This document shows, piece by piece, positions 1-38,851 of a DNA stretch of 38,851 bases. Position 1 is the stretch's first letter. Each line of letters starts with the position of its first letter. Origin of the DNA: Myxococcaceae bacterium (GTDB taxonomy: Bacteria > Myxococcota > Myxococcia > Myxococcales > Myxococcaceae); the NCBI GenBank assembly GCA_019694575.1, contig JAIBBR010000038.1:1-38851 (forward strand). Direction: 5' to 3'. The position numbers were made by a program, and so were the translations under genes. The notes below the pieces were generated by a model, which saw nothing but the letters and a program-made list of their open reading frames with translations, had not been told where the DNA came from and searched no databases.

Positions 1-47
1 GCAACGGTTTGCCGAGTGCTCCGTCTTCCTGTGAAAGGAGGCTGCGA

Positions 48-230
48 ATGTTCTTGGTTCACCATATCGACAGCATCATTCAGGTTGTTCTCGGCCTATT
101 TTTCACGTGGTCGGGCTTTCGCCAGAGCGCTCCAAGCTCATGGAGAACCACTGTCTTTCGCGTGGGTGGGCCTGCGCTGATTGCAGTTGGCGGGCTGTTG
201 CTCTTCATGTCCAACGCAGGAGCTCGGTAA
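48..230 (+). CDS. Small two-helix membrane protein, unknown function
   Basis: This 60-residue protein starts at the ATG at 48, chosen over an upstream in-frame opening because a strong Shine-Dalgarno (AAAGGAGG, 34-41) lies 6 nt before it. Two hydrophobic stretches, about residues 8-25 and 39-55, are separated by a short polar loop containing Arg and Ser, so it should be a small integral inner-membrane protein. The next gene begins only 2 nt after its stop, so the two are probably co-transcribed and perhaps translationally coupled. I recognise no family. The gene call rests on the ribosome-binding site, the membrane-protein composition and the tight spacing. Confidence 0.6.
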   Translation: MFLVHHIDSIIQVVLGLFFTWSGFRQSAPSSWRTTVFRVGGPALIAVGGLLLFMSNAGAR

Positions 231-232
231 CC

Positions 233-802
233 ATGGCAAGAGTCGGCTTTGTCGGCACGAAACGCGCGCTCGCGTTCGGGGCAGCATTGCTGACGGGGGG
301 CTTTGGGGGTGGCGCTCTCGCAGAATCGCCGCCGGTGAAAAGTGAAGAACCCACTTTGCTGGTGGTGGCGATTCGCCAGATGAGTTGCACCCCTTACACA
401 GAGAAGGGGAGCAGCGATTACTTTAAAAAGAAATGGCGCGAACGGTTCTCGGAACGTGACGAACTCACTTGGCTCAAAAAGGAGTTCGAAACATTGGCTG
501 TAGCTCATTGGATAGGTACTTGTGAGAGTCGAAACCCCCTCACGTTTTCGGTGGAGACATTCGCAGACGAAGAACACGCCGCGCGTCGTTTGAAGGCACA
601 ACGACTCGAAGTCCCCGGTATGCACGACAAGTCAGCCCCGTTCTTGACCTATTACTTTCAGCGAGGGGCGAAGGTGGGTAAGCGCGTGTATTTTATTTCT
701 ATCTACGGGTTCGACGACCTCAACCGGTTGCCGAAGCTCGTGGCGCGGCTGAAAAAGGCGGTTGGGCCCGAAGCTGCTGAAAATGGAGAGCGAGCCAAAT
801 AG
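233..802 (+). CDS. Secreted protein of unknown function (189 aa)
   Basis: The ATG at 233 gives a typical signal peptide: basic start (MARVGFVGTKR), hydrophobic core and a likely cleavage at ALA/E near residue 30. A GGAG motif lies about 10 nt upstream. The reading frame opens earlier, but that part overlaps the small membrane gene and has no leader-like sequence, so the later start is preferred. The mature protein is charged and rich in Lys, Glu and Arg, with two Cys that could pair in the periplasm. I recognise no domain. It ends 10 nt before the stop codon of the convergent beta-barrel gene, leaving little room for a conventional terminator. Confidence 0.65.
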   Translation: MARVGFVGTKRALAFGAALLTGGFGGGALAESPPVKSEEPTLLVVAIRQMSCTPYTEKGSSDYFKKKWRERFSERDELTWLKKEFETLAVAHWIGTCESRNPLTFSVETFADEEHAARRLKAQRLEVPGMHDKSAPFLTYYFQRGAKVGKRVYFISIYGFDDLNRLPKLVARLKKAVGPEAAENGERAK

Positions 803-812
803 TCGACACGCT

Positions 813-2525
813 TCAAAGCTCGGCACCCATGCCCACAGTGCCCATCAATGCCGGGCTGCGCGCTTCGCTCGACGCTGAACCGCCAATGGGCAAACGAAAG
901 AAGCCCGAAGCGCGCAGCTGCAGCCAGCGCCAGGGGTGAACGTCGAGGCCGGCAGTGGCGCCCACTTCATTTTCCCAGCCTCCAGCCAGGGCGCGTTGAA
1001 ACCACGCTCCGCGCGCAGTGACGTTGACGGCGTGCCCCGGCCGCCATTGCAGCTGCCCGTACGCGGTGCGGCCCCACAGCCACCCGGGCTCCTCTTGGTA
1101 CCCGAGCGCCGCCCACAACCGGCCACCCAGCAAGGTGCGAAACGCCAGCTCGGAGCCCACGTACGCTTGCAGCAGGTTGGGCGCGAATTCTTTCGCCAGG
1201 CCGCCGAAAAACCGCAGCGACGTCAATGAAGAAAGCACCACGCTGCTCCATGCTGACGTGTGTACCGAACGGGTGAGGGGAATGACCGCGCCTTCAGGCA
1301 GCGCTTCGACGGTGGTGCTGCCGCGGTAGCGGCCCGATATTCCGAAGCTCAGGTCAGAAGTGGCGTGCAGTGCAATGTCGGCCACCGCGTTGTCGAAGCC
1401 GACGCCGCTCTCGGCGGCACCGTTGCCCAAAGCTGAAAGGTCCAGCTGGGTAAGCACGCTGAGGTGTGACGCCCACCACAGCCCCAGCGCGGCACTGACT
1501 TCGAAGCGAGAACCCACCACGGGCCGCACTGTCCACCCGGCGCGCCCGCGCGGTTGAAACCAAACACCACGCGTGCCTTCACCGTTGGTAAAAGTGCCAA
1601 ACCCATAGGCGCCCACCGCCCAAGACGAGAGCGTGGGCAGCAAGGTGCTGGCATCAGGTAACAGCCCGGCGTACCCACCGGCTTCGAAGCGGCCTTCGCG
1701 GTCGCGCCACCCCACTTGCGCTCCGTCAACGGCTTGCAAGCCGGGCACTGCATACAACCGCACTCGGCCGACGCGGGCCACGAGAGGGGCTTGGGCGGGC
1801 TGCCAACGCACGCTCAGCTCGCGCACGAAGAGCTGTGGTGAGCCTTTGAGCGGCGAGCGAAATTCAACGGGTCTGCGCTCGTACACCCACACCGCCACGT
1901 CTGCGCTGACAGAAAGCCCGTTCCACACTGGCAACTCGAGCAGCGCGGCGTCGAGCTGCTGCACCTGAAAAGGGCCCGAGGCCGAAGCGGTGGCGGCGAA
2001 CGTGGTGTGTTGGGCCCACACCCGCGCGTAAGGCCGACGCGTGGTCAGCGCTGATTCTTCTTCCCCGTCGAAGTCGATGAGAACCTGGGGCGTGGCGGTG
2101 GCTGTTTGCCACCGGCGCTCGAGCTCGCCCTCATTGGGCAACGCGGGTTGAACCGTGGGCAGCGCCACTGCTTTGCGCTCGAGCGTGAAACGGTCTCCCA
2201 CTTTGGCCGTGGGCCCCTGGCACGACGCGGAGTGCTCGTTCACCGTGTCGACGGTGCACGTGCCGGTTTTTCGACCCAACCGCGACAACACGAGTGCTTG
2301 GCCTTTTTTGAGCCCGTCGCTGGCTCCGCGGTTGATGAAGGCCAGTTCTTGGGTGCGATAGAGCACTTGGGCGGGTTCGAGCGCCGCGACCGACGTGGGG
2401 GCCTTTGCCGACTTGGTTAAGCCCGCACCGCGAAGTGCAGGTTTCTTTTGTCTTGCTGGGCGCGCTTCAACCGAAAAGGCCCACCCCACGAGTGCCAGGC
2501 TGACGAGGGCGGCCGTGCGTCTCAT
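813..2525 (-). CDS. Putative outer-membrane beta-barrel of the cytochrome operon (570 aa)
   Basis: The start at 2525 (MRRTAALVSLALVGWAFSV) overlaps the stop of the 10-haem cytochrome gene by 4 nt (ATGA) and gives a clean signal peptide with cleavage near VEA/R at residue 21. The longer frame back to 2771 is Arg/His/Pro-rich shadow of the upstream gene. After the leader, about residues 50-120 form a small beta domain resembling FlgT-C/SH3-like modules, with two Cys that may form a disulfide. From about residue 140 the sequence alternates polar and hydrophobic residues with many Trp, Tyr and Gly, as in outer-membrane beta-barrels. The last residue is Leu, not the usual aromatic. Last in a four-gene operon after two multihaem cytochromes, it is a candidate for an MtrB/OmbB-like sheath. 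That role is inferred from context; I see no direct homology to MtrB. Confidence 0.7.
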   Translation of the reverse strand: MRRTAALVSLALVGWAFSVEARPARQKKPALRGAGLTKSAKAPTSVAALEPAQVLYRTQELAFINRGASDGLKKGQALVLSRLGRKTGTCTVDTVNEHSASCQGPTAKVGDRFTLERKAVALPTVQPALPNEGELERRWQTATATPQVLIDFDGEEESALTTRRPYARVWAQHTTFAATASASGPFQVQQLDAALLELPVWNGLSVSADVAVWVYERRPVEFRSPLKGSPQLFVRELSVRWQPAQAPLVARVGRVRLYAVPGLQAVDGAQVGWRDREGRFEAGGYAGLLPDASTLLPTLSSWAVGAYGFGTFTNGEGTRGVWFQPRGRAGWTVRPVVGSRFEVSAALGLWWASHLSVLTQLDLSALGNGAAESGVGFDNAVADIALHATSDLSFGISGRYRGSTTVEALPEGAVIPLTRSVHTSAWSSVVLSSLTSLRFFGGLAKEFAPNLLQAYVGSELAFRTLLGGRLWAALGYQEEPGWLWGRTAYGQLQWRPGHAVNVTARGAWFQRALAGGWENEVGATAGLDVHPWRWLQLRASGFFRLPIGGSASSEARSPALMGTVGMGAEL

Positions 2526-3403
2526 CGGCTGGCCCCGGTCAGCGGGTGGCATTCGTAGCAGCGGCGGTCTCCGCATTGGTAGCCCGCGACGCCTTGGTGC
2601 TGGCGGTCGGTGGGCGTGGCGCCTTGTGGCCCGGTGCATTGGTGCTGGTGACAGGCGGTGCAAGCGGCGGTGCGGGTGTCGCAGGTGCCCGCGGTGGTGA
2701 CTGTCGACAAACGGGTGTGGCAGTCGGCGCAGGCGACCGTGGCGTGGGGGCCTGCCGAAATGAAAAAGCACCTGTCATGGGCGGGAAAACGCGCCGGCCG
2801 AAAACGGTCAGCGGTGTGGCATTCGCGGCAGTTGTCGCTAAAGCCGAGCCGCAGGTGATCGACCGCGGTGCCCACCGTGCGCAGCAGCGCAGTCTGGTGG
2901 CACGCGACGCAGGCCACCGCGGGGCGGGCGAATGAGCGGTCGCGGGCCCCTGCATGGCACTCGTCACAGGGGAGCGCCGCGTGCCCTCCGAGCAGAGGAA
3001 AGTTGGTGCGTTGGTGGGCGTCGACGTTGAAGGTGTGGCTCTGCCACGATGTTTCGTCGTGGCACCCTTCGCAGCGCAGGCCCAACTGCGCCTGGTGCTC
3101 GTCACGGTGGCACCCTGCACAGGCTTGCGGCTGCGGTACTTTCAAGTCGAGCCCGTGGCAGGCTTTGCACGGCGCAGTGCGATGGCTTTCTTTCAGTAGA
3201 AAGCCAGTTCGGTCATGGTTGAACTTCACCACTGACCAGCTCTCGGTGACGTGGCACTTGGCGCACGCCGTATCGTCGCCCGCCGAATGCAGCCGCGGCT
3301 TGGGCACCAGGTTCGGCAGCCCAGGTATCGCTACCGCGGGCGGTGGCTTGGTAACGGGCGCGGCTCCCAGCGCACTGGCGAGCAAAAGAAAGCCCAAGCT
3401 CAT
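2522..3403 (-). CDS. Secreted decahaem cytochrome c (293 aa)
   Basis: Ten CXXCH haem-c motifs are readable (CAKCH, CKACH, CAGCH, CEGCH, CDECH, CVACH, CRECH, CADCH, CTACH, CYECH), about one per 29 residues, with many extra His available as distal ligands. The leader MSLGFLLLASALGAA suggests Sec export with cleavage near residue 15, placing the protein in the periplasm. Units of the type HxRTxFxLxxxHxxxPCxxCH match the repeat of the adjacent 20-haem protein, so the two share ancestry. Size and haem number resemble the MtrA class of periplasmic decahaem cytochromes that plug outer-membrane barrels, and the next gene downstream encodes a barrel. Start and stop overlap both neighbours by 4 nt. The call as a multihaem cytochrome is very secure; the MtrA-like role is inference. 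Confidence 0.9.
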   Translation of the reverse strand: MSLGFLLLASALGAAPVTKPPPAVAIPGLPNLVPKPRLHSAGDDTACAKCHVTESWSVVKFNHDRTGFLLKESHRTAPCKACHGLDLKVPQPQACAGCHRDEHQAQLGLRCEGCHDETSWQSHTFNVDAHQRTNFPLLGGHAALPCDECHAGARDRSFARPAVACVACHQTALLRTVGTAVDHLRLGFSDNCRECHTADRFRPARFPAHDRCFFISAGPHATVACADCHTRLSTVTTAGTCDTRTAACTACHQHQCTGPQGATPTDRQHQGVAGYQCGDRRCYECHPLTGASR

Positions 3404-5178
3404 GGCTCGAAGTCCTTGAACTCACCTCGGTGAAAATCAGAATGGCACCCTTCACATGTTTGGGGCACGCCGCGAAACCGTTGCACCGTCAGCCCGGGGC
3501 CCACGGCGACACGGGGGTGGCAGGCGTCGCAGGCCACCTTCGCGTGCTTGCCTTCTAAAAGGTACGTCGTGAAGGGTGGCTGGTGCACAAAGGCCGACGC
3601 GGGCTTGAATTCGGTGTTGCCATGGCAGCGTTGGCAGGGCGTCTTTTCGTCGGCGCTGTCGAATTGCCCGGCGTGCTCATCGGCGTGGCAGCCGGCACAG
3701 TTCAACGGCAATGGCTTGTAACGGGGCAGACCGCCTTTGCTGGCAGGGCCGTGGCAGTCGCCGCAGGCCACCGTTTGGTGCGCTCCCTCGAGGGGAAAAC
3801 GCGTTTTTTGATGATCAAAAGTCAGCGCATGAAAGCTGCTCACCTGGTGGCAGCTGGCGCATGCAGTGCCCGCTTTTGAAAACTGCCCTTTGTGCACATC
3901 TTGGTGACAGCTCTCGCATTGGGCGAGCGGTTTGGTGAAGTCGAAGACGGCGGTGCTGAAGAGCGGCAGACGGTTTTTCTTTTTCAGGGCCATGCGAATC
4001 GCCGCGGGCACTCGCGCAAGCAACCCCGGAGCAGGCGGGTGGCAGCTCGAGCAGGGTATTGTTTGGTGTGCGCCTTCGAGTGGGTAGCGGGTGCGTTGGT
4101 GCGCTTCCATCGAGAACTGCACCGGCAAGAAGCCTTCGACCATGTGACAGGTGGCGCAATCGGGGGCTTTGTTTTTAGCGGTACCTGAAAGCTGCCCTTG
4201 GTGCGCGTCGGCGTGGCAGTCAGTGCATTGCGAGAAGGCCATGTTTTTGAAGCGAGCGGGCTGACCGGGAAAAGGGCCGTGGCATGAGCGGCAAGGCGCG
4301 TCGAGGTGCGCTCCTTTCAATGGGTAGCGCGTCTGCTCGTGAAAGGCGCGCTCTTGCATGGTGCCGCGAATGTTTTTCCACCCTTGGGTGGTGTGGCAGC
4401 TGGTGCAACGGGCACCGAATTTTCCATCATGTGCGTCGTCGTGGCAGTCGGTGCAGCCCCGGTGCTCGATGGGCGCGAACTTCATGAAGGTTTCTGACAC
4501 CGGCGCGGGAAACGCAGGCATCGGCCCGTTGTCTTTCACTGACGGGTGGCATTTGGCGCAGGCCACTTTTTGGTGTTTTCCCTCGAGAGGGTAATGGGTT
4601 TCGGCGTGGTTGAAGTGAGGGGTTTGCTTCCAAGCGGCTTCGCTGTGGCAGGTGGTGCATTCGCCTTCGGTTTGGCCGCGGTGCTCGTCGAAGTGACAGG
4701 CCGTGCATTCGGTGCTGAGCCCGAGAAATGTTTGCCGCGCCGGTTTTTTCTCGAGCAGCGCTTTGATGACGTTGGCAAACACCAAGCGGGGTTCGTGGCA
4801 CTTTTCGCACGCCAAGGGGCTGTGTTTACCCTGCAGTGCCCAGCCGGTTTGTCGGTGATCAAACCCTTTTTTGCCGCCTTTGCCCCAGTCGATGAGCGGG
4901 AAGTCGCGGCCTTGGTGCTCTTTGTGGCAGTTCTCGCACTCGCGCAGCTCGCTCTTTATTTTGCCGTGAAAGCCCACGCCCTTGGCGATGCGCGGTTTCA
5001 ATTCGGTGTGGCAGTCGAGACAGGTTTCTTGTGAAAGCTGTTGCCCGGCAGGGTGGCACTGGGTGCAGTTAGAAAGCCCTTCGAGCGCGTGGTGGGCTTG
5101 CGCCAATTCGCCGGGTGAAAAAATGTCAGCGGCGGCGGTCGACGCCCACAGCGCAATGAGCAACGCGGCCAACCTCAT
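3400..5178 (-). CDS. Secreted 20-haem cytochrome c (592 aa)
   Basis: Twenty CXXCH motifs can be counted, with no haem-free domain. The leader MRLAALLIALWASTAAA is a clear signal peptide cleaved near residue 17. The protein is built from tandem modules: CxxCHxDxHxGxF, then a CxxCH before an aromatic segment, then H-x2-TRYPLEGAH-x4-C-x2-CH. The YPLxGxH element appears about six times with clear conservation, as in YPLEGKH, YPLKGAH, YPLEGAH, FPLEGAH and LLEGKH. Such arrays normally make an elongated haem wire. It lies between the membrane oxidoreductase gene and the decahaem gene with 4-nt overlaps on both sides, which suggests it carries electrons across the periplasm from the inner-membrane enzyme towards the outer membrane. 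No lipobox is seen, so a soluble periplasmic location is expected. Confidence 0.92.
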   Translation of the reverse strand: MRLAALLIALWASTAAADIFSPGELAQAHHALEGLSNCTQCHPAGQQLSQETCLDCHTELKPRIAKGVGFHGKIKSELRECENCHKEHQGRDFPLIDWGKGGKKGFDHRQTGWALQGKHSPLACEKCHEPRLVFANVIKALLEKKPARQTFLGLSTECTACHFDEHRGQTEGECTTCHSEAAWKQTPHFNHAETHYPLEGKHQKVACAKCHPSVKDNGPMPAFPAPVSETFMKFAPIEHRGCTDCHDDAHDGKFGARCTSCHTTQGWKNIRGTMQERAFHEQTRYPLKGAHLDAPCRSCHGPFPGQPARFKNMAFSQCTDCHADAHQGQLSGTAKNKAPDCATCHMVEGFLPVQFSMEAHQRTRYPLEGAHQTIPCSSCHPPAPGLLARVPAAIRMALKKKNRLPLFSTAVFDFTKPLAQCESCHQDVHKGQFSKAGTACASCHQVSSFHALTFDHQKTRFPLEGAHQTVACGDCHGPASKGGLPRYKPLPLNCAGCHADEHAGQFDSADEKTPCQRCHGNTEFKPASAFVHQPPFTTYLLEGKHAKVACDACHPRVAVGPGLTVQRFRGVPQTCEGCHSDFHRGEFKDFEP

Positions 5179-7418
5179 TTAAAAACCCAGAAATAGCCAA
5201 GGTAGAGCGAAACCACGATGTGCGCGGCAATCATGAACACCAGCGTCACCGCCAGCACCACGTGCAGAATGCGCCAGCTGCTCATCAACTGCCGCAGGCT
5301 TTGGTAAAAACCGACTTGGTATCGCAGCGTGCGCAGCCGGCGGTACCCTTGGGCAAAATCGTCGAAGGTTTCGGGCGAAGAAAAGAGCGGCTGCAAGCCG
5401 CGCAGCACTTTTCGGGTGTGGGCCGTTTCATAAGGCAGGCGCGTCAGAAAGCGAAAGAAGGAGCCAGAAGGAGGCGGCCCCGTCACCACTTCGAGCGCGG
5501 CTTCGACTGCTTTGGCGTCGGTGACACCCCTTACCAGCGTCTTGATGCGTTCGCGCAGCCGTTCCCAGCGGACTTGCAGCTCGGCCAGCTGCGACTCGCG
5601 CCCTTCGCGACTGGGCACCAAGCCGAAGATGAAACGGCCCACCAGCCCTGTCAGCACCACCACGGCCACCGACACCGACGTGGTCGTCGCCAGCACGTTG
5701 TTCGACTTGAAAGTGGCATGAAACGCAATCGCGACCGGGCTCATGATGCCGACGAATTGGTGAAAGGTCAGCCAGCCTCGAATGGGCCCCGAGCCTTTGA
5801 AAATTTCGAAGCGCTTGCGCACCGAATAGAGAAAATTCGAGAGCATGAAAAGCGTGGCGACGATGCCCACGCCGTGGCCCCAGGTGCCAGCGGGGCGCAA
5901 CAACTTGTGCATTGGGTGTTTGAGCCGTTCAGCCGCCGCCAGACCGTAATAGTCGTAACCCGCCGCCGCCAGCACCGCGAAAATCAACGCGCCCAAGGCA
6001 AACAGGGCGAGCACCAAGCGGCGGTGGCGTTGTTTTTCGGCGACGGCTTTGGCGCTGCCGCGGCGTGGTTTGGGCACCGTGCCCGACGGGCTTTGCCCTT
6101 CGTCGAGCGCCTGGCCGAAGAGCCGCCGCAAGTTCACTCTGACTGACGTGAGAAATTCAGTCGGCAACTCACCGCCCGCGCAGACGATGACAAAGTCGTT
6201 GCGCAGTTTGCCCGTGCGCCCGTCAGATGCCTCGAGGTGCACCGCGTCGGCCGTAATTTTTTTAGTCTGAGTCGCCATCAGCGCGCGCACCCGCTTGGTC
6301 TCGACGAGCTGTTTGAAGGCGCGTTTGTTGGCGTCGCGGCAGCGGCCGAACGCGGCGTTACGGTAGCTCAGCGTGACTTCGGCGTCGCTGTCGTTGGCGA
6401 GCGCAATGGCCGCTTCGAGCGCCGAATCACCGCCCCCCACCACCAGCACCCGGCTGCCGTCGTATTGCTGTGGGTCAATCAACCGGTATGACACTTTGGG
6501 TAAGTCTTCACCGGGCACGCCCAGTTTTCGGGGGCTGCCGCGCCGCCCAATGGCCAACACCACTTTGCGCGCCTGCACCGGCCCCTGGCTGGTCTGCACC
6601 ACGAAGGCCCCGTCTTGCCCGGCGATGCCCGTCACCTTCACCCCTGCTTCCACCGTGACGCCTGACTTTTCCAGCGCCCGTTGCCAGGTGGCGAGCAGCT
6701 CTTCTTTCGAAATCAGCTTTTTGCCGAACTTTCCCAAGAAGGGCAGGTCGACCCGTTCGGTCATCACCACCTTTTGGCGCGGGTAGTGGGCAATGGTGCC
6801 GCCGACAGAGTCTTGCTCGAGCACGCGAAAGGTGATGCCCGCCTTCTGCAAGCCCAGCGCGGTGGCCAAGCCCGCTGGCCCGGCGCCTATCACCGCGACG
6901 TCGACGCCCGCGGCTTCATCGCTTGCCGACACACTTTGGGCCAGGTGCCGAGCCACCTGCAGCCCTTGGGTGATGGCGTTTTTGATGAGCCCCATGCCGG
7001 CCAATTCACCCACGATGTGCAACCCTCGGCGGCTGGTTTCGAAGTGCTCGTCGATTTCAGGCAAGTCGACGCCGCGCTCACTGGTGCCGAACACCAAGCG
7101 AATGGCATCGACCGGGCACTCGAGCGCGCACTTGCCGTGGCCAATGCAGGCCGAAGGGTTGATGAGCGCCGCTTTGCCGTCGACCACACCCAAAATGTCT
7201 CCCTCAGGGCAAGCGCTCAGGCACGACAAGCTGCCGATGCAGCGGTCAGGGTCGATGACGGGGTGCAACGTGGGCGGTATGTGCCGCTGCTCGGCGATGG
7301 CGACTTCGAGTTTGTCGCTGTCGCTTTCTTCGCGTGCCCGGCGCGCGCGCACCATCGTGCGCATGCCCCAGGCCGACAGCACGAAGAGAACGGCGAGCCC
7401 TACCCATTCCCAATGCAT
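5175..7418 (-). CDS. Membrane Fe-S/FAD/NAD(P)H oxidoreductase fused to a cytochrome b-like domain (747 aa)
   Basis: An N-terminal membrane anchor (about 5-20) is followed by two ferredoxin-like motifs, C60-x5-C66-x3-C70-P and C91-x5-C97-x3-C101-P, in which the usual second Cys is Ser63 or His94. A TrxR-like flavoprotein domain follows, with the first Rossmann motif VIGAGPAG (176-183) and the second VVGGGDSA (326-333) for NAD(P)H. After a basic linker, about five hydrophobic segments begin at residue 466. His553/His567 and His719/His733 show the 14-residue spacing of two stacked b-haems in a four-helix bundle, as in cytochrome b and ferric reductases. The protein probably oxidises NAD(P)H or ferredoxin and passes electrons through the membrane to the 20-haem cytochrome whose gene overlaps it by 4 nt. 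The ATG at 7418 has a weak AAGG upstream. First gene of the operon; donor and direction of flow are not shown by sequence. Confidence 0.85.
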   Translation of the reverse strand: MHWEWVGLAVLFVLSAWGMRTMVRARRAREESDSDKLEVAIAEQRHIPPTLHPVIDPDRCIGSLSCLSACPEGDILGVVDGKAALINPSACIGHGKCALECPVDAIRLVFGTSERGVDLPEIDEHFETSRRGLHIVGELAGMGLIKNAITQGLQVARHLAQSVSASDEAAGVDVAVIGAGPAGLATALGLQKAGITFRVLEQDSVGGTIAHYPRQKVVMTERVDLPFLGKFGKKLISKEELLATWQRALEKSGVTVEAGVKVTGIAGQDGAFVVQTSQGPVQARKVVLAIGRRGSPRKLGVPGEDLPKVSYRLIDPQQYDGSRVLVVGGGDSALEAAIALANDSDAEVTLSYRNAAFGRCRDANKRAFKQLVETKRVRALMATQTKKITADAVHLEASDGRTGKLRNDFVIVCAGGELPTEFLTSVRVNLRRLFGQALDEGQSPSGTVPKPRRGSAKAVAEKQRHRRLVLALFALGALIFAVLAAAGYDYYGLAAAERLKHPMHKLLRPAGTWGHGVGIVATLFMLSNFLYSVRKRFEIFKGSGPIRGWLTFHQFVGIMSPVAIAFHATFKSNNVLATTTSVSVAVVVLTGLVGRFIFGLVPSREGRESQLAELQVRWERLRERIKTLVRGVTDAKAVEAALEVVTGPPPSGSFFRFLTRLPYETAHTRKVLRGLQPLFSSPETFDDFAQGYRRLRTLRYQVGFYQSLRQLMSSWRILHVVLAVTLVFMIAAHIVVSLYLGYFWVFK

Positions 7419-7485
7419 GAATGAACCTTGTCAGTTCGTGCGCGCAAAAGTACCGCGAAGTGTACGCGCAAGGGTACGCCCGGGT

Positions 7486-7504
7486 AGGCGCAAAATTTGC
7501 GCCT
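7486..7504. promoter_or_regulatory. 19-bp palindrome in the divergent cytochrome promoter region
   Basis: AGGCGCAAAATTTGCGCCT is a perfect palindrome with 9-nt arms around a single A. It lies 68 nt upstream of the oxidoreductase start and 238 nt upstream of the 29-haem gene. GTACGC-type direct repeats sit just left of it (7462-7488). A symmetrical site between two divergent operons suggests an operator for a dimeric regulator, though it could also form a hairpin in RNA. No regulator gene is visible nearby. Confidence 0.4.
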
Positions 7505-7544
7505 TCGCTTTGGGAGCCGCGCCTCTGTTAACCTGCGGCCGAGC

Positions 7545-7710
7545 TAGCCCGCATATGTCACCGGTCTCTCGTAGCGAGACTGACAGGCTGTCGGCAGATT
7601 CGTGGAGGCGCACAGCGAAGGCGCACTTGTCGGTGCGCCTCAGCGAGCACGCCGCGAAGGTGCCACAGACCGTCAGTCGCAGCAGTGAGACCGGTGACAT
7701 ATGCGGGCTA
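7545..7710. mobile_element. MITE-like element with perfect 24-bp inverted ends and TA borders
   Basis: Positions 7545-7568 and 7687-7710 are perfect inverted copies, and each begins or ends with TA, as expected if a 22-bp terminal repeat is flanked by a TA target duplication (IS630/Tc1-mariner style). The interior continues as an imperfect palindrome (matching ACTGAC and CTGT-GGCA blocks) and closes around a short GGCGCAC/GTGCGCC stem near 7619-7637. It has no coding capacity. It fills about half of the 323-nt gap between the divergent cytochrome transcripts, so it may alter promoter spacing or add a strong RNA hairpin to a transcript. I saw no second copy in the window. Confidence 0.6.
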
Positions 7711-7741
7711 AAGGGCCTTTTCGGGGTAGGGAGCTCAGCGC

Positions 7742-10700
7742 ATGAAACCACCCAATGCGTTGGCCGGCAGGGCCTGTCTGGGAGTGCTGTGGGCCTGCGG
7801 GTTGACAGCGTGTGTGTCGTCAGTGCCAGGAGGCCCTGACGGCAAAGGGCTGACACCTGACCGGCACACGTTTTTTCCCATTGTCGCGGGAGCCACCCAC
7901 GCCTTCGGTGGGCAAACCGTCGACGGTCAGGTGACGTGCGAGTCGTGCCACCCACCTGCCGCGGCGTCTTTCAAAGACATCAGCTGCACGGGCTGCCACA
8001 CGCACGCACAACCGGCCACCGACTTGGTGCATGTCGCCGTGGCTGATTACCGCTACGACAGCCGGGCGTGTGTCGACTGCCACCCTGACTCGGCGAAGCG
8101 GCCCTTTTCGCACCCGGCCGCGACGGTGGGTAAGTGCGCCGTCTGCCATGACGTGCAACAGCCCTTCGCGGCGTTGCCAGTGGCGAACTTCACCCACCCC
8201 TCGATGGCCGGAGCCGACTGTGGCGCCTGCCATTCGACGGCGGGTTGGAAAGGAGGCGAGGGAGGCACGCGCGATGGGTTTGACCCGCGCAAGACGCTCT
8301 CGCTCGAGGTGCTTTTGCCCCGTTACCAAGGCACTTCGATTCTCTCTTTCACGCCGCAGACCCAAGCGCTGCCCATGCCAATGCGGCACCAGTCTTTGCA
8401 GTTGCCGCAGGCGGCGCTGGGTGCGTGCTCCAACTGTCACGTCGATGCGGCGGCAGGGGTTTATTACCCGGGCCGTTTTCACGATTCGATTGAGAACTTG
8501 GTGTTGGCGCAACCCACGCTTTGTTCTGACTGTCACGGCCTCACCGAGCCTACCGGTTTCGTTGGCCCGTTGGCGGTGACGCCCGCCCGCAGCCCGTCGT
8601 CGGGTGAAATGAAACACGACGCGGTGGCATGGGCGGCGAACGTGCCCACGTCGCAGCGGCTGGTCACCCAAGAATGCGGCACTTGTCACCGGGTGAGCGC
8701 CGCCGCGGGCTGGGCCGCGGGCCGCGATGGCACGGCTCCGGCGAACTACCACGCTGCGCTTGCCGCCGCTTCAGCCAGCCCGCCTTCGAGCTGTGTCGAC
8801 TGCCACGCCAATTCACGGCCCACGCAATTGCTGACCAACGCCACGGCGGCATTGCCCATAAATGTCGTGTTTGACCACCAACATCTCGACGCCTTGGGCG
8901 ACTGCCAAAATTGCCACGCCGCTTCGGGGCCCGGTTTCACCACCTTCAGAGGCGGTCAGTTTCACCTCGCCGGTGCGTCGTCACCTGCCACCTGTTTGCC
9001 GTGCCACGACGCCGAACGCCCCACCAGCACCGCGGGCTGGCAAAATAGCAGCTTCACCCAGTCGCCTTTCGACTACGTCACCAACGCCGCCAACATTTCG
9101 CACGGAGCCGGCCAAGACTGTGCGGTGTGCCACGCCGGGCCAGGCACGGGGCAGTGGGGCAGCACCCAAAATTGGCAGGGAGGCCACTTTGGCCACGGGC
9201 CTAACTCGCTGGCCGCCAAGTCATGCGTCAACTGCCACAGCACGCAGCGGCCTGACCTCTTGCCCGGAGCCACCGCGGCGCAAATGGCCACTTTGCTGGG
9301 GTTTGACCATGCCCTCAACGGCCAAGGCGACTGTTACGGCTGTCACCAGGCCACGGTGAGCGCCGGCCAATACGTCAACCTCGTCAACCCTTCGACGGGC
9401 ATGTTGCCCGGAGGGCACTGGGCGGGCGGCCAGGCGTACCCCGGTTCGACACTCGTCAGCTCGACGACGCGCTTCATCACCGTGCAAGAAGGGCTGCTCA
9501 ACCGCTCGGGCCCGTTGAACCTCGTCACCGGCATGAGCAACCGCACCAGCACATATTACAACGCGATGTTGCACACCGCGGCCGGAGTGCCTGCGGCGGT
9601 CAACGCCGGGCCCACGGGCATGCCCGATGAAACCAAGTGCTGGCACTGCCACACCCATACCAACGGCACGGTGACGTCGTTCGTCGACGGTGTCTTTCAT
9701 GCGTCACTGAGCAATTACCGCGCGACTCCCGGTGGCGCGGTGAGCCCCTTGCCCCAACCCACGTCAGGGTGCATTGACTGTCATGACCCGCAAATGCGGC
9801 CGCAGGGCATTGTGCGGTTGATGGGCTCGAATATGAAGTCGATGGACCACGACGCCTTCTTCAGCGCCGCGGTGACCATTGGGGGCAAGACTGTCTCGAA
9901 TGCCAACGGGCTGGACTGCGTGACGTGCCACCGCGCGGCCGCCGGTTCTACCGACTGGGCCAACGGCGAATTTCACCCCAACGTGGGCGCCGCCCAACCC
10001 CAAGACTGCACGGTGTGCCATTACCCGTTAATGGCCGACGCTGCCCAAGCCGACGTCACGCAAGGCACGACGTACGCCATGCGCCACCGTTCGGGCCAAA
10101 TCACAGTGCAAAAATGTGACAGTTGTCATGCCGGAGCCCTGGCGCGAGCGGTGACACGACCGGTGACGGCGGCGTTGTGGCGGCCGGGCAGTTACCACGG
10201 CTCGTTGCTCACTCAACCCGGGGCTTGTCTCGACTGTCACGCGGCTTCTGAGCCAGTGGTGGCCACCCGCAGCACCGTCAGCTACCCGTTGGCCGAAGGC
10301 GGCACTGCGAGCAACACCCGGCAGTGGATGTCGCATCTCTCTTCGCTGGTGGCGGGCCGTGACTGCGTGGTGTGCCACCAGGCCGACGCCCAACGTTCAG
10401 GCAGCGCGTGGAACGCGGGCACGCCCTTGCACGCCAAAGTGACGAACGCCACGGGTTGCAAGGAATGCCACGGTCTCAATAACGGCATGGGCAGTGTTGC
10501 AGGCACCAACAACAACTTGCCCGCGGGGCTGGTGTCTTCGGCCACGGTGTCTACCATTGCCGGTGTCTCGGGCAGCGGCGTGCCGGCGGGCACGAAAGAT
10601 CTCATCAGCCACGCCGATTTGAACGTGGCCAACCACGACTGCAATTTTTGTCATACGCAAATAGGCCCTTCGAGCACCGCGGGAGTCATGGGCCAAGAGT

Positions 10701-11521
10701 GGGCCCAAGCGCGCTTTCACGCCAATTTCAGCAGCGCTGCCAACCCGTTGCTCATCAACAACACCTCGGCCCGGTGCAGCAACTGCCACCTCAACGTCAA
10801 ACCGGCCGCAGGCTACAGCCCACAAAACCACTCGGCTTTCACCAACGCTTCGGGCAGCCAAGACTGTGCGTCGTGCCATTCTTTTCCAGGCACGGGCAGC
10901 GCGAGCGCTCCGAATTGGAAAGGCGCGGCAGGAGTGCCTCCCTTCATTTCAGTGGGAGGCTTCACCATCGCGGCGCCTCCTGCCGCTGCGGGCACCGTGC
11001 AAGGCGGTATTGCCGACTTGCCGCACCCCACCGTGGCCGCGGGTACCGACTGTACGACTTGCCATGCTTCGGCCTCGGGTGGTCGTCGGGCTGTGGGGTA
11101 TGATCACGCTTCGAACTTGATCAACGCCAACTGCCGCGCCTGCCACGAAGCAGGCAGTGACTTGGTCGGCACCGCGTGGAACCCCACGGCTTCAGGGGCG
11201 AGCACCCTGCAGGCCAGCTGTGGAGAAGGCAGCGGCAGCATTCGTGACCGGGCGGGTGATACCCGGGCCATTGGTTTGGGTTCGCTCGCTTGTACCGACA
11301 AGGCCACCAGCAAGACGTGCGGCTCGGGAAATTGCGTCGCCAACCACTTTTACCCAGCCGATTGCCATGAGTGTCACAACAAGCCGTCGGGTGTGACCGT
11401 CACCAAGACCGGAGCGAGCTACGTGTCGGGTTGGCAGTTTCCCCACAGCCAGGGAAACATGCAGCAAACCACGTGCTGCATGTGCCACAACGCGCGCAGC
11501 AACGGCTCGTGCCGGCCGTAA
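7742..11521 (+). CDS. 29-haem lipoprotein cytochrome c (1259 aa), probable surface terminal reductase
   Basis: Twenty-nine CXXCH motifs are spread over the whole protein, from CESCH near residue 65 to CCMCH close to the C-terminus, on average one per 43 residues. The N-terminus has a lipoprotein leader with lipobox LTAC and lipid Cys24; residue +2 is Val, not Asp, which under the E. coli rule favours the outer membrane. Modules are longer and richer in Gly, Ala, Asn and Thr than in the two periplasmic cytochromes, as in outer-membrane cytochromes such as OmcB or MtrC, though no specific family is recognised. The C-terminal 120 residues carry extra Cys outside haem motifs (TLQASCGEGS, CGSGNC) that may form disulfides. 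A TAGGGAG motif precedes the ATG. It is divergent from the oxidoreductase operon and is proposed as its outermost partner. Confidence 0.9.
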   Translation: MKPPNALAGRACLGVLWACGLTACVSSVPGGPDGKGLTPDRHTFFPIVAGATHAFGGQTVDGQVTCESCHPPAAASFKDISCTGCHTHAQPATDLVHVAVADYRYDSRACVDCHPDSAKRPFSHPAATVGKCAVCHDVQQPFAALPVANFTHPSMAGADCGACHSTAGWKGGEGGTRDGFDPRKTLSLEVLLPRYQGTSILSFTPQTQALPMPMRHQSLQLPQAALGACSNCHVDAAAGVYYPGRFHDSIENLVLAQPTLCSDCHGLTEPTGFVGPLAVTPARSPSSGEMKHDAVAWAANVPTSQRLVTQECGTCHRVSAAAGWAAGRDGTAPANYHAALAAASASPPSSCVDCHANSRPTQLLTNATAALPINVVFDHQHLDALGDCQNCHAASGPGFTTFRGGQFHLAGASSPATCLPCHDAERPTSTAGWQNSSFTQSPFDYVTNAANISHGAGQDCAVCHAGPGTGQWGSTQNWQGGHFGHGPNSLAAKSCVNCHSTQRPDLLPGATAAQMATLLGFDHALNGQGDCYGCHQATVSAGQYVNLVNPSTGMLPGGHWAGGQAYPGSTLVSSTTRFITVQEGLLNRSGPLNLVTGMSNRTSTYYNAMLHTAAGVPAAVNAGPTGMPDETKCWHCHTHTNGTVTSFVDGVFHASLSNYRATPGGAVSPLPQPTSGCIDCHDPQMRPQGIVRLMGSNMKSMDHDAFFSAAVTIGGKTVSNANGLDCVTCHRAAAGSTDWANGEFHPNVGAAQPQDCTVCHYPLMADAAQADVTQGTTYAMRHRSGQITVQKCDSCHAGALARAVTRPVTAALWRPGSYHGSLLTQPGACLDCHAASEPVVATRSTVSYPLAEGGTASNTRQWMSHLSSLVAGRDCVVCHQADAQRSGSAWNAGTPLHAKVTNATGCKECHGLNNGMGSVAGTNNNLPAGLVSSATVSTIAGVSGSGVPAGTKDLISHADLNVANHDCNFCHTQIGPSSTAGVMGQEWAQARFHANFSSAANPLLINNTSARCSNCHLNVKPAAGYSPQNHSAFTNASGSQDCASCHSFPGTGSASAPNWKGAAGVPPFISVGGFTIAAPPAAAGTVQGGIADLPHPTVAAGTDCTTCHASASGGRRAVGYDHASNLINANCRACHEAGSDLVGTAWNPTASGASTLQASCGEGSGSIRDRAGDTRAIGLGSLACTDKATSKTCGSGNCVANHFYPADCHECHNKPSGVTVTKTGASYVSGWQFPHSQGNMQQTTCCMCHNARSNGSCRP

Positions 11522-11636
11522 AGTGAATGGCGTGTGCCTGGGCGTGTTCGCATTTTCTCGTTTTGAAAGAAGGGTTTTCCCGTCTGGCGCTGCTCAGTGC
11601 GCGAAGTGGGTGTCTGGGGTTTGCTAAGAAGGAAGT

Positions 11637-13799
11637 ATGGCAATCATTCCTTCTGCTGGTCATGGCTCTGCTTCACATGTTCCCGGTACTCACCCCGCCA
11701 CGTCTCACGCGCCGACGGCAACGTCTGGTGCAGCCGGCCATGCCGGGCGAGCCGATTGGGCGGCGACAGCCAAGCCTGTTGATATCGCCAGTGCGCTCGC
11801 CATCACGCCCCAAGACTACGCCGAAGGGCAGCAGGTGCTGGTCAATTACGCCAACGTGCAGGGCCGAAGCATTGGTTCAGGCCAGCGAGCCCCCAACGGC
11901 TCGTGGAACCGCGGCGTGTTGCAGGTAAAACAAGACCGGCTCGGCGCGGGCTCGTTGTTCACCGTGTACTCAGGCCACAATGCCACGCAAGACTCGTTCA
12001 GAGCGCTGACGCTGCGCATGCGCGCGACGCCCAACGGCGGCTACACGCAAGACCGAGACCTCATCTCTTTTGGGGGTGGCCAGCCCGTGCAGACCAAGCA
12101 CGGCCCAGGCAACAATCAGTACGAGAGCGTGCTCAAGTATTACGTCAGCGACCAAGAGCTTTCGAATGCCATTTCGAACGTCATGCCTGGCACGTCGGTC
12201 GATGCAGTGCTCAAGAGCGCCCAGTTCGCGGTGCACGGCAACTTCGCCAGTGGCCACAACTGGGGCAACTTTGATCGCCATGGCATTTTTCAGATGAAGC
12301 TCGCCTCGGGCCCGGCGCCCACGCCCGAACCGCGCATCGTGGTGGGCTTGCCTCCCAACCAGGCAAAGGTCGAGCTCGATATCTCGGTGCCCATCAGTGA
12401 CACGCGCAAGGCGAAGTTCACCGCGCTCGACACCAAAGAAGCGGCCTACGTCAGCCATCTCGAGGCGGAAGCGAAAGTACGTGTGCCGCTCACCCTCTTT
12501 CTCGAGCTGAACCGCCGCGTTCAAGACCTGGCGAACAACCCGGTGCCGGCAGAAATGCAGAAAATTTTCGCCAACGAGGCCGCCGATTGGCAGGTCGAGC
12601 GGGTCAAAAAGTACGACCCCAAAGGGGTAGAAATGACGCCCGACAAACATGGGCTGCTGCCGGTAAACCCCTTTCACGACATCTACCTCGACAACGCCAA
12701 CCGCGACCTGGCGAAAAACTTCATCGCCTTGCGCATGCGTTCCGTCGCCGGAGAAAAGAACAACTTCACCCAGTTCAATTACAAGCCGGGCCCGGGCATT
12801 CGCGACAACCAGACCAATGTGGTGCGCCGTCTTGAGACGGAAATCATCGCCAAGAAAGAAGTGTCTCGTAACCCCAGTTTGATGTTGCCGTTTTTTAGCG
12901 ACGGCAACGAAGCGCTGAACCCTCACAACTTGGGCAGCCAATTCGTCATGAGCACCACCGGGCGGCCACTGCCGGCCCAAGTTCTCGGTCAGCCTGCTGC
13001 CGACATCACCCAGTTTTCGGGCATTGGCTCAAACCGCCGCTACAAGTTCGAGGTCACCAACAAAAAGACGCTGGTGGCTTTTGAAGCGTCGCTCGACCTC
13101 AACACCACGTTGGCCACCGACGCCCGCGGTATGCCGGTACGGGTTGATGCCAACGGCGTGGTTGACCCCAACGGCCAGTACTACGCCATCTCGACCTTTG
13201 GCCAAGCCGAGCCCGAAGCCAACCACATGGCGGGCGTGGTGGGCGGAGCCAATACGCCACACGCGCCAGCTCCAGCAGCGGCGCCCCCTCTGCCCGCGGC
13301 GCCAGCCAATGGCGCAGCCACGGCGGGCAACACGTCATTGGGTCCTCCGGCGACTTACATTCATTCTCTCAACGATTTGAACAGCCCGGTTTTCAAGACC
13401 GACCCTGGCTACGTGCAGTTCGACAAGGTGATGCCCGCCTTTCAGCAGTGGCTCTTCGGAGGTGGAAAGATTGGCGACCGGCTGGGTGCGATGCCGACTG
13501 AACAGAAGAACGCCATTGGTCAGCGCCTCGCGGGCACGGTGCCGATGACGGCGCAAGAAAAGCAGCTCTATGCACAAGAGCTCGAAGCCACGCGTCAGTT
13601 TCGGCTGAATGCGTCGGCGATCTTGAAGCCCGTGGTCGACGCAGCAGAACAAGAAATTGCCCAGGCCCAACATGTTTTCGGTGGTGTAGGGCCTCGCTAC
13701 GAAGAAGCGGTGGCGCAGGCGCGAGAGAAAGTGTGGAAGGCGTTCTCAGACTTGAACCCGCTCGACTATGTCGACTTGGCGACGTTGCCTCCGCCTTGA
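11637..13799 (+). CDS. Unrecognised large protein (720 aa), accessory block
   Basis: A purine-rich AAGAAGGAAGT directly precedes the ATG at 11637. There is no signal peptide or membrane helix. The first 40 residues are low-complexity (Gly, Ser, His, Thr, Ala, Pro), followed by a long mixed alpha/beta region. A Pro/Ala-rich linker at about residues 540-570 leads to a helical, Gln/Glu/Ala-rich C-terminal part. The last 20 or so codons (KAFSDLNPLDYVDLATL) lie in a 51-bp sequence that is repeated perfectly at 15176-15226. I do not recognise the family; segments such as SFGGGQPVQTKHGPG and GHNWGNFDRHG could be searched. It heads the accessory block that also holds a catalase-fold protein, and might be a cytoplasmic structural or substrate-binding protein, but no function is claimed. 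Confidence 0.75.
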   Translation: MAIIPSAGHGSASHVPGTHPATSHAPTATSGAAGHAGRADWAATAKPVDIASALAITPQDYAEGQQVLVNYANVQGRSIGSGQRAPNGSWNRGVLQVKQDRLGAGSLFTVYSGHNATQDSFRALTLRMRATPNGGYTQDRDLISFGGGQPVQTKHGPGNNQYESVLKYYVSDQELSNAISNVMPGTSVDAVLKSAQFAVHGNFASGHNWGNFDRHGIFQMKLASGPAPTPEPRIVVGLPPNQAKVELDISVPISDTRKAKFTALDTKEAAYVSHLEAEAKVRVPLTLFLELNRRVQDLANNPVPAEMQKIFANEAADWQVERVKKYDPKGVEMTPDKHGLLPVNPFHDIYLDNANRDLAKNFIALRMRSVAGEKNNFTQFNYKPGPGIRDNQTNVVRRLETEIIAKKEVSRNPSLMLPFFSDGNEALNPHNLGSQFVMSTTGRPLPAQVLGQPAADITQFSGIGSNRRYKFEVTNKKTLVAFEASLDLNTTLATDARGMPVRVDANGVVDPNGQYYAISTFGQAEPEANHMAGVVGGANTPHAPAPAAAPPLPAAPANGAATAGNTSLGPPATYIHSLNDLNSPVFKTDPGYVQFDKVMPAFQQWLFGGGKIGDRLGAMPTEQKNAIGQRLAGTVPMTAQEKQLYAQELEATRQFRLNASAILKPVVDAAEQEIAQAQHVFGGVGPRYEEAVAQAREKVWKAFSDLNPLDYVDLATLPPP
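13738..13788. repeat. 51-bp direct repeat, copy 1 (3' end of the 720-aa gene)
   Basis: This sequence is identical over 51 bp to 15176-15226 and differs immediately outside on both sides. Here it is coding and in frame at the end of the 720-aa gene. The two copies are 1438 bp apart in the same orientation and enclose the 343-aa gene and a broken acetyltransferase. No transposase or integrase lies between them. Confidence 0.9.
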
Positions 13800-13804
13800 A
13801 GCAC

Positions 13805-13839
13805 AAAAAAAATCGAATCTCTCGCGCTGAGATTTCGAT
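13805..13839 (-). terminator. Hairpin with T-tract, oriented for minus-strand transcripts
   Basis: ATCGAATCTC (13812-13821) pairs with GAGATTTCGAT (13829-13839), with one bulged base and a 7-nt loop. Read on the minus strand the stem is followed by eight T (13812-13805), the form of an intrinsic terminator. Read on the plus strand there is only an A-tract before the stem and no T-tract after it. It follows the 720-aa gene stop by 5 nt, so it may also stabilise that mRNA's end. No minus-strand gene ends here, so the terminator-like polarity is odd. Confidence 0.5.
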
Positions 13840-13860
13840 CAACCCCGTACATTGAAGGCA

Positions 13861-13886
13861 GGCAAACTAAAGGCGTAACGTTTGCC
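13861..13886. promoter_or_regulatory. Inverted repeat next to the start of the 343-aa gene
   Basis: GGCAAAC (13861-13867) and GTTTGCC (13880-13886) are inverted 7-nt arms with a 12-nt spacer, ending 3 nt before the ATG at 13890. No Shine-Dalgarno is visible at the usual distance. The repeat could be an operator or an RNA hairpin close to the start codon. The arms are short, so chance is possible. Confidence 0.3.
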
Positions 13887-13889
13887 GCT

Positions 13890-14921
13890 ATGGGCACTCT
13901 TCAACTGCATAAAACCCCGAAGTATCGCACTTCCTCTCGTCCCACCGAGGTTCGAAAGGCAGGCTCGAAAGCACTCGAGGCGGCGCGCGAATTGGCGGCG
14001 ATGGTTTCTCATGTGCCGGCTGCGACGAAGGACAAAAAGCCGATTCCCTACGGGACCATCGTGAAGAACCAGCTGTCCCGTGCGCAAAGCCTGGTTGGTA
14101 AAATGAACGGCGAAGCGTGGGGCAACGTTTTAGACACGGCGTCTGTCAAAAATGGTGGTTACCTGGCTGCTCTCGACTGGGTACCCTCGACGCTCGATCG
14201 CAGTCGTGTTCAGGTGAAGGTCGATGGAAAGAAGCTCGACATGCGTGGGCTGGCTTTAAGACGGCAAGACAATGCGCTTCAATTGGTTTTTCTGACGGAC
14301 GACAAAACCGCGCTCGGCGGAGCCGTTCCCGTCGAAGCCGGCGTTCTTTCCGCGTCTCAAATGGCGCAGATGTCCCCCAAGGAAATGCAAGCCAAACTGG
14401 GCGCGCTCTTTGAGCAAGGAGCCGCCAAGCTTCATGAGATCAACCCGACGGCCGCTGATCTCGCGAGCCCCAAAGTCAATAGCTACCGCCCCACCCGAAA
14501 CGTCGGCAAACCGAATGCTTCACTCGCCGTACTCAACCTCGGCGCCGAGCTCCGCAGGGTAAAAACTGATCTGGGAGCGCTGGCTCCTGAACGTCGGGCG
14601 ATTCTGGATGCAGCGCACGAGAGGCTTGGTGAAATTTCCAAAGTGCGTTCGGCCGTGAAATTGGTTTCCACAGAAGGGCTGTTTAGTCACCTCAGTGAAG
14701 ACTTCCGCGTTCAAATCAAGAAAGACAGGTTGGGAAACCTCCGCCTCGGCTTCGCAGACAAGGCCGGCAGATCGCGCTCAATTTCTGGCGACGCGTTGGA
14801 CAACGTGCCGCCTGCCCAGCTTTCAAGAGCGACTAACCTGCTGCTTGGGGAACTTGAAGCAAGGCTCACCCAGCAGAGAAGCATCATGCTGAATACCACT
14901 CGGAACATCTCGAATTGGTAG
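13890..14921 (+). CDS. Unrecognised protein (343 aa), between the 51-bp repeats
   Basis: The frame is open for 343 codons with no signal peptide or membrane helix. The N-terminus is basic (HKTPKYRTSSRP), then helical and charged throughout, with a Leu/Ala/Lys pattern suggesting a helical bundle. The final part (QIKKDRLGNLRLGFADKAG) has a beta-hairpin look. The gene looks slightly lower in GC than its neighbours by eye, and no strong ribosome-binding site precedes the ATG. It lies inside the 1.4-kb segment bounded by the 51-bp direct repeats, so it may have arrived with that segment. I do not recognise the family. Confidence that it is coding rests on length and amino-acid composition. Confidence 0.65.
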   Translation: MGTLQLHKTPKYRTSSRPTEVRKAGSKALEAARELAAMVSHVPAATKDKKPIPYGTIVKNQLSRAQSLVGKMNGEAWGNVLDTASVKNGGYLAALDWVPSTLDRSRVQVKVDGKKLDMRGLALRRQDNALQLVFLTDDKTALGGAVPVEAGVLSASQMAQMSPKEMQAKLGALFEQGAAKLHEINPTAADLASPKVNSYRPTRNVGKPNASLAVLNLGAELRRVKTDLGALAPERRAILDAAHERLGEISKVRSAVKLVSTEGLFSHLSEDFRVQIKKDRLGNLRLGFADKAGRSRSISGDALDNVPPAQLSRATNLLLGELEARLTQQRSIMLNTTRNISNW

Positions 14922-14944
14922 CTCAAGCCAGCGAACGACTGACA

Positions 14945-15180
14945 TTGCTCACTGTTCGAGACATGCGGCTAAACGATTTGCCACGTGTCACTGAGCTTCA
15001 GCTCAGCTTGCGGCCCTGCGGGGGTTGATGTCATCGAGGCCAGGTTTCGCGCGTTGTTGGCGCGCGCTGGTGAAGCGGGGCATGGGCACGAAACCAGGGA
15101 GCGACGTGTATTCGTGTGCGCTCCAACACGCAGCGGGTGGAGTCACACCGGTTCTACCCGGCGCTGGGCTACGCCAGGCG
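14945..15180 (+). pseudogene. Broken GNAT-type acetyltransferase remnant
   Basis: From 14945 one frame reads LLTVRDMRLNDLPRVTELQ, the typical opening of GNAT acetyltransferases, and stops at 15028. Another frame then reads ARFRALLARAGEAG, resembling the acetyl-CoA loop helix region. From 15116 the first frame resumes with VRSNTQRVESHRFYPALGYA, the hallmark GNAT C-terminal segment. Two frame changes, a stop and missing central sequence show that this is decayed. The similarity ends where the second 51-bp repeat begins (15176), so the rearrangement cut into it. The family assignment is by eye from conserved segments. Confidence 0.6.
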
Positions 15181-15226
15181 TTCTCAGACTTGAACCCGCT
15201 CGACTATGTCGACTTGGCGACGTTGC
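15176..15226. repeat. 51-bp direct repeat, copy 2 (junction of GNAT remnant and EF-hand-like gene)
   Basis: This is a perfect copy of 13738-13788. On the left it abuts the acetyltransferase remnant. On the right, read on the minus strand, it supplies the last 13 codons and the stop of the 129-aa protein. The copy therefore sits at a sequence junction and probably arrived secondarily, while copy 1 is native coding sequence of the 720-aa gene. Confidence 0.9.
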
Positions 15227-15573
15227 GTAGCCACAGGCTGCTTGATGATTGGCTTGTTGAAGCCTTCCGAGAGCCATTTGACCGCTTTCGGAACCGCGAC
15301 TTCCGTCGCGTCATGCCGGGTCGCTTCGGTGACCAGGTTCACGTAACCACGCACGAGCTGAAAGTGCAGCCCACCGGCCTTTTCGACTTCACGGGTCGAC
15401 AGCCAGCCGTCAGCATTTCCCTGCGGCGACAGGGTCGTCGATTGTGCCTGGTCAGCTTCTGCCAAACGCTCGAGCTCAGACACCCCGCTGTGGCGCAAGT
15501 CTTCGGCCGACACCTCGATCTCGCGGTTCTCGGTGCGCCGAAAGCGAATACTGGGAATACCAGCCGTACTCAT
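15184..15573 (-). CDS. Small protein with EF-hand-like loop, probably 3'-truncated (129 aa)
   Basis: The ATG at 15573 follows the 380-aa gene on the same strand after 41 nt, so it is probably the last gene of the minus-strand operon. Residues GNADGWLSTREVEKAGG match an EF-hand or dockerin-like calcium loop (x-x-N-x-D-G-x-L-S-x-x-E), although the first ligand position is Gln instead of Asp. The rest is charged with no signal peptide. The last 13 residues and the stop come from the 51-bp repeat read antisense, so the native C-terminus seems to have been replaced. It may be a damaged gene that still has an open frame. Confidence 0.5.
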   Translation of the reverse strand: MSTAGIPSIRFRRTENREIEVSAEDLRHSGVSELERLAEADQAQSTTLSPQGNADGWLSTREVEKAGGLHFQLVRGYVNLVTEATRHDATEVAVPKAVKWLSEGFNKPIIKQPVATQRRQVDIVERVQV

Positions 15574-15614
15574 CTGCGGGGTTTATCGGCCCCGTCCAAG
15601 AGTGAGTTGTTTAC

Positions 15615-16757
15615 CTACTCGATTTTGAACGGCATCTTCATCTCGAGCAGCGGCACTTTGCTCTCGAAGCTGCCCTGCACGGCGGAGGGCGAATTGCCCG
15701 GCACGACGCTCCAGTGCGAATCGGCCCCGTGACGGTCAATCACCGCCTGCTGAGCATCTTGCGAGGCATTCTTGGCGTAGACATATGCCAGCGAATACTT
15801 GCTCGAGAGCGACACTGAGTTTCCGTTGAGCCGAGGCACTCCTTGCGAGCCATTGACCTCTCGCAGCTCAACCCGCAGGGGCTCGACGGTGACATCGACG
15901 GGCGCCAACGAGGGGTCCGCTGCGTGCAACGCGTTACCAGACTCGATGTCAAAGAGGCGCTGCTTCTCGGCCAGATACGCTTTCCACGCTGGAGTCCCGG
16001 GAAGTTCGCGGTTCTTTTTTTGCCATTCGGCCAGGGCCTCACGGTACTGAGCCATCTTCTGGTTGTACTCTTTGAGCGCCGCTGCGCCTGTTCGCTTTGG
16101 CTGCGCGGGACGTGCCGGCTCGGCGCCAACGGTGGGCCGCTCGGGAATCTCCAACTTTTGAAGCTTGGTCAACCGTAAGATGTGCGGCGAAATTTTGACG
16201 GTGTCGGTCTTGAGCACTTTGCCGGCATCGAGGTCGAGCAGGGCCACTTTCGCTTCGCCCTTGCCTGAAGAGCCCGCCACCATCGCCAGGGCGGGCAGAC
16301 GGAAATTCTTGCGCGATTCTCCGTCGCCAACATGGAACTGGTAGCGAGAATTCAGGTCAGTGATGGGCTGGTAACTTTCAATGGGGAAATCGAGCTTGAA
16401 GTTTTTGAAGCTATCGCCGACGCGAATGCGCATCGCTTGGCCAGCGATTTCAGGCGTGCCCAAGCCCTTATGGGCCCGTTGCTCCTGACGGGCATCGTCG
16501 TTCCGCTTTCTGGCTTCGAACTGGTAAGTCTTCTCGACGTTCTTCATGAGGGTGTTGGCGAGTTTTCGTACGTCGGTCCCCGTCGAAAACCGTGTCGAGA
16601 AAACGGGTTTGTCCACTTGTTGGGAGCGATTGGTGCGCCAACGCACCTCGTTGTGGCCGGGAGCCAACTTCACTTGGACAACTTGGATGCCCGAAGGCTT
16701 GAGCTTCTTGTTCAATTCTTTCCGGAACGCCTTCACGCCGGGCTTCTTCACGATCAT
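15615..16757 (-). CDS. Unrecognised protein with charged helical middle (380 aa)
   Basis: The start MIVKKPGVKAF at 16757 is preferred because AAAGGAA (16765-16771, read on minus) lies 7 nt upstream; the longer frame to 16829 overlaps the catalase-fold gene. The N-terminal 100 residues are basic, and the protein has no export signal. Around residues 215-290 is a Pro-bounded, Lys/Glu/Gln-rich segment (EYNQKMAQYREALAEWQKK) likely to be helical or coiled coil, flanked by beta-rich regions. The C-terminus (SFESKVPLLEMKMPFKIE) is beta-like. It sits 31 nt downstream of the catalase-fold gene and is part of the same transcript. I recognise no family. Confidence 0.7.
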   Translation of the reverse strand: MIVKKPGVKAFRKELNKKLKPSGIQVVQVKLAPGHNEVRWRTNRSQQVDKPVFSTRFSTGTDVRKLANTLMKNVEKTYQFEARKRNDDARQEQRAHKGLGTPEIAGQAMRIRVGDSFKNFKLDFPIESYQPITDLNSRYQFHVGDGESRKNFRLPALAMVAGSSGKGEAKVALLDLDAGKVLKTDTVKISPHILRLTKLQKLEIPERPTVGAEPARPAQPKRTGAAALKEYNQKMAQYREALAEWQKKNRELPGTPAWKAYLAEKQRLFDIESGNALHAADPSLAPVDVTVEPLRVELREVNGSQGVPRLNGNSVSLSSKYSLAYVYAKNASQDAQQAVIDRHGADSHWSVVPGNSPSAVQGSFESKVPLLEMKMPFKIE

Positions 16758-16788
16758 GGGTTGATTCCTTTCGAGTGAGTCACAAGTC

Positions 16789-18057
16789 TCAGCGGTCGCG
16801 CGGCGCTTGGTGGCTGGCATCGCCTCCACTGGCGCGGAATTTCGCCGACGCCGCGTAGAGCACCTCGCGTGTTTCGTTCACCAGCCCCAACGGCTTGAGT
16901 GCCCGAGGGTCTTGCGACCAACGGTTGGTGGGAGTGAAGGCCAGCGCATTGACCGTGGCGAGATCTGCGAGCACCGCCGCGTCAGTGAGTGCCTGTTGCG
17001 GTAGCTCGAGCTCGGCGATGGTGACGAAGGAAGAGCCTTCCCAATTGTCTCGCGCGTCTTTCATGGTGGTGCGCTGCGCATTTTGAAAACCTTGGGCCTG
17101 CAGCAGAAAACGCACCGGTTGTTTGGCGAGCAGCCCTTTAAACTCGCTTCGATAGTCGTCAAACCCACTGATGCTGACGTGAGGGCGCGGCTCGACTGGC
17201 ACCAAGCGAAACCGAACCACTTTTTCACCGAGCTGAAGCGGCGCTTTTCCGAAATAGGTCAAATTGGCCAAGCTGTCGGCGTCGTGGGTGACCGCTTTCA
17301 TGTCTCTGGCGAATTGTATCGTCTCTTGCGCTGCGCTTACCCAACCGTGCTCGCGCGCCAATTGGGGCAACATCGTCGTGGCCAATGCCCATGCGTCGGC
17401 GGCGCGTTCTAACCCATGGGGAGGCTTCATTTGCCGGCGTGCCGCTTGGGTCTCGAGTGCCACCACCCCTGACACGCCGTCTTTGAGGCTGAAGCCGGCG
17501 GTGCCCGTGCTGAAAATAAGGTCTTGCGTATGCCCTTTGTCGTCGGTCAGGCGCAATGAAATGCCTGGGTGGCTTGGCTCTTCATCTGAAATCGCATGCA
17601 CCGGCGGGCCGTGCGAAAACCGCACCACCGCACGCAATGACGCCTCGGGAGCGAAAGGGCCACCTTCTAGCTCGGGCGGCAAGTCTGGGGTGACACGAAC
17701 CCGGCCGTTGAGAACTGCGAAGAGCCCTTTGGCGTGCTCTCCACGCCGCAGCTCGGGCGAGCCAGGCGTTCCTGTTTTGCCGGTATCGGTTCGATAGTTG
17801 GTGAGCTGTGTGGCCTGTAAACGCGCGATGAATTCAGTTTGAAGCCGCTGCTTGTCGGCTGGGCTCAGCTTAGGCGTGGCACTGTCCCAGTCTGAGCTCC
17901 AGCTTTCGATGATGCGCCGGTCGGTGCCCGTAAGCGTTGGAGCCTCGTTGACGCTGTAGGTGACAGGTGGCGAGCTCACCGGAGGAGCGCGAAAGGGAGA
18001 AGTCGCCGGTGTCGTGGTTGCTCCAGGTGAAGCCGGTAGAGCGTTCACGGTTCCCAT
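16789..18057 (-). CDS. Catalase-superfamily haem protein (422 aa)
   Basis: A 40-residue Pro/Ala/Thr-rich leader without export features precedes a catalase-like core. Visible landmarks are the distal-side segment RRGEHAKGLFAVLNGRV with its likely distal His, the AVVRFSHG strand, a DLIFSTGTAGF region, and LANLTYFGKAPLQLGEKVVRF. The C-terminal VNETREVLYAASAKFR carries RxxxY, the proximal Arg/Tyr haem-ligand pattern. At this length it fits the small catalase-related proteins (SrpA-like catalases, allene-oxide-synthase-like peroxidases), not classical clade 1-3 catalases. Likely substrates are hydrogen peroxide or organic hydroperoxides; sequence alone does not decide. The ATG overlaps the stop of the 350-aa gene (TAATG) and has a GAGGTG Shine-Dalgarno, so the two are translationally coupled. 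The unusual leader and unknown neighbours hint at a special role. Confidence 0.75.
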   Translation of the reverse strand: MGTVNALPASPGATTTPATSPFRAPPVSSPPVTYSVNEAPTLTGTDRRIIESWSSDWDSATPKLSPADKQRLQTEFIARLQATQLTNYRTDTGKTGTPGSPELRRGEHAKGLFAVLNGRVRVTPDLPPELEGGPFAPEASLRAVVRFSHGPPVHAISDEEPSHPGISLRLTDDKGHTQDLIFSTGTAGFSLKDGVSGVVALETQAARRQMKPPHGLERAADAWALATTMLPQLAREHGWVSAAQETIQFARDMKAVTHDADSLANLTYFGKAPLQLGEKVVRFRLVPVEPRPHVSISGFDDYRSEFKGLLAKQPVRFLLQAQGFQNAQRTTMKDARDNWEGSSFVTIAELELPQQALTDAAVLADLATVNALAFTPTNRWSQDPRALKPLGLVNETREVLYAASAKFRASGGDASHQAPRDR

Positions 18058-19109
18058 TACCGCACCTCTTTCTTGGCGACGTACGGCAGTTGGGGAACCT
18101 CGACTGAAGCCAGGTAGGCGGGGTTTTTGTCGAGGCGTGCCTTGGCCATGTCGATGGCTTCGCCGGCTTTTTCTCCGCCTTTGCGCGAGAGGTAGTACCC
18201 CGCACCTACGATGGCTGCGAAGGGCAGTGCGAAACCGGCCACTCCGGCCGCCGCAACGGCCAGTAGGCTCAAGCTTCCCGCGTAGGCCAACGTGCTCGCT
18301 GCCATGAGGCCAGCTGCCATCATGCCCGTCACGTAGCTGGTATTCAGGGCGAAACCCACGGTGAGTGCCGTGCCCACGGCGGTGGCCGATTTGGTGAGGA
18401 CCTCTTGTTGAGGCCCAATCGGGTGCACGCTCTTCACGAACTCGGGCGCTTTGATTGCCTTGAAGTCAAACGTGAGATCTTGACCCAACGCAGTCGCCCG
18501 GGCGACCACGTCTTCGAGCGGGCCAATATATTCGGCGCGCGCTTTCAACTCGGGCAACCGTTCTGTGCTGATGGGCCAAACGCCTTGCAGCTTGCCATTG
18601 TTGTAGACCGCCGCGGCGGTGCCCTTGGGTGTGTAGGCCAATTCGATGGTCACGTCTTTGGCTGCGAATTGTTTGGTGCCGCTGAGGTTGAGCCAACGGG
18701 GGCCCCACGCTTGGGGCAGTGCGGTGAGCTCGAGAGGCATCGCCGGTTTGCCTTTGACACGGGGGCGGTCAATCAGCAGTTCTCCGTTAAGCGCGCGGCC
18801 AGTACTCGCTAAACGTGCCATCTCAGGAAGATTCACCACCAGTGGGGTTTCGGTTTCAATCGCTCGCGCGCGAATCAGTTTTAGCGGCTCGAGCACGTTT
18901 TTCTCGGCTTCAAACTTCGAGCTGTCGAGAGAAACGCGGCCTTGCTCTTTGCCCCCGACCGAGACCGCAAGCTGCGGAGGACCTTCAGGCGTCGAGAACA
19001 GCTTGAAGTCGACAGCTGAAGCCTTCACTGTCAAAGGGGCCTCGACGTTGGCCGCTACAGTCTTCGCCGCCTGTACTGTGCCCGCTGTAACAACCGCACC
19101 CGTCGCCAT
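18057..19109 (-). CDS. Unrecognised protein with hydrophobic C-terminal segment (350 aa)
   Basis: An AAAGG motif precedes the ATG at 19109. Residues 1-245 are soluble, beta-rich and lack an export signal. Residues of about 245-310 form a long Ala/Gly/Leu-rich hydrophobic stretch (GTALTVGFALNTSYVTGMMAAGLMAASTLAY, given here only as its Gly/Ala pattern at 245-275, then SLLAVAAAGVAGFALPFAAIVGAGYYL), able to make two or three membrane helices with glycine-zipper spacing. A basic, charged tail follows. This layout resembles proteins that insert a hairpin into membranes, but no family is recognised. It is the first gene of the minus-strand operon and its stop overlaps the start of the catalase-fold gene by 1 nt, suggesting equal expression and maybe a complex that brings the haem protein to a membrane. 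Confidence 0.7.
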   Translation of the reverse strand: MATGAVVTAGTVQAAKTVAANVEAPLTVKASAVDFKLFSTPEGPPQLAVSVGGKEQGRVSLDSSKFEAEKNVLEPLKLIRARAIETETPLVVNLPEMARLASTGRALNGELLIDRPRVKGKPAMPLELTALPQAWGPRWLNLSGTKQFAAKDVTIELAYTPKGTAAAVYNNGKLQGVWPISTERLPELKARAEYIGPLEDVVARATALGQDLTFDFKAIKAPEFVKSVHPIGPQQEVLTKSATAVGTALTVGFALNTSYVTGMMAAGLMAASTLAYAGSLSLLAVAAAGVAGFALPFAAIVGAGYYLSRKGGEKAGEAIDMAKARLDKNPAYLASVEVPQLPYVAKKEVR

Positions 19110-19127
19110 CTTTTTCAGCCTTTCGCA

Positions 19128-19162
19128 CTGTCTCGCACCGAAACAGAATCTGTCTCGATTCT
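19128..19162. promoter_or_regulatory. Direct and inverted repeats upstream of the catalase-fold operon
   Basis: CTGTCTCG occurs at 19128-19135 and again at 19150-19157, 22 bp apart, about two helical turns. The second copy sits inside an inverted repeat, AGAATC (19145-19150) and GATTCT (19157-19162). They lie 19-53 nt upstream of the start codon at 19109, where an operator or promoter element would be expected. This is suggestive only. Confidence 0.3.
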
Positions 19163-19273
19163 CGCGTTGTTCGGCGAAGGGTTGCGGTGAACGGCATTAA
19201 AATTGCCGAAAACAGACAGTGGCTTTGAGGCTACTCGCGCCGCGCCCCCGTCATTCGTTGTTAACGTTAAAAA

Positions 19274-21838
19274 TCAATTATTTACGTGGGGCCATCGACC
19301 GCGCCCACGATAGACGAGCGCTAGCAACACCAGGGCAAAGGGTGTTGCACCTGCCGTGGAGCAGTCGCAGCCCACGCGGTACGGGCTGGCAGGCTGTGTC
19401 GGTGGGGCCTCTGGAGCGCACAGGGTGGTGGCCTCGTCGCAACACGCGCCCACCACGCAGCGACCGGTTGAACACTCGGTGTCGCTCGTGCACGGGCCTA
19501 CCACTGCGTTGCTGAAACGAAGGTTGCTCATCTGGCTGGGAATGCCGTTTACGACGGCATAAGCCCAATATTGCCCGACGGGCAGGTTTGCTGGCACCAG
19601 CACCGTTGCCGTGCTCGAAGTCCAGTCGGTGCTCGTCGCAGGCAACATCAAACCGTTGTCCTGCCGAAGGAGCATTATCACTGGCAGATTGGCGGGCGCC
19701 GCAAGGTAGTGGCCGCCAGAGCCTTCAGAAATGCCCGTCAGGCGTGCGCCGGTCACCGGTATTTTCGCGCCTGGGGTGGCGGGTGGCAGCGCATCGAGCA
19801 GCGGGGCCCATGTGGGCTTTGGGCCCAAGCCTTCGTCGAACAGCACCGCGGTGTTATCGCCACCGGCCAAGAGGGCAAGGCCTGTGGGGAGCAGCACGGC
19901 ACGGTGAAAGGCTTGTGCGCTGGGTAACGCGCCCGTGCCCGTAAACGTGCCCGCCACCGGGTCATAAATTTCGGCACTCAATTCGGCTCCGCTGTTGGCC
20001 GGGTCTTCGCCTCCGGCAAACAGTACTCGGGCGCTTCGCAGCAGCGTCGCGGTGTGAAAGCGACGCTTTTTCGTCATGTTTCCGGCGGGGGTGACGCTGT
20101 CGTTGCTGGGGTCGAAGAGCACCACCGAAGCGAGGCTGTTGAGGCCGTCGTCGCCTCCTGAAATAAGCACCCGGCCATCGGCGAGCAGCGTCGTGGTGTG
20201 GCCGCGAGAGGGAAATTTGCCGGTCACTACGGTCCAGTTGCCGGTGCTCGGTGCATAGAGCGCGGCGCGGCCGCTGCCGACGGCCAGCACGCGGCCGTCT
20301 TGAAGCAACGTCGCGGTACCCGCACCGATAGGGTCTGGCAACGAACCGGTGGCCGCCCATTGGGCGGTGGTGGGGTCGAAAATTTCGCAGCGGGTTTCGT
20401 CTGCGGTCGGCCCATTGCCCCCGACAACCAGCACTTTTCCGTTCGCGAGCAGCACCGCGCTGTGTTTCGAGCGGCGACTTTTCAGCTCTGCGACGGGGTT
20501 CCACGTTTGGTGCGCGGAGTCGAAGACTTCGCAACTGGCAAGCGGAGCCCCGGTCGAATCTTTGCCTCCGGTGACCAGCACTTTGCCATTGGACAACACG
20601 GTTGCCGTGTGCCCTGAGCGGCCCGTCAGCAAACGGCGGGTGCTGGTCCACGAAGACGACGAGGGCTCGTAAACAAAAGCCGAGTCAAAGGCGGTGTCTC
20701 CCCCCGTCATCAGTGCTTTGGCGTTGGGCAAGAGTGAAAGCGTGGCGTCACCCCGGGGCGCATTGGGCGGAGCGGGCGCGTCAGTGAATGCGCTCTTGAA
20801 TGAATCGAACAGCTCGGTGCTCGCCAGGTTACCCGTGGTGTTGAAGCCACCCAAAAGCAAAACCCGGCCGGTTGGCAACATGGCCGCTGTGTGATCAAGG
20901 CGCGCCATTTTCATCACCCCCGCGTCGGACCACGCGTTGGTCGTCGAGTCGTAGACCTCGAGCGAAGCGAGGCCCACGCTGCCGTTTTCTCCGCCCGCGA
21001 CGAGCAGCTGGCCATTGGTCAACAGCGTTGCCGTGTGGCTGCGGTGAATGGTCGCCATGGGCCCAGTGTTCGACCACCCCCCGTCGACGGGGTCGTAAAG
21101 TTGTGGAAATGAGCCGAGCGTGGCCACCAAGATTTTGCCGTTGGGCAGCAAGGTTGACGATTGCTGGTCTGTTCCCGCGGTGGTGACTCCTGCGTCGACC
21201 CAGACATCAGCGACGGGGTCATAAAGCTCGGCAACCCCGTCGTGGACCAGCACCTTTCCATTCACGACGGTTGCGGCAAAGTCTGACCGCGGCCTCGACA
21301 TGGGTTTCGCCGTTGCCCAGGTTCCACTGTCTGGGTTGAACAGTTGCACGTCGTTGTACCGGGGAGCGAATGCAGGAGCTGCTCCACCAGCCAAGAAAAG
21401 TCGCCCGTCATCTAAAACGCTCGCGACGGCCAAAATGCGGTTGTTCAACGCCGGTGCAGCCACGAGCGCCCATGTTTCAGTCACCGGGTCAAAGAGCATT
21501 GAATTGGCGTTCAAGGTGCTCGACTGAACAAGCACCTTGCCATTGCGCAGGGTGCTCGCCAGCTGGTTCAAAGGAAAAGGCGCGGGCGCGGTGGGCTTCC
21601 AGCGGTTGCTAAAGGGCTCGTAAATGTCGACCGCTGTTTCTCCCGCCGAGCCGATGAGAACCCTGCCGTCGGGTAACAGGGCCACCGTCGCGTTAGAACG
21701 CGGTGACGGCATGGGCGAGGCTGTTGCTGTCAACGGGTTGTAAGCAATGCCGCTGATGCCTTTTGGGTCGGGTGGCTCGATGCAGTCTGCCATCAACGCC
21801 GAGCACAAAAACGCAAGCAGCCAGGCCGTTCGCGGCAT
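19274..21838 (-). CDS. Kelch-repeat surface protein with MYXO-CTERM-like tail (854 aa)
   Basis: A signal sequence (MPRTAWLLAFLCSALMADC) is followed by many kelch-type repeats of about 45-55 residues, with the consensus HTATLLxxGxVLVxGG followed by a strand and xYDPxxxxW. They fill most of the protein and should fold as beta-propellers. Near the C-terminus, CTSDTECSTGRCVVGACCD is the Cys-rich motif common in myxobacterial surface proteins. The end has a CDCS motif, a hydrophobic stretch (PFALVLLALVY) and a basic RGRGR, as in MYXO-CTERM sorting signals, but with five extra residues after it. An Asp before Cys19 makes a lipobox doubtful. It lies 44 nt downstream of the copper monooxygenase gene on the same strand and may be co-expressed. 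Confidence 0.85.
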   Translation of the reverse strand: MPRTAWLLAFLCSALMADCIEPPDPKGISGIAYNPLTATASPMPSPRSNATVALLPDGRVLIGSAGETAVDIYEPFSNRWKPTAPAPFPLNQLASTLRNGKVLVQSSTLNANSMLFDPVTETWALVAAPALNNRILAVASVLDDGRLFLAGGAAPAFAPRYNDVQLFNPDSGTWATAKPMSRPRSDFAATVVNGKVLVHDGVAELYDPVADVWVDAGVTTAGTDQQSSTLLPNGKILVATLGSFPQLYDPVDGGWSNTGPMATIHRSHTATLLTNGQLLVAGGENGSVGLASLEVYDSTTNAWSDAGVMKMARLDHTAAMLPTGRVLLLGGFNTTGNLASTELFDSFKSAFTDAPAPPNAPRGDATLSLLPNAKALMTGGDTAFDSAFVYEPSSSSWTSTRRLLTGRSGHTATVLSNGKVLVTGGKDSTGAPLASCEVFDSAHQTWNPVAELKSRRSKHSAVLLANGKVLVVGGNGPTADETRCEIFDPTTAQWAATGSLPDPIGAGTATLLQDGRVLAVGSGRAALYAPSTGNWTVVTGKFPSRGHTTTLLADGRVLISGGDDGLNSLASVVLFDPSNDSVTPAGNMTKKRRFHTATLLRSARVLFAGGEDPANSGAELSAEIYDPVAGTFTGTGALPSAQAFHRAVLLPTGLALLAGGDNTAVLFDEGLGPKPTWAPLLDALPPATPGAKIPVTGARLTGISEGSGGHYLAAPANLPVIMLLRQDNGLMLPATSTDWTSSTATVLVPANLPVGQYWAYAVVNGIPSQMSNLRFSNAVVGPCTSDTECSTGRCVVGACCDEATTLCAPEAPPTQPASPYRVGCDCSTAGATPFALVLLALVYRGRGRWPHVNN

Positions 21839-21882
21839 GAATTAAAGACGATAACACCGTGCAACGTGTACGCCATGAACTG

Positions 21883-23130
21883 CTACGGCGTCAGGTAGAG
21901 ATATGTGAGGCACATTTCATCTTCAGTGCCTTCACCCCAATGCAGGTATTTCGAGGTGGGGTTGTCCCAGGTGCAGCTCATTTTCACCGCCTCATCGGCC
22001 TTCACCGTCAGCGGTCGGGTGAAGAAGTACTGCTGCTGCCAGTGAAAGTCCCACTTGGGAATGTCGATGACACACCCCTGCGGCCCGTCGACGCGAATTT
22101 CTCGCCCCGCCTGGTGCATGTGGGGAAAAGCGCCCCACACCTTCACGTCGAAGCCGAAGATGTTGGGGAAATTTTTCGGGTGACTTGACGGGGTGAACCC
22201 CATGGCATTGGGAGGCACCAAGAAGCTCGCGTCGGCAAGCGGCACCAAATACGCGGTGGTGACGGGCCTGCGGGCGAACTGCAACTTCAACTTGGTGACA
22301 TCGGGCTCGCGCGCGGCGGCCGTGTTGTAATGAATCTGCATTGCCAACACCTTGCCCGCCTCGAGCTTGATGCCGGTGCCCGAGGGGTAGGTAATGGCCG
22401 GACTGCCGGGCGCCCAACCTCCGATGAGGTTCATGTCGCCTTCGGTGCCCGGGCCTCCGAAGCAGGTCCACCCTTCGCCAGGCTCTTTGTCATCTGCCGC
22501 TTTGGCCGCCGCGGCGTCGACTGCGTACACCAGCACGTGGTGAACCTGCGCGCGCACGCCGGGCACCACTTCGTAACCGATGACGTCTTGGGCAGTGGCC
22601 AGCCCCGGGTCGATGGCAAAGCAGTGGTAGTCGTCGGTCAAGTCAGCGCGCGGAGTGTACGCCACGCTGTAGGTCAGCTCTTGGTCGACCCATTCGAGCG
22701 AGCGCAAAATCGGCTCGCTTAAAGGCGCGTCTTCAGGGTGACCGGCCGGAGCGCCCGCCGCGTTCCACGCGGTAAACACATCGATGCTCGCCTGGTCCAA
22801 CCGACGCGATTCTTTGAACTGGGGGCCGCACGTGTCAGATGGCATCCACGGAGGCATGCGCTTGGCCGCCACGGCCGCCGCCATGGGGCCGGCCCAGGTT
22901 TTCGCGGTGTCGTAATCGTCGAGGGCGAAGGGGCCAATGCCTCCTGCGGTGTGACAGCCCTTGCAGTGCAGGTTGGCGACGGGCAGCACGTCGCGGTACC
23001 AAGTGGCCGTGCCGCCGTCGGGCAAGGTGGTGGCGTAGTGGCCGCCGTCAGCCGCGGGAGCCCCACTGCAACCCAACGCCCAGAGCGCTCCGAGTAACGC
23101 GCCAGACAAGAAACGGTGTGGTGTAGACAC
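21883..23130 (-). CDS. Lipoprotein copper type II monooxygenase-like protein with haem-c motif (415 aa)
   Basis: The GTG at 23130 is chosen because GGAG lies 5 nt upstream and because it yields a lipoprotein leader ending ALGC (Cys21). The frame extending to 23607 runs antisense through the amidohydrolase gene. CKGCH (56-60) is a single haem-c site in a short cytochrome-like domain. The rest matches the PHM/DBH-like copper monooxygenase fold: HH at 197-198 with H267 for one copper, H337/H339 (HMH) with M384 for the other. The protein likely hydroxylates a substrate outside the cytoplasm, with the haem perhaps delivering electrons in place of ascorbate; that is inference. Related cytochrome-monooxygenase fusions occur in Myxococcota, and no substrate can be named. 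Confidence 0.85.
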   Translation of the reverse strand: MSTPHRFLSGALLGALWALGCSGAPAADGGHYATTLPDGGTATWYRDVLPVANLHCKGCHTAGGIGPFALDDYDTAKTWAGPMAAAVAAKRMPPWMPSDTCGPQFKESRRLDQASIDVFTAWNAAGAPAGHPEDAPLSEPILRSLEWVDQELTYSVAYTPRADLTDDYHCFAIDPGLATAQDVIGYEVVPGVRAQVHHVLVYAVDAAAAKAADDKEPGEGWTCFGGPGTEGDMNLIGGWAPGSPAITYPSGTGIKLEAGKVLAMQIHYNTAAAREPDVTKLKLQFARRPVTTAYLVPLADASFLVPPNAMGFTPSSHPKNFPNIFGFDVKVWGAFPHMHQAGREIRVDGPQGCVIDIPKWDFHWQQQYFFTRPLTVKADEAVKMSCTWDNPTSKYLHWGEGTEDEMCLTYLYLTP

Positions 23131-23313
23131 GAAGACTCCGGTTTGCCCTTTATCGGCCCAACGTCTTGGTGGGGCGCAGCATAGCAGGCGTTTGGGGGTG
23201 CTCGACGGTCGCCAAAGGAAACGGCAGTTTTTCAAGGTAGGCAGGGGTACGCACGCAAGATAAGGCCATTTCAAAAATGCGCCTTGGCGCGTGAATGGTA
23301 GAAGGCGGCCACG

Positions 23314-24624
23314 ATGAAACTGCTCATCACGGGCGCCACGGTGGTGACGATGAACGCTCGCCGCGACGTCTTTCGCGACGCCCAAGTGCTCATTGAAGAC
23401 GACACCCTCGTCTATGTCGGTCCACGGGCTCCTCGGCCCAAGGGGCTGTACGAAGTGCTCGACGCGCGCGGCCACGCGGTGCTGCCCGGGCTGATTCATG
23501 GCCACCTGCACGCGTGCCAAACGCTGTGCCGCAACCACGCCGACGGGCTCGCGTTGCTCGACTGGTTGCGCGAGCGCATTTGGCCTTTCGAAGCGGCGCA
23601 TTCGCACGCATCGCTGCGGGCCTCTGCTGACTTGACCTTCTTAGAGCTGATTCGCTCGGGTGCTACCGCCGCGCTCGACATGGGTACGGTGCGTCACTAC
23701 GACGCCGTCTTCGCTTCGGCGCGTGACTGCGGTTTTCGGCTCACCGGTGGCAAAGCGATGATGGACGCGGGGCAAGGCGTGCCCAGCGCGTTGCGTGAGA
23801 CAGCCGAATCATCGCTCGCTGAATGCCGGCGCCTCATCGACGCGTGGCACGGCAGCAGTGCAGGCCGGCTGCGTTACGCGCTGGCGCCGCGCTTCGTGTT
23901 GTCTTGCTCCGAAGCGCTTTTACGGGGCGTGGTGGCCTTGGCGAAAGAGAAGGGCGTGCGCATTCACACCCATGCCAGTGAGAACGCCACCGAGTGCCAA
24001 GTGGTGCGCGAAAAAACCGGCATGGACAATGTCGCTTATTTTCATTCGCTCGGTTTGCTTGGGCCCCAGACGACGCTGGCGCATTGCGTGTGGCTCACCG
24101 CGCAAGAGCAGAAGCTGCTCAAAGACTCAGGCACCGTGGTGTGCCATTGCCCGAGCGCCAATTTGAAGTTGGCTTCGGGTTTCGCCAACATTCCCGAGCT
24201 GCTCGACGAAGGCATTCCCTGCGCGTTGGGAGCTGACGGCGCTCCGTGCAACAACAACTTGGACATGTTCGTCGAAATGCGGCTGGCGAGTTTGATTCAC
24301 AAGCCCAAGGCGGGGCCCACGGCCATGAGCGCGCTGTCGGTGTTGGAAATGGCCACCTTGCACGGTGCCCGCGCCCTGGGGTTAGAAAAAGAAATTGGCT
24401 CGTTGGAGCCGGGCAAGAAGGCTGACCTGATTACCGTGCACCTGGGCGGGCCTCACGTGACGCCGGCACCGCAAGACGTGGTGTCGCAACTGGTTTACGC
24501 CTGCCAATCGCGTGACGTGCGCGACGTGCTGATTGACGGCCGGTGGGTGTTAAAAAACCGGCAGGTGCTCACGCTCAATGAAGCGAAGGTGGTGGCGGCG
24601 GCGCAAGGAGCGCAGGGTGTCTGA
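23314..24624 (+). CDS. Amidohydrolase, 5'-deoxyadenosine / S-adenosylhomocysteine deaminase family (436 aa)
   Basis: The start MKLLITGATVVTMN is typical of the amidohydrolase superfamily. Metal-site residues are readable: H64xH66 in HGHLHACQT, H218/H220 with E223 in HTHASEN, H257 in LAHCVW and D308 in ALGADGAPCNNN. The CNNNLDMF segment and overall length fit deaminases of the MtaD/DadD group, which remove the 6-amino group of adenosine-like nucleosides in S-adenosylmethionine salvage. Guanine deaminase or a triazine-hydrolase-like enzyme is less likely but not excluded. A GAAGG motif precedes the ATG. It is divergent from the copper monooxygenase, sharing a 183-nt promoter gap, and no pathway neighbours are present. 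Confidence 0.85.
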   Translation: MKLLITGATVVTMNARRDVFRDAQVLIEDDTLVYVGPRAPRPKGLYEVLDARGHAVLPGLIHGHLHACQTLCRNHADGLALLDWLRERIWPFEAAHSHASLRASADLTFLELIRSGATAALDMGTVRHYDAVFASARDCGFRLTGGKAMMDAGQGVPSALRETAESSLAECRRLIDAWHGSSAGRLRYALAPRFVLSCSEALLRGVVALAKEKGVRIHTHASENATECQVVREKTGMDNVAYFHSLGLLGPQTTLAHCVWLTAQEQKLLKDSGTVVCHCPSANLKLASGFANIPELLDEGIPCALGADGAPCNNNLDMFVEMRLASLIHKPKAGPTAMSALSVLEMATLHGARALGLEKEIGSLEPGKKADLITVHLGGPHVTPAPQDVVSQLVYACQSRDVRDVLIDGRWVLKNRQVLTLNEAKVVAAAQGAQGV

Positions 24625-24676
24625 CTTTCCGCCTTTTCGTCCCTAAGTTGCTTCCAACGCGCATTTGCCTCTAACA

Positions 24677-26680
24677 ATGCGTGCAGTGATTTTTGTGATG
24701 GCGGGCTCTTCTTCTCGCGCGTGGGCAGGCCTGCACTGGTCGGTGGCGGCCTTTGCGTGTGCTTGGCTGGGGTGTGGTGCATGCACCGCGTTGCCCACGC
24801 CCGCGCCTGACGCTGGCGGGCCGACGGTGGTGAATACCGACGCCGGTGTGCATGACGCGGGCGTGAAAATGCCGGTGCTCGATGCCGGCCTCGTCTTTCG
24901 CGACAACTTCGTGGCTGAAGAATGCCCGGGCGAATTTTACGGGCTGCCCGACATAGACGGAGGCGAAGCTCCGGGGGTGCCCGACGTCAACTTGGGCCTG
25001 TGCATCGTGCTTAACAAGCTCGACGTGAATGCGCAGCTCAACGGGGCTCCAGCGGTGGGCATGGTGAATTTGCAGTTCAGCTCGGGGTCGGCCGAAAGCG
25101 AAGCAGAGCGCCTGCCTGACGCATTCGGCCGCTTCGACGTGCGGGTCATGCGGCACCGCTACGACTCGCTCAAGTACCACCCGTCGGGCATTTTCCCCAA
25201 CCATGAGGGCCCTGAAGAATTCGGCGTCATCGATTTGACCAAGGCCGCGCAGCGCGACTTGGGCGTGCGCTCGTGGCCCATTCGTGGCGGCGTCTTTTTT
25301 TCGGGGTTGCCGTTCAAGAGCGTGACGTTTCCTCCCGACGTGACGTTGTCGGCGGTGGGCTTGCCGCCTGCGCAAACGGTTTCAACGGCGAGCAATGCCG
25401 GCGCGTACTCGGTCAGCCTGCTCGAAGGTGTGTTCAGTGTGTACTTGTCGTCTCCGCCAGACGCCTTGGCAGGCACGCAACTGCTCAATTACCCCATCAA
25501 CCTTTCGGTGGAGCTGAGCGCCCCGTTGACGTTAGACATCGACTTGCCGGCCAGCGAGCTCGAAGGTGAAATTCGGGTTGACGGGCAGCCCTTGCAAAAT
25601 CGCAAACCGGGCAGTGACTATTCGCTCGAGTTTTTCACCGCGGGCGCTTCAGACGTGACGGTACGCACCTACCACGAGGGTGGGCTGCCGGGCTTTCACG
25701 CGCTGGTGCCGAAGAACAAGTACGCGGTGAAGCTGCGGCTCGAGTCGGTGCCCGACTTGCACCTGCCTTCGCAGATTTACAACAAGCAGCTCTCGACAGA
25801 AATCGACCTGAACCAGAACGCCACCTTCAACGTGGAGCTCGGTACCTATGTGTGGGAAGGCGCGCTTTCAGTCGACGGCGTGTTGGTGACACCGCAGCCC
25901 GGCTACAACTGGACGCTGTACATGTACTCATTCGGCGATGCGAGCGAGCCGTGGTCGCTGTTGTATTTCGATGTGCCGATGGTGAGCGCCGGTTTCTCGC
26001 TGCGTGTTTTTCGGGGCAACTATTTCACCGCGTTGCGCGTCGATGACCATCTTGCCGACGGCTTGGTCGAAGGCTGGTACCAATTCGATAAATACTTGGT
26101 GATGGACCACAACCTCACGCGCGGCATCAACGTCGAGACGTCGCGGGTGTCGGGCAAGGTGCTGATTGACGGCAAACCACCGCCGCCGGGTGAATTGGCG
26201 GGTACGTTGACCTTTCGCGGTTCGACCACGGGTCAATACACTCGCAAGCTGCGTTGCGCCGAAGACGGCTCGTACTTCGCGCGTGTGCCCAAGGGGTTTT
26301 ACGACGTGTACTTCGCCATCGATTCGAGCACCTACCCTGAGTACGCGTCGGGCCAGCAGTTGGTGATGAGCGCGCTCGACTTGACGGGCAGTCAGGTCGC
26401 TGACGTCGACTACCGCACGCAGCTGGTGGCGGGCCCGCTGCGGGTCGACCGCGAAGTGGTGCAAGACACGCTGCCGGGCGCCGACGAAGTGGGGCTCAAG
26501 CTCGAGCGCGTGGGTGACCGCTCCGAATTTACCTGGGGTTTTTCGGGAGGCCTTCGCAATTACCGAATGCGCATTCCTCCAGGTGACTACGCGATGAGCT
26601 TTGTCATCGAGCGCGACGGTATTCCCGGGGTGGCCTGGGGCTACGGCCCGATGGGGCTTAAGTTGCTTGTGCGTCCTTAA
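24677..26680 (+). CDS. Modular lipoprotein of unknown function (667 aa)
   Basis: The ATG at 24677 gives a leader ending in WLGC (lipid Cys33; CGAC offers an alternative); a TTG 12 nt upstream is possible but needless. A short Asp/Ala/Gly-rich spacer (DAGVHDAGVK) follows, common in myxobacterial lipoproteins. The body repeats a beta-sandwich-like unit about four times, each with a turn such as GEIRVDGQPLQNR, GALSVDGVLVTP, GKVLIDGKPPPP or GPLRVDREVVQD, similar to carboxypeptidase-regulatory or PEGA-like folds. It is probably exposed on the cell envelope as an adhesion or binding protein. No Shine-Dalgarno is obvious, and the exact start is uncertain. Confidence 0.75.
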   Translation: MRAVIFVMAGSSSRAWAGLHWSVAAFACAWLGCGACTALPTPAPDAGGPTVVNTDAGVHDAGVKMPVLDAGLVFRDNFVAEECPGEFYGLPDIDGGEAPGVPDVNLGLCIVLNKLDVNAQLNGAPAVGMVNLQFSSGSAESEAERLPDAFGRFDVRVMRHRYDSLKYHPSGIFPNHEGPEEFGVIDLTKAAQRDLGVRSWPIRGGVFFSGLPFKSVTFPPDVTLSAVGLPPAQTVSTASNAGAYSVSLLEGVFSVYLSSPPDALAGTQLLNYPINLSVELSAPLTLDIDLPASELEGEIRVDGQPLQNRKPGSDYSLEFFTAGASDVTVRTYHEGGLPGFHALVPKNKYAVKLRLESVPDLHLPSQIYNKQLSTEIDLNQNATFNVELGTYVWEGALSVDGVLVTPQPGYNWTLYMYSFGDASEPWSLLYFDVPMVSAGFSLRVFRGNYFTALRVDDHLADGLVEGWYQFDKYLVMDHNLTRGINVETSRVSGKVLIDGKPPPPGELAGTLTFRGSTTGQYTRKLRCAEDGSYFARVPKGFYDVYFAIDSSTYPEYASGQQLVMSALDLTGSQVADVDYRTQLVAGPLRVDREVVQDTLPGADEVGLKLERVGDRSEFTWGFSGGLRNYRMRIPPGDYAMSFVIERDGIPGVAWGYGPMGLKLLVRP

Positions 26681-26822
26681 GAAAAATGGGCCTGACGCTG
26701 GGCAGTCACTTTAGCACGGGGAGCCAAGGTGTCGGCCACGGTGGGTCGCTAACTAAAATCGCCCTGGCATTGCAAGCGCGGCACCGCTCGTTCACCGACT
26801 TCGGTCTATACAGCTGCTGACG

Positions 26823-27545
26823 ATGATTCGCGTCGAGGGGTTGAGCAAACACTTTGGCTCGTTGCGCGCGGTCGACGGCGTCAGCTTTGCGGTGCAACCG
26901 GGTGAAGTCGTGGGTCTGCTCGGAGCCAACGGCGCGGGTAAAACCACCACCCTGCGGGTGCTCGCGGGGTTACTTGCTCCCACCGCCGGTTTTGCTGCTA
27001 TCGGTGGCCATGACGTGGTGAAAGCGCCGCTTCACGCTCGGCGTGCGCTGGGTTTTCTCACCGCGTCGACGGGCTTGTATGAGCGGCTCACACCGCGCGA
27101 AATGCTCACCACCTTCGGCCGGCTGGCGGGCATGGACAAAAAGAAATTGAGCGAGCGGGTCAAAAGCTTGGCCCACACGTTGGACTTGACTGACTTCATT
27201 GACCGCCGTTGCGGCACGCTGTCGCAAGGGCAGCGGCAACGTGTTTCTATCGCCCGCGCCATCGTGCACGAGCCTTCGGTGTATGTGCTCGACGAGCCGA
27301 CCGCGAACTTAGACCCGGTGGCCTCGTCGGTGATTTTGGAGCTGGTGACCCAAGCGGCGCGGCAAGGCAAAGCGGTGGTGTTTTCCACCCACCGCATGGA
27401 CGAAGCCGAATTTCTTTGCACCCGCATTCTCTTCATGCGGCAAGGGCAATTGGTGGCCGAAGGCAGCGCACAAGAGTTGCTTTTGAAGAGCGGCCAACGC
27501 TCGTTGACGGCGAGCTTTCTGCATTACGCGAAGGGCGGCACATGA
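26823..27545 (+). CDS. natA: ABC transporter ATP-binding protein, NatA-like (240 aa)
   Basis: All ABC landmarks are present: Walker A GANGAGKT (34-41), signature LSQGQRQRV, Walker B VYVLDEPTANLD and the switch His in STHRMDEAE. The overall sequence is of the NatA/CcmA type that pairs with ABC-2 permeases for export. Its stop overlaps the start of the permease gene by 4 nt (ATGA), so the two form one transporter. NatAB of Bacillus exports Na+, but the cargo here cannot be read from sequence. No Shine-Dalgarno is evident upstream; a TATAC sequence about 12 nt before the ATG could allow a near-leaderless mRNA, which is speculative. Confidence 0.85.
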   Translation: MIRVEGLSKHFGSLRAVDGVSFAVQPGEVVGLLGANGAGKTTTLRVLAGLLAPTAGFAAIGGHDVVKAPLHARRALGFLTASTGLYERLTPREMLTTFGRLAGMDKKKLSERVKSLAHTLDLTDFIDRRCGTLSQGQRQRVSIARAIVHEPSVYVLDEPTANLDPVASSVILELVTQAARQGKAVVFSTHRMDEAEFLCTRILFMRQGQLVAEGSAQELLLKSGQRSLTASFLHYAKGGT

Positions 27546-28771
27546 ACGACGCCTTCGGCATTTTGCTCAAGAAGGAGCTCACCGACGCACTGCGCGACAA
27601 AAAAACGTTGCTGGTGATGATTGTGGTGCCGATTTTGCTTTACCCGCTGTTGATGACGGTCATCGGTGTGGCGATGAGCCTGGGCAAAAGTCGCCTCGAG
27701 CGAGAGCCACTCGTGGTGGCGGTGACGAGCGACGACGCGCGCGCCTTGCTCGAAACTGAACCGGTGCCGCCGTTCACCACTTATGCGCGCCTTGACGGGG
27801 CGCAAGCCGTACAGCGTTTGCGTGAACGCAAAGTGGCAGCCGTGGTGGAGGCTCCCCAGGGTGCGGCGCAGGTAAGCACTCAGGGCGGGCAAGCCCTGGT
27901 AACGGTGCGCTACACCAAACGTTTCGATGCCTCTCTCGAAGGGCTGGAGCGCGTGCGCCGGGTACTGAAGACGCTCGAGGAAAAGGCGCTCAAGACGCGG
28001 TTGGCGAAGGCGGAGCTGCCGCGCGATTTTGCCGAGCCGCTCAAGACCGAAGCGCTCGACGTCGACTTTCAAGAAGACCTGGGGCCTTTCATCGCGTCGC
28101 GGCTGCTGCCACTTGTTTTGGTGCTCATGCTCTTCATGGGCTCGCTGTACCCAGCCATCGACGTCATTGCCGGCGAGCGCGAACGGGGCACTTTAGAGAC
28201 GCTGCTCGTCGCTCCGGTGAACCCTCAAACCGTGATGTTCGCCAAGTACTTCACCGTGGTGGTGGTGAGCAGCGCCGCGGCGTTGGCCAACATCGCGGTC
28301 ATGGGGCTGACTTTCGGCATTGGCTTTCGGCTTGACGCCAGCGTGAGCGCGAAGCTCACTTTCACCGCGGCACAAATGGGCGTGATGTTCGCTTGTCTCA
28401 TTCCCGCGGCGTTCGCGGTCAGTGCGGTGTCGATGGGCGTTGCGTCACTCGCCAAGAGCTTCAAAGAAGCGCAGAGCATGTTGACGCCAGTTTCCACCCT
28501 GGCTTCGCTGCCGGGCATCGTGGCGTTGATGCCGGGGGTAGAATTGAACACCACCACCGCCGCCATTCCTCTGGTCAACGTGGCGCTGCTCATCAAGGCC
28601 GTGGTGCTCAACACCGCGCGGCCACTCGATGTGGCGATTTGTATCGCCTCTGTCGCGGTGCTCGCGGTGCTGGCGATGCGCGTATTGAGCAAGGTTTTTG
28701 CCCATGAGTCATTGCGACTGACCGGGGCTTCGGGCTTCGGCGAGGCCTTGCGCACCTTGAGGCAACGCTGA
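27542..28771 (+). CDS. natB: ABC-2 type permease, NatB-like (409 aa)
   Basis: The ATG at 27542 overlaps the ATPase gene by 4 nt; a longer frame back to 27209 is shadow. An N-terminal helix (LLVMIVVPILLYPLLMTVIGVAMSL) is followed by a large extracytoplasmic domain of about 170 residues, then five or so membrane helices from PFIASRLLPLVLVLMLFMGS onward. A cytoplasmic loop GERERGTLETLLVAPV is the standard ABC-2 coupling motif, and the layout is that of NatB/YhaP permeases. It would move ions or small molecules outward together with the NatA-like ATPase. About 170 nt separate it from pspA, enough for an independent promoter. Confidence 0.85.
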   Translation: MNDAFGILLKKELTDALRDKKTLLVMIVVPILLYPLLMTVIGVAMSLGKSRLEREPLVVAVTSDDARALLETEPVPPFTTYARLDGAQAVQRLRERKVAAVVEAPQGAAQVSTQGGQALVTVRYTKRFDASLEGLERVRRVLKTLEEKALKTRLAKAELPRDFAEPLKTEALDVDFQEDLGPFIASRLLPLVLVLMLFMGSLYPAIDVIAGERERGTLETLLVAPVNPQTVMFAKYFTVVVVSSAAALANIAVMGLTFGIGFRLDASVSAKLTFTAAQMGVMFACLIPAAFAVSAVSMGVASLAKSFKEAQSMLTPVSTLASLPGIVALMPGVELNTTTAAIPLVNVALLIKAVVLNTARPLDVAICIASVAVLAVLAMRVLSKVFAHESLRLTGASGFGEALRTLRQR

Positions 28772-28940
28772 AATAAGCTGCCTATGGCAGGCGTACTGGG
28801 TGAGTAGAAGCAGTGTTTTCAAGAGGGCTTACAACTATTCGTTTTTCTTAGAATCGCGGCCCGTTCTGAAACAAACTGCAACACCTAAGGTGTCGAACTT
28901 TTAACGTTGTCAGCGCAGGTAGAAAGCGAGCAGGTCAAAC

Positions 28941-29675
28941 ATGTGGGAACGGTTCAGGCGGGCGATGCGCAGTTTCGCCGGGTTTTTCGTCAGCTCTATC
29001 GAAGACCCTGAGCTCATTTTGGAACAGAACATTCGCGACATGAATGACCAAGTTCCCAAGATGAACGAGTCGATTGCCATGGTTCGCGCCAACATGACGC
29101 TGCTCGAAAAAGAGAACGCCAAGTACAAGAGCGAGGTCAATGACTTGACCGCCAAAGTGAAGGCCGCGATTCAAGCCGGCCGCGATGACTTGGCCGCGCA
29201 GTTCGCAACGCGATTGCAAATGGAAAAAGGCGCCCTCGCCCGAAACGAAGGGCAGCTCACCACCGCCAAGCTCGCGTACGACAAAGCGCTGAACGTGAAA
29301 AAGGCGTTCATGCGTGAGAAAGACAAGAAGACCGCCGAAGCGATGAATGCCATTCGCGACGCCCGCCGCGCGAAATGGCAGGCCAAGGTGGCCGACGCGA
29401 TGGAATCGTTCGAAGTGGCGGGTATCGACGCGACCCACGACGAGATGATTCGCAAAGTAGAAGAGCAGACCGCTGTCAACGAAGCGCGTATGAACATGGC
29501 GCTCGAATCGGTAGACCACCAAGCGGTGCAAATTGAAGAAGAGGCTGAAAAAATTCAGGGCCTCGAATTGGTGAAGCAGTTCAAGATGGAAATGGGCATT
29601 TCGAGCCCCGCGCCGGTGGCAGACGTGGCTGGTGGCGGCGAGAAGACGTTGGGCAAGAAAGTCGAAGTGAAATAA
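28941..29675 (+). CDS. pspA: PspA/IM30 family membrane-stress protein (244 aa)
   Basis: The start MWERFRRAMRSFAGFF gives the short amphipathic helix that binds membranes, followed by EDPELILEQNIRDM, the hallmark of PspA/IM30/Vipp1. About 190 residues of heptad-rich charged helix follow, and a Gly/Val-rich tail that is disordered or short. PspA-type proteins form ESCRT-III-like assemblies that protect damaged inner membranes. AGCAGG precedes the ATG. No pspBC or pspF is seen in the window. Upstream, ACACCTAAGGTGT (28881-28893) is a 13-bp palindrome that could be an operator, and no sigma-54 promoter was recognised. The neighbouring NatAB-like exporter fits an envelope-stress context. Confidence 0.9.
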   Translation: MWERFRRAMRSFAGFFVSSIEDPELILEQNIRDMNDQVPKMNESIAMVRANMTLLEKENAKYKSEVNDLTAKVKAAIQAGRDDLAAQFATRLQMEKGALARNEGQLTTAKLAYDKALNVKKAFMREKDKKTAEAMNAIRDARRAKWQAKVADAMESFEVAGIDATHDEMIRKVEEQTAVNEARMNMALESVDHQAVQIEEEAEKIQGLELVKQFKMEMGISSPAPVADVAGGGEKTLGKKVEVK

Positions 29676-29688
29676 CACTTTGGCCGTC

Positions 29689-29748
29689 ATGGCTGACGCC
29701 GTCACCATCGTGGGAGCGGGCCCGGGCGGGCTTTGCCTTCGCACGTGA
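29689..29748 (+). pseudogene. Truncated flavoprotein start (GxGxxG remnant)
   Basis: The 19 codons after the ATG at 29689 read MADAVTIVGAGPGGL then CLRT and stop. This is the opening beta-alpha-beta FAD-binding motif of flavoprotein monooxygenases and similar oxidoreductases, cut off immediately after the dinucleotide loop. No continuation is seen before the M14 peptidase gene begins at 29823. It is best read as the 5' stub of a gene lost by deletion. Confidence 0.55.
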
Positions 29749-29822
29749 CAAGAGCCGCTGCAACACCCTTAAAGAGGGTTTAACGTCTACACCGGCCCTT
29801 CAGAGTGACGTAGTCTTTACGC

Positions 29823-30620
29823 ATGAGGTACGCCGAATACCTCGAGCGTTTGAAGCAGGCTGCACACGGCTTCGAAGTCACCGAGTACGCGGTGGTCGAA
29901 GAAAACGGGCAGCCTTACCCCCTGGTGCGTCTCACCCACCCGGGCAAAGGTCTGTGTCTCATCACCGCGGGCTTTCACGGAGAAGAACCGGCGGGCCCGT
30001 TGAGCGTGTTGAGCGGGTTGGGTGAAGTGCTCGCCCACGCGCAGGCCCAAAATGTGGGGCTGGTCATTTACCCTTGCGTGAACCCTTCTGGGTTCGAAGC
30101 GGGGCACCGCTACAACGAAAGTGGCGAGCACCCCAACAACGACTTCATTCGCTACGAAGTGACGCCGGGCCACGTGGTGGAAGAAGTCGAAGTGGGCCAG
30201 GCGATTCACCGCTGGTTTCTGTACGAGGGAGGCCCCAAAGAAACGCGCGCCTTGCGTGCCGATATCGCCGCGGGGCCCACGCCTGCGGCCGCGTTAGACC
30301 TGCACCAAGACGCGTGGATTGGAATGCCCTGCCACTATGCGTACTACTTTGGTGAACGCGCTCCTTACGTCAGACTGCTCGAACGGGGTGACAGCCTTGT
30401 GCAGGTAGGCAGGCATGTGACCGTGCATGATGAGCACGTGACCGATGCTGACGGGTTGCTCGTGCATCACGACGGCAGTATCACTGATTACTTTTTTCGC
30501 CGTGGCACCCCGTTCACCGCGGTGCTTGAAACGTCGACTGCCACGCCCCAAGAAAAAGCCATTGCCGTGAACGTGCTGTGGATGAAGGGGTTCATCGACT
30601 TCGCCGCCGCGGTCGGCTAA
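29823..30620 (+). CDS. M14-family zinc carboxypeptidase-like protein (265 aa)
   Basis: The zinc-binding HxxE is at 52-55 (FHGEEPAGP), with the third ligand H161 in ALDLHQD. The catalytic Glu is E236 in TAVLETSTATP, placed as in carboxypeptidase A. An NPSGFEAG segment and NNDF (105-108) fit the substrate-carboxylate-binding part of the family. There is no signal peptide, so it would act in the cytoplasm on a small peptide, amino-acid amide or acylated substrate; succinylglutamate desuccinylase/aspartoacylase-like enzymes share this fold. The substrate cannot be named. It stands alone between a gene remnant and the envelope operon. Confidence 0.8.
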   Translation: MRYAEYLERLKQAAHGFEVTEYAVVEENGQPYPLVRLTHPGKGLCLITAGFHGEEPAGPLSVLSGLGEVLAHAQAQNVGLVIYPCVNPSGFEAGHRYNESGEHPNNDFIRYEVTPGHVVEEVEVGQAIHRWFLYEGGPKETRALRADIAAGPTPAAALDLHQDAWIGMPCHYAYYFGERAPYVRLLERGDSLVQVGRHVTVHDEHVTDADGLLVHHDGSITDYFFRRGTPFTAVLETSTATPQEKAIAVNVLWMKGFIDFAAAVG

Positions 30621-30681
30621 TCGCGAAATACGCTTCACGTGCAGTTCGTTCCACCCCTGGTTAGTCGTTAAAACGAGAAAC

Positions 30682-31497
30682 GTGTCTCCCCAAGCTCCCA
30701 GTTATTTGAAGGCCGCACTGATGATGCCCGCGCATTGGTTCGCGCTGGCCGCGGGTGGGGTGGCGTCATGGAGCTTGGGCGAATGGACGCCGCTCTTCGC
30801 TTCGGCTGGGGCGAGCGCGCTGTACTTGGTGGTGCTTTCGGTGGTGCCGTCGTTTCGCCGCGCGGTGCGAGCCAACTTTCATGCGCATTCGTTCGCCGAC
30901 ATTGCGTCGCCTGAAGAGCTGCAGGTGTTGCTCGCCGACCTCGCGCCCTCGCAGCGGCAGCATTACCAGTCGCTGGCCGAGCTCAAGGGGCGCATTTTGA
31001 AAAACTATGAGCGGCTGCCTGGCGGCAAGGTGATGATGGCCTCGTCAGAGCACCGACTCGACGCGCTGCTCACGTCATTCGTGCGCCTGTTGACCACCTT
31101 GAACAGCTACCGCAAGTACTTGAATTCGGCAGACCACAAGACGGTCGAAGCTGAAGTGCAAGCGGTTGAAAAAGAGCTCAGCGCTGAAACCAGTGAGCGG
31201 CTGCGCGACGTGAAGAGCAAGCGGCTCGATATTTTGCGCAAACGCCATGAGCGGTTTGCCCAAGCCGCCGAGAGCCGTGAAGTGGTGAGCCACCAGCTCG
31301 CCACCATCGAAGACATGATGCGGCTGGCCCATGAGCAGTCGATTGCCATTCGCAGCCCCGAAGGGGTGGAACGTCAGCTCGAGTTGTTGACCGCCGGTGT
31401 CGAAGCGACTGAAGAGACCGTGCGCGAGATGGAAAAGTTTCTCGAGTTCGATGACGCCACATTGGGACCAAGGCCTGCGCCACAGAGGGTGAGATGA
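30682..31497 (+). CDS. Membrane-anchored coiled-coil protein (271 aa)
   Basis: The GTG at 30682 starts a protein with two hydrophobic segments (about 16-32 and 37-54) followed by a cytoplasmic, almost wholly helical, charged region with heptad-like patterns from about residue 80 on. I recognise no named family. Its stop overlaps the start of the DUF3352-like lipoprotein by 4 nt (ATGA), making it first of a four-gene operon with an ABC transporter, so it may regulate or brace that transporter. No strong ribosome-binding site is visible, and a slightly different start is possible. Confidence 0.75.
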   Translation: MSPQAPSYLKAALMMPAHWFALAAGGVASWSLGEWTPLFASAGASALYLVVLSVVPSFRRAVRANFHAHSFADIASPEELQVLLADLAPSQRQHYQSLAELKGRILKNYERLPGGKVMMASSEHRLDALLTSFVRLLTTLNSYRKYLNSADHKTVEAEVQAVEKELSAETSERLRDVKSKRLDILRKRHERFAQAAESREVVSHQLATIEDMMRLAHEQSIAIRSPEGVERQLELLTAGVEATEETVREMEKFLEFDDATLGPRPAPQRVR

Positions 31498-33101
31498 CGA
31501 AACGATGGGGTGCGCTGACCGCGGCGCTGACGCTAATGGTGTGGGCGGTGGCGTGTGACAAGTGTGCGCCCACCTCGAAGGTGACGGGTAAAGGCATTGC
31601 GCAGCGGTTGCCGAAGACCGTGCGTGCCGCGGTGATGGTGTCTGACCTCACTGCGCTCGGTGAGGGAGTGAAGGTTCTCGAGGGGCTGAAGGCGGCAGGC
31701 TTCGTGGCGCAACTGCGGGGCTTCAATGACGGCAAGGCGTGGGGCGATGCGCTGGTGGCTGAATTGGGCGTCGACATTCGTGACCCCAAGGCGGTTGAAG
31801 AAGCCGGCATCGACGCCCAGCGCGGTGTGGCGGCGGCGGTGCTGGCTGATCAATCGCCTGTCGCGGTGCTCGCGGTGAAAGACGAGCAGAAGCTGTACGC
31901 TTTTGTTCGCAAAGTGGCGATTACCCGGCTGCGTACCGAGAAGCACGAAGAGAAAAAACTCGAAGGAAACACACTGCACACGTTTGGTTTTCACGGTGGG
32001 CCAGCGCAGCTACAGCTGCTGTTTCACGACGGCTATGCGTACGTTGCCGCTGACGCCGAGAGCACGCGGGTGCTGGCGCTCTCGAAGCTGACGAAAGAAG
32101 AAGCACTCGACGGTGACGCGTCTTACACCGCGTCGATGAAGCGTTTGCCCCAAGGCCAGCAAGTAGTGGTGTACGTGCCCCAGCCGGCATTGTGGCGACA
32201 GATGACGCCGTTTTCGCACGCGGCAGTGGGCCTTTCTCTCACGGGCAAGGGGCTGGCGCTGGCGTCTGACGCGACTTGGCTGGGCGACGCGTCGCTGCTC
32301 GGGGTGTTGACGCGCAAGGCGTCGCCTAAGGCCACCGCTTCGATTCCCCGCGATGCATTCTTTGTCGCTTCGCTCGCAGGCGACGTGAATGGCCTGTCGT
32401 CGGTCAGCGAAGTGCTGTTTGGCCCGCGCTTCATGGCCGCGCTTGCCCAAGGTGGGTTGGACTTCAAGAAAGAGATTTTGGGCAACGCCGCTCCTGGCTT
32501 TTGGCTGGCGTTCTCGCTGGCGCCCAAGCCCAAGCTGGCTGACGGCATGCCCAGTCTCGATGTGCGGCAAACCAACCCGTTCAACTATGTGCACTTAAGT
32601 GGCGCGGCCCAGGCCAACGACGCGGCGGCGCTGCAAGCCACGCTCGAAAAAGTGGCGTCAATGGGGCCCCAGCTTGGCGCGCAAATTGTGAAGCGCGAGC
32701 GTGCGGGCAAGCCCTTTTACTTCACGACGTATGGCCAAGGCGAAGGTGTGCATTTCGCGGCGCGTGAGCAGCAGTTTTATTTTGGCTCTCCCGTGGCGCG
32801 CTTGGAAGCATTGCTCGACGGTTCCAAACCGGCGGGTGAATCACTCGATGCCGCGACGCAGAAACTTTTTGAAGAGCGCGGCGTAGCCATGGTGCTCGAC
32901 ATCAAAAAACTCACCACCCGCATTCGCGAGCTGCCCGACGACGCCTGGGGCATTGGCGGGTTTCGCATTCGCCAGGCCACTGAGCGCTGGTTGAATGCCA
33001 TTTCTGACTTGGGGGCCTTGCAGCTCACCTTCGACGGCAAAGACGGCGCGGTGCAGAGCCAAATGAGGCTCACCTTCGTACCCGCGGAGACGCCGAAGTG
33101 A
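31494..33101 (+). CDS. DUF3352-like lipoprotein (535 aa)
   Basis: The leader ends AVAC (lipid Cys21), with Asp at +2, which in E. coli would keep the lipoprotein in the inner membrane; that rule may not hold here. After a short linker, LPKTVRAAVMVSDLTALGEGV opens a repeated alpha/beta arrangement resembling DUF3352 periplasmic proteins, with further repeats such as VPAE-type strands near the end. Their role is unknown. It overlaps both neighbours by 4 nt (ATGA and GTGA), so it is tightly co-expressed with the ATPase and permease that follow and may be their periplasmic partner or substrate. Confidence 0.75.
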   Translation: MTKRWGALTAALTLMVWAVACDKCAPTSKVTGKGIAQRLPKTVRAAVMVSDLTALGEGVKVLEGLKAAGFVAQLRGFNDGKAWGDALVAELGVDIRDPKAVEEAGIDAQRGVAAAVLADQSPVAVLAVKDEQKLYAFVRKVAITRLRTEKHEEKKLEGNTLHTFGFHGGPAQLQLLFHDGYAYVAADAESTRVLALSKLTKEEALDGDASYTASMKRLPQGQQVVVYVPQPALWRQMTPFSHAAVGLSLTGKGLALASDATWLGDASLLGVLTRKASPKATASIPRDAFFVASLAGDVNGLSSVSEVLFGPRFMAALAQGGLDFKKEILGNAAPGFWLAFSLAPKPKLADGMPSLDVRQTNPFNYVHLSGAAQANDAAALQATLEKVASMGPQLGAQIVKRERAGKPFYFTTYGQGEGVHFAAREQQFYFGSPVARLEALLDGSKPAGESLDAATQKLFEERGVAMVLDIKKLTTRIRELPDDAWGIGGFRIRQATERWLNAISDLGALQLTFDGKDGAVQSQMRLTFVPAETPK

Positions 33102-33757
33102 TTGAAGCGCGCGGCGTATCGCGCAGCTATTCTGACGGCGAAGGCGGCGCGTTGCGCGTGCTCGACGCGGTAGACCTTTTGGTGCAAGCGGGAGAATTCG
33201 TGGCGGTGGTGGGCCGTTCAGGCAGCGGTAAGTCGACGTTGCTGCACGTGGTGGGGGGCCTCGACGCGCAGTACCAAGGCGAGGTGACGGTGGCCGGTCA
33301 ACGACTGACGGGAATGAACGATGCAGCGCTCTCTCGTTTTCGTAACCAGCAGGTGGCGTTCGTTTTTCAGTCGTTTCATCTGATGCCCACGTTGACCGTG
33401 GCCGACAATGTGGCGCTCCCGGCGTTCTTTAGCGCCGCGCCAGTGAACCGTACGCAAGGCACGTTGGCCGCGTTGCAGAGAGTGGGGCTGGCCGACAAGA
33501 AAGACCGCAAGCCTTCGCAGCTGTCGGGAGGAGAACGTCAACGGGTGGCGATTGCGCGCGCGCTTTTCACCGCGCCGAAAGTGCTGTTGTGCGACGAGCC
33601 AACGGGCAATTTAGATGCCGCCACCGGCGACGCGGTGATTGACGTGTTTCGTTCGCTCAACCGTGAAGGGTTGACGATTTTAGCGGTGACGCACGAAGAG
33701 CGCCTGCGCGACGCGGCGACCCGTGTGCTCACGCTCTCGAAGGGCAAGCTTTCATGA
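33098..33757 (+). CDS. ABC transporter ATP-binding protein, LolD/MacB type (219 aa)
   Basis: A GTG start at 33098 overlaps the lipoprotein stop. Walker A GRSGSGKST, Q-loop VFQSFHLMP, signature LSGGERQRVAIARAL, Walker B VLLCDEPTGNLD and switch His in AVTHEE are all present. The sequence matches the LolD/MacB/FtsE group that drives mechanotransmission transporters. These extract lipoproteins or export peptides and macrolides and do not move small solutes through a channel. The gene overlaps the FtsX-type permease by 4 nt. Specific assignment to LolD would need a LolC/LolE partner and is not made. Confidence 0.88.
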   Translation: MIEARGVSRSYSDGEGGALRVLDAVDLLVQAGEFVAVVGRSGSGKSTLLHVVGGLDAQYQGEVTVAGQRLTGMNDAALSRFRNQQVAFVFQSFHLMPTLTVADNVALPAFFSAAPVNRTQGTLAALQRVGLADKKDRKPSQLSGGERQRVAIARALFTAPKVLLCDEPTGNLDAATGDAVIDVFRSLNREGLTILAVTHEERLRDAATRVLTLSKGKLS

Positions 33758-35034
33758 GAGCGTCTGAATGGGCCGCGCTGGTGAAATTGTCGTTGGCCCG
33801 TGACAAACGCTTCGCGGTTTCTTCTGCCTTCGGCATTACCGTCGGCGTGGCCTCGCTGGTGTTTTTCGTCGGCCTGGGCTTGGGCATCGGCAAGTTGTTG
33901 CGCGAGAAGGTTTTTCCCGTCGATGCGCGGTTGGTCGAAGTGGTGCCTCCCAAGTTGGCGCTGGGCGGCTTGCTCGGCGGTGGCACCATCGATGAAACCA
34001 CGGTGAAGCGCCTGAGCGAATTGCCGGGCGTGGCGCAGGCGTTTCGCAAAATGAATGTACGGGTACCCGCGGTGAGCCGCTACGACGGTGATTTCTTCGG
34101 CCGCCCATTGCGCATGGGGTTAGAAGTGCTCGCGGTCGGGGTAGACCCGGCATTGGTAAAGGGCGATTTGTTGCTGGGCGATTTCAAAGACCCTGGCCCG
34201 TCGCAGCCCATACCCGCGGTGGCGGCGTCTCGACTGCTCGAAATTTACAACAAGTCGTTCGCGCCGGCGCGCGGGTTGCCCAACCTCACGCCGCAGCTGG
34301 TGACCGGGTTGATGATTCCCGTCGAATTCAACCGCTCGTTCGTCACCTCCAGCCCCGGTGGTACGGTCACCGCCAGCCAGCTGCAGCTCGTCGGTGTCTC
34401 TCAGCGCGGCTTGCTCGCCGGAGTGACGATTCCACTCGAGACGGCGAAGCGCATTAACCGCGCGTCGGGTGTCGATGCTGAAACGTTTACCGCGGTGACG
34501 TTGCTCGCAGCGTCACCAGGCGACGTGCCGGGCATCGTGAGCGCGGTGAAAGGGCTTGGCCTGCAGGTTGATGACGAAGAGCAGCAACTGGCGCAGAACG
34601 CCGCGGCGGTGGTGGTGCTGATTACCGCGGCAATGGCGCTGCTCTCGGGTTTGATTTGCCTGCTGGCGGCGGTGAACATTGCCCACGCGCTGGCTTTTGC
34701 GGTGCGGGCCCGGGCGCGCGACATTGGCATCATGCGCGCGGTGGGCGCGAGCCAGGCAGACATTCGCAACTGGGTGCTGGGTGAAGCCGCTGCGCTTGGG
34801 CTGGTAGGAGGCGTTGTCGGCACCATGCTCGCCATTGGCGCGGCGGTGGGCATCGACATCTGGGTGACCCGTGCGTTGCCTCCGTTTCCCTTCAAGCCCG
34901 AGACATTCTTCGACTGGCCAGCGTGGCTGTGGGGCGCGGGTGTGTTGCTCGGTACGGTGGCGGCGTTCTTGGGTGCCTGGGGCCCAGGCCGGCAGGCGGC
35001 ACGCATTGACCCGGCGGCGGCGTTGGCGGGTTAA
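33754..35034 (+). CDS. FtsX/MacB-type ABC permease (426 aa)
   Basis: One N-terminal helix (about 24-49) is followed by a large periplasmic domain of about 220 residues and three C-terminal helices. The cytoplasmic motif RARDIGIMRAVGASQADI after the second helix and the terminal RQAARIDPAAALAG are the classic FtsX-domain signatures. A start overlapping the ATPase gene (ATGA) confirms the pair. With the upstream lipoprotein and coiled-coil protein it makes a four-gene unit that probably acts on lipoproteins or other envelope substrates. Confidence 0.88.
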   Translation: MRASEWAALVKLSLARDKRFAVSSAFGITVGVASLVFFVGLGLGIGKLLREKVFPVDARLVEVVPPKLALGGLLGGGTIDETTVKRLSELPGVAQAFRKMNVRVPAVSRYDGDFFGRPLRMGLEVLAVGVDPALVKGDLLLGDFKDPGPSQPIPAVAASRLLEIYNKSFAPARGLPNLTPQLVTGLMIPVEFNRSFVTSSPGGTVTASQLQLVGVSQRGLLAGVTIPLETAKRINRASGVDAETFTAVTLLAASPGDVPGIVSAVKGLGLQVDDEEQQLAQNAAAVVVLITAAMALLSGLICLLAAVNIAHALAFAVRARARDIGIMRAVGASQADIRNWVLGEAAALGLVGGVVGTMLAIGAAVGIDIWVTRALPPFPFKPETFFDWPAWLWGAGVLLGTVAAFLGAWGPGRQAARIDPAAALAG

Positions 35035-35061
35035 CGGGTACAAAACGCCCTGCACCTTTCA

Positions 35062-35091
35062 TTGACGCTTCAAGAGCCGTGTCCCTACGCT
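35062..35091 (+). promoter_or_regulatory. Candidate sigma-70-like promoter for the kinase gene
   Basis: TTGACG (35062-35067) and TACGCT (35086-35091) are separated by 18 nt and match the -35 well and the -10 only in its T, A and last T. They lie in the 92-nt gap after the permease and would give a leader of about 30 nt before the GTG at 35127. Confidence 0.3.
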
Positions 35092-35126
35092 GCCTTTTCA
35101 TTCGCAGAACTGGCGGGAACCGTTAG

Positions 35127-36890
35127 GTGAGCAGCGCTCTTAAAAAGCAGCCCATACCATTCGGCAACTATCTGCTCCTTGACCGCATCAACATTGGGGG
35201 CATGGCCGAGGTGTGGCGCGCGAAGACTTTCGGCGCGGGCGGCTTCGAGCGCATCGTCGCCGTCAAGCGCATTTTGCCAAGCATTGCCGAAGATGAAGAC
35301 TTCATCACCATGTTCATCGATGAAGCGAAAATCACGGTGCAGCTGAACCACGCCAACATCGGGCAAATTTACGAGCTCTCGCATGTGGGCAACTCGTATT
35401 TCATTTCAATGGAGTACCTCTCGGGCCGCGACTTGCGCTCGGTGTTTGACCGCGCCCGAAAACGGGGTGAGCTGCCGCCGATACCGCTCGTTTGCTACGC
35501 CATTGCCAAGTGCTGCGAAGGGCTCGACTACGCGCACCGCAAGAAAGACAACTTGGGGCGCGATTTGAACATCGTGCACCGCGACGTTTCACCGCAGAAC
35601 CTCTTCGTCAGCTTCGACGGCGAAATCAAAGTCATCGACTTCGGCATTGCCAAGGCCGCGGGCAAGGTCACCAAGACCAAGGCGGGCATTTTGAAGGGCA
35701 AATTCGGCTACATGAGCCCTGAGCAGGTGAGTGGGCTATCGCTCGACCGGCGCTCCGATATTTTTGGCATCGGCATTTGCCTGTACGAGCTGCTCACTGG
35801 CGAGCGCGCGTTTCAGGGCGAGAATGATTTTTCGGTGCTCGAGCGGGTGCGCAACGTCGACGTATTGCCGCCTTCGACGTTCAACCGAAAAATTCACGAA
35901 ACGCTCGAGCACATCGTGATGAAGGCGCTCTCTAAAGACCCCGCCAACCGCTTCAACTCGGCTGGAGAATTGGCCGACGAGCTGCAGCGCTTCGTCGTCA
36001 CTCCCGAGAACGTGTTTGGCCGCAAAGACATGGCGCAGTTCATGCGCTCTGCGTTCGCTGAAGACTACGAGAAAGAAAAACAACGTTTGCGTGACTACGC
36101 CGAGGTGACTTCGATGCCGCGACCCAGTGCACCCCCGCCCGGTGGGGAAACCCCCGGCACTGCCAGCGATGAAGGCACCGTGGCCATGGTCGCGCCCTGG
36201 CCGTCAGCCCCTTCGCCTGAAATATCGCCCAGCGCGGGCAGCTCAGACGACAACCGCACTCACGTGCTTGAAGACCACGACGCCCTGACACGGCCCACTG
36301 CGCCGTTGCCTCCGCCACCGCAGACATTGGCGGCCGCGGTGCGCTCGGGCCTGAATGACGCTTCGTTCGACGACGAAGCCACTGCCACCCAGGGCCCGCT
36401 GCTCGATGAACGGCCTTCGATTTCGGCGGTGCTCAAACCCGCCCCTCCTGTCATCTCGCCTCTGACTGCAGGGGTGACAGGCCCCGCGCCTGGGGTTCTT
36501 GGCAGCCGAACCATGTCGCTCGAAGGCCCGGTTGTTCACCAGACCGACAAGTTCAGCCTGCCCGCGATACTCAAGCAGAACCCGTCGCTGTGGCTGAGCG
36601 CGTTTGGCGGCTTGCTCTCGGCGTTGCTCTTGGGTGTGTGGCTCTTCAGCGGGCCACCCAACGGGTTGTTGCTCATCGACTTGCCTCTCGAAGCGGCGAA
36701 AAATGTGCGCATCAATATCAACGGCGAAGAGCTGCAAGTCGCCGCCTGGCCGCTGCTGCGCAAAGAGCCTTCGGGAAAAGTCACGGTCATGGTGGTGGCT
36801 GACGGTTATGAAACGCTGCTCGAAACCGTAGAGGTCAAACCGGGCAATGAATACACCCAGCTGAAGTCGAAGCTGGTGAAGAAGCCGTAG
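35127..36890 (+). CDS. Ser/Thr protein kinase with transmembrane helix and PEGA-like domain (587 aa)
   Basis: A complete Hanks-type kinase domain covers about residues 13-300: glycine loop INIGGMAEVW, catalytic Lys47 (VAVKRI), HRDVSPQN (151-158), DFG (171-173) and the activation segment ending GYMSPEQ. A Pro/Ala/Thr-rich linker of about 150 residues follows, then one membrane helix (about 487-508), and a short C-terminal PEGA-like domain (GLLLIDLPLEAAKNVRINING) outside the membrane. This layout is a common myxobacterial receptor kinase. The start is a GTG with a weak GGAA upstream. It is followed after 18 nt by the AAA+ gene, so the two are likely co-transcribed and may be functionally linked. 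Confidence 0.92.
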   Translation: MSSALKKQPIPFGNYLLLDRINIGGMAEVWRAKTFGAGGFERIVAVKRILPSIAEDEDFITMFIDEAKITVQLNHANIGQIYELSHVGNSYFISMEYLSGRDLRSVFDRARKRGELPPIPLVCYAIAKCCEGLDYAHRKKDNLGRDLNIVHRDVSPQNLFVSFDGEIKVIDFGIAKAAGKVTKTKAGILKGKFGYMSPEQVSGLSLDRRSDIFGIGICLYELLTGERAFQGENDFSVLERVRNVDVLPPSTFNRKIHETLEHIVMKALSKDPANRFNSAGELADELQRFVVTPENVFGRKDMAQFMRSAFAEDYEKEKQRLRDYAEVTSMPRPSAPPPGGETPGTASDEGTVAMVAPWPSAPSPEISPSAGSSDDNRTHVLEDHDALTRPTAPLPPPPQTLAAAVRSGLNDASFDDEATATQGPLLDERPSISAVLKPAPPVISPLTAGVTGPAPGVLGSRTMSLEGPVVHQTDKFSLPAILKQNPSLWLSAFGGLLSALLLGVWLFSGPPNGLLLIDLPLEAAKNVRININGEELQVAAWPLLRKEPSGKVTVMVVADGYETLLETVEVKPGNEYTQLKSKLVKKP

Positions 36891-36908
36891 CGCTTCACGA
36901 GGGAAAAA

Positions 36909-38654
36909 ATGGCGAAGGAAAAGCGAAGCAAGAGCGACCCGCTGTCGGGCATGCCGGCGTGGGCTCAGAAGTTGGCGCAGAAATATTACACCCGCACCGT
37001 CAGCACTTTTTTGCTCTACGGCGCGGTAAGAGACTTGCAGCCGCTTTCTTCGCAGGGTGATGCGCCGGCGTTTGGCCCGTTGAAGACGTTTCTCGCTGAT
37101 GAGCTCTTTGGTGGCCGCGACCATGTTCTCTTTTACGATCGCTCCTCGGGCATTCGCGCCGCGGTCAGCGAGACGCAGACTGATTTTCAACGTGTGCTGC
37201 AGAGCTACGACACGCTGTTCGGCACCGATTACGCCAAGGTGATGCCGCGCGACCCGGGCCGTGCGCTGCAAGTGCTCGAGAACTACATGCGCATGCGCTT
37301 GTCTGACGGCAAGAGCCTGGCGCTGATTATCGACTTCGCCGAGACGCTCACGCCGGCCGGAGACTTGTCGCATTTGTCTGCCGAAGACCGCTTCGTGCTC
37401 GCCACGCTGATTAAATGGGCGAGTGACCCTCAGTTTCTCTCGGGTGACTTGTCGATTGTGCTCATCGTCGAGAACTTGGCCGAAATCTCTCCGCGCATTT
37501 CGCGCAACCCCTATGTGGCGAACATCGAAATTGCGCTGCCGGGCGAAGAAGAACGGCACGACTTCATCAAGGGCAAGCTCGACGGTAAGCGGCTGCAGGC
37601 CATTTCTGACGTGCCCGCGGCGCCGCTCGCGAAAATGACGGCGGGTTTGTCGCGCATCAACCTAGACCGCCTGCTCACCGAGGCGATGGAGGCCGGCGTA
37701 CGCATCACGCCCGACGTGCTCAAAGAGAAGAAAAAAGAAATCATTCAGGCCGAATGCCACGGCTTGTTGGAGTTCATCGAGCCCCAACACACGCTCGACG
37801 CGGTGTCGGGCCACGCCAAGGCCAAGGTGATGCTGCGGCAAGCGTCTGCCGCGCTGAAGCAGGGCAAAATCGAAGTGATGCCGATGGGCTATTTGCTCTC
37901 GGGCCCAGTGGGCACCGGCAAGACTTTCATGGTCACCTGCTTCGCGGGCGATATTGGCGTGCCTTGCGTGAAGTTCTTGAACTTTCGCAGCCAGTGGCAG
38001 GGCGTCACCGAGGCCAACCTCGAGAAGATTTTCAATTTGCTCAAGGCGCTGTGGCCGGTGGCGGTGATGATTGACGAAGCCGACGCTTTTTTGGGCAACC
38101 GCGATTCGTCGGGAGACTCAGGCACGTCGAGCCGCGTCTTCGCCTCAATCGCGTCGTTCATGGGCGACACCGCGTACCGTGGGAAAATCATTTGGTTTTT
38201 ACTTACCTGTCGGCCTGACTTGTTGCCCATCGACTTGAAGCGGCAAGGGCGCGCCGAAGAGCACTTGGCGCTGTTCTACCCGCAGACCGACGCCGACCGC
38301 GATGAGCTCTTCAAGGCGATGCAGAAGAAGACCAAGGTGTCGGTTGAGGTGCCGTCATTCTCTGCGCTGTCGAAAGGGCACCCTTACAGCGGGGCCGACA
38401 TCGAAGCGGTGCTGGTGCGGGCGAAATTTCGCGCCGTGGCTGAAGGGCGCGAGCAGGCCACCGCTGACGACGTGACGGCGGTGCTCAAAGACTTCATGCC
38501 GCCCACGTACCCGCTCGAAATCGAGCTGCAGAACCTGGTGGCCGTGCAGGAATGCACCAGCAAAGCGCTATTGCCCGACAATTTCGCGCAGATGGAACGC
38601 GAACAAATTACCCGGCGCATTCAAGAGCTGAAATTGCTGCTTGCTGAACGGTGA
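36909..38654 (+). CDS. AAA+ ATPase, Ycf46-like, with degenerate N-terminal AAA half (581 aa)
   Basis: The C-terminal half is a full AAA+ module: Walker A GPVGTGKT (332-339), Walker B VAVMIDEADAF (D389/E390), a sensor-1-like WFLLTCRPDLLP, an Arg-containing RQGRAEEHL and a C-terminal helical lid. Residues 1-270 resemble an AAA fold without Walker A (strands ALIIDFAE and VLIVENLAEISP are readable), like the inactive half of Ycf46-type proteins. There is no export signal. Such proteins are cytoplasmic unfoldases or regulators of unknown target. It follows the kinase gene by 18 nt and may be its effector; this is inference from position only. Confidence 0.88.
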   Translation: MAKEKRSKSDPLSGMPAWAQKLAQKYYTRTVSTFLLYGAVRDLQPLSSQGDAPAFGPLKTFLADELFGGRDHVLFYDRSSGIRAAVSETQTDFQRVLQSYDTLFGTDYAKVMPRDPGRALQVLENYMRMRLSDGKSLALIIDFAETLTPAGDLSHLSAEDRFVLATLIKWASDPQFLSGDLSIVLIVENLAEISPRISRNPYVANIEIALPGEEERHDFIKGKLDGKRLQAISDVPAAPLAKMTAGLSRINLDRLLTEAMEAGVRITPDVLKEKKKEIIQAECHGLLEFIEPQHTLDAVSGHAKAKVMLRQASAALKQGKIEVMPMGYLLSGPVGTGKTFMVTCFAGDIGVPCVKFLNFRSQWQGVTEANLEKIFNLLKALWPVAVMIDEADAFLGNRDSSGDSGTSSRVFASIASFMGDTAYRGKIIWFLLTCRPDLLPIDLKRQGRAEEHLALFYPQTDADRDELFKAMQKKTKVSVEVPSFSALSKGHPYSGADIEAVLVRAKFRAVAEGREQATADDVTAVLKDFMPPTYPLEIELQNLVAVQECTSKALLPDNFAQMEREQITRRIQELKLLLAER

Positions 38655-38851
38655 CTGCACGCGCGCAAGGCGGCACCGAAACGGGGCCGATGGTTAAGGC
38701 TGAGGCACCTTTGTGAAACAGTGCACATTAGGTGTGCATGGCTTCACTCACTTCACGGCTTGGCCGGGCGCGGCCAGCCCCGTGTGTCGCCGCGGTTGGG
38801 TTCAGCCAAGGTCAATGCCTTAGAGCGGAGTTGTGGTTCAACGTCAGCGGT
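38655..38851. other. Intergenic tail after the AAA+ gene
   Basis: No gene is recognised. Two short inverted repeats occur: TGCACA/TGTGCA around 38720-38738, and a GGCTTGGCC/GGCCAGCC stem near 38757-38780 with GC-rich loop but no T-tract. Either could be an operator or part of a weak terminator; neither is convincing. Confidence 0.3.

Follow-up and report, generated by a model that had tools for sequence, protein, structure and literature searches.

The window, the whole 38,851-nt contig that was analysed, comes from a 5.28-Mb genome whose closest named relatives are Myxococcaceae. It carries a divergent locus in which genes for a fused oxidoreductase (oxr), a 20-haem cytochrome (c20), a 10-haem cytochrome (c10), and a predicted barrel form a set on the minus strand, with a 29-haem cytochrome (c29) on the plus strand. 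Gene content, domains, motifs, the predicted barrel, conservation, co-occurrence, and fusions were all established by computation. The features are as follows.

813 to 2525, minus strand: barrel, predicted outer-membrane beta-barrel (porin), 570 aa; signal peptide by inspection, AF2 model, homologues in the same position
2522 to 3403, minus strand: c10, decahaem c-type cytochrome, 293 aa; predicted signal peptide, 10 CXXCH, Pfam Cytochrome_C7
3400 to 5178, minus strand: c20, 20-haem cytochrome, predicted periplasmic, 592 aa; signal peptide by inspection, Pfam Cytochrome_C7/Cytochrom_c3_2
5175 to 7418, minus strand: oxr, predicted fused inner-membrane oxidoreductase, 747 aa; Pfam Fer4_10, Pyr_redox_3, Pyr_redox_2
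7095 to 7265, minus strand: oxr ferredoxin-like domain, residues 52-108; CxxSxxCxxxCP and CxxHxxCxxxCP
6099 to 6911, minus strand: oxr FAD/NAD(P) domain, residues 170-440, without CXXC; Pfam and structural matches
5178 to 6056, minus strand: oxr five-helix putative b-haem domain, residues 455-747; W549-H553-H567 and W715-H719-H733, TGxxG in helix 4
7742 to 11521, plus strand: c29, 29-haem lipoprotein, predicted outer-membrane/surface cytochrome, 1259 aa; lipobox, Pfam Mtrc-MtrF_II-IV_dom

A six-frame count across the whole window bears out the 59 haem motifs claimed in the first-pass annotation. CXXCH occurs 10 + 20 + 29 times in three ORFs, and apart from these (2522-3403 and 3400-5178 on the minus strand, 7742-11521 on the plus strand) the same count finds no window ORF with two or more. 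The composition of the 592-aa c20 predicts about 0.2 CXXCH by chance against the 20 observed, which are spaced at 29.6 aa per haem. Histidines outside the motifs number 12 in c10, 26 in c20, and 37 in c29, so bis-His ligation is feasible in all three. The remaining genes of the window yielded no additional component of a conduit. In the genome at large, Cytochrom_C_asm genes for cytochrome c maturation are present, and a search for ResB (System II maturation) found none.

The overlaps within the minus-strand set, oxr/c20 at 5175-5178, c20/c10 at 3400-3403, and c10/barrel at 2522-2525, are each exactly 4 nt, as had been described. They suggest translational coupling and no more; the fixed stoichiometry that had been read from them does not follow. 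The start codon of the barrel gene is ATG 2525, within an ATGA, and the mechanical ORF of 813-2771, with its GTG at 2771, begins too early.

The AF2 model of the barrel protein has about 21 strands (residues 168-547) and a small N-terminal beta domain (about residues 52-103), with a mean pLDDT of 79 and values mostly above 85 in the barrel part. Every one of its PDB matches listed is an outer-membrane protein or barrel (Z 14-17). Both the model and these matches favor the earlier suggestion of a putative outer-membrane barrel. MtrB is not among the matches listed, a list filled by one domain and hence not evidence of absence. Homologues in other Myxococcota hold the same position at 22-36% identity.

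Among the cytochromes, c10 is probably the one that enters the barrel. In several loci (L192, L062/L197, L065, L199) c20 and c10 are a single 30-haem protein in which the c20 part precedes the c10 part, and these natural fusions argue that the two exchange electrons. Homologues of c20 are 40-58% identical and adjoin the oxidoreductase gene. The lipobox of c29 is LTAC, and a lipobox is kept in most of its homologues, which are 45-57% identical and lie either divergent from the operon or downstream of it. The Pfam family Mtrc-MtrF_II-IV_dom matches c29 at 90.7 bits against a cut-off of 30. Sequence searches of c20 and c29 against solved structures returned no matches.

Architecture of the Fused Oxidoreductase

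The oxr protein begins with a transmembrane anchor followed by positive charges, continues with two ferredoxin-type motifs and an FAD/NAD(P) domain, and ends in a membrane domain of five helices, as counted by hydropathy. Each ferredoxin motif, CxxSxxCxxxCP and CxxHxxCxxxCP, is missing one customary Cys; the His of the second is kept in 96 of 99 homologues, and the variable position of the first is mainly Cys or Ser. The C-terminal half contains WX3HX13H twice (W549xxxH553-x13-H567 and W715xxxH719-x13-H733). Hydropathy and the positive-inside rule would locate the Fe-S and FAD domains in the cytosol, with one His pair close to each face of the membrane. The model of the entire protein is of modest confidence (pLDDT 70.5, pTM 0.43) and gives no domain docking. 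Homologues within Myxococcota are 47-62% identical.

Structural matches of the flavin domain are YpdA/Bdr proteins and TrxR-type ferredoxin-NADP+ reductases (Z 14-17, with high rmsd). What oxr shares with these groups is the fold of this domain and the lack of a CXXC, which was sought in the FAD/NAD(P) domain and is absent; beyond what they have, it carries ferredoxin-like and membrane domains. Despite the common fold, oxr was rejected as a member of the YpdA/Bdr family, scoring 158.8 bits with TIGR04018 against a cut-off of 339.9.

The other comparison is with NADPH oxidases and ferric reductases, with which oxr would share a path from NAD(P)H through FAD to two b haems, as well as HX13H pairs on two helices. 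The domain order differs, however, and the flavin domain of oxr is TrxR type and accompanied by predicted Fe-S clusters. By analogy, oxr may work like these enzymes. Assignment to the Ferric reductase/NOX family was set aside, since the 25 Pfam families that match at E 0.05 do not include FRD (PF01794). No b-haem protein is found among the PDB matches listed for oxr, a list filled by one domain and hence not evidence of absence.

Conservation and Relation to Known Conduits

The oxidoreductase occurs in 47 of 195 genomes and 31 of 90 genera in a sample of Myxococcota, a few of them with a split form, and in 16 of 96 genomes of the host's family. Anaeromyxobacter is included among the carriers, with A. 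oryzae (L056) as one example. Distinct loci were read with profiles, and loci cut by a contig end were left out of the tally. The 20-haem and 10-haem genes (or one 30-haem gene) and the barrel are kept in 32 of the 33 untruncated loci with a fused oxidoreductase, so the gene set does co-occur elsewhere. The sole exception is L196, where a barrel was not detected. The extracellular cytochrome differs in size by locus, with 27-29, 44, or 7-11 haems; the 7-11-haem form is found in Anaeromyxobacter and some Myxococcus relatives, and some Myxococcota loci have no extracellular cytochrome nearby. One distant match, L039, is TrxR-like, lacks the b-haem signature, has no multihaem genes nearby, and was set aside.

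The logic of a porin, a decahaem cytochrome, and a surface cytochrome is shared with MtrCAB, MtoAB, and PioAB. Identity with the Mtr system was nonetheless rejected: c10 scores 15 bits against the DmsE/MtrA family (TIGR03508), where the cut-off is 192, and the barrel matches no Pfam family at E 0.05 and thus has no MtrB/PioB match. The inner-membrane input of the Mtr system is the quinol-oxidising CymA.

The porin-cytochrome logic is also common to the Geobacter Pcc and to the pcc of Anaeromyxobacter, a genus that carries the present oxidoreductase as well. The cytochromes of the Geobacter OmbB-OmaB-OmcB conduit have 8 and 12 haems, and the Anaeromyxobacter pcc consists of two genes, for a porin and one 12-14-haem cytochrome (Shi et al. 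2014, PMC4245776). Neither includes a fused NAD(P)H oxidoreductase, and both differ from the 10/20/29 arrangement in haem number; on that count the Anaeromyxobacter pcc is a different gene set from this locus. The first-pass annotation had proposed an Mtr/Pcc-like logic carried out by a distinct set of genes. The shared logic stands, as do the differences in haem numbers and in the oxidoreductase; that the system is undescribed is not supported, since the locus bears the PCC3 signature.

PCC3 (He et al. 2017, PMC5566968) is a candidate porin-cytochrome conduit known from sequence and expression data alone. Its description gives it four clustered genes, for a porin, an extracellular and a periplasmic cytochrome very rich in haem (medians of 34 and 21 haems, respectively), and an inner-membrane protein of about 300 aa with five helices, SGxxG in TM4, and two WX3HX13H motifs in TM3 and TM5. 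PCC3 was first proposed in iron oxidisers (PMC5566968), and it is mostly discussed for Fe(II) oxidation.

The membrane domain of oxr has the five helices and both WX3HX13H motifs, at W549 and W715. In TM4 it has TGLVG in place of SGxxG, a conservative change; TGxxG is found in the fused Myxococcota proteins, and the split ones mostly have SGxxG. The locus is termed a "fused variant of PCC3" and not a strict member because of this replacement. The positional equivalent of the 21-haem periplasmic cytochrome is c20, with 20 haems and a signal peptide, and c29, with 29 haems and a conserved lipobox, would correspond to the large extracellular cytochrome by predicted location. The predicted outer-membrane barrel supplies the porin in the cluster.

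The correspondence is not complete. The membrane protein forms one chain with an Fe-S flavoprotein of the NAD(P)H type that lies outside the published definition of four genes, there is an additional 10-haem cytochrome, and the hosts here are Myxococcota, whereas those of PCC3 are Proteobacteria. The porin is weakly similar and has another N-terminal domain. When profiles are compared, the Myxococcota barrels match Gammaproteobacterial PCC3 porins weakly (hhalign E 0.002, probability 14%). A motif, GR..G..DG..G.P, is found in 16 of 18 Gammaproteobacterial porins, 21 of 21 aligned barrels, and 6 of 204 background ORFs, but it was relaxed once after a first, stricter version fitted only 3 of the 21 barrels, so this test was adjusted with the results already in view.

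A profile built on the oxr membrane domain recovers PCC3-type membrane proteins beside multihaem genes, most of 15-57 haems, in several phyla, with Gamma- and Alphaproteobacteria, Nitrospinota, KSB1, and Omnitrophota among the groups represented. Both WX3HX13H motifs are present in 85 of 89 membrane-domain homologues, and three of the four exceptions are broken or cut frames. The idea of an undescribed system specific to Myxococcota is therefore unsupported in that form: the C-terminal half of oxr has the PCC3 signature, and the unfused form is spread over many phyla. As judged from these signatures, the locus is a variant, with a fused oxidoreductase, of a known candidate system. The four-gene candidate was already known from the literature; new here are the fused form and a general, testable claim about PCC3.

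The Flavoprotein as a Probable Partner of PCC3

The Fe-S/FAD half of oxr is encoded as a separate nearby gene in PCC3-type loci of other phyla. The downstream gene of these split loci encodes a 630-890-aa protein whose C-terminal residue is mostly aromatic, like that of outer-membrane porins. The first split loci had been found by way of the flavoprotein half, and the search was redone by way of the membrane protein alone in 185 Gammaproteobacteria. It recovered 27 loci in 23 genomes, and the flavoprotein lies within about 9 kb of the membrane-protein gene in 24 of these loci (L097 counted). By genome, the flavoprotein is present in all 23 that have the PCC3 membrane protein and in 2 of the 162 that do not, one of the two being a fragment (Fisher p ~2e-27, which overstates independence because the genomes are related).

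In the tree of the flavoprotein, the Myxococcota-type fusions form one supported group, and a planctomycete (L091) shares a second fusion with an uncultured bacterium (L084). The supported branches force at least two changes, so that fusion took place at least twice independently. An obligatory partnership is customarily recognised by repeated fusion and co-occurrence, and both argue that the flavoprotein is such a partner for the membrane domain. The first-pass annotation did not make this connection, and no mention of the flavoprotein was found in the passages covered of the PCC3 papers, which describe four genes.

The co-occurrence and fusion of the flavoprotein with the PCC3 membrane protein make it likely that NAD(P)H, instead of quinone, is the electron partner of PCC3 and that electrons flow outward. 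Since 2017 PCC3 has figured among the possible routes of extracellular electron transfer, and these associations name a missing partner for it, an NAD(P)H-type Fe-S flavoprotein, by which the question becomes amenable to enzyme assay. A broader reading, tentative and with prospects a little short of even, is that PCC3-type conduits in many phyla are NAD(P)H-powered, quinone-independent electron exporters and not quinone-linked iron oxidases. In that case they would amount to a bacterial "whole-envelope NAD(P)H oxidase," revealed by the Myxococcota fusion.

Proposed Electron Path, Direction, and Alternatives

The five adjacent myxobacterial genes look like a complete wire from cell fuel, probably NADPH, across both membranes to the outside. 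We consider it fairly probable that they encode a trans-envelope electron conduit of the PCC3 type with cytosolic electron entry fused on. NAD(P)H, probably NADPH rather than NADH, would reduce the FAD on the cytoplasmic side of oxr. Electrons would then pass to the ferredoxin-like clusters, to the cytoplasm-side b haem (H553/H719), and to the periplasm-side b haem (H567/H733). The periplasm would be bridged by c20, and c10 would pass the outer membrane inside the barrel, leaving c29 to hand electrons to outside acceptors (Fe(III)/Mn(IV) minerals, humics, or partners). Of the possible readings this path is the simplest. We infer the cofactor occupancy, the c20-c10-barrel-c29 order, the surface location of c29, the outward direction, and the acceptor. 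The earlier proposal of a complete conduit from inner membrane to surface survives as a prediction, with the AF2 barrel, the gene set in nearly all loci, and c29 a conserved predicted lipoprotein.

The locus would probably act as an electron sink and redox balancer or in low-yield respiration, because in oxr a single membrane protein would connect NAD(P)H with the periplasm, apparently without requiring quinone, and outward flow follows the membrane potential. If this is true, Anaeromyxobacter and other myxobacteria gain a direct NAD(P)H route to external acceptors. The weak porin similarity, the modest oxr model, and the loci with a small or no nearby extracellular cytochrome were counted against this explanation, as were the discussion of PCC3 mostly for Fe(II) oxidation and the expression in Sideroxydans CL21.

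Outward flow runs downhill and along the membrane potential, and inward flow to NAD(P)+ is uphill. The same conduit could be run inward. Fe(II), Mn(II), humics, or a partner would then feed the surface cytochrome, and NAD(P)+ would receive the electrons by way of the b-haem protein. That PCC3 was first proposed in iron oxidisers speaks for this, and multihaem wires can work in either direction, a point that the literature makes for Mto/Mtr. Published expression data fall on both sides: in Sideroxydans CL21 the gene for the inner-membrane protein of PCC3 copy 2 rose once cells could oxidise iron, but both PCC3 clusters of Sideroxydans lithotrophicus ES-1 were down-regulated on Fe(II). ES-1 proteomics left the extracellular cytochrome Slit_1448 undetected and ranked PCC3 proteins low to middling. 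Passage from Fe(II) to NAD(P)+ would moreover oppose the membrane potential, with no apparent coupling site in oxr, and the carrier Anaeromyxobacter is a dissimilatory Fe(III) reducer (PMC4245776). Inward flow is thus judged unlikely.

A quinone-coupled conduit appears comparably improbable. In the model of He et al. 2017, the PCC3 inner-membrane protein exchanges electrons with quinone (PMC5566968); applied here, the b-haem domain would exchange electrons with menaquinone, and the flavoprotein would be an extra or regulatory branch. The two HX13H pairs resemble those of quinone-active cytochromes b, yet the same paper makes them equally typical of NOX/ferric reductases, which are fed by a flavin (PMC5566968). 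A flavoprotein that is almost always present, and that has joined the membrane domain by fusion more than once, is what is expected of an obligatory partner. It is less probable still, and indeed very doubtful, that the system does not reach the outside at all and is a periplasmic electron store (capacitor) or a source of reductant for another envelope reductase. The very high haem number and a surface location of c29 that is predicted only would fit such a role, as would the loci missing a large extracellular cytochrome, but the predicted barrel conserved beside the cytochromes and the conserved lipobox on the large cytochrome point instead to the trans-envelope conduit. The order barrel, 9-haem, 10-haem, 20-haem, oxidoreductase is found in two closed genomes, of 5,029,329 and 5,013,479 bases.

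Ferredoxin-like domain of the oxidoreductase

The fused inner-membrane oxidoreductase contains a ferredoxin-like domain (window 7095-7265) with two motifs. Across 99 homologues, the second position is Ser or Cys in the first motif and a nearly invariant His in the second (CIGHGxCxxxCP). The domain may therefore ligate its clusters in an unusual way or hold clusters of the 3Fe-4S type.

A repeat element between the divergent genes

An element of ~162 bp (window 7546-7709) lies in the divergent intergenic region between the oxidoreductase gene and the gene for the 29-haem predicted lipoprotein. It is bounded by perfect 22-bp terminal inverted repeats, GCCCGCATATGTCACCGGTCTC. When contigs of the same genome were searched, 23 of these repeat ends were found on at least 13 contigs, often in pairs 140 bp apart, and the reversed control gave none. 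The element is MITE-like and may carry or interrupt promoters.

Related clusters and other window genes

Genomes G010 and G095 hold the fused system together with a second, paralogous cluster of the split type. In this cluster the membrane protein is split, the cytochromes have 30 and 27 haems, and the flavoprotein is divergent.

L041:3341-12452, L042:3107-12165 and L110, paralogous split-type cluster, Myxococcota
L051:12091-17235, extracellular cytochrome candidate in a related cluster, at least 44 haem motifs
L167:385-5547, extracellular cytochrome candidate in a related cluster, at least 69 haem motifs
Window 11637-13799, 720-aa protein downstream of the 29-haem protein; sole domain match CYTH, weak
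Window 19277-21838, Kelch-repeat protein, adjoining the next
Window 21886-23607, protein carrying copper type II monooxygenase domains
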